A DNA stretch of 64,000 bases from Carallia brachiata (lineage: Eukaryota > Streptophyta > Magnoliopsida > Malpighiales > Rhizophoraceae). The stretch's first letter is position 1. Each line of letters begins with the position of its first letter. Under the pieces are notes generated by a model. That model saw nothing but the letters and a program-made list of their open reading frames with translations, had not been told where the DNA came from and made no database searches. Shown here piece by piece: positions 1 through 64,000 of the stretch. The stretch is from contig JADCRB010000046.1 of assembly GCA_021464245.1 (NCBI GenBank), positions 5,722,760-5,786,759 of the forward strand. The letters are read 5' to 3'. Both the position numbers and the translations under genes were made by a program.

Positions 1-2094
1 CAACTACTAAATTCCAATGCTGCTGGACATTCCATTTCTAGTTCGTGCGCAGCTAGCCCATCAATTGCCTTTCTCTAAATGAAAGTTAAGTAATTTCATT
101 TAGGTGGTTTCAAAATAACAATAATTGATATATTTTATTAAATGATTAATTTATTAAAAAAAATATAAATGAAACAAATGAAATTATATAATTAATTACA
201 TGTTACTACCAATTTAAAGTTATTTAGTGTTACTTTTTCTCGAAAGAGTTCCTTAAGCAATTTTACTTACTACTTTTTAAGCAGTTATTTTTGTGGGGGA
301 GCCTTCAATAAGATCAATTAATTAAGGTCCACAGTCTCATTTAAGCGATTGCTATGTCAACATCTGAACCAGACCTAGCCGCCACTATGGTGGATCCCGA
401 AAGCAAGATGTCGTCCTGTTCTGATAATTGTTAGCCTGTATATTTACATAAGTTGTCCTCGAATTGTAAAGAATGCAAAAGAAAGGTAATGTAAAGATAC
501 AAGCATTGAAATATCGAGTACAATATCATAGAAGAGATGGACAATAAAACTTTTTTTTTTAAGTATATTAAGAGGTCCATTAGATAATAGGGATTAGCTC
601 TTTCTTATCATGAAGTTCACACTCTCTCTTCTTATAATTAAGATTCAAAATTTCTGTAATAAAAATTTAAATTTTAATTATTAAAATATCTCTTAAGGCA
701 CACAATAAAATTTTTTGGAACCACACAACTATTGGTAATTACACCTTCCAACAACTACAACTTTAAAATTCTTGAACATTAAAAACAGGGCTTGTGGGTA
801 AGATAAAATAAAAGAGCTCTATATATATGCCCCATCATTCAGGGAAATAGGCATATAAACAAGTGAATCACCACAGGAGATTTCTCAGGATTTGTCAACA
901 TAGAAGGGGGACATTAACTTAGTGTATGCAGATCAGTAGGAGATCGAATGAATGGAGAGCACCATGCCCGTCTTAGCCTATATGGATTGGACCATACTTG
1001 CAGAATTATGTGTACACTACCATATCACTGATGAAGAATTATGGATGTATATGTTTTTAATTACAGAAAAATTTTGTGGGCACATAATTATGATAATACA
1101 GTAAATACATAGTGATCTGAATCATAAAAAGTGTACTGAATTTAAAAAATAAAAAAGATAAATTATTAAATAATTTTAAATTAGCTATCTAACTCATGCA
1201 TAATTTACTAAACGTATATACATGATTTTACTCTTTTAATTAATATGTTATCTACTGTCGAGTAGCACAAGAGGCCATTCAAAATATTTAAAACCGCCAA
1301 CTTGTCCAACATCCGCGGGTTTTTGGAAAATTCTGTCTGCCTCATGCTCCACTGCACTGATCTTGGAAAATCACATCACAGTTTCTAGGTCCCATTTCAA
1401 AATTTCACACGCTCTTTAGACTTTTTTTTTTTTTTCATAAACTTTTTTTACTGTATATTTAATTAATCGGATTCCGATACTTTGATTTAATTTATCTAAA
1501 TTCAATTCGATTCAATTCATATTAATTGCAAAAATCAATGACCCGTTACTCAAAATATATGAAATGAAAATAACACATATTCAGAATAACATGAAATTTG
1601 ATTGACCAAAATAACTTGAATTTCAATAATCCAAAATCAAAAACAAAACTTGAAAGAATCAAAATTTAATACATCTGAAATTTAATATTATTAAAATAAA
1701 CTTGAAATTTAAATGAACTGAAATTTGAAAGTACCTGATCTAAATCCAACATGCAAGGTAAATATCATACATCAATTTGTAGACAACCTTCTCACCGATT
1801 TAATTTTTTTTTTTTTTTTTAGTTGGCAAAATAGATTTGGAGGGGTGGCACCCAACCCAGACTCGTGAGAAAAAATTGCGCCCGCGTCTCCGATTTAGTT
1901 ATTAATACTTCGTTCAAGTGAAGGTTCTGAAAATTTACAATGGATATCTCATTGTGGTCTGGACTCTGGGTCAGCTTTAAATTTATTAGAGGGATGACAC
2001 GCCCATCTTGTACTCTTTTTATACGTGTAGAAAAAATTTTTTCAAGAAAAGAACAAAGTGACTTTTTGTTGCACGAGAAAAAAAGAGGGGAAGA
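1..2094. other. AT-rich intergenic spacer
   Basis: No gene is supported here. The sequence is AT-rich with short poly-A/T runs. Reading frames on both strands are short and show no recognisable domain. The only structure seen is the degenerate repeat at 1460-1745, listed separately. Confidence 0.6.
1460..1745. repeat. degenerate dispersed repeat, copy 1 (AACTTGAAATTTG-like units)
   Basis: The stretch is built from loosely repeated words such as ACTTGAAATTTGAAT and AATAACTTGAATTTC. The same style and vocabulary recur at 8740-9000 and 9950-10130, so it is probably one old dispersed repeat family with an internal short period of about 15-20 bp. No coding potential is seen. Confidence 0.45.
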
Positions 2095-2395
2095 GAAAAA
2101 GTATAATTATTATTATTTATTTTTTATTTTTATATTATTTTAAATAATTTTATTTTTTTATTTATAAATTATTATTTAACTTTTCTTTTATTATACTTTC
2201 TTCCTCTGACTTTTTATTATTTCAAATAATTTTATTTTCTCTATATTTTTTCTCTTACAAATTACTATTTATCTTTTTTTTATTATACTTTCTTTTTCTT
2301 AACTTTTTTTATTACTTTAAATTAGTTTATTTTCTCTTTACTTTTTTTTTCTTTCTCTTCTTTTCACTTCTTTTCCTCTCCCTTCAAATACACTG
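2095..2395. repeat. AT-rich repeat with ~110-bp internal period, copy 1
   Basis: Three successive units share the order ATAATTTTATTTT, then AAATTATTATTTAACTTTT or similar, then TTATACTTTCTTTCTCT. The spacing is roughly 100-115 bp. A second locus with the same unit order lies at 26155-26465. The pair suggests a dispersed non-coding element with internal tandem repetition. The class is unknown. Confidence 0.5.
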
Positions 2396-3058
2396 TAAAA
2401 TTTTTCTATCAAGATTGGAAAAGAGGAAATCGGATGATAATTTAATCATATATTCGCTTTCCTTACATGCAGAAAGTAGTCCGTCTATTGCCATCATCAT
2501 ATTGTCATTTAGATTAATTAATAAAAAGTAACACATGAAAAGTGCATCGTGACTATACGATCTAGGGTCCATTCAATTCTTGTCAATGCGTGTGGATCAC
2601 AAATATTTGAAAAATTTTACCTTTGCTTAAAAAAAATATATTTGAAAAATTAAGTTACTGCACTTAAACCATTTAGTCAAAGGAGTTTTGTTCTTTAGGA
2701 AAGTTGAGAGTTCTACTCTCACATCTCTCTAAATTCTTACAATAAGTGGGTAGTTATAAAAATATAAATTTAAATACAAAACACTTTTTACAATTTTTCT
2801 TCTCTGCTAACACTTTACTATCTAATTATTAATTAGTTCAAATGTTAGAAAAAATCAAATATTTGAAAAATTAGTTTCAGTGGTAGAATCCGAATAAAAA
2901 CAGCAATGTAAAGGAAGCATCCTAATATCATAACACTCTGATACTATCTAAAAATAAAGAAAAAAAATTTGTGTGAAAAAATAGGTAAGAAAGAAATACA
3001 ACACAAAGAGACGTGTGATCCATGATGACTCACGTTAATTATAAATACAAAATTCCTT
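2396..3058. other. intergenic spacer
   Basis: AT-rich sequence with no supported gene or repeat on either strand. Confidence 0.5.
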
Positions 3059-3312
3059 ATGCTGTGGTTGGACAGTGAGAATTTGAGTAGAAAATAAATA
3101 AAAAAATTAAAAAATAAAAAATAGTACAGTAATAATGATATTATGATTGATAAAATATAATGATTAAAAAATTACGAAAAAGAAAATAAATAGTAATTTA
3201 TGAGAGAAAAAATAAAAAATAATTATTTGGATAGATAAAAAATAAATAAAAAATTTTAAAATTTTTCTTTTTTTTTCTTTCTCATAAAATTTTGTCAAAC
3301 AGGGTGTTAAGG
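3059..3312. mobile_element. MITE-like insertion (tentative)
   Basis: An extremely AT-rich block lies between GGTTGGACAGTGAGAA at the left and TTGTCAAACAGGGTGTT at the right. Edges of the 'GTTTGGA...CAAACAGGG' kind are common in plant hAT-like MITEs. The inverted similarity of the ends is only partial and no target duplication was confirmed. Confidence 0.3.
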
Positions 3313-4663
3313 ATTTACGTCTTTCCATTAAATTGCACGTTTCACGCAATTTATTTATAATTAATTATAATTGAGTCTCCATAATTGATGGATTCTGAGG
3401 ATGGCGTAAGAGAGAATCCCATGGAGGCCACCTCAACAGATTGTGGTAGAGCACACCTCCATGAAACTGCCACCGCACTTTAAAAAATTTAAGCCAATAA
3501 GAAGCTGAGTCAAACAATTTTTCTGACAGAATACTTCCATGAGAAGCCGTGTTGAATTTTGAAGTGCGTAAATGGTTGAATAGTAGGGAATATAGTCAAA
3601 ATGAAATTGACGTTAACAATAAACCCACAGAGTATAGTGGGGTCTGGCCGCATTTTCCCATGAATTTTAGACCAGATGATTAGATTCCTTTTTTTCCCTT
3701 TTTTTTTTTCAAACATTCTCGTAGAAGTTGGAGGCAGGTCAGTGTTAATGGGTCAGACTCACTTTCGCAGTTTCACTCGTGAGCTCGATACATTCATGCA
3801 TGTCAGGGATTGAATGTGACTTTTTTTTTATATTTTTTTTTGTCATTGTATATGTATACATGAGTATATGTTATAAAGATATATGTAAACTTCTAATTCA
3901 TTCGATAATATAATATATATATATATATTCTTTTTGAACTTAGTTATACATCCATCAACTCATATCATTTTAAAGTTTACTATTTTTCTTTTTTTTTGGA
4001 AACAACTTTCTTGGTGAGTACACTTCACGTTTATGCAAACTATTACACCCAAGAGTGATTGGTTAGTACAGGAATTGTTGGTCATGGTAGAAGTTTCAAT
4101 CTGATTTATGCGTCGCAATCTAAGTCTCAAGCAGATCAACTATCAAGCGAATGCGGTTGACTGTAACATATGCCTTCAAATTAAATATAATACTGTATAA
4201 CCATTGGCCATTTAGCTGACTCCACCACAGCCCACCATTCAAGTCGTTCCCGTCTTGTTCACTGGATCGCAGAAATATCTCCAGTGGATAGGGAAATTAT
4301 CCAAATCTTTGTTAACTACTCCGGGTCTCAATCATGAATGCTGTTTACTTACGGTGTGTGTTAGGACGTTGCCTTTACGCGTTCTCACCAAATAGCCCCA
4401 ATGTCAACTAGAGCTTCACAAACTGAACTTAATTTTATTAAATTGAAAATTTTACGCAATAAATAAAAGAAGCACATATACTGATATAAAACTCACATTC
4501 TTATATAATAGCAAACAACAAACTCTTAATTCTATCTAACCACTAAAAATATGACTTCTACCCAATAATAATAACAATTAAATCTAAATTAACTTCAACA
4601 AATAGCCCAATGTCAATACAATCAAAGCTGTTTTTCCATGTGGATGCATAATTATGCGATATT
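3313..4663. other. intergenic spacer
   Basis: No gene is supported. A short (AT)n tract occurs near 3911-3927. The moderately GC-richer patch 4200-4400 shows no recognisable protein. Confidence 0.5.
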
Positions 4664-4703
4664 AAAAGCACTAGTTCTGGAAAAAAGAAAAAAAGCACTA
4701 ATT
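4664..4703 (+). mobile_element. ultra-short retroposition scar 1
   Basis: The direct repeats AAAAGCACTAGTT (4664-4676) and AAAAGCACTAATT (4691-4703) flank a 14-nt insert, CTGGAAAAAAGAAA. A few unique bases, a short A-rich tail and 13-bp flanking duplications are what target-primed reverse transcription leaves after extreme 5' truncation. Confidence 0.5.
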
Positions 4704-4904
4704 GATTGACTATTAGTTAGTGAAAATTAGTAGCATTGGTCAAAATAAATTAATCAATCAACCTATAAAACACTGGAAAAAGAATTGGATACGTGAATAA
4801 AATTGTATAAAATAGAATTGATTAACAACGTAATATATGATGCCTATGATGCTCACGATTTAATTCTCACCTTTTTTTTTTAATTATTGTGTGTTTGATC
4901 GTGC

Positions 4905-5160
4905 TTTATTATTTTTTTTTTTTAAGACAATAGAAAATGAAGCAGTAGAAAAACTCTTTCCTAACAAACACAACCCCCAAGCTATCATCGTCACGTAACA
5001 ATATCAATTCCGAAAGACGCCGATAAAGAAGAGCTTCTCTTGTGGCCACTTCAGCACCCATTTTTGCCAGAAAATCAATAGAAGAATTACCCTATCACAA
5101 AACATGGTTTTTTTTATGCTTCATCTAAACCTGCTGGGCTCTAGAATATGGGTCAATGAA
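4905..5160 (-). pseudogene. LINE-derived RNase H C-terminus with poly(A)
   Basis: On the minus strand one frame reads GNSSIDFLAKMGAEVATREA. This resembles the last helix of the RNase H domain in plant non-LTR retrotransposons, where the usual motif is R-x-N-x-x-AD-x-LAK-x-G; here the Asp is preceded by Ile instead of Ala. About 45 further codons follow and the copy then ends in a poly(A) run (poly-T on the plus strand at 4911-4923). Two stops lie just upstream in the same frame. It is therefore a 5'-truncated, decayed LINE copy. The assignment rests on motif recognition only. Confidence 0.55.
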
Positions 5161-5179
5161 TATCATTTAACAACAAAGC

Positions 5180-6172
5180 CGGAAAGGGGGGGGGGGGGGG
5201 GGGGAAGGTGCGATTAGGTTTGATTGTGCTAATTCTGTCGCGTGCACCAGAAAACTCAAATATTTGGGGACCAAATGATTGTCGATTATGAACTGGAAAT
5301 TAGGGGTTGTTTCAGTAGCTGCTATTGTGTGAGCGATATTGCTATCGTGCATCGGTAGCTTCTGCGGTGTCCCTGTCGCCCGTTCGAGACGTCTGTGTTC
5401 CTCCATGAGCTTTGTACCCCTTGGTGGGTTTCGGTAGGGCCTTGTTCCCTTGGGGTCGGCGTTTGCTGGTGCTCCGGATGGTGTTGCTCGAGCAGTTGGG
5501 TGCTTTGGTTCAGGGTTTTGGGTGCATATCAGGTCTTCCGGTGTCCTCCCCATGCCTTCTCCTGTTCTCTGATGGTTAGGTTGGTTGGGGAGGCACTTTT
5601 TTGGGTTTCTGGCTACCCTGTACAGCTCGTTATCCTTGCCGTTGGAGCCTCGTGCCGCCTCTTGTCGTCAGTCACTGCCTTTTGCAATGCCCCCTGTGGT
5701 CTGCTCTTTGTTGCATGCAGCGGTTGTTTGTGTGCGCCTTGTGTTTGGTGCTTCGGCATGTTCGGTGCGCGTCCAGTGCTATTGGGATAATGCCGTCAAC
5801 GGGCCCCCTTCGGGGCTAGCCGTTTGCCCATTAAGCTGAGGCTCGGCCACTTAGCTGTCGTCAGGGAGACTGAAACCCTGGGGTTTCTGTTTCTTCCTCT
5901 GATCAGGCCTTAGGTTCTATCATCTAACCATGTTAGCCTTTATGTTCCCTGGGCTGTGAGTTTAGGACTGGGTTTCCTAGTGGGCTGCTGGGGTGTTGTT
6001 GGTGTTGGAATCAGATAATGGTGAGCTGGATCTTGTGTATTAGGGTGACTAGATTTGGATTTTCTTGTACTTTGGTGTGAGCTCCTATTTGGGTGGGCCT
6101 TCTTTATATCTATTTTGTTTATTAATGAATGAAGATTTCTCTTGATAAAAAATTAAAATAATAAAAAAAAAA
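5180..6172 (+). mobile_element. probable LINE 3' end (GC-richer, G-run at its start)
   Basis: A clearly GC-richer block of about 1 kb begins at a run of more than 15 G and ends with TTAATGAATGAAGATTTCT followed by A-rich sequence (6145-6172). The final 'ATGAATGAAGAT...GATAAAAAA' layout is typical of plant LINE 3' untranslated ends. A related ending is seen at 49278-49316. Plus-strand frames of 72-131 codons lie inside, but they overlap one another in different frames and show no domain. No target duplication was identified. Confidence 0.45.
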
Positions 6173-7087
6173 CAGAGAATGGGAAATTAATTACCAAAGC
6201 GGAAACCCATTTTCTGAGAGAGGACATGCTATCGACTAAAAGTCTAAAAAATTGTTTCAAGATACCTCATTTGTTAAGAACTTAATTTCATCTTAGAAGA
6301 TTTGAGTTCAATCCTAAAAGAGGATATGAGTTTTTAACAATGGAGGAAACTATCCTCATAAAGTCATGATCCAATAAACTTCTTTACAGACAAAAAGAAT
6401 GTGTCTAAGAAATTCATTTAAAGTCAGGGGTTTATATCCATGGTAGGTGGGTATGAAACTTAAGAGAAGAGGATCTGTATTGTTTAGTTCACATCCCAAA
6501 GAAAATAGTATATAAAAAAAAAATTTACATCACAAATAATTTTCCAATAGAAAAGAAAAAAAAGGAAAAACAATTTTTTTGGTTTTTATGGCCCTTATAC
6601 GTGGCCGTGATTAACACTCTATTTTCTGTGTAGAAAAATGTAATTGACTATAGATGGATGCATATGCAGAGCCAAGCTATAAAATGCATATATACGAACT
6701 CCTAATAGCCAAAAAGATCTAATACTACAAAACAACCATTACCATTGAATAAAGGATTTGTTGACAATGATCGACATTTTATTGATCAAAAAATTACATT
6801 GACATATTCTTTTAGAGTCCCACTACATAAACAAGATGAGATTGATAGGAAGAGATGAGATGACTTGGCGAGTGTGGTTCCCATACGAGTCTTACACATT
6901 TTTTATTTTTAGTTTTAGTTTTAGTCACTGATGATGTGCATACAAATAAATAAAATGTGTAAACAAGATTTTTTATAATTGTATACACATTTTATCATTT
7001 CTTCTGAACATTTTATCTTAGTTTTTATAATGTTTTTTTGGAAAAGAAAAGGAACAGCATATAAGACCCGTTCGACCCCATACCCAC
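6173..7087. other. intergenic spacer
   Basis: AT-rich sequence with no supported gene. Short A/T homopolymers only. Confidence 0.5.
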
Positions 7088-7096
7088 TACTTCACC

Positions 7097-8093
7097 GGGA
7101 TAATACCTAAAATGGTCCTAAACCTTTATTAATTTTTTTAGTTTGGTCTTAAATTTTTTTATTTTTTCAATTGAATCTTAAACTTTTTAATTCTTTTATA
7201 AATTGGTACTTTCGTTAACAAAAGTTAGTCAAACTGTTATATCTGTTTGGTCAATGACTAATTTTAATGATTTGACTAACTTCCGTTAACGGAAGTACCA
7301 AGTTGTAAAAGAGCTGAAAAGTTTAGGACTAAATTGAAAAAGTTGAAAGGTTTAACATTAAATTAAAAAATCTATAAGGTTTAGGACCAACATGTAATTT
7401 CATATACAAATTGAAAGGTTTAGGATTAACATTATATATCGACCGCATAAGTGGTGAAAGTCGTGTAATTACTCCGAGCTGTCCAAATCAATCTTATTAT
7501 TACATTAGTAGTATCGGACAAAAATTTTTGCCTTCAAAAGAAGAAATTGGTGGCTGTAACCATTGTCCATCCGTGAGAATGAAATTCTACTTATTCTCAG
7601 CTACTAATATCATATTACTTACTGTTATCGATGCTCACAGTCGGGACAGCGATTATAACCACCAGTTTATTCTCTTGAAGGCAGATATTTTTACCCAACA
7701 CTATCGCATGTAATAATAAGATCTTATTTGAGCATCTTTGAGTAGGTTACATGACAATATTAGTCCTAAACCTTCAATTTGTATTTGAAATTATATTTTG
7801 GTCCTAAATCTTTATAAATTTTTTCAAATTAGTCTTAAATCTTCTAACTTTTTCAATCAAATCCTAAACCTTTCAATTCTTTTACGAATTAGTAATTCAG
7901 TTAACAGAAGTTATTCAAACCGTTAAAATTAACCATCGACCAAACGAAGATAATGGTGTGACTAACTTCCGTTAACAGAAGTACCAATTTGTAAAAGAAC
8001 TAAAAAGTTTATGGTTCAATAAAAAAAGTTAAAAGATTTAGGACTAAATTAAAAAAATTTATAAAAATTTAACACCATTTTAAATATTATCCC
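7097..8093. mobile_element. palindromic Mutator-like/foldback element, GGGATA family copy 1
   Basis: The left end GGGATAATACCTAAAATGGT and the right end ACCATTTTAAATATTATCCC are inverted copies, matching at 18 of 20 positions. Each arm (7097-7430 and 7760-8093) is itself a hairpin centred on a GTTAAC-containing stretch: GGTACTTTCGTTAAC near 7205 pairs with GTTAACGGAAGTACC near 7295. The flanks TACTTCACC (7088-7096) and TCCATCACC (about 8095-8103) are a plausible 9-bp target duplication with 7 of 9 matches. The centre (7433-7760) holds a 100-codon frame without a recognisable domain, so a transposase is not supported. Related elements are at 51326 and 61447. Confidence 0.6.
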
Positions 8094-8103
8094 CTCCATC
8101 ACC

Positions 8104-8739
8104 CTATTCCTCCCTCTTCATTTTCGTCCCGTCTCCCTAGTTTTATTTCTTGCCAATACTATCTGTACAGGGAACGTATCACAAGTACAAATTGCATTTA
8201 TTTTAGTTCATAGAAAGAGTGGCCTGACCTAAGCGTTGTTATCCTCTACTTCACTATGATGGGCTGGAATTCGGCTGTATACAATATTAGTTGGCCCGTG
8301 GAGCTTTGAATTTGCCCTGTTACCTACAAATCACTACCATATATTTGCCATATACAACTGCGTGAATCCAAGGTTTAATAGGTCCAAAGCTATCATCAGC
8401 CACATGGCTTATTGGCGCCAGCATTATAAGAGACCTAAGTTGTGCCTTCTCTAACAAAACAGTGCAATTGTACACATAAATTATATTGATTTTCCTATTG
8501 TGATTAGCTCTAATTGAGATTTAGATACTGAATGTCTTGTGAGCAGATCATATGCTTGCTAATTAACAAAATAGAAAATGTAAATCATTCGTGCATTTAT
8601 CAAGATTAGGTTAATTTAAACTCCAACAAATTGCTAGACATTGACTTTGTTTGGTTAAGCGTGGAAAAAATTTAATGTCTCCAAGAAGATATCTCAACGA
8701 TTAAAAGTGCAGATATCTATCCTAAAAGTAAAAGTGGTA
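8104..8739. other. intergenic spacer
   Basis: No gene or clear repeat is supported. Confidence 0.5.
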
Positions 8740-9000
8740 AAAGCTGACCCAATTTGAATTATTCGACTCAATCCCTCAAAATCTGATTTGACCAGGCTTA
8801 TTTTGACTGAAAAAATCAACAACCCGTAACTCGAGAAATTTGAAACTGAAACAACCCAAAACTTGAATAACTTGAAATCCAAATGACCTATAACCTGATA
8901 AACTTGAAACTCGGAAGATTTGAAACTGGAATAACCTGAACCCGTAAAATTTGAAATGCTCAAAAATCCGAACAAATCTTAACCGAACTTGACCTGAAAT
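8740..9000. repeat. degenerate dispersed repeat, copy 2
   Basis: Repeated words such as AACTTGAATAACTTGAAAT, AACCTGATAAACTTGAAAC and GGAATAACCTGAAC recur every 15-25 bp. It belongs to the same family as 1460-1745 and 9950-10130. Minus-strand frames of about 93 codons here are by-products of the low-complexity repeat. Confidence 0.5.
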
Positions 9001-9707
9001 TTTTATTAATTTCCTTGTTTGATTTTCTTTTATTTTGAATAATAATAATATTGTCAATTATTCAATTTAAATTTTATAAACGATGAAATTTAATATAATT
9101 TATATACGTTAGCCATATAGTCAACTTCCAAGCAAATTTTACACCAAATAAAATAAAAGAAAATAAAGAGAAAGAAAAATACAAGAAAGTTATGATTTCA
9201 AATCATATAATTGAATTGACGAGAAAAGCATTAAGAGGAAATTGATATTTGATTATAGAAAAACTTAAAAATTGGAAGAAGAAGATTCATAGTAAAAAAG
9301 TAAATAATTATATAATTTTTATTTAGCATAATAAGATCACAAAGTGAACAATAGAAAATTATAACAATTAGTTTCATAAATATATAATGCATTCAAACTT
9401 CCATTGGATTAATTTAGTAATAGAGTTTTTCTTTTTAAATTTGGCAAAATTTATCAAATAAATAAAATGAAATGAATTTTTTTGTTTATATAAATATTTT
9501 AAAGTAATAAAATGAATGAATTATAAATAAAGTAATCGAATAAATAAACTAAAATTTCAAATCATATAATTTTTAAAAAATAATGTAATAATCAATTCAT
9601 AGTTGCAATTGATAGAAAATCTCAATTTATCAATCTATATAAATTTTGTTTCTTTTAAATATGTAACTTTGAAATTGAATTATTTTCATGGTTGCAAACC
9701 TATATTG
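9001..9707. other. intergenic spacer
   Basis: Very AT-rich, with no supported gene. Confidence 0.5.
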
Positions 9708-9890
9708 AACCAACTGGTCGAACCAGTCTTTCAGGACCCAATTCTAGGTCTAGTCTGGGTTTGCAACTAAACTTAGGGGATTACTAACCTAAGGAAAAAG
9801 GTCAACAGGTCAGTTTGACTGGTGACTCGACGAATCGGTCCCAATTTGACTAGTGACCCGACAAACTGGTTTGATTTGACTGGTTTCTCC
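9708..9890. repeat. degenerate ACTGGTTTGACTGG repeat
   Basis: Short near-repeats (CAACTGGTCGAACCAGT, GGTCAGTTTGACTGGTGAC, TTTGACTAGTGACCCGAC, ACTGGTTTGATTTGACTGG) fill this stretch. It contains internal inverted repeats around GGTCGAACC. The class is unknown and there is no coding potential. Confidence 0.4.
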
Positions 9891-9949
9891 GAGATAGTTA
9901 GTAAAAATTGCAAATCTAATTTTTGTATTGAATAAAAATATCACAATGT

Positions 9950-10130
9950 ATTAACCTAAAACCCGAAATACCGACTCGATGAACTTAAAACCTAATAAAC
10001 TCGAGACCTGAATAACCTATCTAAATGACCTGAAACCTAGAAGATTCGACATCCAAATGACCCAAAACTTGAATAACCTGAAATTCAAATAATCCAATTT
10101 GAAACTAACCCAACCTGCTTGCCTGTCACT
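9950..10130. repeat. degenerate dispersed repeat, copy 3
   Basis: The same word set as 8740-9000 is present (GACCTGAATAACC, TGACCTGAAACC, AACTTGAATAACCTGAAA). Confidence 0.5.
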
Positions 10131-10859
10131 ATACTTGAAAGTCTCAAATTTAGATATAAGAAAAGTATGAAATTATGAAAAATATAATAATAATTCTTTG
10201 TTATGTAGTTTGCTATCTAATAAATCTTTTTAAAAGATAAATAAATCAATAAATATAGTTGATTGTGGACCTTAGGCTCACCTTCAACTCGATTCTTTCT
10301 TCTATAATCATTTAAATTGAATTTTTCAGATAAGATTAAGACCTGAAAAATTCAGTTTGAACGAATTTTTCAAATTGAATTTTTATAAACTAATAAGTTG
10401 TAAAATAAAGTGCTATTGTGATGCCACAATTTCTTTGTTTTTTTTAGGTCTGCAACCTAGTGGCTGAAGACTCATAGTTGGACATTAATAGAGAAATAAG
10501 ATCAGCCGAAAGTTCAAACTCCTACCTAATGTGGAGGAGGAAGTGTACCCTACTACTCAGGCAAGTCCCGCCCTCATGCCCACGATTTCCCCAATCTCCA
10601 TTGTCTTTGAAATATTCAAGCGGTAATCATCTGATACTGCAGTAAAAAGTCCAATAATAATGTCAAGGGGCCCGATTGCGATATAAAACCCACTTGAACA
10701 ATTTTGGGGTTTGCCCTGGTACTGGTCCCTGTTTGCTTCCTAATCTTGGCCCAATTTGGTGTTTCGCATCAAAAGTAGATTCAAACTTAAAACGTTGACT
10801 CGAGAGCCAAAAAAAAATAATAATAATAATAAAATAAAAAACTTTTAAACGTAACTAAC
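10131..10859. other. intergenic spacer
   Basis: No supported gene. The stretch around 10440-10740 is slightly GC-richer but has no domain or open frame of note. Confidence 0.45.
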
Positions 10860-10900
10860 GAACTCTAATTTAATTGACTAAAAAAAAGAACTCTAATTTA
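10860..10900 (+). mobile_element. ultra-short retroposition scar 2
   Basis: Identical 13-bp repeats GAACTCTAATTTA (10860-10872 and 10888-10900) flank the 15-nt insert ATTGACTAAAAAAAA. The poly-A end and exact duplication fit a severely truncated retroposon. Confidence 0.6.
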
Positions 10901-12549
10901 CTAATAAGGAAATATTTGTAAAACTAAAATTTTAGTATTCGAAGTATTAGTTAAAATTAATTAACCGAAAATTTTTTTTAAAAATCTCGAGGATGAAAAT
11001 GATCAAAGACCCAAAGGAATCTCATCACATTACTGTTAAAAAACAGAAACATCAAATTTAGGTGTTGGTGGAGTTCAATTCTTGTCTTATCAAGATTTCG
11101 TTTTGCTTGTTTCTTTTGATCATTAGAAACACCATCATTGTACATCTGAAAAAGTGTATGGTTAAAAATCGAATTGATTAACTAGGATCTTTTTAAGTTG
11201 AAAATATCGCAAGGGGTCACGTTCCACAAATTCAAGCCCTTTATAGTACCGATTCTAACCATTCACTTGAACTCAATGACTCGGGTTCTTACAAATAAAT
11301 TTTGTGGCTTAAATTTAACAAGAACAATCAATATTATCCATTCCTTAAAAGGGTGTTCCAATGCACGAGCTTTCTATATTGTGCAATCCATGAAAAGATC
11401 AAATGTAAGAAATGTTACTCTTGTTTCCAACAAAAAAATGAAAAAAAAAAAAAAATCTCTACTCAAAATTGACCTTTAGTTCCCCAAAAAAAAATATATA
11501 TATCAATTACATAAGGCTCAGCCTCCATTGAATCCTTCCAATTGGTGAAAATTTGTAATGGTTTTAGTTAAGCATAACTCTCATGTATTTGTAGATCACC
11601 GAGAAAATCTTTCTTGAAGCAATGATGGAGGGTTTTAAGATATTCCAAAAAAGAACTACGAATCATCTTATCTTCAAGACAAATTTATTTGCTCTCACCT
11701 TGTTAACTCTATTATCCAAAGAAAATTATAGACAAAATTTGAAGGAAATAGTATTACAAGTATTACATAAAAAAAGTGACAATACTCAGTTAAACCCATT
11801 ATAATGACAAAGACCTATAGACCAAAATTAATGGTTTATCCATACAAGTGAATAATGCATTCACATGTGACAACTTTATACTAATGAAGTTATACGATGA
11901 TACTTGTCACCTTTAATAATATATTTTCGTGTCCATACCTTTAATAATGTAACTTTATCGGTAAGTGGTGTTGAGAAAGGATACACACAATAATAATAGA
12001 TAATCACACATAATCGATAGTCTCAGATCTGTCTTCTTTCCCAATAAATTAACCAAATAGGCAATATAGTAATAATTATTACTAACACAACAACAACATA
12101 CCAAACTAAACAGTAATAATCAACAAGAATAAAAAAACATCAAAATTTTTACGCAGAAAACTCTTCAATGTGGAGAGAAAAATTATAGACTCTAATACAA
12201 CAAAACGTCCACTCTAAAATAGGATCACAGTACAAACTTTTTTGTAAACAACGAGAGTTCATTTATCAATATAGAATAACATTAAAAACTTCAATCCTTA
12301 GTTCACGGTAAACTAACAACATCATCTCAAAGAAATATACAACAAGAAATTAGAGAGATCTTACCAAATAATGAAAATAGTAATAAATTCAAAGTAACAA
12401 ATAGAGGATTTGAACTGTTCAATATATAGAGCATATTCTTAAAATAAACATACTAAAAAATCCGCTCAGTCATAATCAAATTTACCATTGATTCGTCTGA
12501 AAAAAATCCTCCCTCCCATCCTATTTTCTCTTCTCCACTTGCTGTCCCC

Positions 12550-12590
<41 letters not shown>

Positions 12591-13322
12591 CTTTCTTTGA
12601 TTTTTTTTTTTTTCTTTTCCACTCTCTCACGTGACGCACACATGCACTTCCTATCTCTCTTTCTTTTGACTTCACTCACCCACACACATTTGGGGCTTGA
12701 CCCCCGACAAGTAGTAATAAATGTCATTTAGAAATAGATTCTTCATGAATTGAATCCCCAACGCATCAGTTCTATAATTAAGGTCTGAAAGAGGATAAAA
12801 TGCAGAATTTTAAGCTAGAAATCTCCCCAACACTAGGACGTTTGATGACATATTAGATCCAGCCAAAACATTGCTTCAATTATTAACTTGTGTCTGTATA
12901 AGTTTGGTGCTCCGGTAAAAGAAGAAATAATTTGAGCAGACAAAGGGCACACCAGCAAGATAGACAAGAGCCTAATATGGATATAGCTGTGAGAGCGACA
13001 TTGCAATATGTTAGTACAAGCACTATGCTAGTACATTTTTGTTTGCTAGCAATTGTGAGATGAGCTCAAGTCCGTTCAGATTTGGTACCTGCACAGGCTG
13101 GCCTTGGCATTTAGCAAGATATTTCTCGAAATGCATATGATCTTTTTCTTTTGGACAAGGTTCTAGTTATGGGTGTGTGCTCAATATCATAGTCAACAAA
13201 TTAACAAGGAACTGAATGAACTGCAGTGGACCAGGAAAACATGAGAAACGTAGAGAATATGTGAAAGCAAGAATTGGTGGTTGTCCAGGACCAAAGGGTA
13301 TTTTTCATTTCTTATATGTAGG
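10901..13322. other. intergenic spacer
   Basis: No gene is supported. The block 11950-12450 (GAGAAAGGATACACAC onward, with AATCTTACC-like ends) has the texture of a decayed LTR, but no matching second LTR, primer site or coding region is present, so I do not call it. A compound microsatellite lies at 12547-12592. Confidence 0.45.
12547..12592. repeat. (CT)n(AC)n compound microsatellite
   Basis: Some 10 or more CT dinucleotides are followed directly by about 11 AC dinucleotides. The Arg/Glu/Val-Cys-rich minus-strand frames across it are artefacts of the repeat. Confidence 0.9.
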
Positions 13323-13365
13323 AAATCTAACTAAATCAAGGACAAAAAAAAAATCTAATTAAATC
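13323..13365 (+). mobile_element. ultra-short retroposition scar 3
   Basis: AAATCTAACTAAATC (13323-13337) and AAATCTAATTAAATC (13351-13365) differ at one position of 15. They flank a 13-nt insert, AAGGAC followed by A's. Confidence 0.5.
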
Positions 13366-14165
13366 TGTATTGTTTGCAGTTAAAAAATTTGTTCTTTTTT
13401 TTTTTTTGTTCTTTATATTGTTTAGGTTAATGTCAATTGATATTTGATTAAAAAAAAAGTTCTGCGGACGGCACAATGAAAGATATTTTTTTTATCTGGA
13501 CTGGCATATTTATGTTTTGATGAAGGTGGACAAGCGCCCACCTTGAAAAGAAAAAGGAATAATTTATACTAATTTTAATATATTGCCTCCTTAAATTTAT
13601 ATTTTATTTTCTCAATTACCTCCCTGAAAAAAGTGGTATAAAGAAACTTAAATTTATATTATTACTTCACTAAAATTTATTTTTACTCTTATTAAATTTT
13701 AAATTTTAAATTTTATTTTCTCTCTCTTTTCAATGGAAGGTTACTATACTATTAAAATAATATTATTTTATTGTTTATATTATTGCTTATAATGAAAAAT
13801 AGTAAAAAAAAAATTATACCTATTTGCTCCCCGCTCTAATTCTTGAATCCGCTACTGTATCTGCGAATATGTTTTTCTGCATCTAGCAGTTGGACCTGAA
13901 TCTCTAAATTCTCAATCACTGGAAATTATTCACAGTTTTTGCAGGAATTGTTATTGATTGCTAATGTCATTACTTTTCTTGGATCGTATCCGATATTCCC
14001 TTCACTTGGTCACGTTTTCGGGCAACAGACAGGAAAAGAAACCGAAAAATTGTAGGCTGAAGCTCCTTAATGTGGAATGAATTGGGTCCACACCAAAACC
14101 CCTTAAATCTGTACCACAATTTTGGCCCAAATATGTTTCAGCATTTCGAAAGTTAGCTTAAATAT
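13366..14165. other. intergenic spacer
   Basis: AT-rich, with no supported gene. Confidence 0.5.
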
Positions 14166-14213
14166 TAAATAGCAAAGATAGGACCCAAAAAAAAAAAAAA
14201 TAAATAGCAAAGA
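14166..14213 (+). mobile_element. ultra-short retroposition scar 4
   Basis: Identical 13-bp repeats TAAATAGCAAAGA (14166-14178 and 14201-14213) flank a 22-nt insert made of TAGGACCC plus 14 A's. Confidence 0.6.
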
Positions 14214-17200
14214 ATTGACAACCCTCCTTTTCCATGAAACAATACACAAGCAAATTAAATGGAATTTTGTACATGTCTGCATCTATTGGCAATTTCTGGA
14301 TCAATATTAAGCGCGGTCAATTCAATGACTAAGAGTCACCACACAATGCCATTGTAATGACATATCTTCACATCTAGAAGATATATATAATAGTTTTTTT
14401 AAATAAGAAAAAGAAAAAAAAAAAAGCAACCTAACACTACCAAAAAATCCCACAAATAGTGTGGGTTTGGGGCTTCGCCTCTTAAGGTGCTATGCACCTC
14501 TTACCGCATTTTTAAGAATTGTTTTCTTTTTTGTATATTAACATCTAACAGACTAATCGTTAATTATTTTGAATGTGTAAAAAGAAAAAAAAAAACAACC
14601 TTATTAACCTTTTTGTTGAGTTTGTCAACGTTGCTACCACATAAGTGCCACCGGAACTGATCGGAGCTGACCTACAAACCAGGCTATAAATTTTCTTAAG
14701 CATCCCATTTTTTTAAGCATCCTATTACATACACGAGGGAGGAAAAGTTGAGACGCAAAATAGAAGTTTTACAATCTATTAATTTATTTTTACAATTAGA
14801 TGTTTAATATTTGCTTTGATATTTGTAAAAAAAAAATCTATATATATTATAAATATTAAGCATTTAGTTAAAAAAAAATATCGATTACAATGCATCGATC
14901 CTAAGTTATACTTTTCTTATTTCCGTACTTTTCTCTTTTTTTTTAATGAACTAAGAGGTTTATAAAAGGAAAAATGTCGGTGGGCCGACAAAAGGAGTCG
15001 GCACTATCGAACTAAATATGTTTAAAATAATACTAAATATTATTATGATTTGAAAAAAAAAAAGAAAATCAGGACAGCCGGGCAAAAATGCCGGCCCACC
15101 TAACATCACCCTTTATAAAATTAAGCAAATGGAAAATTTTGAGAAGAAAAAACGAAAATTTTTCAATTTTATTCTGATGCTAACTTGCTGTATCAGAACG
15201 CCCATGCAATACAAGATTTTTGGCCGCTTTTCTTCAGAGCGTGGTGTTCATAACCAGAGAAATCCCCAAAGAATGGACATGAAATTTAACTTTTTTTTTA
15301 GCCTTAAAAGGAGTCTCTGTGCCCTAAGAAGAAGTGTAGGTTCTTCTCAACAAGAAAAAAAAAAAACAAGAGAAAGATGGGAGGGGTGAGAGTTCGAATC
15401 ACGCCGCCGCGTTTTAAAGTGTGTATGCCTCACACATCTTTTTGACTAACTGAGTGCCTCCATGAATTTTTAGTTTGAGAAGTTACAATTCCTACAGTCC
15501 AGATTATGTGACAACGCTCCCTCCACATGCTATCGTACAAGGCGCCATCTTAAGAGGTGCATATGGGTGAATAGGGCAATGACCTTAGAGGAAAGCAAGC
15601 GAGAATTCATCACGGCTCAATGTTCAGTCACTCGTATGGTGGGCCTGTGCAGGTTCTATGAAAGTGGGCGTTGGCAAAATTTTGGGCATTGAGGGAGACG
15701 CCATGTTGATAACATGGTGTTAAATGGATAGTAGACCCTCAGGAGCCGGACAAGAAGATATTAAACAAGAACAACGAATTTTAGCGTAGGAAACAGCACG
15801 AAGTTTTTTAAATCTATTTTTCTTTTTTTTTTCAAATTTACTTCCTCCTATTAATTAAGGAAAATTAAATAGAGCCAAGTGTACTGTCTAAACAAAAATA
15901 AAAAAAAAAAATCCAGGTTTAGGGTACTGCTATGTATTTTTTGAGGTAAAACTAATTATTACTTAAGGTTTAATTTTTTTTTAAAAAAAAAGAGAATATA
16001 ATAATAAAAAAGAGAAAAAAAAAAAAAGAAAAACAAATACAACGTCTTTTGTGTGCTTTTGTGATGCCGTTATTCCCCAAATCTAGTTTCAGCCGAAATT
16101 GAATCGACCCAAAATTAGAATGGAACTAAAACTAGTTTATGAACATCAAATTGGAATTGGAAGAGGAAAGGTCTAGTTAATCTATGTTTCAAATCAGCAG
16201 TTCCTTTAAAAAAAAATGAAAAAGAAATTAATAGTCATGATTTCTATTCATCTAAACATGACTTTTTTCTATCAAAAATCAAAATTTATAATATTGCAGA
16301 TTTTCAAAACCAAAAAGTGACCGAGTGCGTTAGGCTAAATCAATCTGAATTGGACCGAATCGAATGATTTTGAATAGAGCTGAACAGATCCGACCAAAAC
16401 TGAAACCAAACTAAAACTTGAAATCAAATAGAACCAACGAATTTTAATAGAATCATAACCAAACTACCAAACTGCAACTGATTATAGTTGCCCTCAATTT
16501 TGGAATCGGAACTAACAATTCGGAACCAAAATCAAAATCAAACTGCACCAGGTCACATCTAGCGACTCATCGGTATTACTTTTACGCAAAGCGCTTCGTT
16601 GCAACCCAAAAAAGGTTCATGGTCAGAGACTAAACAACTAGGGGTGTTGATTGCACTAAAATCCATTACGGAAATTCTTCAACTCTACTGCTTTAAGCAA
16701 AAACTAAAGGCAACCACATGCTTCCGCACATGCCTAAGATAGTCAAAACATAGAATTCAATGAATGCGGGACAAGGCAGTTAACCTAGTAACTAGGATTG
16801 TGACCATTTTTTTTTTTCTAATCTAAATTTTTTAATAGACAACTAACAAATTTTTTTTTAAGCCAAGCTAAAAGATTTCATTTTAATCAAATATTAATTA
16901 CGTTAGAGTCAATTATAGGAACAATTGAAGCGAAATTGCTCCAGAAAACCATAGGTATGATGGAATTATTATAGGAATAAAAAATTATTAGAATTAAAAT
17001 TTATTAATTAGTTAACTACAAATAAAAAAAATTTAAATTACTCATTTATAATATTATTATTATATTACTTATAGGAAAACATACGTAGTTTTCAATTCGC
17101 AAGAGAAAGTAAAATCGTTCCCAAGTTTTATTATTCGGACGCAAGTCCATACTGCAATATCACACCAGTCAAATTAACTACATTCATATAATTTTACAGT

Positions 17201-17880
17201 TGCCTATAAGATGTAGTGCTGTTTTTGACAGGAGGACAGGGTTCCAACTGGCACTTGTAATTGAAAACAGCCATTAGTTGTGAACTTTAAAAGCAGCCGC
17301 TTCTAGTATAGCGTATTCAACTCAAAGATGCTTGCTAGATTCTGGTCCAACAGTGAATGTTGTTGTTCGAGTTTTATCTCTCTGATGACTAGGCACCCCA
17401 TTGCCCCTGCTACTATTTTTTTTTTTCTATGCACATAAAAAGAAAATATATTGTGTATTTATAGATTAAAGTTAAAGATTATTTGTTAACGTTTTTATTC
17501 AACTTTTCTTATAAAATAGGCCTATCATTAGAATATTGTTGGACTCAAATGAGCCTCCTCATACTTAACCTCAAGTTAATCAGTCTGTAATTTAACACCG
17601 TACTTTTTGCATAAATCTCCATTTTTTGGAGTCAGACAATAAGAGGATTCGAATTCTAACTAATACAGAGAGAAACATATTGGACCACTAAGTAGACTAC
17701 CACCTCAGTTGATCTCATCCTACTAAATTCTTAAAAGCTAGCAAAGTATCTCGCAGCCACAAACCCCACTTTGGTGGTGCTCACCATTACGCAACCCTGC
17801 CAAGCCTGCTCATGGGTGGGTACAAATTCCTTCTGTTGCCTGTTACAACACAGAACCAACAGAAAAAATTCTACTAACAT
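14214..17880. other. intergenic spacer
   Basis: No gene is supported on either strand. An AGTTCGAATC word near 15391 resembles a pol III B box, but no matching A box or element boundaries were found. The patch 15540-15790 is GC-richer, with no recognisable protein. Confidence 0.45.
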
Positions 17881-17984
17881 GGTGTTTGCTGCTCTACAAT
17901 GCACCAGAATCAAACTTTGCAAGACTAGATGTATTCACACGGTGTTTGGTAATCTACAATGCACCAGAATCAATTTTTGAAGCC
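17881..17984. repeat. ~60-bp tandem duplication
   Basis: GGTGTTTGCTGCTCTACAAT (17881-17900) and GGTGTTTGGTAATCTACAAT (17941-17960) each continue with GCACCAGAATCAA. That makes two tandem units 60 bp apart. The three short frames here overlap and none is recognisable. Confidence 0.6.
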
Positions 17985-18959
17985 TAAATCTGTACTCTGT
18001 AGTCATGCTAGCGGCTATGACATGCCACCAATAGAGAACAAGTTGGAAACAAAGATTCGCAGGCTGAGGACCGAAAAAAAAAGACCCTAAGTCCAGCTTG
18101 AAGAGAGCCCCTGTTTCTTCTTTTTCCATTCATTTTCATTATACTCTCCTACAGGCTGGCATATTCCATAAACCTGAACTTTTCTGCAATAATTAAAATT
18201 CCCGAGCTTGACACGAAAATGTGGAGAATCATAAACTTGGAGCCCACGATATAGATTGAAACACAGGACAAAGTGGTCTACCTGCTTGTGTGGTCAAAAT
18301 TTATCAGACTTCTCCACTCTTATTTGGTGTACTAAACAAGCATTACATTAAAAAAAAAAAATTTAAAAATTAACAGTCAATCAAAAATAACAATATTCTA
18401 TAATATGCTCACGCCTGTAATTACATCCTTGACACCCAGCAAAAAATTTTCTGTATATTGCTATGAAATCCTTGTCAATGAATGAATTCTAATTTAGTAC
18501 ACCGCAAGATGGCAAAAGGAAGCACCAAAGTAGAGAACCAAGTATCTAAAAAATGATTCTCACTTGAAGTCAGTTAACTGCTCATGAAGATGGAGGAAAT
18601 TTTGAAATTCAGAGACGGTGCCAGACCTTTGATCCGCCAAAGAATGGTAACCGGAAAAAGAAAAAAAAAGGTTTCTATGGTGGGATAATTGACGTCTTTC
18701 TGGGATTTTTCCTGTGCACTATATCATATAGGAGTAGAGTGTGATTCTTGCATCCTCATTCATTCTTAAGCTGCTGCAGTAATAGTTAATGACGAATGGA
18801 AATCACCGCCCCCCAAGTCCCACAACCTAGTCCTAATTCAAGGTTGCTAGTCCAAGTTTTTTTTTTCTGATCAGCATGATGATAGCAAGATAATTTCTGT
18901 TGAAATTCTGTTGAAAGCTCCTAGAACTCAAGCAGAATTATTGACTGGTACATCTACGA
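17985..18959. other. intergenic spacer
   Basis: No supported gene. Confidence 0.5.
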
Positions 18960-19340
18960 ACTTGTTTGGGGGGAACAACCCTTATTCCCAAACACAGTTT
19001 TCTTTCTTGTCCTGACATCCTAAATAGATCTCCACTAAGGATAAGTTGTGGAAATGGTGGTTACAGGTTAATGCAAATTGTGCTCTGTGGAGATTGGAAA
19101 AATGAAACTGGGACTTTCTTTCTTATACTTTGTAGTTATTCCAAGATAATCTAGGGGTGCTCCTATGGGGAAAAAAATGATGTCTCAAGAGTAATTGGTG
19201 ATTGGCAAGTGGTACTTGCTTGGGCAAAAGAATATTTGCAGAAGAAGTCTCTGATCTCTTCTATACGTAGATTGCGCAAATAGTCTTTGGTGTTAGAATA
19301 AGATCCTTGAGAACAGAAGTTGGTATACAACATTCAATGA
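18960..19340 (+). pseudogene. LINE remnant, zf-RVT (reverse-transcriptase zinc-binding) region
   Basis: Reading across frames on the plus strand gives STKDKLWKWWLQVNANCAL, then KNETGTFFLILCSYSKII, then KKSLISSIRRLRK. This is the order of the zinc-binding segment that follows the RT in plant LINEs: a KD.L..W...V...C.LC motif, then ET..HLFF.C.YS...W. Frameshifts and stops separate the pieces, so only a decayed fragment remains. The call rests on motif order, not on a full alignment. Confidence 0.5.
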
Positions 19341-19702
19341 TGAAGTCATAATGTTAAGTTTAATATTGGTGCAGGTAAGGGATTATGTTCTTATACACAG
19401 TTGGTCATGCAGCAAGACTCAGGCCCTGTTAGTTCTTTGATAATGGACTCTTTAAATTTATCAAAAAACAAATTCAACTAATACAGCCAAAAACCTTTAT
19501 TCATTAGCGAAAAAACCATCCATGGGCACAAATTTATTCAATACATAGCAAAATCTTAAGGGTATTTGACTCAAACTAGAAACAAAAATGCCAAAACACA
19601 TAAACCAGGACAACTGGCCACCACATCTTAAGATGACCAAATTAGACTAGGAATAAGGTGATGAAATTGGAAACAGAAACTTCCATTAATGGTGAACATA
19701 AT
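19341..19702. other. 3' flank of the DUF7054 gene
   Basis: AT-rich sequence downstream of the minus-strand gene. No clear polyadenylation signal could be singled out. Confidence 0.4.
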
Positions 19703-20385
19703 TTAATGGGAAGATATCTTCAGATTAAGAGACTTATTAATCCATGCCTTCCAATTTCCACTCCCCTTCTGAGCAATTGCTGCAGTGGATCTTGCACCAT
19801 CTTCCAGCTTCTCCGGCTGTGGCTTCTTGCAAAGCATGAAATTGCGTGTCCCAAACGATCCAATTGTGTCCCATGGATTCAGAGCTGCATTCAAATTCAA
19901 CAACCACCAAAAAAAAAAAGGGTTCAAAAAGAGAAAATCAGAACCAAAATACTTCCAATTTTCAAATTATTACTATATAAATTTTCAATAGCCTAAAACA
20001 AGTCATTAAATTACCAATGAGAAATAATTCAAACATACTTCTTTTTTTTTTTTTTGTTGGAGACAAATGCAAATGCTTGAATTTTCAATTACAAACAGCT
20101 TAACACCCCCCCCCCCCCAAAAAAAAAAAGGAAGATGGGTTTGAAATTGCTTACCACCAGACCCGGCATTGGGGCAATAAAGCAGGAAATGATTGAAATC
20201 AGAGCCAAGAACAGGAAGGCGACCCTCACGGGCATAAGATTTCAAAGAGTATCAATAACAGCACCCACAAGCTCATTCTCATTGACAACAAACCGGATTG
20301 GCCCTGCGCTACCTAACACCGTCACGCTAATCAACAGCCTGTTGCCTTTGGCAACCTGATTCTTCTTCTGCTTGTAAATCACCAT
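19703..20385 (-). pseudogene. DUF7054-type small protein, two exons, one frameshift
   Basis: Exon 1 is 20155-20385 (minus), starting at ATG 20385. It reads MVIYKQKKN, then RLLISVTVLGSAGPIRFVV, and later a YAREGRLPVLGSDFNHFLLY stretch. It ends at GGTG followed by GTAAGC, a good donor. Exon 2 is 19703-19884, preceded by AATGCAG, and reads LNPWDTIGSFGTRNFMLCKK, then a Lys/Glu tail, then TAA. The order of a beta-rich N-terminal half with 'YAREGR.P.L', then 'GSFG.RNF.LCKK', matches plant DUF7054 proteins, whose molecular role is not established. In exon 1, near 20246-20250, two bases appear to be missing: the frame reads DTL-stop where the family has DTALKSYAREG. Without that change the protein would be about 137 residues. 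Apart from it the splice sites and exons are intact, so this may be a working gene with an assembly indel or a very young pseudogene. Confidence 0.7.
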
Positions 20386-20939
20386 CTCTTTTTTTTTTTT
20401 TCTTTTTCTCCTTTTCTTTCAAAAATCTAACCAAAATCAGCAAAACCCCTTTTTGGTATTTTGCCAAAAAATTAACAGAAAATTGCGATCTGGGAAAAAT
20501 AGATTGAAAGATTGGATCTTGAATTAGAAAGGAAGAATCTTTTTCTTGAGGGGTTGTCAAAAAAAAGAAAATTCTGCCTCTTTAGGGGTCGAGGCCGAGG
20601 CAGCGATAATACCAGCCTTCCTTGCAAGACCCGAAAGCGAAAGCAGATGAAGCAGAAACAACTCCCACCCTTGACTTGCAAAGGGAGAGCATGAAAGTAT
20701 TACTGGCTAAGATTTCCACCATTCACAAGGACACAAAAATACAAATAAGGTCTTCGTTTTCGATCCTTTTTTATAATTTTGGACCAAAAACAAGGCACAC
20801 CCAGGTGCCAAAATTCTTCCCTTTCTCGATGATTTGACACTTTTGATGCCAGGTGAACGAAAGAAAGCAAGAGAAAGAGAGAGAAAAAGGACGAAAACGG
20901 GGCCGGTTTATTGGTTCTGGTACTTGTGGTTGCCTGTCA

Positions 20940-20948
<9 letters not shown>
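20386..20948 (-). promoter_or_regulatory. 5' leader of the DUF7054 gene
   Basis: About 560 bp lie between the start codon and the GA-repeat/TATA region. The 5' UTR may contain an intron, but this could not be decided. Overlapping 60-78-codon frames on both strands show no domain. Confidence 0.4.

Positions 20949-20970
<22 letters not shown>
20949..20970. repeat. (GA)n microsatellite in the promoter
   Basis: About ten GA units lie between the TATA box and the start codon of the DUF7054 gene; on that gene's strand they read CT. CT-rich leaders are common near plant transcription starts. Confidence 0.7.
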
Positions 20971-21013
20971 CGTTTGAAGGGAAAGCTGTGGCAGAGGGTT
21001 GGGGGGGCCTTGC

Positions 21014-21022
21014 GTATTTATA
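21014..21022 (-). promoter_or_regulatory. TATA box of the DUF7054 gene
   Basis: The minus strand reads CTATAAATA, a near-consensus plant TATA box. It stands about 630 bp upstream of the start codon, with the CT repeat downstream of it. Its position implies a long leader or an intron in the 5' UTR. Confidence 0.55.
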
Positions 21023-22159
21023 GTTAGGGAGGGACCAGATCAGAGTTGCTTTTGGTTTGTGAGCTCAGCTTTTGTTTAGGGTTTCGGTTTATAGAGTTGT
21101 GGAAGTTGTTTCTTCTGTGTTTGTATTGTATTCAACTTGTGGAGGTGTTTCCTAGGTTCATATCTTAAAAAAAACTTTTAAGTAAATTAATAAATGTAAT
21201 ATTATTTTTTAAAAAAAATTATAATTTAAATTTTATAAGAATTTTTTAATAAATATATCATGTCATCAAATTTGATAGTTAATTTTTATACCTGTATCTA
21301 ACGTGAATTTTAAGTATTATACTTTTATATTGTATATTAACATCTAATTCTTGTATCTGATATCATTTTTTGCACCGATTTTTTTAAATATTAATCCATG
21401 AGTTTTTATTGGGGGTATAAAATTGAATTTGGAAATTTTCTCAAAGAAAAAAAAATTGGAAAATGCTTTTCTGTAACATGGTGAACACCGCCTTCATAAA
21501 ATGTTCTCAAAACGAAATTGCAATGAGGATCTACGTGGACGCGGTTTCCTTTCCTTTCTTTCGTGGAAACAACCGCAGCATCACATACAAATATCAAATA
21601 TTAATAAGAGTTTATAGACTCAAAAATTATACATAAAATAATATAATACGAGTCTATTATTTAAATTTAAATTATTAATTATATTTAATTTATAATTTAA
21701 TTAATAGTTTATATTTAAAAAATAGATTTTTATTATTATTTTATTTTTAAATTTTATGTTTGCTGCATTTTTTTTCTATTAATAAATTATAATTTCAATT
21801 GACACTAATAAAAGGGATCCGTCGCTGGCAACAAGCATGTCATGTTGGCTTGTTTTATACGGCATAAAAGTTGTGGTGATCAAATATTTATATTTTTAAT
21901 CAAGAAAAAAATACATAATATCTATATTAATTATCATATTTATAATTTTTTTTTACCAATCATATTTATGATTTCAAGTTAGGGAATATCAGTTGATGTT
22001 TTCAATCAATTTTTTTATAAAAAAAATCTAATATTAGAATGCTTTTTGATTTGAGAAAATCTTTTCTAAACCTGTTCATGATATTAATGAGCATGAAAAT
22101 TAAAACCGTGCAAAACCATTTTTATTTTACGTCGACAAACAAAATAAGGAATAGACTGA
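21023..22159. other. intergenic spacer
   Basis: AT-rich, with no supported gene. Confidence 0.5.
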
Positions 22160-23240
22160 GGGGTTATTTGGATAAGTTTTTGAAAAAGTATATTTGTATT
22201 TTATTTTTAAAAAAATAGGAAGATAAGTATTTGATAAATTTTTTAGTATTACTGTTTAATTTTATTTATTTTTTATACAATTTGTTAACAACAACTGATT
22301 GAATAATTGATCATATTTTACATTTATTAGTTTTATGGGACTGTTTATTACGTGAATAAAGAAACTAAATCACTTCAGTTCTTATAAATAAATAATTTTT
22401 TTCAATTTAATGAGTTATTTAACTGAAATTAAATTTCAACGAGTATCCATACTTACACAAATCATTAATTTCAATGCAAAAAATATTTCCAATACTCTTT
22501 GGGAGTTAAATATATTCAATTCTCTCTAATAAGTGTGTAATTGATCATGATTCACATTGATTAGTTGCATATGACTGTTTATGGCATAATTAAAGAGGTA
22601 AATCACTTTATTTCTTGTAAATAAGTGATTTTTTTCAATTTAATGAGTTATTTAACCAAATTGAATTTAAACAAAGCATCCATACTTACATAAATCATTA
22701 ATTTCAACACGAAAAGTATTTTCAAAGCCTTTAGGGGAGTTTAATACTTTCAATTCTACTAATAAGTGTTTAATTGATCATGATTTGCATTTATAAGTTA
22801 CATAAAATAAAAAGGCTAAATCACTTATTTTTTTACAAATAAGTGATTTTTTTTATTTAATTAATTTTTTTAGCCCAAATTGAATTTAAACAAAACATCA
22901 TTGAACACTCATTAGAGGGAATTTGATACATTTAACTCCTCAAAAGGTATCAGAAACAACTTTTGCATTGAAATTAATGATTTGCGTAAGTATATATAAT
23001 TTGTTTAAGCTCAATTTGAATTAAATAATTCATTAAAATGAATAAAAATCACTTACTTATAAGAAATGAAGTAATTCACTCACTTTGTTCATGCAATAAA
23101 TGGTTCTATACAGCTAATAAATGCAAATTATAATCAATTACAAACTTATTAAAGGAAATTGAATATATTTAACTTCCCAAAAAGTATCCAAAAGTGTGTT
23201 AAAAATACTTTTTGCATTATAATTTTTATCATCTAATAAA
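22160..23240. repeat. three ~240-bp tandem copies plus one inverted copy
   Basis: Units begin near 22298, 22541 and 22770. They share TAATTGATCATGATT or a close variant, AAATCACTT.., a TAAGTGATTTTTTTC-like stretch, CATACTTACA.AAATCATTAA and ATTTCAA. The fourth copy (about 22930-23170) is inverted: AAATTAATGATTTGCGTAAG, then AAAAATCACTTACTTATAAG, then TAATCAATTACAAACTTATT. The direct array and the inverted copy can fold into a large hairpin. No coding frame is present. Confidence 0.65.
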
Positions 23241-23618
23241 AATTAATATTTTTTCAAATAAAAGTTAAAAATTAAGTAGAACAATTCTCAATATTATTTA
23301 TATAAAAAAAAAAAAATATAAAATAAAAAAAAAAATTTAATATGATATATCTACATAAATTAGATATTTAAATTTGACATTTCATTATACAACAGTAACA
23401 ATAAGTATAAAATTAATCAAACACTTCATTAATTTTATCAATAATTAATAATAAATAATAAAAATTAATAATTAGTAATTAATAATTACTAACAGTAAAT
23501 AATAACAGTAATTAGAACAATAATATTCAATAAATAATCTAACGGGATCCTCGTCATTTATAAAATAAGAATGAGTTCTAACAAAAAAAAAAGACACAGC
23601 TACGTATCGGACATAGCC

Positions 23619-23649
<31 letters not shown>

Positions 23650-23879
23650 ATGTGCGAAATTGGGAAGAAGATGGGTGTGTCCTTGCAATTGAAAGCAACA
23701 GCAAGCGTCAGGTGCTTGTGTGAGAGGTAGAGACTAAAGAGTGGTAACTAAGAAGGGATTTTAGGATTTTTGGTCGCCGATGGGGTCGGCAGCAGCCAGC
23801 GACCAGCCATTGAAGACGACGAAACAAGGTCTGAGAATTTAGGCTTTTACTTTTAAGTTTTAACCTTTTTTTATTTTTT
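23241..23879. other. intergenic spacer with (AT)n tract
   Basis: AT-rich. A microsatellite of AT dinucleotides occupies about 23610-23652. No gene is supported. The 23690-23840 stretch is GC-richer and without a domain. Confidence 0.5.
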
Positions 23880-24150
23880 TATTATTAAAAAATTATAAAA
23901 ATACTTAAATGTGTCTGTAAAATATCAGATAATTACAATTTTTTTGTCTAATATATATATCTGATTTTTTTTTTAAATTTTTGACAAACACGTTTACACT
24001 GTGTGTAACACGTATTTAAGATGTGTTGGATGTATATTTAACATATATTCAAAATGTATCAGACGCGTGTTCATATCAGACATATGTCTGACACTCTCTA
24101 ATTTTCTAAAATACGCGTGTGTGTGTACATTGGTACCGTGCAACGGTACG
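23880..24150. repeat. degenerate GTGT/CAGAC dispersed repeat
   Basis: Short words such as GTGTAACACG, GATGTGTTGGATG, ATCAGACGCGTG, CATATGTCTGACAC and ACGCGTGTGTG follow one another. A related, more decayed stretch is at about 29825-30010 (ATCAGATATATGTTAAATAC, GACATGTGTTTAATATG). It is non-coding. Confidence 0.4.
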
Positions 24151-25189
24151 GAAGTACGAAGTCCGTCATTTTTTGTCATTTTTAGTTTTTTTTTTTTTTT
24201 TTCTTCTTATTGTCCGGACGTTATTAACTCCATGCCATGGCAAAGGGAGGCTTAGCAAAGCAACTAAGAAAGCTTTTGCCAATTTGCCTATCAATTTTGT
24301 TACAGACAATAAATTTTTATTTTTTTATAAAAATTAATACATTAATATTTTTAATAATATTTTTATGATACTTTTAACATTTAATTTTTTAACAATCAAT
24401 CAATATCTATCACATTAATAACAACTACAAAAAAAAAATAAAAATATCTGTTATTAATAAAATTTTTTGAGCTATTTGGAAAAAACGTTTGAATTTGAAG
24501 TTTGTAATTTGTCGGGAACACTGGACCGTCCATCAAGGTAGGGACAAAATGATAATTAAAGGTTAAAGCATTGTTGTATCAGAAAATGGTCATCGAAGTT
24601 AGCGTTACATGGCTCATAATCTTTCAATTCAAATTTTTTCTTTGGTCTTCAACTTAAAATGTTCGATTGTGCTATTAAATATCTTAATATTTAGTGAATT
24701 CCGTGAGATTTATTTTTACATAAAAAGATTCTTACTATATAGCTCACTTTAAAAAACAAATAGAAATAGAAAAATGAAAATTGGTCGGCCTAGTTGTTGA
24801 ATGTTAATGGGAGGTTAAAGAAAAGCAAAAGTACAAGGAAGTTAAAGTGAAAGGTTAAAAATCATATGAAAAGAAGGTTAATGGTTAATTTCATTTAAAA
24901 AGGACTTTGCGTTTTTAAATTTTCCTCTAAAATATATTTTTTTTTTTAAATTGTCTGTTTAATTTGTTTTCATTACACTAAATCGATTAATTATTAATTT
25001 TTTTATTAAATCTGTTGACGCGGCAACAATTAGGATGCCACCAAAAAAATCCCCTAATTTGTGTCAAGTCATAAATGATGTGATAATTTAATTTTAATTA
25101 TAATAATTTAATTATTTTTCAGAAAATAAATTATACAAAAGTTTTAAAAAAAAAAACTCTCTCCTCCTTCCACAATCCCTTCAACGGCT
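24151..25189. other. intergenic spacer
   Basis: AT-rich, no supported gene. Confidence 0.5.
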
Positions 25190-25395
25190 GATATGTCCGT
25201 GTTTCCTCCGCCCCTTTGCCTTCTGATTCCGCAATCATCCCGTTCTAAAGAAGGTTCTCTGTTCCTCTTCCAAATTCACGCGTCGTCTATCTCAGACACC
25301 CAGCAGAGCCGTTGGCTGCACTTGGGCAGGCCTATTAATTGCTCACTCAGCCACACCCCACGTACTCTACGTAGAGAGAGAGAGAGAGAGAATTA
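25190..25395 (+). other. coding-like GC-richer patch, unrecognised
   Basis: A 67-codon frame (MSVFPPPLCLLIPQSSRS...) lies in a patch clearly richer in G+C than its surroundings and ends in a (GA)n repeat at 25374-25392. The Ser/Pro-rich start could be a leader or the first exon of a decayed gene, but no following exon, splice site or domain was recognised. Confidence 0.2.
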
Positions 25396-26154
25396 AATGT
25401 AATCTTTGTTAATTTGTAATATTTGTTAATTTGAATATTTCTTTAAGGTATATTATATTATGCTGTAAATCTTCTCCCTGTTGTAGAAGGTCAACTGTAT
25501 CTCTGTCTCTCTTTGTCCCCTCCGTCTCTGTCTCTCCTTATTACTGTTTCTCTTACCCAATCGTTGATAAAAGCCTTTCTTGTTTATCTCTTTCACCTTT
25601 AGACTTATGGAGTGTTTGATTTTGTTGTTATAAATTATTATCGTTGTTATAATTATAAATTATTATTGTTAATAAATAAAATAAAATTAATATTTGATTA
25701 AATTAATATTAATAGTTGTTGATTTAATAATAAATAATTATTTTAGATATTTTTATTTTATTATATAAATAATTTTTTTTATCTTTTTATTATAAATTTA
25801 ATCTTATATATTTATAAATAAAAATTTATTAAATATATAATTCGAAGATCAACTATAATTTATAAGATTCATTATTTTTTAAAATGTAATTTTTATTATA
25901 TGAAAAAATATTATTATTTTTATTAAATAAATACAACAAAATAAGAAAAAAAGAGAAATTATACTCGGATGGCTACATCGTTATATTGTATTTTACATTT
26001 AAAAAAAAAGTTAAAAACCTGCAAAAGGGCACGTGGGTTTTTCTTTAGAAAGAAATAGAGTCTAGCTTATATGCGTTTTTTATTTAGAACGAAAGAACCA
26101 AGCAAGAACAAGGCGAGAAGGCAAGATTTTGTTGTGTGAAGGAAAAAGAAGAAA
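25396..26154. other. intergenic spacer
   Basis: Strongly AT-rich. It contains a MITE-like AGTGTTTGATTTTG edge near 25611, without a confirmed partner end. Confidence 0.45.
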
Positions 26155-26465
26155 AGAAAAAAAATATAATAATTATTATTAGTATATGATTATTTATTTT
26201 TTTTTTATTTTTTACATTCTCGAAATAATTTTATTTTTTATCATAAATTACTATTATCTTTTTCTTTCATCGTACTTCTTTCCCTCACATTTTCTCACTA
26301 CTACAAACAACTTTATTTCCTTTCTATTTTTTTTTATAAATTACTATTCACTTTTTTTTTACTATACTTTCTTTCTCTCGACTTTATTTATCACTACAAA
26401 TAATTTTATTTCTTTTCACTTTCTTTCTTTTCTTTTCTTCCCCTCCATCTCTCCCTCCAAACACA
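26155..26465. repeat. AT-rich repeat with ~110-bp internal period, copy 2
   Basis: It has the same unit order as 2095-2395: AATAATTTTATTT, ATAAATTACTATT, CTTTTTTTTTACTATACTTTCTTTCTCTC-like parts, CACTACAAATAA. About three units are present. The Phe/Tyr-rich 112-codon plus frame is a by-product. Confidence 0.5.
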
Positions 26466-26521
26466 TGTTTAGAGCTGAGCTGAGGAAGAAGAGCAAGAAC
26501 CAGATCTACAGAGCTGCTGGT

Positions 26522-26583
26522 TAGACATTAAATTTCTTGGTGCACTTTTATCCACGCTTATTAGACATTAAATTTCTTGGTGC
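26522..26583. repeat. 39-bp tandem duplication
   Basis: The 23-bp word starting TTAGACATTAAATTTCTTGG occurs at 26522-26544 and again at 26561-26583, separated by 16 bp. Confidence 0.85.
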
Positions 26584-26619
26584 GGGCTAAAGGTGAATTA
26601 TGAATATAACTTTTATTTT

Positions 26620-27010
26620 AGGTAAAATTAGTTTCAATGTTTTATTTAAAGTTTAATTATCTATACGTTAATTTTTTTTTATAAAATTAGCCTCAATATT
26701 TTAACTGTAAAATAATTTAATATTTTTTTATTATCAGATTATTTAATTTATCAAAAAATACATTATTTATTATACTACTTATGTATAAGATGTAATGTTA
26801 TTAAAAATATGATAAAAGGAGATAGTCTAATAAATGATGTACTTTTTGATAAATTAAATAATTAAATAATAAAAAAGTATTAAATTATTTTACAGTGAAA
26901 ATATTTAAAACTGATTTTATTAAAAAAAATATTGTGTCCATAATTAAATTTTAGCCAAAACATTGATGACCGATTTATCAAAAAAAACATTGTATTAACT
27001 TTTGTCCTAA
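26620..27010. mobile_element. hairpin MITE-like element
   Basis: The arm ATTAGCCTCAATATTTTAAC, then TGTAAAATAATTTAATA (from 26687), is mirrored by TATTAAATTATTTTACAGTG and AAATATTTAAAACTGATTTT (26878-26920). The inner parts also pair: GATTATTTAATTTATCAAAA (26745-26764) with TTTTTGATAAATTAAATAAT (26852-26871). There is no coding capacity. Confidence 0.55.
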
Positions 27011-29764
27011 CATTAACTAACATTAAGCACCAATTTAAGATTTTAGTCTTTATCTTTTATCAGTTTGAGTTTTATGCTTTTCATTAACAGATTGTTTAAA
27101 AACATAGCATTAACAATTATTTAAACCATGAAAATTATTATCGTAAATAGAACTAAATTGAGAAAAAAGTTTCTTCAGTAAAACTTAAAAAGTTAGGTAG
27201 AAACGCTTAGAGAATAATAGATAATATGTAAACAACAAAAAACATAAATTAATCATATTTCACTTATTCTCATAAATATATGAGGTTGAATATAAAAAAA
27301 ATTATTTTTTTGCTCTCTTCCACGTACCATGTTGCTAAGTAAACATAGTTAAGTAGTGATTCTCTTCTAACATATTGTGTGACATCGAAGTAACCATAAT
27401 TAGTATCCTAGTCATTGAGCAAGATCCAAGTTATGAGGACTTCAAGGTGGCTTCAAGTAGGTTTCAGTGCTCCCTTTTATTACTTCAACAAGTCCATGAC
27501 GATTTTTGGAGATGCTCAAAATATTTGTTTGTCATATTTATGGTTTTTCTTTATGTGCAAGTGTGACTTTAAACTCTGGTTGCTGTTGGAACTAATAGTA
27601 TCATAAAATATGTGTTTTGTTTTCATGACATTTGTGTTGCGCTTGCATAGCAATAAATCCTCCATAAAACATGCAATTAAGTCGGGCACGTTTAAACTGA
27701 TCACTATAGTTATATAGATTTTTAATGCAACTCTGCTATTTTAAAGGATTCTTGTCACACAGGATGTGCCGCTGCCCAAAGTCGGTACACCAGAAAATTT
27801 GAACACCGAAAAAAAAATATATTGCAGGGATGTTAATAATTATAATTAAGGATTTTGACTGGGGTCACTTGTTGTCTTGATTAAACTTCTTTTTACAGGG
27901 AGGGATTCGCTATTTGAACATTGATAAGGTTGAATAAGATTTTTTTACAGCTGAATACGGCAAATTTTAAACCTGAAACCCAATATCTATACTTCCACCA
28001 CATCACATCAGTTAGCCCATCTTAACTATAATTCAATAACTTATATTATCTGGCAGAATTGGTGGCACAAGGAGCCAAAAATCCAATGTAGGTTTTTGTT
28101 AACGATCTTATTGGGTTACAATAGATACCAGTTTAATACATTAAGTGGATCTGGGCTTCTAAATCAAGCCCATGGTACTACAATATTTTGAACTTGTAAA
28201 ACCCATTACCATTTTCTGGCAGCAGGAATTATGGTCCATGATTAGATGGGCATCGGCTACCTCCGTATGCGTTTTGATTAGAACCATCTTATTTATAGGT
28301 AAGTACGATAAAGTGAAGACTCAGGAATGTTAAAGTGATTGGAAGTAATTATTTTTATTTGGAATATTTGGAGTTCAAACACTGAATTTTTTCGCATCAT
28401 CTTTATCTCTAATTATTGGATCACTAGTTCTAAAGGACAAGGAAGAAAAAAAGCACTGTAAAGTTTATTACTGAACAAAAGACATCAATAAATCAATTCC
28501 AATGAATAAAAACAAGCTGCCCTTGCCTACCAATTTGTCTTTAGAGTGACAGCATAGTGCCAGGAATGGTTCGTAGGCGTGACCAAAGCAGCAGGGGGCA
28601 ATTTGGAGATGTGTTACAAGTTTTAGTTTGTTATCTGCTAATATTAATCGTTCCTTGTTAATTAGGTGCTTGCGTTGGGACAACCCAACATGATATATGT
28701 TACAATATCAAAAGAAATAATAATAATAATAATAATAATAACAATAATAATTCAACCTAAAGATTTAAGTTGGTAGAACTCATTCACAACGAATAAACCC
28801 ACAACTCTAAAAATAATAACATCTTGTTAAGAGATATTATATTAAAAAATTATACAACTCAATAATTCAAAATTATTAGATGAGAGAGTTTTATGTTATA
28901 ATTCCAAATATGATATATTTGTAATTAATACCAAACATCGTTGTCTTTGTTAATCAGTTAGTCCAGATTAGTCCAGATATCCATAGGCCCTTGACTCCTC
29001 CCCCCCCCCCCCCTTTTGTTATATACTTGTATACAAAAGTTTACAAAAATTTCTTTCTTCGTCTACTGATAAAGGTGGTGTTACCTCCCCAAATGTTGAG
29101 TTTGAGATGTAATTGTAGTATATATGTTTTTATTGTCTTAAAAAATTATTGTAAATCCGTCGTTTCTGCAATCCACAATGAATATATAACATTGGCCCCT
29201 TAATTGGGCCGGATAATAATCATAATCACAACCCTTCAATGATACAATCTTTGCGAACAATACCCAAAAATGTGTTACAGGTTCAGCCATTTATGCTCTT
29301 TTTTTCTTCAATAAAAAAAAATTAATGACAAATATATTAGTTATTAAATTTGTAAATTAAAGTCAGAGTAATTCTCATTTGTTTTGTTCCATTTAACTTA
29401 ACTCATAAAAAAAGACTCACTATTCGAATAGTATTAGGTTGAACAGATTTCTCCTAAACCGACCAAATGGTATTAACGAATTTTATACTAAAAACACATA
29501 AGTCATGATCAAATCAGATAAATTCAGATATTAAAATCTCCCAACATTGCCTATAAAACTCGAGCTTGGATCAAAAATGGAAAAAATATGCCGAATATTC
29601 TACTGGACTACCACGTGGTCCACATTGGGTAGTCTTCTACCATTTATGCTTGGGTATTTGGTTTGACAGTATTTGTGAAAGGCTCGTGACATGAGCACAT
29701 GACAAAAAGAAATGAAATGCCACCACAAATATAAAGATATATTCATTCACTTAACATTTCGCTT
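27011..29764. other. intergenic spacer
   Basis: No gene is supported. It includes an (AAT)n microsatellite at about 28710-28751 and a run of about 14 C at 29000-29013. Frames of 60-71 codons have no recognisable domain. Confidence 0.45.
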
Positions 29765-29819
29765 AGCAGTGGAGCATGATATGTCAACAAAAAAAAAAAA
29801 AAAAAGCAGTGGAGCATGA
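29765..29819 (+). mobile_element. ultra-short retroposition scar 5
   Basis: Identical 15-bp repeats AGCAGTGGAGCATGA (29765-29779 and 29805-29819) flank a 25-nt insert, TATGTCAAC plus 16 A's. It is the cleanest example of the class in this window. Confidence 0.7.
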
Positions 29820-31866
29820 ACACGTTAAGATATGAGAGTACTGTATATCAGATATATGTTAAATACAAATATGCAGTAGACATGTGTTTAATATGATTAA
29901 AAGTATTTGTCAAAAATATTTTTTAAAAAAATTTAAACATATATGTTAGATACAAGAAGTACAAGTGTTCGATAGGCTGCAAACAATTCTAAAAATTTTG
30001 ATAATTATTTTCAACAAATAAAAAAAGAAAAAAAGAAAAATTATAATTTAATGTAATTATTTATTAGTGGCTACCTTTAACGAAAAAATCAAATTGATTA
30101 CAAATCTTATTTTTCTATTTCAGTACTTCACAATAAAAAATAAATGATCTTAAGATATATTTTTTAAATAAAAAATTTTTAAAACTTATAATAATTATAT
30201 AAATATATTTTTAGCTATTCTCAAGTGAATAAAATTTATAAAATTATTGCAAAATATATATGTGATGTATAAAAACATTGTAAACTTAATTTTTTTTCTC
30301 TCTCTATATATATATATATATATACATATATATTCGAATCTGAATCATATTTGTGACTTAATAATTTTAAAATTAATATATTACTGTATTTATATCATGT
30401 CTATCATTATATACATCCGTACTTCATAAACATACAGTTTCAATCACTGGGTTCCATAGTGTCGTCAAGCTGTTTTAGCCGGAATGAGTCTGATTTCAAA
30501 CTCATATGAAATACTACTCCTCGTACAGCTCAAATTAAAAAAAAAGGATAAAGCTGATAGGCGCATTCAAATGGCCGCGGCCGAGACGAGGAGGGAGAGT
30601 GCGAGAGGATTGAGTGCGCGTGGATTTCACTAGAAATATTTGTACACAACACTTTCTAATAATTGTTTGTACATCCTTGTTACTTATTTTGCACATTAAT
30701 TTTATGTGTTATTATTTAATTTTTTAGAGTAAAATTAATAATTATTTAATATTATTAAAATTTTTTTATTTAAATAGATCTCATTTAATCTACTTATTTT
30801 AAAAAAATAAAATTAAAAATTCCTTAATTTTACTTATCTTTGTGTATATAATATGTTTTTTTAGAAAGAAAAAAGGAGGAAGAAAAAAAAAATAAGTGGG
30901 GTGAGCGTGAGACTCATGTGGGGCCCATGTTTTCTCTCTAGTCTCTCTCATGTGCGTAGGACCCCATCCTAAGTTCCCACAACCAAAAAAAAAAAAAAGT
31001 AAATAAATAAAATAAAAAAAATTCAAGAGATCATCAAATAAATCAGAAAAGCCATGAGGCCATTTGTATCATCCGTCATGTCACATTTCATGTCAGTTAA
31101 TAAAAAAAATTAAGAAGACAAGGTTTAGAGTTTAAAATTTCAGGTTTAGTATTTAGGGCTAATTGGATCTATTAATGTCAACTTTATCAAAATATATGTT
31201 TTAAAAAAACACATAATATGCAGGAAGGTCAACAAAATATACAACAAACACAACAAAATACAAAATTTTAAAAAAGTGCAACAAAAATTGAATTGCATAA
31301 TATTTCAATTTTTTTAGGCCTCATTACCTATTCTACTGTACTTGTTGTACATTTTATTTCTCTTCTTACACATTTTATGATTTTTGGCCAAAAAAATTAA
31401 AACTTTTTAGACATTTAAAAAAAAAATAAAATGGGAAAATTAGTTGTCTAGACGAGAAAAACCAAGTTCCCTTAAGCCAGGTGGACAATGTAGTCACCCA
31501 CAGCCAACTGCACCGCTAATCTAAATATTCTTATTTTAGAAATCTGTTATCATTTGTGAAGTGTAAATGTTCAATACAACTCGCAATAAGAACTTAAAGA
31601 TGGCCATACGACACAAGAAAAAAAAAAATCAAATTCTTTTATATCTTTTCTGCAAATAGCAAACAATTTTTGTGTGACGAGAAAACACGTGCTTGCAATT
31701 GCGATCCATCATCTATTGAAGGACTCTTGCTGGATTCTTTGGGTGGGCCCATTTAAGCATATTTTTGTTGTTTTCAAGCAAACAACAGTCCTCTTGCATC
31801 ATTGTCTATATTATAAGCTTGTCCTGTGGCCCGTGCCTGCCCTGCCTAGTTGGTTTTTACATTGGA
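29820..31866. other. intergenic spacer and 5' flank of the C2 gene
   Basis: AT-rich, with a (TA)n tract at 30306-30322. A GC-rich patch at 30560-30620 encodes only about 20 codons. 31670-31866 is the upstream flank of the C2 gene; no convincing TATA box was singled out. Confidence 0.45.
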
Positions 31867-33493
31867 ATGGAGAGCATTCTTGCCTTCTTAGAATCAGGGT
31901 CAAAAGAGGCATCAACTTGCAAAACGCGATCTTGGTGCCAGTGATCCTTATGCGTTGTGATCACCATGGGAAACCAGGCCAGTTTTTTTTTTTTTTTTAG
32001 AAAATTTTTGTATGAAATTCTGTTCTTTTGTTGAATTGTGCTTTGCATGATACATGTGAATATTGCCTCTAGCTTGTTCTTTTTTGTTTTTTGGTCCATG
32101 CTTCTAGCTTGTTCTTTGATAAGAAAGAGTATTCATTTTTCTGGGGAGATATTCCCATAAATTTCACAAGAAGGACAGCATGGCTTCTGAAAAAGGACTT
32201 TAAAATTAGTTTTTAGACAGTCAAGTTCCAGGAGTTTAATGTTCTGCTTCTTAGATGCTGACCTGTTTCCAAGCTTGTATTAAGATGCGTAAAGACCCCA
32301 ACCAAGAATGTTTGGGTTTCTTCATTGACCTCCCAGCTCGGGCTTGGACATGGGAAAGTAGTGTTTCTTCTTTCTCCAAAACATGCTTAATCTCTCTTCT
32401 CAAGGTGAAAAACTTGGGTAGATGGGTCCATGTGAGCCTTTTGTGAAATGGATACCAATTTCCTTCTCCCAAGCATGGATCTACTCCTGCAAGAGAGTCT
32501 TATCCTCCATAATCTAAGTTAGGAATTGGAAATCCAGATTCAAGCTATTAATTCTCGTGAAGTTCTTTTCCAATCACCGTGGTCTAGTAATAGAATAACT
32601 GGACTCTAGTTTTAGCAACTAAAGTTTAAATCCTGACATCAACTAACAAAAAAAAAAAATATGTAGAAAATGACATGATTCATTTTAATCTGCTCGTCGT
32701 ACAGCAATATGAATGGGGTCCACGATTTCCTCAGGTGATTGTGTTGTTTCATTCTTTGAACCCTGAATTACGGCTGCAAAGCAATATCTCTAACAAAATT
32801 TGTATCCATCAAAATTTGCCTGCCATTGCAATAATCTTTGAGCACACATAAACTTGGAAGCATATTGATAAATAATGGGAGTTAGAGGCACTAATCATAA
32901 TAGCATAAGAGTAATTTCATATACAGCTTGATTGTTTATTGCTTTTTCACTGTCTTTTGATCTAACATTAGTTGATGCAGATGTTGAAGACTAGTGTTGT
33001 GAAGAACAACTGTGACCCCGAGTGGAACGAAGAATTAACTCTGTCAGTGACAGACACTAATGTTCCAATTAATTTAGTAAGCCATCTCTGATATCACTAA
33101 TGATGTTCGTTAATGAACATAAGAAAAACATCTCAATCTCATCGCATGTATCCTGATTCTATTGATTTTTGGTTTGATTTGCAGACAGTTAATGATAAAG
33201 ACACATTTACTGCAGATGACAAAATGGGCGAGGCACAGATAGACATCCAACCATATATAGCCAGCCTAAAGATGGGCTTGAAAAACCTCCCAACTGGATG
33301 TGTAATCAAAAGGGTTGAGCCGAACGCAGACAATTGCCTCGCTGATGAGAGCTGTGTTGTTTGGGACAATGGCAAGATCATCCAAGACATGCGTCTGAAA
33401 TTAAGGAACGTGGAATCCGGTGAAGTGGTCATTCAACTTCAATGGATTGAAGTTGCCGGTTGTAAGGGGTTGGAAACTGATGGTACGAGCTGA
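31867..33493 (+). pseudogene. C2-domain ABA-related (CAR)-type protein, exon 1 frameshifted
   Basis: Three exons are visible. Exon 1 (31867 to about 31977) starts at ATG 31867 and carries LLRIRVKRGINL, then DLGASDPY, then VVITMGNQ, but in different frames. Three single bases seem to be missing: after codon 5, after GINL and after SDPY. Exon 2 (32981-33076) follows GATGCAG, reads TSVVKNNCDPEWNEELTLSV and ends at GTAAGC. Exon 3 (33185-33493) follows TTTGCAG and reads DKDTFTADDKMGEAQIDIQP, then CVVWDNGKIIQDMRLKLRNV, then VVIQLQWIEV and a stop. The exon layout and motifs match plant CAR proteins. These are single-C2 proteins that bind membranes in a calcium-dependent way and recruit ABA receptors, and they are related to the C2 part of ARF-GAPs. 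The exon 1 donor is unclear (CAGGCCAG, perhaps GC-AG). Exons 2 and 3 are clean, so the gene is either recently damaged or affected by assembly indels. Confidence 0.7.
32067..32117 (-). mobile_element. ultra-short retroposition scar 6 (in intron 1 of the C2 gene)
   Basis: CTCTAGCTTGTTCTTT (32067-32082) and TTCTAGCTTGTTCTTT (32102-32117) flank a 19-nt T-rich insert. On the minus strand the insert reads GCATGGACC followed by A-rich sequence. It is therefore an antisense insertion of the same kind as the plus-strand scars. Confidence 0.55.
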
Positions 33494-34714
33494 ACGCGTT
33501 TTTGCCATATATTCTGGTGCGTATGTACAGCTTTCAAGCATCGTCTGTCCCCAGAAATGAGCTGAGTCATTCGAGACTCTACTCTATGTGACTAACAGAT
33601 TGTGTTATCAATTATGTACGGTTGTTACTAGGAATAAATTTGTGTATCTGATCATAAAACAGCTGTGGGTTTTTGATAGAAAGGCATGTGCAGAGTGTGA
33701 ATTTGCTTGCCAATATCAATTTGCAAATTGCAAAAGCTTGTGCTGTGCTGTTTCAACTTGACCAATAGACCATTCTCAATTTTGCAGAACAGCAAAAGGA
33801 TACAGGAACAGGACGACGAGACTCAATTGTGCATTCTGATTTAAAGTGACAGGTCATCTGGGAGATATTCAAATGGTTAAGGCAGGATGCTAAAAAAAAT
33901 TTGGTGTACATATAACTGGAATTTATGCAGGGGGTGCCATCACGACAAAGTCAAAAAAAAAAAAAAAACCTCAACTTGCTCCATTATTTTAAATAGTCAT
34001 TTGAAAAAAATAATTTATAATAAGATAGAATGGAGCGAAAAGATTTATATAATTTACCCCAATTAAGTGAAGGGATCAAAGTTTTTTTTGTTATATTCTA
34101 AAATAGACTTAATTTAGATTATTTTTTTTTAAAAACTTTTTTAGCTTTTGCTTTACTTTTTCCCTTTGTCGTCTGGGTTGGGAATTGTTTCTTTCTTTCT
34201 TTCTTTTTTTTCTTTACTGGAAAATTTTGTGTCTCCCTTGGGCTGGGTTTGGCAGGCCTACAATACAAAAAGAAGAGGCATGCATTACTTGTCCCTCATT
34301 TTAGCCTCTATTGGGCAGTGTCTCGAAATAAAAAAAGGTGTGTGGTGATGGGCTTCAAACAAGAGTCCAGTACAACTTGATCCAATGTCCATTGGAGTGT
34401 TTATGCTCAAAAAAAGTATACCTTTTGCGTCTTTTAAAGACACTTCAGTAGTTGAAGTTCAGATTTTATTATAAAGTTCTTAAATTCAAATACTGAAAAA
34501 GAAGAGATAGATTTTATGGGATAAAAGAGTTATTTCTATTTTATAACTTATAACTTAATAGATCTCGTAATAAATAAAAAAAGAAAAAAAGTAGACCTTA
34601 TGCTCGGCCTAGTTTTAATGTTGGCCCAAAACAGTAAAGGCCGAGCAATTAGAAAGCCTTGTTTCATAGTGAGCCAAGCTCGGACTAACCAGAAGTCAAC
34701 TGGGCCTGGTTAAC
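33494..34714. other. 3' flank and intergenic spacer
   Basis: No further gene is supported. AATAAATT at 33632-33639 may serve as polyadenylation signal for the C2 gene. Confidence 0.4.
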
Positions 34715-34793
34715 AAGATTCACCCAAATTTCTCTACAAAAAAAAAAGTGTGGCCGGGGGGGGGGGGGGGGGGTGTTGTGAAGATTCACCCAA
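34715..34793. repeat. 13-bp direct repeat flanking A-run/G-run insert
   Basis: AAGATTCACCCAA occurs at 34715-34727 and at 34781-34793. Between them lie ATTTCTCTAC, about 10 A, GTGTGGCC, a run of about 18 G and TGTTGTG. The layout (duplication, A-run) resembles the short retroposon scars, but the G homopolymer is extra. Confidence 0.5.
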
Positions 34794-35654
34794 CAAGCTA
34801 AAGAAACAAACATTTTGACCAATCTCAACGATCCAAGTATGACTTATAAAATCACAAAAAAAAAAAGAAAAGTACGAGTTATTAATAACCAAATTTCCAA
34901 AAATTATGTATGTAAAAATAATAATAATAATTGTGAATTGTTAGAAAGTGGAGAATTACGATAGTGAGAAGTCCTGTTAACGATTCTAGTGTTCGTTGAA
35001 AAAAATTATTGTTTATAAAAGAAAAAGAAAAGAAAACAATGGCTTTGTAGTCATTAGCTTGTAGGTGCGTGGAGTACTTTGCCTTTGCCGTTAAAGTTGT
35101 TGGGACTTCATTGCAACTCCTGGTGCATCGATTCGTGATAGATCTTGTTGGCTTAGATATTTTATGGCCATGCCAGGCAGAATGGGAGGTAATTCTTTAA
35201 TGGATAGATGAAAGATGAACATATGTACTCGTGGACTCGTTAGGAAGGAGACTTAAAATTTGGTTTACAAGAAAATTATCCCAAGAATATGTTCACAGTG
35301 AAAAACAATACGGAACATGTTGGTGAGCATATAGTATACTTATATATTTCGGTCATATGCAATAATTTTTATAATAATAATTATATTTTTTACAATAAAA
35401 ATTTATAATTTATTTTTTATTATAAAAAATATGTATATAATTAAATAAATTTATATATTATTATAATATGACTGAAATATATAATTACAAAATATATGCT
35501 TACCTAATAAAACCCAAAACAATATTTATCACATCTTTAACATTAAACGACCAGCTGGAAGGTCTAAGTCTAGACGAAGTACATTCACGTCATTCACGTC
35601 ACGCACGGGACCCGACAAAAAGGCTAGCAAACGTTTGTCGAGACCATAAAACAA
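34794..35654. other. intergenic spacer
   Basis: AT-rich, no supported gene. Confidence 0.5.
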
Positions 35655-36136
35655 ACCGAATATATATTTTTTTAATTTTAAATATTTATATTTTTTATAT
35701 TTAAATTTTAAATTATTTTAAAATTTTATTTAAATTCTAAATTTTTTAATTTTGTTCTAAATCAATTCTTTCGTTAGTCAATCTATTAAAAATTAAATTT
35801 AACTAACGAAAATTATTTTTAAAAAATAAAATATATCATTTAAATATTTTTTTTTATTATGGTTTACTCTCAAACAATAACATGTGAGTTAAAATTTTAC
35901 GGTTTTATTTTTTTTTTTAAAATTATATAACATATTTCTGTTAACTGATGAATTGAAATAATATATTTTACCTTTTAAAAATAATTTTTGTTAGTCAAAA
36001 TTAATTTTTAATGAATTAATTAACTAAAAGACTGATTTGGAGTAAAATAAAAAAGTACATGACTGAAATAAAATTTTAAAAAAGTTTAGGACTTTGATTA
36101 AAAAAAAAGGTTTATGGCTAAAATATTATATATCCC
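35655..36136. mobile_element. palindromic MITE/foldback element
   Basis: The left arm (…TTGTTCTAAATCAATTCTTT, CGTTAGTCAATC, AACTAACGAAAATTATTTTT) is mirrored by the right arm (AAAAATAATTTTTGTTAGTC, GAATTAATTAACTAAAAGAC, TGATTTGGAGTAAAATAAAA). The word style matches the GGGATA family arms at 7097, 51326 and 61447. The outer right end is AATATTATATATCCC and the left end is unclear, so boundaries are approximate. Confidence 0.5.
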
Positions 36137-38051
36137 TACTCATCATCGATGCCTTAAAAATTCTTTCTTATACGATGATGGATCCCTAGCCTTCAAGAAG
36201 TTTAGTTTCATTTTTCCCTCAATAAGGCGATAACCCTTCAATTAGTGCTTTCATTTTATTTTGCATATCAATGACCCATTTCAAGTTACTCTATCTGCAA
36301 GGTTAAACTGTCGGGTAATGTTAAAAAATGAATTACATATTAATTCTAACACAATTTTTAAGCCCATTAGATTGCAAACGCGAACAAAACACAGAAAAAT
36401 AGAACACAGACTTATTATACCAATGTGAATTCACAATTAAATATGAACAATTAAGACTGTGATTTGAACTAAGTATCTGTTTTGTTCTTCTATTCAATAT
36501 ATTAAATAAAAAAAGGAAAACAGAAAACAAATATTAAATAAAACAAAAAAAAATGACTTTATCATATCAAATTTATTAGATAAAAACAGACTTATTAAAT
36601 ATTAAAGATAAAAACAGACTTATTAAATATTAATTCTAACACATTTTCTGTTCAATATATTAAATAAAACAAAAAACAAATGGCTCTGTCGATTGTGCAT
36701 ACTGACTGCATTTACAAAAATTTATTTGCTTAACAAAATCCCTCAATTCTCAATGAGTTATTATTTGCTTGAATTAGGATGGACATATAAAATTTACTAT
36801 TATATAATGGGTATTTCAATAAGGAGTCCAGAAACTATTATTAAAGAAATCTTTTCTGAACTGCAAAAATTTGCTCTAAAAATGGAGGATCCTAGTCCAA
36901 ATAGAAGAAAAAATATTTAGGACACTGCTTTTAGATGCTTGTTATTTTTCTTAAAAGTATTTTTAGTTAATTGGTTGATTGGAATTCAAATTTAAGATTT
37001 TCAATTTTGAAGATAATGCTATCTCATTGGTAACTTTGCATGACATTGAAAATTTGATACCCATATAAAAAAAAAAAACCAAAATGGGGTCTAATTGAAT
37101 AAAATAGTTCAAGCCAGCCCAAACAAAGGGAAGTTCTCAAGTTCCCAAACGGAATCCAAAATGCCCAATAACTGAGCGTTCTTCTAAATTTGGTCAAATG
37201 TGGGCTTGAACCCAAACTATAAGGGAAAATGCAATCAATAACACATGCTACTGACGTGATTGTGCGAACTTTGTGATATTTGTGATTTTTATGACGAGAA
37301 ATTTTTTGTGATATCTGTGAATCAGTAATCTGAATTTTTAGACACGCTAATGGTAGAGAATTCTTTGTCCAGATTGTTCATGACGAGAAATCTCTTATGA
37401 ACGAATAAGGGGTAGGAGTTGTTGGAGAGGTTGACGATTATATGCATTCGTCATTTATTGTTCGACTAATTACCACGCCTACCTAGATAGAAGGATAAAT
37501 TTACAATGATACACTAAACATAATAAGAATTAATTAACATGATTAATTACATTATCCTAGAATTCGTTTCGATGTTTCATATAAATATGCCCATCATGTA
37601 TACAGATGTCATTAACAATATGTCACCTATTACTTCATCTAATCAGATGAGAATGAATTATCAGTAGTTCAGGAATTCAAACCATAAAGACTTAAAAGTT
37701 ATTAGGTTTTATTCGCACAAGCCTAAAGTATTGGGCTATGTTCTTGGCTTCTTTTCATCCACATTTCAACAGATCATCTGGCCAATACCTATCAATTGTG
37801 AGAATAATACAGAGCAACAGGAAGCCACTTTTACAGGATAATACACCATAACTTTATTTATCAGTAGAAACAATGACGTAACATAGTAATTTTACACAAC
37901 AAAGCCAAGGAGTTCCACAATCTTTGGCATTCATCGAGTCGAGATGCAAATTTTTGACACGGAATTCAAGCACACATAAACATAATTGATTGCACAATCT
38001 TTCAATTGTGAAAAATACTTTATTACACCAAAACAAAGAAGATCATGGCTC
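36137..38051. other. intergenic spacer and 3' flank of MLP copy A
   Basis: No gene is supported in 36137-37600. A 22-bp word (AAAACAGACTTATTAAATATTA) is duplicated near 36585-36633. From about 37600 the sequence is the 3' flank of MLP copy A and is related, at lower similarity, to the flanks of copies B (54138-54500) and D (58805-59170). Confidence 0.5.
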
Positions 38052-38320
38052 TTATGCTTTGGTAAGATGGGAATCGATGTCTTTGGTGATGTCGACTGCA
38101 AGTTGGATAATTGAATGAGGGTCTACGATTTGGTCATGCAGCTTCTCATAATCTATGGTCCAGTGCACCACACTACCCTCACCTTTTGGGATGGCCTGAA
38201 TAGTGGCTTTGAAGCTTTTGAATTCCTTCAACAGATCTCCTTCAATCATAGTGAAAGTGACTGACAATTTCTCATTGTCTATGGCTTCAATGATCTCCTT
38301 GGCAATCTTAGTCTCCCCAT
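38052..38320 (-). pseudogene. MLP-like (Bet v 1 family) copy A, exon 2
   Basis: Exon 2 is intact: the acceptor CAG is followed by (G)AT, then GETKIAKEIIEAIDNEK, MIEGDLLKEFKSFKATIQ, SVVHWTIDYEKLHDQ, ITKDIDSHLTKA and TAA. This is the C-terminal 89 codons of a major latex protein, a small cytosolic ligand-binding protein of the Bet v 1/START fold. Its exon 1 lies 12 kb away at 50345-50493 because the intron has taken up a LINE and a complete LTR retrotransposon. The intron side of the acceptor is replaced by a run of A (38324-38342 on the plus strand is T) from another insertion. With a truncated exon 1 the copy is most likely dead. Confidence 0.8.
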
Positions 38321-38452
38321 CTGTTTTTTTTTTTTTTTTTTTAAATCGGCCAAAACATACTTTTTATCAACTCCAACAAAATACAAATAGAGTAACACCT
38401 ATATAATAACATGGGAACCTTGCAATGAGTCGTTCCCTAGTCTCCCCATTTG
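38309..38452 (-). mobile_element. short poly(A) retroposon at the exon 2 border of MLP copy A
   Basis: TAGTCTCCCCATCTG (38309-38323) and TAGTCTCCCCATTTG (38438-38452) form a target duplication with one mismatch. They flank a 114-bp insert whose minus-strand 3' end is about 19 A's (plus-strand T-run from 38324). The first duplicate is the start of exon 2 itself, so the insertion copied the exon border. The insert body has no recognisable coding sequence; it is a SINE or truncated LINE. Confidence 0.7.
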
Positions 38453-38496
38453 CAGACAAGTGATTTTTGAAAATTTCTATGCTTCCGATGCCATAT

Positions 38497-39137
38497 TATT
38501 GTAAGGGCCACCAAAATCACATAGTTTTGAGTATGAAAATTTCTGTGCATAGGGATTTGTTTTTTGTGGTAGAATGATGATTTCAGTATTACAGTGGTAG
38601 GTTTGGAGTTGCATGAAGAGCCTTGGTTTATAATTGAGTGAGATGTGGCTTTCTGGTTGAATCAAATTTGGGGCATGGGTTTATTCATGATCTGAACAAA
38701 ATGAAGGACTTATTAGGGACCTGACTTACATTATTTTGTTTGGGGATCTTGGTGGCGGTCTTCTGTGGCAATCTTTCTTGGTCGGCTCCTGGGTCATCAT
38801 CTATTCATTGGACTGATGGTGGGTATTTGGGTACTTTGTACTGGGTGTATGAAGAGACTGGCAGGTGTTGCAGTGCTAATATGTTGACAAAAAGTGATCT
38901 TCGTTCAGATTTCTACTATTAATAGCTCTGTGATGCTTATTTTGCGTTCTCTCTTATGGGGGGGGGGGGGGGGTTGATGCGTTGGTTTCATCATTCTTCA
39001 TTCAGCTTGCGTTAGGCTGTTGTTTTCTGATGTTGTTGAGTTTCATATTTGTTGGGATGTTTTTTGCTAGGATGTGTTGTTGGTTTTAGCCTTTGTGAGT
39101 TTTTGTGGAATGTAGCTTAGTTTTGTGCTATTGTTGT
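38497..39137 (+). mobile_element. LINE 3' region, left part (interrupted by the Tat element)
   Basis: This T/G-rich segment has no counterpart in the introns of MLP copies B and D. It resumes at 49152 after the Tat element and ends at 49278-49316 with ATGAATAAGATTCTCGATGT followed by A-rich sequence, a typical LINE tail. Intron sequence homologous to copy D lies on both sides (…TTCCGATGCC at about 38495 and GGAATATGCAGATTGATGTG after 49320). The nesting order is therefore LINE first, Tat element later. A run of about 17 G lies near 38958-38975. Confidence 0.5.
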
Positions 39138-39763
39138 TGTAAAGCGTAAATTTCGTGTCTAAAATAATTAAACTCAAAAATACAAAAATAAATTACAAAT
39201 AAAAATTGTAAAGTAAAAGAAAATTTACGTGGGGTCGATCTCCGTAGATCCTCCGATTAGTGTTCCTTTTTTGACTCCGTCAAGGGCTGCACGAGCTTGA
39301 TTTTGACAGAAATAATTTCCACCGCTTTTTCTTGAACTGGATAGACTGAAACTATGTCTGATTTGGATGTTTTGACTACGTTTAGGAACCGTAGAAACTT
39401 GATATGAGCCGATCTGACTTAATTTCACCGAGGGTCGAATGCACTTATTCTCGGATGAGTTGCCTGGATTTTGCTGAGGGCCGTATGAGGCTTAATCCCA
39501 GCCGAATTTGTAATATTTTGATTTTTTTTTTATCTCTCTCTTTTTTTTTTTTTTTTTTTTTTTTCCGCTTCGCTGCCTCTTCTGCGCTTTCTTCTTTCTC
39601 TTTTTTTTTTTTTTTTCTTCTTCTGCTTGCTTCTTTTTTCTTCTTTTCTTCTGCTTCTTTCGCTGCCCAATCCAATTGGGGGGAGGCCATTTATAGGCCT
39701 CCCCCACCTGCCCGCCTGCCACCAACCAAATAATATATATATTTTTTTTTCAATTAGTTTACA
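39138..39763 (-). repeat. 3' LTR of the Tat element
   Basis: 626 bp, TGTAAA...TTTACA. On the element's strand a TATA box (TATAAATG, 39689-39696) is set in a GGAGGCC...GGCCTCC inverted repeat. A CT/T-rich tract (39520-39660) follows upstream on the plus strand. It lacks about 60 bp present in the 5' LTR at 49050-49110. Confidence 0.9.
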
Positions 39764-39777
39764 AATGCCCCCACTTT
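39764..39777 (-). promoter_or_regulatory. polypurine tract of the Tat element
   Basis: Directly before the 3' LTR the minus strand reads AAAGTGGGGGCATT. This purine block primes plus-strand synthesis. The same sequence, with one change, precedes the LTR at 63943. Confidence 0.7.
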
Positions 39778-39879
39778 AAGGGTCGGTAAGAAAGATTTTT
39801 ACAGAGATAATTCGAATCGAGTCTTGAAGTCCAGTTTGAAATTTGGAAAGTCCTGATGAATATTGAATCTTGGAGTCTT

Positions 39880-40212
39880 CTATCTTTGACCATGCCTGCT
39901 GTTGTTGGATCGCAATAGGAATCCGATACGATCTTGAAAAAAAATTAGCAACCCAGCTAATATAGAAATTGAAGCCTTGGCTCTAGGTGCATTCGAGCTT
40001 CCATAGCCCGCAAAGGATTTTTTATATCTCTTAAAATTCCAGAGCTCTGGTGAGGATGATCCGGTAGGCAAAGAACTTGAACCTCCCCAAGAGGAAGACC
40101 CAGCACTTTGGAACTTTAAGACCTGCGCACAGAGAGACTGACTGTAGTGATGATTCTTAAGTCTGCTTCGACGTAAGGAGAGTAGTTGGAACTTCCCCGT
40201 ACATCGCCGCAT
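39880..40212 (-). other. 110-codon frame in the 3' region of the Tat element, unrecognised
   Basis: The frame contains a Ser/Gly-rich stretch (SAGSSSWGGSSSLPTGSSS) and a Lys/Tyr-rich stretch (WNFKRYKKSFAGYGSS). It lies downstream of the captured homeobox, in the same orientation. Its first residues include a copy of a 20-bp repeat (…GGAGAGTAGTTGGAACT at about 40175 and again at 40250). No family was recognised. It could be a further captured exon or non-coding spacer. Confidence 0.25.
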
Positions 40213-40389
40213 CCAAAGGAAGATTAGGATAATTGTAGTAGATGTGAACTAAGGAGAGTAGTTGGAACTCCATGACACCGATGGCGTTAGGGATCCCTCG
40301 AGGAAGACTACTCCTTCTTTTCTTAGTTCGTGTGCCTCCAACTTCTTGATCGAAGAACTTCTTGAGACAAGTGCAGAGACTAGCCATTT
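40157..40389 (-). CDS. 76-codon ORF with promoter-like upstream region, unrecognised
   Basis: From ATG 40389 the frame reads MASLCTCLKKFFDQEVGG..., then a basic TRTKKRRSS segment, and ends at 40157. The start context is good (AAAGAAAATGGCT). About 55 bp upstream lies TATATATA (40443-40452), followed by a C/T-rich leader, which is the layout of a real plant promoter. A longer in-frame reading begins at 40549. No domain was recognised. It lies in the accessory 3' region of the retrotransposon and may be a second captured or element-specific gene. Confidence 0.35.
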
Positions 40390-40577
40390 TCTTTTGAGAA
40401 AGAAGAGCTGAGGGGTGAGTATTATAACTCGGGAATGCAAGATATATATACATGCGATAAAGTTTTTTTTTTTTTTTTTTTGAAAAGTCAAAAAGAAGGT
40501 ACGCAGATCGAGTAGGGTCATCCACGTCCCTTTCCTGCATAAGAGACAAAAGAGGCAGCGGCTGACGCGTGTCACGA

Positions 40578-40653
40578 AAGTCGTTACCGTGTGTTGCAGA
40601 AGTCGTTGCCGTGTCCTGCAGAAGTCGTTACCGTGTGCTGCCAAAGTCGTTGC
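40578..40653. repeat. 22-bp tandem repeat (AAGTCGTTACCGTGTGYTGCAG)
   Basis: Starts at 40578, 40600, 40622 and 40644 (the last copy partial) give an exact 22-bp period with a few substitutions. It lies just downstream of the captured homeobox gene's EAR-encoding end. Confidence 0.85.
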
Positions 40654-40673
40654 ACCTTATCTTGTCGGCCGTC

Positions 40674-40828
40674 CTAGCGGGGCCCAAGATGCAACTCCAA
40701 GTCAAGCTCGACCTCGTCTGGTGGGCCGATGATGTTGACGTCGCTTTCCGGCTGGTTGATGCTGCCGGAATATTGAAAGAGAGGCAAATTTCGCCGGAAT
40801 GACTCCTTTCTGCTAGAAAATTCCTCCT
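40674..40828 (-). pseudogene. WUS-type C-terminus: WUS-box-like and EAR motifs, out of frame with the homeodomain
   Basis: A frame open from about 40828 to the TAG at 40674-40676 reads RRNLPLFQYSG, which resembles the WUS box (T-L-x-L-F-P) with the Pro replaced by Gln. It then reads VELDLELHLGPR and stops. LDLELHL is a perfect LxLxL EAR repression motif at the extreme C-terminus, the position where WUSCHEL carries its EAR motif. The homeodomain frame ends at 40813, so one small indel between 40813 and 40828, or splicing, separates the two halves. The order homeodomain, WUS box, EAR is the architecture of the WUS clade. EAR motifs recruit TOPLESS-type co-repressors in known proteins. Confidence 0.6.
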
Positions 40829-41280
40829 AGACTTAAGTATCTAGGAGGGATGAACCCTTGGCTGACTCCGTAAGACCACCAGGACCAGCATGCATTCTCC
40901 CATGGGCTACGACTTTGATGAACATACCGTGGAGAGACCATTGCAGTGGAAGAACTCGGACCTGCTTCATTTGAGGGCGAAGCTGTACCAGTGGGATTTA
41001 CTATCGGAACGACAGACTGTTCTTTGGAAGAAGCAGTTCTCAGTGCTGGTTTCTTTCTGCTTCTCCGATTCTGGAACCAATAAAACACATTTTTTCCTTC
41101 GATTGCCCCGAGCGGGCGCAATCGTGAGACAAGTTGGTAAATTTGAGATGCACTAGGAATAATACCTCCATTGTTGTGGAAGACTTCCTCCAAAATTTGC
41201 AGTTGTGCCATGGTCGGTTGCCACCTTGTGCGGGGTGACCTTTCTTCTCCCTTGTCTTGAGGTTCTGCAACTGGTTCCAT
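40813..41280 (-). CDS. WUSCHEL-type (WOX) homeodomain protein captured by the retrotransposon
   Basis: The frame is 155 codons from ATG 41280. An in-frame TGA at 41389-41391 excludes a longer start. Residues 17-79 form a WOX homeodomain: RTRWQPTMAQLQILEEVF (helix 1), PSASQIYQL (helix 2), IEGKNVFYWFQNRRSRKK (turn and recognition helix, with Trp, Phe, Asn and Arg of the WFQNRR core). IEGKNVFYWFQN is the WUS-clade signature. The loop is longer than in ordinary homeodomains, as in all WOX proteins. A Ser/Pro/Thr-rich linker follows. The protein is short compared with typical WOX proteins (about 180-350 residues), and its C-terminal motifs lie in the next frame (40674-40828). It lies in sense orientation between integrase and the 3' LTR. 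Known WUS proteins control stem-cell maintenance; activity of this copy is unknown. Confidence 0.85.
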   Translation of the reverse strand: MEPVAEPQDKGEERSPRTRWQPTMAQLQILEEVFHNNGGIIPSASQIYQLVSRLRPLGAIEGKNVFYWFQNRRSRKKPALRTASSKEQSVVPIVNPTGTASPSNEAGPSSSTAMVSPRYVHQSRSPWENACWSWWSYGVSQGFIPPRYLSLGGIF

Positions 41281-41369
41281 CTTTCTTGTGGCAGAGGAGC
41301 AAAGGTCTTGGTATGTGGTGAAGATCGGTTGAGACTGATGCTGAGTTTCAGACTCAAACCCTCCGTTGC

Positions 41370-41376
41370 TTTTATA
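41370..41376 (-). promoter_or_regulatory. TATA box upstream of the captured WOX gene
   Basis: The minus strand reads TATAAAA inside AAAATATAAAAGCAACGG, about 90 bp upstream of the WOX start codon. That spacing suits a plant promoter with a short leader. The gene may therefore be transcribed separately from the LTR transcript. Confidence 0.45.
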
Positions 41377-41489
41377 TTTTTGGGCCGTTCACAGTTTATA
41401 CTCATGCGGGCCAGGAGTTGGATTGGATTTTGAACTTGGGTTCTGGACTGTGTCTGGAACTTGGAATTTTTGGGTTTTGGGTTTTGGAT

Positions 41490-41620
41490 TGGATTTGGGT
41501 CGAGTGTTTGGGCTTCTAGACTTGGATTTTTGGACTTGGGTCGAGTGTTTGGGTTTTGGATTTGAATTTTTGGATTTGGGTCGAGTGTTTGGGTTTTGAC
41601 TCTGAATTGGGCTCAAATGT
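41490..41620. repeat. ~40-bp tandem repeat with TCGAGTGTTTGGG core
   Basis: The core occurs at 41500, 41541 and 41581, separated by GATTTTTGGATTTGGG-type sequence. It lies upstream of the WOX TATA box. Overlapping frames rich in Pro/Lys/Asn or Trp/Phe/Gly are by-products. Confidence 0.75.
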
Positions 41621-41665
41621 TTGGGTTTGGACTTTCGCTTGGTCTTTCAGATCGGGACTTCGCAA

Positions 41666-41684
41666 TTTTTTTTTTTTTTTTTTT

Positions 41685-41751
<67 letters not shown>
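41666..41751 (-). repeat. 86-bp poly(A) tract (minus strand) between integrase stop and the captured gene region
   Basis: The plus strand shows 20 T, then GA, then 64 T. On the element's strand this is an A-rich tract beginning about 7 bp after the integrase stop codon (41758-41760). It may mark the junction where foreign sequence joined the element, or simply be expanded low complexity. Its exact length is doubtful in any assembly. Confidence 0.8.
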
Positions 41752-41755
<4 letters not shown>

Positions 41756-41759
41756 ATAT

Positions 41760-42797
41760 TTACACATAATACTGTTTCAGAAATTTACCATTGATTGGGC
41801 CGATTCGGACGCCTTCTTGGTCTGACAGCATGTAAGCGTTGTGAGTGTAGGCCTCCTGCACTAAGTATGGCCCGTCCCATTTGGAAGTAAGCTTGTCACC
41901 AGGCCGATGCTTCATGTTGATGGGCCGTCGCACTGCAAGAACAAGGTCTCCAACTTGAAAAGATCGAGGGCGGACCCTGCGGTTGAAGTGTTGGTGAGCC
42001 GGGCTTGGTAGCACTCAAGTTGCTGTTGTGCTTCGAGCCTCCTTTCATCGAGGCTTCTAACTCATCCAGACGTAGGCGAGCATTCTCCTCCTGTGTGAGT
42101 CCTTCCAGAACAGCCATGCGCAGGATGGAATCTGTGTTTCCAACGGCAGTATTGCTTCGACACCGTAGACAAGTGAGTATGGCGTCGCCTGTGTTGGAGT
42201 CCGGTAAGTTGTACGATACGCCCATAATGCCTCCGGAATTCTGTCATGCCAATCTCTTTTGGATTTAGAGACTACCTTCCGCAACAGGTTGCATAAGGTC
42301 TTGTTGAATGCTTCGGCCAAGCCATTTGCTGGGGCATTGTACATGGATGACTTGTACTGCTTGAACTTGAACTTCTCGCAGAGCTTGTCGATTAAGCTGT
42401 TGTAGAACTGCTTACCATTATCAGTGATGATGAATCGAGGGACTCCATAGCGATAGATCAGCTGAGTCCGGATGAAATTGGCAACATGCTCCTTCTTTAC
42501 CTCTCTAAGTGGAATGGCTTCAGCCCATTTTGAGAAGTAGTCGGTTGCTGCGAGGATGTACAGGTGACCAGGGATGACTTTGGCAAGGGCCCCACTAAGT
42601 CGAGACCCCAAGCTTCAAAGGGCCAGGATGAGACAGTTGGATGCAGTGGCTCCGGTGGTTGATGTATGTAATTCGCATGAAATTGACAAGCTTGAAGTTT
42701 TAGCAAACTCAATTGAATCACGTACCATGGTTGGCCAGTAGTATCCCATCCTTCTGAGTTGGAAGTGCAACTTAGGCCCGATTGATGTCCGCCACAA
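41760..42797 (-). pseudogene. Tat element integrase (broken)
   Basis: On the minus strand in order: remains of the zinc-binding region (PKLHFQLRRMGYYWPTMVRD, 42700-42790), WPFEAWGLDLVGPLPK, the catalytic core (42057-42611) and a C-terminal part (41760-42014) with RSFQVGDLVL and SKWDGPYLV. The core has the full DDE set: Asp in AATDYFSKW, Asp in ITDNG, and Glu in NGLAEA exactly 35 residues later. The pieces sit in at least three frames, with shifts near 42710, 42600 and 42050. No chromodomain is visible, as expected for the Tat clade. It would insert element cDNA in the nucleus if it were made whole. Confidence 0.85.
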
Positions 42798-43064
42798 ACA
42801 CCAGAATGTGCTTCAGTGAGAGCCTGTTTTGCCTCTTCATTGCTAGGCAGGAGAAAGAAAACTCCATCAAAAGACCTTCGATACAGAGCATCCTTGAGAT
42901 ATATGAAGCGGGGAGCTCGTCGTTGAATTTCTGTTTATGACGACGATCTTCGGGCAGCTTCCCGTGCTGTAGTAGTCAATGATTGGTTGGCGCCAATCTC
43001 GTCCTCCGCGAGACGTACAGATACAGCGTTGGCTGCTGTAGTTTCTTCATCATCCTTTGTGGCA

Positions 43065-43682
43065 CTATCCATTTCTGGCATACGGCAACAACTGTAGCCT
43101 GGATTTCTGACTTTGCAAGAGAGTGGCCAGGTTAGCCAACGCGTCTGCCTGAGTGTTTTCTCGTCGAGGCACATGCTCCAAGGTGATGCTTTCAAATTCA
43201 TCCATTAGCTGTCGAGCACGTTGATGGTAAGGCGCAAGGTCCTCTTTCTTCACGTCATACAATCCTGTAAGTTGGTTGATGACGAGCTGGGAATCTCCAT
43301 GGACTTCTATAGTTGGAATCTTCATATCGACAGCCATTTGAAGACCAATGATCAAAGCCTGGTATTCAGCAACATTATTTGAACATAACTCACCGAGAAT
43401 GATAGCATATGGTAGTATTTGTCGTTGAGGAGTGACAAACACTATGCCGGCACCAGCACCATCACGCCTTGCTGCACCATCAAAGAACATCGTCCATGGT
43501 GGCAGTGTCTCAATGTAAAAGACCTCTTCATCTGGAAGATCATCTGTGAACTCCCAATCTGACGGAACAGGGTGATCTGCAAGGAAGTCTGCTAGAGCTT
43601 GTCCTTTGACTGCTTTTTGAGGCACGTAGACAATGTCGTAGCTTTGTAGGATTACTGCCCACTTGGCAAGTCGTCCTGACAA
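43065..43682 (-). pseudogene. second (archaeal-type) RNase H domain, Tat-clade hallmark
   Basis: One 205-codon frame first gives the end of the RNase H1 tether (VKGQALADFLADHPVP) and then a complete RNase H fold. Its four acidic residues are in place: Asp in MFFDGAA, Glu in NVAEYQA, Asp in HGDSQLV and Asp in QADALA. This extra RNase H, standing between the usual RNase H and integrase, is the defining feature of Tat-lineage elements. The domain itself is undamaged, although the polyprotein frame is broken on both sides. Confidence 0.9.
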
Positions 43683-43921
43683 GATTGGTCTGATAAGATA
43701 TATTTGACAGGATCAGCTCTGGCAATGAGACGTACCGTGTGAGCTTGCATGTAGTGCCTCAGCTTGTCAATGGCAAAGAACAGTGCTAGACATGTCTTTT
43801 CAATGGGCGAATAACTCAGCTCCGGACCGTTTAGTGTTCTGCTCAAGTAGTACAGGGCAACTTCCTTTCCCTGCTCGTTTTCCTGTGCAAGCAAGGCTCC
43901 CAAAGATCTTTCCTGCTGCAA
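43652..43921 (-). pseudogene. RNase H1 domain of the Tat element
   Basis: The frame reads SLGALLAQENEQGKEVALYY, LSRTLNGPELSYSPIEKTCL and then FAIDKLRHYM, the standard RT-RNase H segment of Ty3/gypsy pol. It is in a different frame from the RT (shift near 43915) and from the second RNase H (shift near 43680). Confidence 0.85.
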
Positions 43922-44873
43922 TGTAGAGAATCAACGACTTTCCTTGAATTGGAGCACCTAGGACCGGTGGATTGGAAAGGTACTTCTTTATGCTCTCAAA
44001 GGCTTTGCTGCAAGCTTCGTCCCACTCGAAGTTGACATCCTTCTTCATCAACCGATGGAAAGGTTGACATCTCCCAGCTAAATTGGAGATGAAACGGCGA
44101 ATGTAGGCCAGCTTTCCTTGTAGACTTCGCAGCTCGTGCAGGTTTTTAGGTTCAGGCATCTTTTGAATTGCCTCAACCTTTGACTGATCAACTTCGATTC
44201 CACGATGGCGCACCACGAACCCAAGAAACTTTCCTGATGTGACACCGAATGCGCACTTGAGAGGGTTCATTTTGAGCTGATGCCTCCGAAGTCTTTCGAA
44301 CACTGTCTTGAGATCCTCGAGGTGGTCTTTGCGCTTCTTAGTCTTTACAACTAAGTCATCAACATAACATTCTACAATCTTGTGCAGCATGTCATCAAAA
44401 ATTTTTTGCATAGCACGTTGATAAGTGGCGCCAGCATTTTTCAATCCAAACGGCATAACTTTGTAGCAGTATATACCTTTTGGGGTGCGGAATGCTGTCA
44501 ACTCCTCGTCTTCTGGTGCCATTCTGATTTGGTTATAGCCTGAAGAACCATCCATGAAAGACAATGCTTCGTGACCCGTTGTTGCATCGACTGTGATCTC
44601 CGTTATGGGCAATGGAAAGTCATCTTTCGGGCAGGCCTTGTTAAGATCTCGAAAATCAACACATACCCTCAACTGTCCATTCTTCTTTCTTACTGGGACA
44701 ATGTTGGCAATCCACGTTGGGTAGGTGACCTCTCGGATGAAGCCGGCATTGATCAGCTTGTTCACCTCCTCCTCGATTTGTGGAATGAGTTCCGGGCGGA
44801 ACCGTCGTTGTGGCTGCTTGACAGAACGACACCCTTCTTTACTGCTAGACGATGCACCGCAATTTTGGGTCAA
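43800..44873 (-). pseudogene. reverse transcriptase of the Tat element (domain intact)
   Basis: A 357-codon frame carries the whole RT core: NKLINAGFIREVTYPTWIAN, PVRKKNGQLRVCVDFRDLNK, SFMDGSSGYNQIRMAPEDEE, MPFGLKNAGATYQRAM, the catalytic box ECYVDDLVVKT and LGFVVRHRGIEVDQSKVEAI. All three catalytic Asp (MDG and YVDD) are present. The frame is lost after ILYIAAG, at the start of RNase H1. It is the longest uninterrupted pol part. Confidence 0.92.
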
Positions 44874-45860
44874 GTCCAGGCATTTCTTTGTAACTCCATG
44901 CGAACACGTCCCTGTATTGACTTAATACCTGAACATATTCTTGCTCTTCTTCTGCAGTAAGTAAAGCACTTACAAATGTAGGTCGAGGATCTTCCGGAGA
45001 GCCAAGATTGACCTCCTTGAGTTCATCAACAGTTGCTTGGCCACCATCTTCAAGTTCCGGGGGAGCCTCCTTCACTTCACCATCTGATGAGTCGGAATCA
45101 GCCTCCTCGCTAATTGTGACATGAAATGCAGAACCTCTGACTTCACCTTCTTTGTTTGACTGGATAAGCCTGTCTTGTTTGGTGGTGGTGGTGATGGCAC
45201 GTGCATCAGCTGCTCGGCTTCGGCTCTTTAGCGTGATCCGCACAGGTGACTTCTCCTGATAGCCTAAGCCAGGTCGGGACTGTGATGTTTGAGAAGCGGC
45301 GCCATGTGTGGACGGCAGCGTACCCATTGTGCTCGGGTTTGAAAGTCATAGCCCGCCTTTGCCAAAAGCTTGTATGCATTAGGATCAAATCCTTCATGTG
45401 TTCTTCTTTCTGGAAGTGAGCCGCCTTCGACTGCCCCCGTGTGTGGTTTGACGAAGCCTTTTAATGGTTTTGAAGACAAAACCGGCTCAATCTTTGGTAT
45501 CGGCAGAGTGTAAGTCTCCTTCAGGTTGTGCAGCTCCTTTGTTTTGGGTTGGCTATGACCTTGCTCCTGTTTAAGATCAATACAATAAGAGAAAGGGGGT
45601 TGACCTTCTGAGCGTCGTGACTTGGCACATAGCGTAGGACTGGAGTGGAGCTTGAAGATGCAACATCCTTCGGACGAGTTCAGCAGGCTGTGGCAGCTTT
45701 TCATTTGTTGGAGCCTGGGGTTGGGCATTGGCAGGTTCTTCGACAGCTTTTCCCTTTTTGTGGATGCCCCCAGTCCAAGTAGCTTTTGATGGAATGATCT
45801 CCGGATTGTCTGTGTCAGTGTAGAAGACTGCATCCGCCAAATGTGATTCAGCATCATCGA
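44845..45860 (-). pseudogene. protease-RT linker region of the Tat element
   Basis: Several overlapping frames (44845-45327, 45264-45857) carry an acidic stretch (ISEEADSDSSDGEVKEAPPE) and the RT-proximal motif SQYRDVFAWSYKEMPGLDP, which in Tat/Athila pol directly precedes the palm domain. The segments are joined by frameshifts. The linker is otherwise poorly conserved in this clade. Confidence 0.7.
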
Positions 45861-46260
45861 ACGGCTTTAAGTCAGCATTGACCTTTTGAACGCCACCATT
45901 GTAGTACTTGAAGCACTGATGCAGGCTTGAGAGCACAACTCCATTTCCATGAATCCACGGTCGTCCTAGCAACATCTTATATGTGGTACGTGCATCAATC
46001 ACGTGAAATAGAGTGCTAGAAGTGAGATTACCGATAGTTAGCTCCAAGCGAATCATCCCAATTGCTTTCTGTCCTCCTTGATTAAAGCCATGAATCATCA
46101 AGCGGCTGTCTGATAATTCATCAATGCCGATGCCGAGCTCCTTTATGGTGGATTTTGGGATAATATTGACTGCGACCATCGTCGATCAGAATACGTCGGA
46201 CCTTCTGTTCTTTCACATAGCCTGATACATACAGCGGCCGATTGTGGGGTTTGGACCCCA
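45861..46260 (-). pseudogene. aspartic protease of the Tat element, frameshifted at the active site
   Basis: One frame ends with KVRRILIDDG; the next begins NIIPKSTIKELGIGIDE and continues with MIHGFNQGGQKAIGMI, LFHVIDARTTYKMLLGRPWI. This is the retropepsin layout DDGS.VNI...TYK.LLGRPWI. The reading frame changes between the catalytic DDG and the following residue (about 46172-46180), where about two bases are missing, so no active protease can be read from this copy. Confidence 0.8.
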
Positions 46261-46559
46261 GCAGGAGATCCTCATCTGAAAATGAGATAGCAGAGTAACA
46301 TCCGACGTGATTTTGGTCCGCCTGTTGCTCCGCTGAGTTAGACTCATTTGATGGCTGTGATTCAGCTGAGGTCTGGAGAGTATTGCTGACTTGATTTTGC
46401 CACACTTCTGTTGATTGCAAAGCTATAAACAGCTGAGGGTTAGCGAGAAGGGTTTGGAGAGCTTCATATACCTTCTCCGTTGTCGACTTTTTGTTGTCGA
46501 GCGGCTCCTCCTTACGGTGTGTCACTCTTCTGATGGTTTTGAAGTGATGGTGGTTGGTT

Positions 46560-48220
46560 TGCGAGGTTACGCCTTCCTGGTCCAGAATGATTTTATTCTG
46601 GCTTTGAGCTTCATGATTAGCTCCTTCAGGACGAAACACTTCTCGGTTGGATGACTTACTATCCGGTGATATTTGCAGAATCTCGGATCGCTGACTCGAT
46701 CCTTTTCATTCGGCCGCTTGCACTCTGGGAGTTCGATCAGCTTCGCCTCCAAGAGTTGTTCAAGAATGTCGGGGACGTCTGAGTCGGGGAATGGATACTG
46801 CTTCTGCTCCACTCTCGCAATGTCACCTTCCGCCTTTCCTGTTGTTTTGGCTGAGTTATTTGGGTCGGAGGATTTACCTTAGCTTTAGCTCCCACTTTTA
46901 CTGGTGCGGCTTCAACAGTCATCACTTCTTTCCTTTTCCGGAGCTGTTGGGTTTCTTAATCTCCCTTCTGCCCCCTTGCTGGTCCAACTGGATGGGAACC
47001 GTGCCTCCGGAAGTCATGCTTATCTCCATATCATGTGCGCGGGTCGCCAGTTCTTCGAAAGTTTGGGGTTTGACACCCTGCAGGATGTATAACAGCCCCC
47101 AATGCATTCCCTGAATGCACATCTCTACGGCAGAAGTCTCCGTCAGGCGATCTTTGCAGTCCAAGCTGAGGGCACGCCATCTGTTGATGTATTCGACAAC
47201 GGGCTCTCCCTTCCTTTGTTTGGTGCTGGTAAGCTCCATCATACTTACCGTCCTTCGAGTGCTAAAAAATCTGTTGAGGAACTATCGTTGTAGCTGTTCC
47301 CAACTGTCGATTGATTCTGGTTCAAGATTGATGAACCAGGTGAAAACGGTCTCCCTGAGTGAACGAACAAACTGCTTCACTAAAAGATCTCCATAAGTCC
47401 CTGCGTTGTTGCAGGTTTCAACGAAGTGGGCGATGTGCTGTTTGGGATCGCCTCGTCCGTCGAATTGTTGAAATTTGGGCGGTTGGTAACCCAAGGGCAT
47501 GTTGAGACTTTCGATCCGTCTGGTGTACGGTTTGACGTACATCTGCGATCCTTGGAAGGATGTAGCTTGTTGCAGTCGGATCGTATTGGCTATCATTTCC
47601 TGCAATTGTTGAACAGATAGCGAAGCTATAGAATTTGAGGGTGGCAGCTGTGTAGAACTACCTGGTCGCTTTTCTGCAGGGAAGACGTCGGCTGGTGTGG
47701 CTTCTGGAGTGAAACCGGGTGGATATGGTTGCTCCTCGCGGATTTCGGGATCAACTTGGATCGTGGCTTTTCCTTTGAGAGCGGCGATCTGTTGATCTTT
47801 TTCCTCCACGACTCTGATCAGCTGTAAAATTTTGTTCTCCAATTCTGAAATCCTTTCCTCTGTGCTGGTTGTGTTGGTCATTATGACGGCAACAGATGAG
47901 GCTCCGGGAAAGACTGGGGGAGAAAACTCTTCTGATTCTTCTGTGTGAGTCGGATTTTGTTGAGCAGGTTTCGTCGTGTTGCCCCCGACTTCGATCGGGG
48001 TGGGTGATCGACTCCTCCATGCGGCAAGAGAGTCAGGGGAGAGATCCTGTTGTGCAAGCTGTGGACTCTCCATTTCGACATTTTGTCGGGTTTGGACGGC
48101 AAGAAATTGTGTCCGTCCCCGGGTTTCTGGACCTGCGTACCCAGGTAGGGTAGTTGATGCAGACAATGGAGCCGTTGCCTTCTTTTTTGTGGCAGCAATT
48201 GTACTCTTTTTCGGTGTCAT
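46560..48220 (-). pseudogene. gag of the Tat element (in-frame stop and frameshifts)
   Basis: It starts at ATG 48220 with a basic Lys/Ala-rich N-terminus. The capsid-like core reads MPLGYQPPKFQQFDGRGDPK, HIAHFVETCNNAGTYGDLLV, then an in-frame TAG at 47282-47284, then FLNRF, and VVEYINRWRALSLDCKDR and MHWGLLYILQGVKPQTFEEL in the same frame. The stop replaces what should be a Glu or Gln codon. Frameshifts near 46930 and 46805 lead to YPFPDSDVPDILEQLLEAKL and then CKYHRIVSHPTEKCFVLKEL, the CCHC-like knuckle of this clade. Gag would form the virus-like particle. Confidence 0.88.
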
Positions 48221-48457
48221 TTGATGTGCTGAACACCTGTAAAATTTTTTTTTTTTTTTTTTACTTTTACTTTTTTACTTTTACTTTTTTTTTTACTTTT
48301 TACTTTTACTTTTTTTTTTTACTTTTTACTTTTACTTTTTTTTTTTACTTTTTTTTTTTTTACTTTTTTTTTTCTCTCGGCTCCCCTTTTACCTCTTTTT
48401 TTTTTTAGGAACAAGAGATGGGAGGTGAAGTTGTCCCACCGAGCGTACCAAAAAATT
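48221..48457 (-). promoter_or_regulatory. untranslated leader and primer-binding site of the Tat element
   Basis: Next to the 5' LTR the minus strand reads AATTTTTTGGTACGCTCGGT (48438-48457); TGGTACGCTCGG is the likely tRNA primer site, and the tRNA type is not certain. The rest (48247-48400) is an A-rich low-complexity leader with AAAAGT units. Phe-rich plus-strand frames here are artefacts. Confidence 0.6.
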
Positions 48458-49146
48458 TGTAAAACGTAAATTTCGAGTCTAAAACAATTAAACTCAAAAA
48501 TACAAAAATAAATTACAAATAAAAATTGTAAAGTAAAAGAAAATTTACGTGGGGTCGATCTCCGTAGATCCTCCGATTAGTGTTCCTTTGTTGACTCCGT
48601 CAAGGGCTGCACGAGCTTGATCTTGACAAAAATAATTTCCACCGCTTTTTCTTGAACTGAATAGACTGAAACTGTGTCTGATTTGGATGTTTTGACTACG
48701 TTTAGGAACCGTAGAAACTTGATCTGAGCCGATCTGACTTAATTTCACCGAGGGTCGAATGGACTTGTTTTCGGATGAGTTGCCTGGATTTTGCTGAGGG
48801 CCGTATGAGGCTTAATCCCAGCTGAATTTGTAATATTTTGATTTTTTTTTCTCTCTCTCTTTTTTTTTTTCTTTTTTCTTTTTTTTTCCGCTTCGCTGCC
48901 TCTTCTGCGCTTTCTTCTTTCTCTTTTTTTTTTTTTTTCTTCTTCTGCTGGCTTCTTTTTTCTTCTTTTCTTCTGCTTCTTTCGCTGCCCAATCCAATTG
49001 GGGGGAGGCCATTTATAGGCCTCCCCCACCTGCCTGCCAGCCACCAACCAAATGGTTGGTGGCATTAATTAGGTTGGCAGCTGCCAACCTTCAAGGTTGG
49101 CGGTTGCCAACCATATAATATATTTTTTTTTTTCAATTAGTTTACA
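48458..49146 (-). repeat. 5' LTR of the Tat element
   Basis: 689 bp, TGTAAA...TTTACA. The TATA box reads TATAAATG on the minus strand (49010-49017), inside a GGAGGCC...GGCCTCC inverted repeat. Next to it lies a 60-bp segment (49050-49110) rich in GGTTGGC/GCCAACC inverted repeats that the 3' LTR lacks. Confidence 0.9.
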
Positions 49147-49151
49147 GTTGT

Positions 49152-49316
49152 CTGTCCAAATTGTGGGTTGTTTTTCTATGGACTTACTTGTGTTGTTGGT
49201 GAGCTGTTGCCTTTATCTGTGATGGATACACATTCAATAACTGTGTTTTTTTTTTTGTGCTCTTTTTTTTTCAAGAGTGCTATGAATAAGATTCTCGATG
49301 TTAAAAAAAGAAAAAG
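49152..49316 (+). mobile_element. LINE 3' end, right part
   Basis: Continuation of the LINE segment 38497-39137 after the Tat insertion. It ends ATGAATAAGATTCTCGATGT followed by an A-rich tail. The following bases are again MLP intron sequence. Confidence 0.5.
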
Positions 49317-50344
49317 AAAAAGGAATATGCAGATTGATGTGCATGTTGATGATGGATGTACTATTTCTTTTACAAGACAACCTCTGTTGTTATTCTAGCG
49401 GGAACATATTTTTGCCCCCTCCTTGTTTCTTGTGTATTTCGTTTGCGCACCACTTGGGGTGTCCACTCTCTAAAAATAAAAAAATTAAAAAAAACAAAAA
49501 ATGAATTTGAATATATTATCCCAAAGATCAGACAACATGTCGAGTGGCATCACCAATCCCCTAAGGAGATTCTTTTCTAGAAGTCACGATCCGACAACGA
49601 AGACACACTATCTTGAGGATTCAATGGACAGAGAGATAATTTTGTACCACACGGATATCATTTTATACAAAATATAAAGGGTTTCTATAGTTTTAGAGCA
49701 GATATTAGTAAAACCTGTTTATGTAGAATAAAATGTTATCAGCGTGCTATATAACTTTTTTTTTTTTTTATCCTTTTTGCATCTTTTGAATCAATGAAAT
49801 AATGCGGTTGAAGTATTTCCCTTACAATTAAAGTAGGCCGTTACATCTCTATGTTTGTGTCAAAAAACCAATTCACCAAAAGTTTAAGAAGGTTTAGATT
49901 ATTATAAATCATGTTAAATTTTAAATTTTAGGCTTTATACTCGTTAACACGTTATCTTCACAAGTGTTAGGTGTAATTAGTACGTGGCACAAGAAAATTA
50001 GATGAAACAGACCAAACCCAACTGTAAAGGTTAAACTGTTAGTGCAGACAAGAGAATAAACTAAGTCCATATGTAAAAGCTTGAGCTTTAGTTGGATTTG
50101 AAGTAGAAGGGTTTTATTTTACTGCTTGAATTATAGATCTCATCCTTGGCCTGAAAAATTTAAAATATATTTTTTCTCCTTGTTTGAGTGCAACTTTTTA
50201 TTGTGTACCTACCGGGTCAAGAGATGGTTAATTTTGGCTTTGAATTATGTCATTTGATTGTGTCCTTTTATCTTCAAAATCATTTAGAATTTTGTTGGCA
50301 GAGAATTGAACTATCACATAAAATGTCGGAATAATTAAGCTTAC
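49317..50344 (-). other. intron of MLP copy A, duplicated in copy C
   Basis: From about 49675 to 50344 this intron matches 56655-57323 next to copy C with many single-base differences, e.g. GCAGATATTAGTAAAACCTG in both. It is evidence of segmental duplication of exon 1 with its intron. Confidence 0.7.
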
Positions 50345-50493
50345 CATGCTTGTAAGTCCAGCAGATGACAGTGCCTTCTTTCGCCCATGCACCTTCATGC
50401 AAATCACAAGCATGTACGTTACTGGGGGAGTAACCAGATACGTGATGTGGCCTGGAACAAAAGACTTCATAAAGCTTTCGGCCAATTGGCTAA
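50345..50493 (-). pseudogene. MLP-like copy A, exon 1 (5'-truncated)
   Basis: On the minus strand the true frame reads KLYEVFCSRPHHVSGYS, SNVHACDLHEG and VICWTYKH. It ends at CATG followed by GTAAGC, the same donor as copies B-D. Upstream of KLYEVF the sequence diverges: a stop replaces the EIKAP segment and the MSLVGKLETDV start is missing. The exon has therefore lost its start codon and promoter. Joined by its donor to exon 2 at 38052-38320 it would have a 12 kb intron. Confidence 0.75.
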
Positions 50494-50870
50494 TGATGCT
50501 GATGAAACACAAGAAGAAGAAGAAGAAAAGCAATTGAATTTGAAGGTATAGGAGGAGAAGGAATCTTTTGAGGAGAACCTGTGCTCTAACCTAACCCTAG
50601 CAACAATCCAATCCCAATCCTAATCCCAATCCATTCCTTCTCCAACTCCTTCAACTTCCAATGATATCACTTATTTGCCCTCTGCCTCGGCCTCCACCTC
50701 GGCTTCCCATGCATCTCTGAAAAGCTCAAGCATGTTCGGAACCTTGCCGCATTTGTCTTTACAACCTGCAAGGTGGCCATCAGGCGGAGAAGAAGAGCAA
50801 CTTTACTTAGAAGGGTATCTTGGGCACTTCAAGCCAATTATCATGGCATTTTTGTACTAAAAACGAACTT
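50494..50870 (+). other. coding-like segment of unknown origin abutting truncated MLP exon 1
   Basis: A GC-richer segment begins exactly where exon 1 of copy A loses homology to copies B-D. It contains an AAGAAG run, CCTAACCCTAGCAACAATCC and a 61-codon plus frame (Ser/Ala-rich start, then LSLQPARWPSGGEEEQLYLE) that ends at 50860. No family was recognised. It may be a fragment of another gene brought in by rearrangement. Confidence 0.3.
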
Positions 50871-51316
50871 TTACTAACAGCAGTTCAACGGACAGTATTT
50901 TCTGACACTGTATTTATAATATACAGTGTTTTTTTGTTAGTTTTAAAAATCATTAGTTTGAACTGTAAATATATCCTATTTTAACCGTGTAAAGCGTAAA
51001 TTATCCTTTTATTGAATAAAAATGCTCAAGCGAGCGCAGTCACGGGGATATTCTCAAGTTTCTATTACCGCGAAACTGGACGGAATCCAAAAAACACCCG
51101 AAAAACAGTATTCCAGGCCGAAAGCAGAATTCCTTGTTCAATTTGGTAAAATTTGGGCTTAAAGCCCAAAAGTAGAGAGAAATATTTAATCATCCCCGCC
51201 CAGTGATGATGGAGAGCACTTTTTAGAGATTTTAATTTTTTCCTTTTATCACAAGAAATTTTTTCTGGGCAATTCAGTATATTCTTAGCACTGCTCTACC
51301 GCTGCGGCTTGCACTT
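50871..51316. other. intergenic spacer
   Basis: No supported gene. The patch 51050-51200 has weak similarity to 37080-37215 (GGAATCCAAAA, TTTGG.AAA.TTTGGGCTT), possibly an old duplicate of cluster flanking DNA. Confidence 0.35.
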
Positions 51317-51325
51317 ATTTATATA

Positions 51326-52056
51326 AGGGATATGCATTTTTTTAAATCTTAAACCTTTATTTTTTTATATTTTAGTCTTAAACTTTTATAAATTTTATTT
51401 GAATTTTAAATTTTTTGATTTCTTATTAAATCAGTTCATAAGTTGACAGGATAAACTATTTAAAAAAGATTAAATAAATGAATTAATTTTTTTTGATTTG
51501 TGTATTTGTTGATGAAAAAATTCTTTATTCATATATTTATTGAAAAAAAGATATCTAGTTTGTGTATTCAACCTTTTTAAATAATTTTCATTAGGTCAAA
51601 CTCCTTGACTAATGAATTGACTACGAGGTAACATTCATTTTAGTTTTAAACTTTTATGAATTTTAGAATTAAGTTTTAGAACTTTCAACTTTTTTAATTA
51701 AATCTTATATCATTCAGATATTTTACGATCAGATCGTTCTTTCGGTTTGACCGTTAAAAACGCGTTTGACCATTAGGTCAAATACACTTTTAATAGTCTA
51801 ATTGATAGAAAGATTTGATTATAAAAAATTTGAAAGATATAAAACTCAATTGAAAAAGTTAAAACGTTTATGACTCAATTGTAAAAATCTATAAAGGTTT
51901 AGAAATTAAATAAGTGATATCCTAACTATTTTTTGTCAACGAATGAACTAATTTGATATGAAATAGAAAAGTTTAAGATTCAAATAAAATTTCAAAAGTA
52001 TTGAGATCTTGAATATAAAAAATATGAAGGTTTAAGACTAAATAAATGTATATCTC
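51326..52056. mobile_element. palindromic Mutator-like/foldback element, GGGATA family copy 2
   Basis: The left end AGGGATATGCATTTTTTTAA and the right end AAATAAATGTATATCTC are inverted; AAATCTTAAACCTT pairs with AAGGTTTAAGACTAAA. The exact 9-bp duplication ATTTATATA stands at 51317-51325 and 52057-52065. A second palindrome (about 51640-51915, TTTTAGTTTTAAACTTTTAT to ATAAAGGTTTAGAAATTAAA) is nested inside. A 9-bp duplication is typical of Mutator-like elements. No transposase is present. Confidence 0.7.
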
Positions 52057-52065
52057 ATTTATATA

Positions 52066-54137
52066 GTGTATAGCTATATAAATTCAAATTTAATATGTAC
52101 ATTTATTCAGTGCAATTTTAATTAGTGTGTTTTTAGCAGTAGACTAATCATCACAAATTTAATAAAACTTCGTATGGATCCTAAAATTAAATTTCTTGCA
52201 ATGTAAAACAGGTGAGATGAGAGTCTCCAGATCAAGTAAATCAAGATGCCCAACATTGGTTTACTTAGAAGTTAGAAGCCTAACTAAGGGGCCAAATTAA
52301 ACAGATCATCATAACTTTCTTTCTTTCTTTCCCTTTTCCAACTGTTTAAAAGGTTTACAACATAATTTCCAGACAATATTGGAAAACTTGTTGAGGAGAA
52401 AAATCATTATCGAAAAGTACTGGACTCTAACTCAAATAAAATTATTAGATTGAGCATGATTGATTAGGATCAAACAAATACAAAATGAAGCACAGTTATG
52501 GAAAACCGGGATCTCCCTAACATTGGCACTTAAATGTCTAAATTAGTAATGAGTGTCTAAAAACAGAAAAAAGTTTAGAGAGAGTGGTGTGTGTGGTTTA
52601 TTTAAGCCTATATATGACTCAAAGATAACTCTCTAACTAGGAAAGAAAGGACCTTTTTATTTATAGAGTTTAAAGGGATGCTTATAGAGGAGGTCCTACT
52701 ACAAGGAAGTGCTAATATATGGGCTAAAAAGCCCGTGAAAACATAAATGTATAATAAGCCTATGTGGTGATGTACTAGAGGACAACGAAACTGTAAGGCC
52801 AATTTATTCTTTATCACTTATTTTGACCTATATCGTTTTATTAGAATTTATTAAAATTAGAACAACTCTCGCGCAAGCTCCCTACGATTCATTCATCTGA
52901 ATCTATGTCCATTTCCGGATCAAAATCTGCATTATATTAGGTTGTGACACTGGGCCACTAGCCTTAATTAGCTTGTTTAAATCAATGTACTGTTATGGTT
53001 TTTTTTTAATTGAAAAAAAAATTTATCGTGAATATGTCGGTCATTAGATTTACAGATTAAGATTTGAGTATTCTTGCTTGAATACTTCATGCAACTTAAT
53101 CCATAAAAAAGGACACACCACTCGACTACTATTAGACCTGATCGGACCTCCTCTAAACAAATCACGGCGATTGTCCAGTTTAAAACTAACGACGTGCAGT
53201 CAACCATTAAATTAGATAATTTCAAAAATTAAAGTTTTAAGGCGCTGCCACTTAAACTCAAACTCGAGTTGTGAGTAGAAGAAATATGTCGAATTATCAC
53301 TAAGTTACCAACTCGGGTGGTATGTACCATTATGTTAGTGGTTTATTACACATGATTTTATTATGAGCCCAACAGGTAATTTCAATTTAGTATGTTTATT
53401 AATTTCAAGTAGCTCGTTTAATTAAGGATTTAAATTCAATATGGTAGTTTTTATTATTCCTAGCATAGGGCTAATTTTATTACATTTAATTTTAGATGCT
53501 GGCATACGGCCATTTGTCTCCATGAAAAATGAAACTAGAGTCAATATTATGACTTCCGAGCTATATTTATTTATTTATTGTCTATAGAAGAGCCCATCAT
53601 TGTGGAGAGACAGGTGAAGAAGAAGGCCGGGATTCAAACTACAAACTTCCTAATTAAAGGCCCGTATTTTCAGACAATCCAATTAAAATGGATCATCCGT
53701 GAAACTATTTATTGGTAGATATTGCAATGGACAACAAGTTCCCACGGCTGATTCCATAAAATGTTCAGAACTTGTCCAATTTTGAGACCCCGAATAAGAT
53801 AGAAATTAACTAAGAAAATTAAGCCCTACAGGGGTTCCGATGTCACAGGGGTTCTCCAAGAATACATAATTTTGGATGCCTATAGGTTACTATGAATAAA
53901 ATAGAGCGATTCTCGACTGTTCAAAGTAATAATAATAAATAAATAAATAAATAAATAGATAAATCAATGGATTATGTTTTAATGGTTCATTACACAATGC
54001 ACGGGGAGGTTGATGATTTGTTGTATTCGTCGCCAAATATTCTATCGATTAATTACCATGCCTATTAGATACAACAACATCAAACCTTAATCGTACTTAA
54101 CATATCTCACTGTAAATATGTTTTGGGCACCGTCTGT
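52066..54137. other. intergenic spacer
   Basis: No gene is supported. AT-rich, with short (AAAT)n near 53935-53960. Confidence 0.5.
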
Positions 54138-54509
54138 AGAAATAAATATGTCACCAAAATTCAAGATCATATCAGGGTGAATGACTATTAGGTCACGAGT
54201 TCAAACCAAAGGCCTAGGTTTATATATCCTCTTAAACTTTATTCTTAGCTTGCTTTGATCCACATCTCAACAAATCTGGTCAATGTATATCAATTATGAG
54301 GATAATTAATGCAGAACCAGAGCAAGCCAATTTTATTAATTAGAAAACATACACCATAGAAACAAAAACATAGTGGACATTACAATTGAACAAACAAGCC
54401 AAGCAGTACTCAGGATCTTTGGCATACATCACTTGATATGTAGAAATCAAGCGCACACCGACACATAAACATAACTGCATACTTTATTTATCAAAGACAT
54501 AGATCAGAT
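54138..54509. repeat. 3' flank of MLP copy B (segmental duplicate of 58805-59176)
   Basis: ATATGTCACCAAAATTCAAG, CAAAGGCCTAGGTTTATATA, GATCCACATCTCAACAAATC and following words recur in the same order at 58808 onward downstream of copy D. The similarity supports tandem duplication of the whole gene with flanks. Confidence 0.75.
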
Positions 54510-55578
54510 TGGCGTTTTGCTTTGGAAAGATGTGGAATCGATTTCTTTGCTGATTCCACTGCAAGTTGAAGAAGCGTGTGTGGGTCTATAATTTGGTCAT
54601 GCAGCTTCTCATATTCCATGGTCCAGTGCACCACACTGCCCTGAGCCTTTGGGGTAGCTGAATAGTGATTTTGAAGCTTTTGAATTCCTTCAACACATCT
54701 CCTTCAATCACAGTGAAAGTGACTGAATTTTTTTCATTGTCTACGGCTCAATGATCTCCTTGGCAATCTGTCTCCCCTTCTGTTTTTGCAATTCAATAGA
54801 GTATACTAGCAAATCATTTTCCAATTTTCTATCCTTAAGATGCCTTATGTTATATAATATAAACCGGGCAAGTACCTAGTTGTGTGTACGAGAAGGCATG
54901 GATGTGCATATTGATGATGCATGGACCATATCCTTATAAATTCTATCCATCTTCCCCATGATTGAATGCAACTTTATAATGTGCATGGACCATATCCTTA
55001 TAAACACTCACAATTTTTCTTCTTGAAATAATGCCATTTTTGGTACTTTAATCTCCAAAATGGAAGTCAGGTAGGCTTTCTTGACCTGGAACATTGCACT
55101 TATTGTACATGATGGAGGAACCTTACTACAAGTATATGTTGGAGCCGAAACTAGGATACGTCTACGAATGAGGCTACCACTTGTAGATATGCCACAAACC
55201 CCAGATTACAGTATCAATTATTAACGTTCAGAACAAATACTGGATATTCAAAGTTTGTTAAGTTGAGTTGAATCATCAGAATATGTTAATAGTCATCAAC
55301 AAAAAAAATGGCTAAGGCGGTAATTAATTTTAAATCATTTGGAATTTTGTTAGTTGAATTGAACTATACATAAAACGTTTGGAATAAGCTTACCATGCTT
55401 TTAGGTCCAGCAGATGACACTACCTACTTTGCCCATTCACCTTCATGCAAATCACAAGTATGTACGTTACTAGGGAGTAACCAGATACGTGGTGTAGCCT
55501 GGCACTAAAGACTTCATGAAACTTGTCGGCCGGAGCCTTAATTTCTACATCAGTCTCCAGCTTCCCAACTAGAGACAT
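54510..55578 (-). pseudogene. MLP-like (Bet v 1 family) copy B
   Basis: Exon 1 is 55394-55578 (minus), from ATG 55578: MSLVGKLETDVEIKAPADKF, then HEVFSARLHHVSGYS. There one base is missing and the frame is lost; a second deletion follows before the donor CATG/GTAAGC. Exon 2 (about 54510-54779) begins after CAG and retains recognisable EKLHDQIIDPHT and SVVHWTMEYEK segments, but single-base deletions occur near 54746, 54767, 54652 and 54560, and the normal stop is altered. Intron about 614 bp. MLPs are small cytosolic proteins with a hydrophobic ligand cavity, often linked to stress and defence. This copy cannot encode one as read. Confidence 0.8.
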
Positions 55579-55677
55579 TTTTTCCTCTCTAAAATGAGCA
55601 GAGTTCAGTTTAAACCACCAGTGTATTAGAACCAAACAATGAGAGCGAGGTGAGTCTAAGGCTTCACCTCATATCGT

Positions 55678-55685
55678 TATATATA
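55678..55685 (-). promoter_or_regulatory. TATA box of MLP copy B
   Basis: TATATATA on the minus strand, 100 bp upstream of the start codon, in the same position and context as in copy D (60402-60409). Confidence 0.55.
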
Positions 55686-55721
55686 GAGTGTTATTTTTGG
55701 TCCATGCTAAATTTTATTTTT

Positions 55722-56340
55722 GACAAATATATGAATTTCACCCATCATCTTCTATATTTTTAAGAATTTCACCAATAGCATTTTTATATTTTAAATTTTG
55801 TCCTCTACGTTTTTGCCGTCAATGTTTTTTGCCTTTCTTTGTTAGTTTGCCGTTACATTTGATATTTAACAGTTCAATTATCGTTATGTCGTCTAATTTA
55901 AATGACATATCAGTATAAAGTGATGACCTGATATCTATTAAAGTGATGACCTATAATGTCTCGTCTTTTTCTGGTTGGTCTTGTTCAAGTATTTGCTTGT
56001 TTTAGTGTACATAGATAAAAAAAAACTCTTTATTTTTATTTTTACTTTTATTTATAAAATACTAAATAACATTTTCTTTCATTTTTAAAATAAACATATT
56101 TGAAATTTTATTTTTTAAAAAATATTAGATATCATATCATCAATTTATACTAACATGTCATTTAAATTAAATGATGTGGCGATAACTAGACTGCTAAATG
56201 TCAAATTTAATGACAAACTAACGAAAGAGGTTAAAAAAGATTGACTACAGAAACGTAGAAGATATAATTTAAAATATAAAAATTTTGTGAGTGAAATTCT
56301 CTAAACACTAAAGATGGTGGGAGAAATCCATATATTTGCC
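55722..56340. mobile_element. palindromic MITE/foldback element upstream of MLP copy B
   Basis: ACAAATATATGAATTTCACC (55722) is mirrored by AAATCCATATATTTGCC (56325-56340), and ATGACATATCAGTATAAAG pairs with ACTAACATGTCAT further in. The flanks TTTATTTTT (left) and TTTATTTTT (right) may be the target duplication. It sits about 40 bp upstream of the copy B TATA box. Copy D lacks it at the same place. Confidence 0.6.
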
Positions 56341-57200
56341 TTTATTTTTTGCATTCATTCACCCACTTTCATCTATTTTCCGTCGATCCAAATACCATCG
56401 AGAGGTACTAGCAAGAATCCAAATATATGACTTCTTCATCTTTATTTTATTTTTATTTTTTATTTTTTTTGGTTGTTATTGTTGCAAGACCTGCATTGGA
56501 CAAGGTATTCACTTCTAATTAAGAGCATATGAAATTGGTGAGGGTTCGACCCCGACCAAATGCATGTAGTGTCTTATGTAGCCACTTGCCTGAGAGGTTG
56601 GCTAGAATAAGTGTCTGAAGAGTCCTAAATTTTTTAGGATTTCTATAATTGAGTTATAAATTTTTTTAGCAGATATTAGTAAAACCTGTTTATGTAGTAT
56701 AAAATGTTATCGGTTTGCTATAAACACCCCCCCCCCCTTTTTGTATCTTTTGAATCAACGAAATAATGTGGCTGAAGTATTTTCCTTATAATTAAAGTTG
56801 AAGCCGTTAGATCTCTATGTCTGTGTTAAGAAACCAATTCACCAAAAGTTTAAAAAGCTTAAAAGTATTATAAATCATCTTAAATTTTTAAATTTTATCA
56901 CTATGAAATTTTATACACTTTAACATGTCATCTTGACAAGTGTTAGGTGTAATTAACACGTGACACAAAAAAATTAGATGAAACAGACCAAACACAACTA
57001 TAAAGGGCCAAACTGTTAGTGCAGACAAGACAATAAACCAAGTTCATATATATAAGTAAAAAATCTTGAGTTTAGGTGTATTTGAAGTAGAAGAGCTTTA
57101 TTTTACTGTCTGAATTATAGATCTCATCCTTGGCCTGAAAATTTAAAATATATTTTGTCTCCTTGTTTGAGTGCAACCTTTTTATTGTGTAACTACTGGA
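56336..57200. repeat. duplicated block (also at 58123-58800 and in part at 49675-50220)
   Basis: GCATTCATTCACCCACTTTC, GAATCCAAATATATGACTTC, TTAAGAGCATATGAAA and GCAGATATTAGTAAAACCTG occur in the same order at 56350 and at 58128 onward. The later part is also in the intron of copy A. There is no gene inside. It contains the SINE-like sequence listed separately and a run of about 13 C near 56727. Confidence 0.75.
56483..56635 (+). mobile_element. SINE-like sequence (B-box word), copy 1
   Basis: GGTTCGACCCC (56543-56553) fits the pol III B-box consensus GGTTCGANNCC. About 40-50 bp upstream, AGACCTGCATTGGACAAGG could hold a degenerate A box. The second copy is at 58255-58405 as part of the same larger duplication, so independence of the insertions is not shown. 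Confidence 0.3.
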
Positions 57201-57323
57201 TCAAGAGATGGTTAATTTGGCTTTGAATATGTCATTTGATTGTTGCCTTGTATCTTCAAATCATTTAGAATGTTGTTGCAGAGAATTGAACTATCACATA
57301 AATGTTGGAATAATTAAGCTTAC

Positions 57324-57505
57324 CATGCTTGTAAGTCCAGCAGATGACAGTGCCTCTTTCCCCATTCACCTTCATGCAATCACAAGCATGTACGTTACTG
57401 GGGGAGTAACCAGATACGTGGTGTGGCCTGGAACTAAAGACTTCATAAAACTTTTCGGCCGGAGCTTAATTTCTACATCAGTCTCCACCTTCCCAACTAG
57501 AGCAT
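57324..57505 (-). pseudogene. MLP-like copy C, exon 1 only
   Basis: The minus strand reads a start followed by VGKVETDVEIKA-like sequence (one base is missing right after ATG 57505), HHVSGYSP, SNVHACDCMKV-type sequence after another deletion, and CWTYKH. The donor CATG/GTAAGC is at 57323. No matching exon 2 is found before copy B's promoter at 55.7 kb, so the copy is a partial duplicate of exon 1 plus intron, closest to copy A. The plus-strand 130-codon frame across it is antisense noise. Confidence 0.75.
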
Positions 57506-58122
57506 TTTTCCTCCCTAAAATGAGCAAACTTGAATTCAACCACCAGTGTCTTAGAAGAACTAACGAGAGGAAGGTGCAGGATATAACGCTTCAACTCTAG
57601 ATTATATATAGTGGATTATTTCCAGTACGTGCATTAGTTTATTTCTTGTGTCCGTTACTTTATTATTTCCTCTTTTAATTGAGGGATGGTGGGGTTGCCC
57701 AGGGTTTTTCGAATGGTAATAATTACGCACATTTAATGAATTATCTAATTTTTGTTTTTCAATTTGATAATTCAATAGAGTATATTACTTTTGCTATATA
57801 GTATTTTCGGTTTTTATTTTGCTTCTCAAGGATGGCATTTTTAGCCCATGCTTGTTAAATCAGTCATCAGTGCATTGTTATGTTAGGTTGCAACATCGGG
57901 CCCCTAGCCTATGTTTTTGTTGGATAGAGAGGAAGATTCGTGTTATCTAGATAGACATCAATACATGGGGAAGTGGGCCTTTAATACCGACAAACTCGCC
58001 ATATACCTCAATTATGAGGATTGAATTGCATATTTGTAGTTTTATTACTAATTGCGATAATATATAAAAAGAGCTAAATGTATATCAAATAGAATAATTG
58101 TGAATTGTAAGTCTGCGTTTAT
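57506..58122. other. 5' flank of copy C
   Basis: No gene is supported. The first ~80 bp are a decayed MLP leader (CACCAGTGTCTTAGAAGAAC). Confidence 0.5.
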
Positions 58123-58800
58123 TTTGCATTCATTCACCCACTTTCATCTATTTCCGTCGATCTAAATACCATGCGAGGTACTAGCAAGAATCCAAATATA
58201 TGACTTCTTCCTCTTTATTTTCTTTTATTATTTATTTATTTTTTTGTTGTTGTTGTAAGACCTGCATTGGACAAGGTATTCACTTCTAATTAAGAGCATA
58301 TGAAACTAGTGAGGGTTCGACCCTGACCAAATGCATGTAGTGTCTTATACAGCCACTTGCCTGAGAGATTGGCTGGAATAAGTGTCTGGAGAGTCCTAAA
58401 TTTTTGAGATTTTCTATAATTGAGTTATAAATTTTTTTAGCAGATATTAGTAAAACCTGTTTATGTAGTATAAAATGTTATCGGTTTGCTATAAACACCC
58501 CACCTTTTTTTTTTTTTGTATCTTTTGAATCAACCAAATAATGTGGTTGAATTATTTCCCTTATAATTAAAGTTTAGGCTATTAGATCTCTCTGTCTGTG
58601 TCAAGAAACCAATTCACCAAAAGTTTAAGGAGCCTGAAAGTATTATAAATCATATTAAATTTTTAAATTTTATTGATATGAAATTTTATTCTTTATAACG
58701 TCATCTTGACAAGTATTAAGTGTAATTAACATGTGACACAAAAAAATTAGATGAAACAGACCAAACCCAACTATAAAAGGCCAAACTGTTAGTGCAAACG
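58123..58800. repeat. duplicated block, second copy
   Basis: Matches 56350-57010 nearly end to end. It includes a second SINE-like B-box word (GGTTCGACCCT near 58314). Confidence 0.75.
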
Positions 58801-59153
58801 AGAGAATAAATATGTCACCAAAATTCAAGATCATATCAAGGTGAATGACTACTAGATCACGAGTTCAAACCAAAGGTCTAGGTTTATATATTGTCTTAAA
58901 CTTTATTCTTAGCCTGTTTTGATCCACATCTCAACAAATCTGGTCAATATATATCAATTATGAGGATAATTAATGCAAAACCAGAGCAAGCCACTTTTAT
59001 TAATTAGAAAATACATATACACAATAGAAACAAAAACATAGTGGGACATTACCATTGAACACAACATAGCCAAGCAGTACTCAAGATCTTTGGCATACAT
59101 CACTTAGATATGTAGAATTCAAGCACACACCGACACATAAACATAACTGCATA
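58801..59153. other. 3' flank of MLP copy D
   Basis: Matches the 3' flank of copy B (54138-54500). No other feature. Confidence 0.6.
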
Positions 59154-59160
59154 CTTTATT
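59154..59160 (-). terminator. polyadenylation signal of MLP copy D
   Basis: The minus strand reads AATAAAG about 20 bp after the shifted stop and 33 bp after the family's usual stop position. Confidence 0.5.
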
Positions 59161-59176
59161 TCATCAAAGACATAGA

Positions 59177-60301
59177 TCAGATTATGGCGTTTATGCTTTG
59201 GAAAGATGGGAATCGATTTCCTTGCTGATGTCCACTGCAAGTTGAAGAAAGGGTGTGTGGGTCTATAATTTGGTCATGCAGCTTCTCATATTCCATGGTC
59301 CAGTGCACCACACTGCCCTGAGCCTTTGGGGTAGCCTGAATAGTGATTTTGAAGCTTTTGAATTCCTTCAACAAATCTCCTTCAATCACAGTCAAAGTGA
59401 CTGAATTTTTCTCGTTGTCTATGGCTTCAATGATCTCCTTGGCAATTTTTGTCTCCCCTTCTGTTTTTGCAATTCAATAGAGTATACTAGCAAATCATTT
59501 TCCAATTTTTCTATCCTAAAGATGCCTTACTTTATATAATATAACCGAGCAAGTACCTAGTTGTGTGTACGAGAAGGGATATGCTCATGGATGTGCATAT
59601 TGATGATGCATTGACCATATCGTTATAAATTCTATAAAAAAAAAAAAAAAAAACAAAGATGTATCTTCCCTCCGTGATTGAATGCAACTTTATAATATGC
59701 ATGGATCATATCCTTATAAAAGACCCACAATTTTCTTCTTGGAATAATGCCATTTTTGGTACTTTTAATCTCTAAAATGGGAGTCGGGCAGGCTGTTCTT
59801 GACATGGAACATTGCACTTATTGTACATGATGGAGGAACCTTAACTACATGTATATGTTGGAGCCGAAAATTTAGGATACCACTACGAATGAGACTACAA
59901 CTTGTAGATATGCCACAAACCCCAGATTACAGTATCATTTATTAGCGTTCAGAACAAATACTGGATATTCAAAATTTGTTAAGTTGAGTTGAATCATCAG
60001 AATATGTTATAGTCATCAACATCAAAAATGGCCAAGGGGGAAATTAATTTTAAATCATTTAGAATTTTGTTAGTAGAATTGAATTATACATAAAACGTTT
60101 GGAATTAAGCTTACCATGCTTGTAGGTCCAGCAGATGACACTACCTACTTTGCCCCATTCACCTTCATGCAAATCACAAGCATGCACGTTACTAGGGGAG
60201 TAACCAGATACGTGGTGTGGCCTGGCGCTAAAGACTTCATGAAACTTGTCGGCCGGAGCCTTAATTTCTACATCAGTCTCCAGCTTCCCAACTAGAGACA
60301 T
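59177..60301 (-). CDS. MLP-like (Bet v 1 family) copy D, nearly intact, C-terminal frameshift
   Basis: Exon 1 is 60115-60301 (ATG 60301; MSLVGKLETDVEIKAPADKF, EVFSARPHHVSGYS, ACDLHEGEWGKVGSVICW), with donor G/GTAAGC. Exon 2 is 59177-59460 (acceptor AACAG; GETKIAKEIIEAIDNEKNS, VIEGDLLKEFKSFKITIQ, SVVHWTMEYEKLHDQIIDPH). One intron at this position is standard for MLP genes. An extra base at about 59248-59251 (relative to copies A and B) shifts the last ~25 codons, so the usual DISKEIDSHLSKA ending is read out of frame and a TGA at 59177 ends the protein at 156 residues instead of about 151. An upstream in-frame ATG exists at 60358, but MSLVGK is the family start. MLPs bind hydrophobic ligands in the cytosol. 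It is the best candidate for a working member here. Confidence 0.85.
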
Positions 60302-60303
60302 TT

Positions 60304-60945
60304 CTTCCTCTCTAAAATGAGCAGAGTTCAGTTTAAACCACCAGTGTATTAGAACCAAACAATGAGAGCGAGGTGAAGTCTAAGGCTTCAGCTCATATCG
60401 TTATATATAGAGTGTTATTTTTGGTCCATGCTATATTTTATTTTTAGGCGCCGATTATTTTAATTTTTAATTTTGATCAAGGGGTGGAAAGGCGAGACTT
60501 ATTAGTGTCATGGAAAAGTTATTTGATTGTTATCTAAGGTTAAAAATAATTTTTTGGCTAAAATAAAATGAATGTTGCGTACAACAATACCTATAAATGT
60601 AGAAGATTTATCTACTGAGGCGCTTTTGTTTTTTTGTTTGTTTATTTTAATTATTGAGGGATGATGGGGCAGCACAGGATGTTTTTTCTTCCCAAAAGTA
60701 ACATGTTTTTGGCCCATTTCTTTCATGTTGAAATTAGCAATCAATAGAGATAAGTTAATTGGAACTCCTAAACTTTTGAGAATTCTTACTATTAAATTCT
60801 AAATTTTTTTTGAGTTTTTAAACTAGTGCTAAAACATTTAATTTTGATTCTATAAGAATCTTTTTTTAAACAGTGACTTACCAAACTTGTATATATGTAT
60901 TTTGACTTAACTAAAATCTTATAAAAAAAATCTTAAAAAAAAAAA
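60304..60945. repeat. MLP copy D promoter region, duplicated at 62393-63005
   Basis: From TCTCTAAAATGAGCAGAGTT to CTTAACTAAAATCTTATAAA the sequence reappears at 62393-63005 in the same orientation with small deletions. The minus-strand frames inside both copies (60508-60744 and 62610-62825) are non-coding coincidences of the duplication. Confidence 0.85.
60402..60409 (-). promoter_or_regulatory. TATA box of MLP copy D
   Basis: TATATATA on the minus strand (context CTCTATATATAACGATATGA) lies 101 bp upstream of the start codon. Confidence 0.6.
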
Positions 60946-61446
60946 ATCAAATATACCATAAGAGCACAGATTTACTTGTAAGTGTGTGTTTCATTGAATA
61001 TCTCTTTTTTTACATATAAACACAAAAAATCTTAAATTTTTTCTACAAGAATTTAAAGTTTTTCTTCCTTTTATAAGTGGGAGAAACAAAGGAAAAACAT
61101 TTAGTAAACAACGGATGTGGACGCAATTTTGTATATATTTGGATTATTTATGTTGTTTCAATTTAGTCAAACTATCAATCTGCTCATGGCCAAAAAAAAA
61201 AGAAATTATCTATCTGCGGAATTAGCAAATCATATTAAAAAAAAACTTTATAGGGAAAAAAAAAAAAGGTGAAGGTTCCACAAAATTTCAAAAATAAAAA
61301 TATTTAGAAATTAATTATAAAAATCTCAAAAATTTGTCATCAATGCACTGTCGACATTAGGTTGTGACACTGGGCCCTGGCACTATTTGTTTTTTTGTCA
61401 CGTTGACGGTGGAATTGCGTAGGATATTTTTTCTCCCCAACAATTA
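60946..61446. other. intergenic spacer
   Basis: AT-rich, no gene. It contains retroposition scar 7. Confidence 0.5.
61170..61217 (+). mobile_element. ultra-short retroposition scar 7
   Basis: AACTATCAATCTGC (61170-61183) and AATTATCTATCTGC (61204-61217) match at 12 of 14 positions. They flank a 20-nt insert, TCATGGCC plus an A-rich tail. Confidence 0.45.
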
Positions 61447-61940
61447 CGGGATATATATATTTTAAACTGTAAATTTTTAATTTTTTTATATTTAAGTTTT
61501 AAATTTTTTTGATATTTTATTTGAATTTTAAATTTTTAAAATTTTTCACTACATAAGTTTTTTAATTTACAAAAAAAATCAATCCATTAATAAATGAATT
61601 TAAATTAATAAAAATTATTTAAAAAAAATTAAATACATGAATTAAATATTCTTTTCATCAACAAAATATGTAAATTAAATATTTTTTTAATCAACAAATA
61701 GATTAAAAGACTTAAATAGGTAATATGTATATTTTTTATAAAAAAATATTGAATTCATATATTTAATATTTTTAAAATAATTTTTGTAAGGTTAAATTCA
61801 TTTTAATATATTGATTACTTTTTGGTTAATAGATAGATTAATTTAGTAAAACTCAACATTTAAAATTTAACATAAATATCAAAATATTTAATTCAACTAT
61901 AAAAAATTTAAAATTTAAAAATCTAAAATATGCATATCCC
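61447..61940. mobile_element. palindromic Mutator-like/foldback element, GGGATA family copy 3
   Basis: The left end GGGATATATATATTTTAAAC and the right end AAAATATGCATATCCC are inverted. Flanks CAACAATTA (61438-61446) and CAATAATTG (61941-61949) match at 7 of 9 positions, consistent with an aged 9-bp target duplication. The inner arms pair (AAAATTATTTAAAAAAAATT with AATATTTTTAAAATAATTTT). Confidence 0.6.
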
Positions 61941-61949
61941 CAATAATTG

Positions 61950-62392
61950 CACGTTTGGGAACCAGCAAGAGCGTGTAGTACCTTCATGTTTTTTGTCCGA
62001 AATGTTTAGACGGACGGAGCGTTGGCTTGGGGCGGGACGGGAAAAAGGAGAGAGAGGCTCTCATGAGTCCCACATATTGTTCATACTTTTTTTTAGGAAA
62101 AAAAAAAAGAAAAAATTTTGCGTATGATAGTTAAATATATAAAAAACTTAAGAATAAAGATTTTATAATTATTGTATGAATAAAAAGTTAAGTTAATTTG
62201 CAATAAGATCACAGGTTTAATAATTAAATTTGATGTATAATATATATAAATTAAAAAGGAATTACCCTGTAAGTCCCGATCTAATCCCTCCACCGAGGTA
62301 TTGAATCTACTTTGGTTTTTTTTTTCTTTTCCTTGATGACAATGATATCATCGGGTTGAAAAGCTGTGGCTACCTATTTTTCCGTACAACCC
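61950..62392. other. intergenic spacer
   Basis: No supported gene. 61960-62080 is GC-richer, with no recognised protein. Confidence 0.45.
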
Positions 62393-63005
62393 TCTCTAAA
62401 ATGAGCAGAGTTTAGTTTAAACCACCAGTGTATTAGAACCAAACAATGAGAGCGAGGTGAAGTCTAAGGCTTCAGCTCATACCGTTATATATACTGTTAT
62501 TTTGGTCCATGCTATATTTATTTTTTGGCGCCGATTATTTTAATTTTTACTTTTGATTAAGGGGTGGAAAGACGAGACTTATTAGTGTCATGGAAAAGTT
62601 ATTTGATTGTTATCTAAGCTTAAAAATAATTTCTTGGCTAAAATAAAATGAATGTTGCGTATAACAATACCTATAAATGTAGAAGTTTCGTGTATTGAGG
62701 CGCTTTTGTTTTTTTGTTTTTTTTATTTTAATTATTGAGGGATGATGGGGCAGCACAGGATGTTTTTGCTTCCCAAAAGTAACATGTTTTGGCCCATTTC
62801 TTTTCATGTTGAAATTAGCAATCAATAGAGATAAGTAATTGGAACTCCTAAACTTTTGAGAATTCTTACTATTAAATTCTAAATTGTTTTGAGTTTTTAA
62901 ACTAGTGCTAAAACATTAATTTGATTCTATAAGAATCTTTTTTTAAACAGTGACTTACCAAACTTGTATATATGTATTTTGACTTAACTAAAATCTTATA
63001 AAAAA
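62393..63005 (-). pseudogene. MLP copy E: promoter and leader only
   Basis: Duplicate of 60304-60945. It keeps the TATA box (TATATATA, 62486-62493) and the MLP 5' leader down to TCTCTAAAATGAGC, but stops before the start codon. Unrelated AT-rich sequence follows. The upstream end is cut by the LTR at about 63008. It is a promoter without a gene. Confidence 0.75.
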
Positions 63006-63007
63006 AT

Positions 63008-63943
63008 TGTTTAACAAATAACAAATAACAAATAAAAATTGTAAAAATATAAAAAGCGTTAATTTCGAGCGTAAAACAATTAAACTCGAAAATACAAAAA
63101 CAAATAACAAATAAAAATTGTAAAAATATAGAGAAAATTTACGTGGGGTCGATCTCCGTAGATCCTCCGATTAATGTTCCTTTTTTGACTCTGTCAAGGG
63201 CTGCACGAGCTTGATCTTGACAGAAATAATTTTCACAACTTTTTCTTGAACTGGGTAGACTGAAATCAGATCTGATTTAGATGTTTTGACTACGATTAAG
63301 AACCGCAGAAACCTTATCTGAGCTGATCTGGCTTAATTTCACCGAGGCTCGAAGGGACTTATTCTCGGACGAACTGCCTGGATTTTGCTGAGGCCGTAGG
63401 CTTAATCTCAGCCGGATTTGTAGTAATTTGATATTTTAGATCTATATTCTCATAAATTCAGATCTAGAGCGATCCGAGAATATAAAACCTAAAAATAACT
63501 TTAGAAATGGAAACAGCAAATTTTTGGGACTTACCCCTGAAATATCTCTCAAAAAGGAGTTAGGAGATTACTGCAGAGTAACAGCAGATAAGAAAAGGAG
63601 ATATTTTTGAGAGATTTCAAAATTTTCTTTTTCTCCAAATTCTCTCGATTTTTGTTTATTAGATTTGCTGAATCTGTTTTGAACTGAGGGGCAGGGGCCT
63701 ATTTATAGGGTTTCCCCTCGTGTGAAAGCACGTGTGTGAAAGGCATAAGTCACTTTTCCGTGTGAAAGAGCATAAGTCGACTTTTCCGTGTGAAAGCACG
63801 CTGAGAAAGGAATAAGTCGACTTTTTCTGACTTTTCCGTGTGAAAGCACGCTGAGAAAGGAATAAGTCGACTTTTCCGTGTGAAAGCACACATGCGAAAG
63901 GAATAAGTCGACTATTGATTTTTTTTTTTTTTTAATGTTTACA
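63008..63943 (-). repeat. LTR of a second Tat-family element (3' LTR)
   Basis: From 63052 the sequence follows the LTRs of the first element (GGGGTCGATCTCCGTAGATC, GCACGAGCTTGATCTTGACA). It ends AATGTTTACA at 63943. The exact left edge is uncertain (63008 or 63040) because an AACAAATAACAAATAAAAATTG stretch is repeated. It is longer than the first element's LTRs and carries its own TATA box (TATAAATA on the minus strand, 63700-63707) and tandem repeats (63716-63913). The element body continues past the window. Confidence 0.8.
63716..63913. repeat. tandem repeats inside the second LTR
   Basis: Units of the form CCGTGTGAAAGCACG, CTGAGAAAGGAATAAGTCGA, CTTTT recur about five times with length variation (roughly 30-60 bp). 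They are upstream of the TATA box on the element's strand, where LTR enhancers usually lie. Cys/His/Phe-rich frames here are artefacts. Confidence 0.8.
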
Positions 63944-64000
63944 AATGCCCCCACTTCAACGGTCGGTAAGGAAGAACTTTGGAGACGTGATCCGCACCGA
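63944..64000 (-). mobile_element. polypurine tract and internal end of the second Tat-family element
   Basis: The minus strand before the LTR reads GAAGTGGGGGCATT, the same purine tract as at 39764-39777. The following bases (CGGTCGGTAAGGAAGA on the plus strand) match GGGTCGGTAAGAAAGA next to the first element's tract. Confidence 0.8.

Follow-up and report, generated by a model that had tools for sequence, protein, structure and literature searches.

The 64,000-nucleotide stretch of Carallia brachiata DNA analysed here (the window) contains one decayed copy, about 10 kb long, of a Tat-type Ty3/gypsy LTR retrotransposon (39138-49146, minus strand), and within it, in sense orientation between pol and the 3' LTR, lies a WUSCHEL (WUS)-type homeobox gene. 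The element is delimited by a 5' LTR of 689 bp (48458-49146, minus strand) that pairs with a 3' LTR of 626 bp (39138-39763, minus strand); both begin with TG and end with CA, and the 5-bp target site duplication GTTGT is found in the flanking sequence on the left (39133-39137) and on the right (49147-49151). Adjoining the 3' LTR is a polypurine-tract-like stretch (AAAGTGGGGG...; 39764-39780, minus strand), so labelled from its position. The gag and pol domains are all on the same, minus strand and are spread over several broken frames. The gag region (46922-48274) comprises two frames, one with a match to Retrotrans_gag (PF03732, E 6.8e-6, within 46922-47281) and another, 47282-48274, that is open yet has no Pfam match of its own. 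Downstream are the reverse transcriptase with the start of RNase H (43800-44921; PF00078, E 8.6e-35; PF17919, E 9.8e-5, under its cut-off), a second RNase H of the RVT_3 type (43065-43712; PF13456, E 1.9e-25), and the integrase core (42057-42614; PF00665, E 6.1e-10). No chromodomain was matched by Pfam in 42057-42614 or 41896-42243, where the frames are broken.

The LTRs of this copy show 24 differences over 625 aligned positions, with 65 gap columns (K2P 0.040); at the substitution rates of 1.3e-8 and 7e-9 taken for LTR dating, the insertion would be about 1.5 to 2.8 million years old. The copy is called decayed because its homeobox frame breaks before the C-terminus and its gag-pol region is fragmented. 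Since reverse transcriptase precedes integrase, as is the gypsy order, and the PF13456 RNase H sits between them, the element fits the Tat lineage, an assignment drawn from domain order and content rather than from a reverse transcriptase tree; in the section of PMC6317226 used here, a second RNase H in the polyprotein (aRH) is the criterion for that lineage. An earlier note on this DNA had described a Tat-lineage element with LTRs, target duplication and gag-pol, and this is borne out by the aRH, the gypsy order and the GTTGT on both flanks. It had also placed a complete WOX homeodomain, in a 155-codon sense frame, inside the element, which agrees with the Pfam and structural matches given below and with the LTRs and GTTGT repeats.

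A tandem cluster of Bet v 1 type (38052-38363 and about 54100-63000) apparently encloses the window element, with a second element at the other end, since a Bet v 1/MLP-like exon at 38052-38363 has repeated relatives at 54.5-59.5 kb. The second element belongs to the same family, has the same orientation, and starts at the window's right end, past which it continues; its LTR match begins at 63052 (63052-64000; 87% over 391 bp). It has a WUS-type gene as well, 96.5% identical over 572 nt and with a broken frame.

In the window copy, the open part of the cargo gene runs for 155 codons from its ATG to the first stop (40816-41280, minus strand). The frame reported in the earlier note thus exists at 41280-40816, but it is only a truncated frame of a longer gene. 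Comparison with other copies gives a full footprint of 40674-41280 (minus strand); the note's left edge, 40674, is indeed the end of the full-length gene, but the C-terminal part up to it is out of frame here. The homeodomain is complete (41050-41232, minus strand; Pfam residues 53-113 of the frame 41388-40816, coordinates converted by hand), with a Pfam E of 1.8e-12, and its two matches among solved structures are the WUSCHEL homeodomain 6ry3, the better one (E 3.4e-18), and STENOFOLIA 6wig (E 4.2e-16). The WFQN core and R75 are invariant across the window copy and 25 plant WOX proteins. Read by eye against intact copies, the WUS box and the EAR-type motif are present as out-of-frame coding remnants; that of the EAR-type motif, LDLELHL, is at 40686-40706 (minus strand), in a frame that differs from the homeodomain's, and the motif is in frame in other copies. 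The ATG at 41280 has A at -3 and G at +4.

A long sense A-run (41666-41752) comes right after the pol stop and ahead of the cargo leader, and could be a mark of the capture junction. A-runs of at least 15 are found upstream of the cargo gene in 17 of 29 loci, with varying lengths. The idea that the A-rich tract and leader form an internal ribosome entry signal was dropped, given this variation in length and the ordinary structure of the leader (z -0.94).

The source genome (337.5 Mb in 164 contigs) was searched for other copies, a check that the earlier note had proposed, and they proved numerous. A 35-mer of the homeobox, allowing up to 3 mismatches, finds 787 places genome-wide (370 + 417), and its reversed-pattern control finds 0. 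The nine host WUS-clade places fall outside this count, since they have 6-10 mismatches; the count is a lower bound for the element, because 107 of the 112 element loci tested (86/87 and 21/25) fall within 3 mismatches. A 34-mer of the EAR-coding part finds 393 places (control, 0). Over the cargo gene, 19 of 112 copies are identical to their nearest relative in the family, a sign of recent spread, although assembly duplicates may be among them. At one locus (G000:C32:1634948-1635187), three EAR-motif matches lie exactly 103 bases apart, an apparent tandem repeat of the C-terminal coding part of the cargo.

Linkage of the homeobox to the element was approached from both sides. From the pol side, the first 60 of 110 scored reverse transcriptase hits were taken; for 24, a homeobox was listed on that strand 1.5-6 kb downstream, and when 20 of the other 36 were fetched, a homeobox was present in all 20. 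All 44 pol-linked copies examined among these 60 therefore carry the homeobox. From the homeobox side, 29 loci were compared: 23 have integrase (at least 200 nt) on the strand of the homeobox, 26 have the stretch from the gene to the 3' LTR, and only 8 have at least 80 nt of the 3' LTR itself, the loci having been cut at 1.5 kb on each side. An artefact of assembly or annotation, in which a host WOX gene merely stands beside an element, can be set aside for practical purposes, because linkage holds in 44 of 44 pol-linked copies; the two counts from the homeobox side and the cargo in the neighbouring element from 63052 onward also speak against it. Near the top hits of the RVT_3 family, 6 places were inspected for sister Tat elements without the cargo, and no match to the integrase or to a homeobox was seen in any of them, so that they provide no example of a sister element.

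Many copies of the gene are less damaged than that in the window. Intact frames of 201-207 aa, reading from Met through the homeodomain to a C-terminal LxLELxL, occur in 58 of 92 sampled loci (39 of 92 under a stricter rule), a share that is biased high because a homeobox score or an open frame decided the choice of most of the loci. The full frame with Met, WUS box and EAR motif is found in only 2 of the 20 pol-selected copies, a figure that is biased low because these 20 are copies missing from the best-homeobox lists. Frameshifts are common among cargo copies. In the 58 intact frames, the WUS box reads TLPLFP in 35 and fits LxLFP in 51; it is variable, with 23 frames differing from TLPLFP, and in the second subfamily it is ILPLFP in 10 of 10 intact frames. 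The C-terminal EAR-type motif, for which the 58 frames were preselected as LxLELxL, is LDLELHL in 35, LDLELRL in 21, and one of two other forms in the rest; the Pfam EAR model gives the cargo E 0.69-0.78, under its cut-off.

Several characters liken the cargo to WUS proteins. The best database matches of the cargo profile are mostly proteins named WUSCHEL, with homeodomains about 50% identical. An extra homeodomain residue is shared with WUS: the relevant stretch has 39 residues in 4/4 element rows and 10/10 WUS rows and 38 in 15/15 other WOX rows, some row labels having been assigned in this analysis. The box TLPLFP is that of the host's WUS pair, whereas other host WOX genes with a box read TLQLFP or TLELFP, and the MEP start of the cargo recurs in one host WUS. 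The host has about 14 WOX places, namely 9 of the WUS clade, 3 of the intermediate clade and 2 probably of the ancient clade, as labelled from best matches; for the host WOX5 locus, for the two ancient places and for several of the database rows, the clade labels are presumptive, taken from known features. The host WUS is closest to that of Erythroxylum (57-60% identity). In the homeodomain tree, the element is on a very long branch that the best tree joins to WOX2 at 70/90, and the AU test rejects no WOX group (p 0.26 for WUS, 0.30 for WOX1, 0.11 for WOX3, 0.31 for WOX4, and 0.12 for WOX5). The tree of WOX proteins that the earlier note had called for consequently leaves the group of the element unplaced, while the WOX homeodomain and the WUS characters stand. 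The WUS label, tree aside, rests on the extra homeodomain residue, the WUS box and the C-terminal EAR-type motif.

Compared with host WUSCHEL, the cargo is alike in having a homeodomain with the WUS-only extra residue, a WUS box and a C-terminal LxLxL motif. It is unlike host WUSCHEL in being at least 70 residues shorter, in its one uninterrupted frame, in a homeodomain that is about half identical, and in the tail after WFQN, which is RRSRKK in the cargo and HKARERQK in the host protein. In the host's two WUS genes, the homeodomain and the WUS box are in separate open frames, which is consistent with separate exons, the borders being set by open frames alone; in the element, the two are in a single frame. 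A single frame is what a spliced mRNA would give, and the best reading is that the cargo was probably captured from a host WUS transcript. The capture would be old, since about half of the homeodomain has changed and yet the set of domains has been kept.

Whether the captured gene has been maintained was addressed with 111 copies aligned in the cargo frame. Variants private to 1 copy were taken to represent decay after insertion, and those shared by at least 5 copies to have been inherited through replication. The ratio of non-synonymous to synonymous variants (N/S) over the open reading frame is 0.95 for private variants (187:58) and 0.47 for shared ones (81:51; Fisher p 0.0029). The difference is larger across the Met and homeodomain, with 1.16 for private variants (68:16) and 0.26 for shared ones (20:21; p 0.00035). 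The linker (1.01 private, 0.63 shared, p 0.21) and the C-terminus (0.70 and 0.64, p 1) have smaller differences, and an in-frame stretch before the Met, an expected untranslated control, has no drop (0.87 private, 1.33 shared). Stops in the open reading frame account for 0 of 132 shared variants, 8 of 134 in 2-4 copies and 8 of 245 private ones. For variants in 2-4 copies, the ratio over the open reading frame is intermediate (0.58), but it is low in the pre-Met control as well (0.32).

In smaller samples, the contrast is less distinct. The 20 pol-selected copies alone have none over the open reading frame (0.52 private, 0.50 shared), and for the Met and homeodomain they have a trend only (0.73 and 0.27, p 0.077). 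The 22 copies with integrase likewise give 0.56 and 0.50 over the open reading frame (p 0.86) and 0.51 and 0.16 over the Met and homeodomain (p 0.24). Here, the contrast may be blurred because the private variants of a small sample include inherited ones. Integrase itself, in 23 copies, is under stronger constraint than the cargo (N/S 0.34 private, 0.04 shared); pairs of these copies have an average identity of 0.987 over integrase and 0.946 over the cargo. These comparisons of sequence indicate that the homeodomain has been under purifying selection during the spread of the family and that the remainder of the gene is weakly constrained. The cargo reads as a retained gene because inherited Met-and-homeodomain variants are depleted of amino-acid changes and private ones are not, a result that also answers the synonymous and non-synonymous comparison suggested in the earlier note. 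The proposal in that note of a host WOX gene that was captured and spreads with its element is supported by the 787 places, the 44/44 linkage and this selection on shared variants, and it withstands the refuting test that the note itself had set; capture and retention of a WUS-type gene by the element family is very probable.

The copies include two subfamilies. Clustered at 97%, the 111 copies form one group of 59, one of 25 and a single pair, and a further 25 copies stand alone. In a 240-codon alignment of 8 copies of the first group with 10 of the second, divergence between the subfamilies is 3-4% in the first 60 and last 40 codons, 13-30% in codons 60-140 (the greater part of the homeodomain together with the beginning of the linker), and 6-10% in codons 140-200. 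The dN/dS between them is 0.36 for the Met and homeodomain (at dS 0.275), 0.49 for the open reading frame, and 1.44 for the C-terminus, where changes are few. The divergence is thus a mosaic, due either to recombination between diverged lineages or to a faster-evolving module.

WUS is a nuclear protein that binds TAAT-type DNA sites and recruits TOPLESS through its WUS box and EAR motif, and the germ cells of plants arise from shoot meristem cells. These properties have led to a model for the cargo. In this model, a spliced host WUS mRNA was caught by the element, and a cargo protein made from element RNA would enter the nucleus, where it would bind TAAT-type sites and, by means of its WUS box and EAR motif, recruit the TOPLESS co-repressor. 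In meristem cells, it would then repress host genes for differentiation or silencing, and this repression would keep the cells that produce the germline permissive, so that new insertions would be inherited. It is in such shoot meristem cells that a repressor would benefit the element most. The suggestion of the earlier note that the cargo could rewire host meristem control or help the element reach germline-forming cells is likewise a hypothesis. The best explanation as a whole, a captured and retained WUS-type trans-acting repressor that helps the element in stem cells or germline-forming cells, has a predicted function and is given about an even chance of being correct. Its sharper form is held only tentatively: a WUS-type repressor encoded by the element, with a homeodomain diversified between subfamilies, would open the germline lineage in meristems, and the element would be a parasite manipulating stem-cell identity. 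A likeness to the LONELY GUY genes in elements of Citrus, as described in the part of PMC9289625 consulted, is suggestive only; it may be that another meristem gene was taken up there.

The main rival to this model is that the cargo protein is the element's own transcription factor, which would bind the LTRs and switch element transcription by tissue. This is unlikely, though not negligibly so. The 5' LTR has 4 TAAT-core sites where 1.5 are expected and 2 TTAATSS sites where 0.5 is expected; these excesses are weak, being reached by 23 and 34 of 300 shuffles, respectively, and the 3' LTR shows less, while neither LTR contains TTAATGG, TGAATGA or TCACGTGA. The motifs scanned are those of WUS, and the homeodomain of the element differs from that of WUS. 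Known WUS motifs are therefore not convincingly enriched, and the scan argues neither for nor against such self-regulation. A more improbable suggestion is that the cargo competes with host WUS or its co-repressors and so blunts the exclusion of viruses and transposons from stem cells. The cargo has the same domain set as WUS, and divergence between the subfamilies is much greater in its homeodomain region than at either end of the gene, the pattern to be expected of an evolving interface; recombination between diverged lineages, however, explains this mosaic equally well.

Chromodomains are thought to tether the integrase complexes of chromoviruses, and by analogy the homeodomain might anchor such complexes at regulatory DNA that is rich in TAAT. 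All 44 pol-linked copies examined encode a DNA-binding domain, whether in intact or in decayed form, but the cargo is a separate gene with no fusion to integrase, and a role in targeting integration is quite doubtful. Equally slim is the chance that a gene fragment was captured once and has been copied along without function. The many frameshifted copies, the loose evolution of the linker and C-terminus, and the small pol-selected subset without a contrast over the open reading frame are what such a passenger would leave. Nevertheless, intact frames persist in two diverged subfamilies, the WUS-box-like and EAR-type motifs have been kept despite a homeodomain only about half identical to that of WUS, and the homeodomain has the contrast between private and shared variants. 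The model of a retained WUS-type repressor is preferred to these alternatives.

LONELY GUY enzymes, like WUS, act in shoot meristems, and the Citrus elements that encode them presumably belong to the Athila lineage. In the sections of PMC9289625 consulted, which cite Steinbauerova 2011 for them, these LTR elements contain a YgdH domain of the LONELY GUY family; they resemble the present element in carrying a host-type gene, but that gene encodes an enzyme and the cargo here a regulator of the DNA-binding type. The same sections describe Ty3/gypsy elements of Phalaenopsis, 25 kb long and represented by many consensus sequences, with an extra ORF for an AlkB-type RNA demethylase that was tested in vitro. 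As here, a host-homologous domain forms an extra ORF in one plant Ty3/gypsy lineage; there, it is an enzyme acting on RNA in 25-kb elements, whereas here a 10-kb element encodes a predicted developmental transcription factor that has repressor motifs. A B3 DNA-binding domain in LTR elements of Aegilops tauschii is likewise that of a plant transcription factor, although of a different family, and neither a full-length gene nor a test for selection is described for it in the section consulted (PMC9289625). A screen of 121 angiosperm genomes found 15 extra domains in LTR elements, including PMD, G-patch, AIR1, DUF1409, YgdH, L26, B3, ArgoL2 and 2-ODD (PMC9289625, same sections). Retand elements, of a related lineage, also have extra ORFs between pol and the 3' LTR, a region of 2.9-6.6 kb in them; their TRP28 ORFs are antisense, with predicted DNA binding, in contrast to the sense, WUS-homologous cargo, and the sense ORFs of this region in a survey of 617 assemblies had no known domain (PMC11963269, in the part consulted). 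In the window copy, the corresponding region is about 2 kb and contains no plus-strand ORF of at least 100 aa that could be a Retand-type antisense TRP28 ORF.

A review of additional ORFs describes transduced genes in one or few copies. Searches of the open-licence literature turned up no LTR retrotransposon described as carrying a homeobox gene; the stem "homeo" is absent from the main texts of PMC6317226, PMC9289625, PMC11963269, PMC12786077 and PMC7264820, and "homeobox" and "homeodomain" from that of PMC3726574. A WUS-type gene throughout a family of hundreds thus appears to be new, the AlkB, LONELY GUY and B3 cargoes being its nearest precedents. As with the orchid AlkB and the Citrus LONELY GUY genes, a recognisable host-type gene is present in all pol-linked copies examined, and here it is that of a developmental master regulator. 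If the cargo protein is active, the access of plant transposons to the germline becomes a directly testable question. In addition, hundreds of WUS-type homeoboxes, as against about 14 host WOX places, would be a raw supply for new regulators, and surveys of the WOX gene family might arrive at wrong counts unless elements are screened out.

Homologous elements were also sought elsewhere. Of 258 protein matches (7995 candidates scored), the 120 that were listed correspond to WOX proteins, and none of these 120 resembles the element type; no homologous element was found among viral contigs, a search set that may omit near genomes. One WUSCHEL-like protein of Ipomoea triloba, 145 aa long, has a very divergent homeodomain with an insertion of WUS length, as judged by eye, and an altered tail after WFQN; it could represent either a further capture or a host gene in decay.
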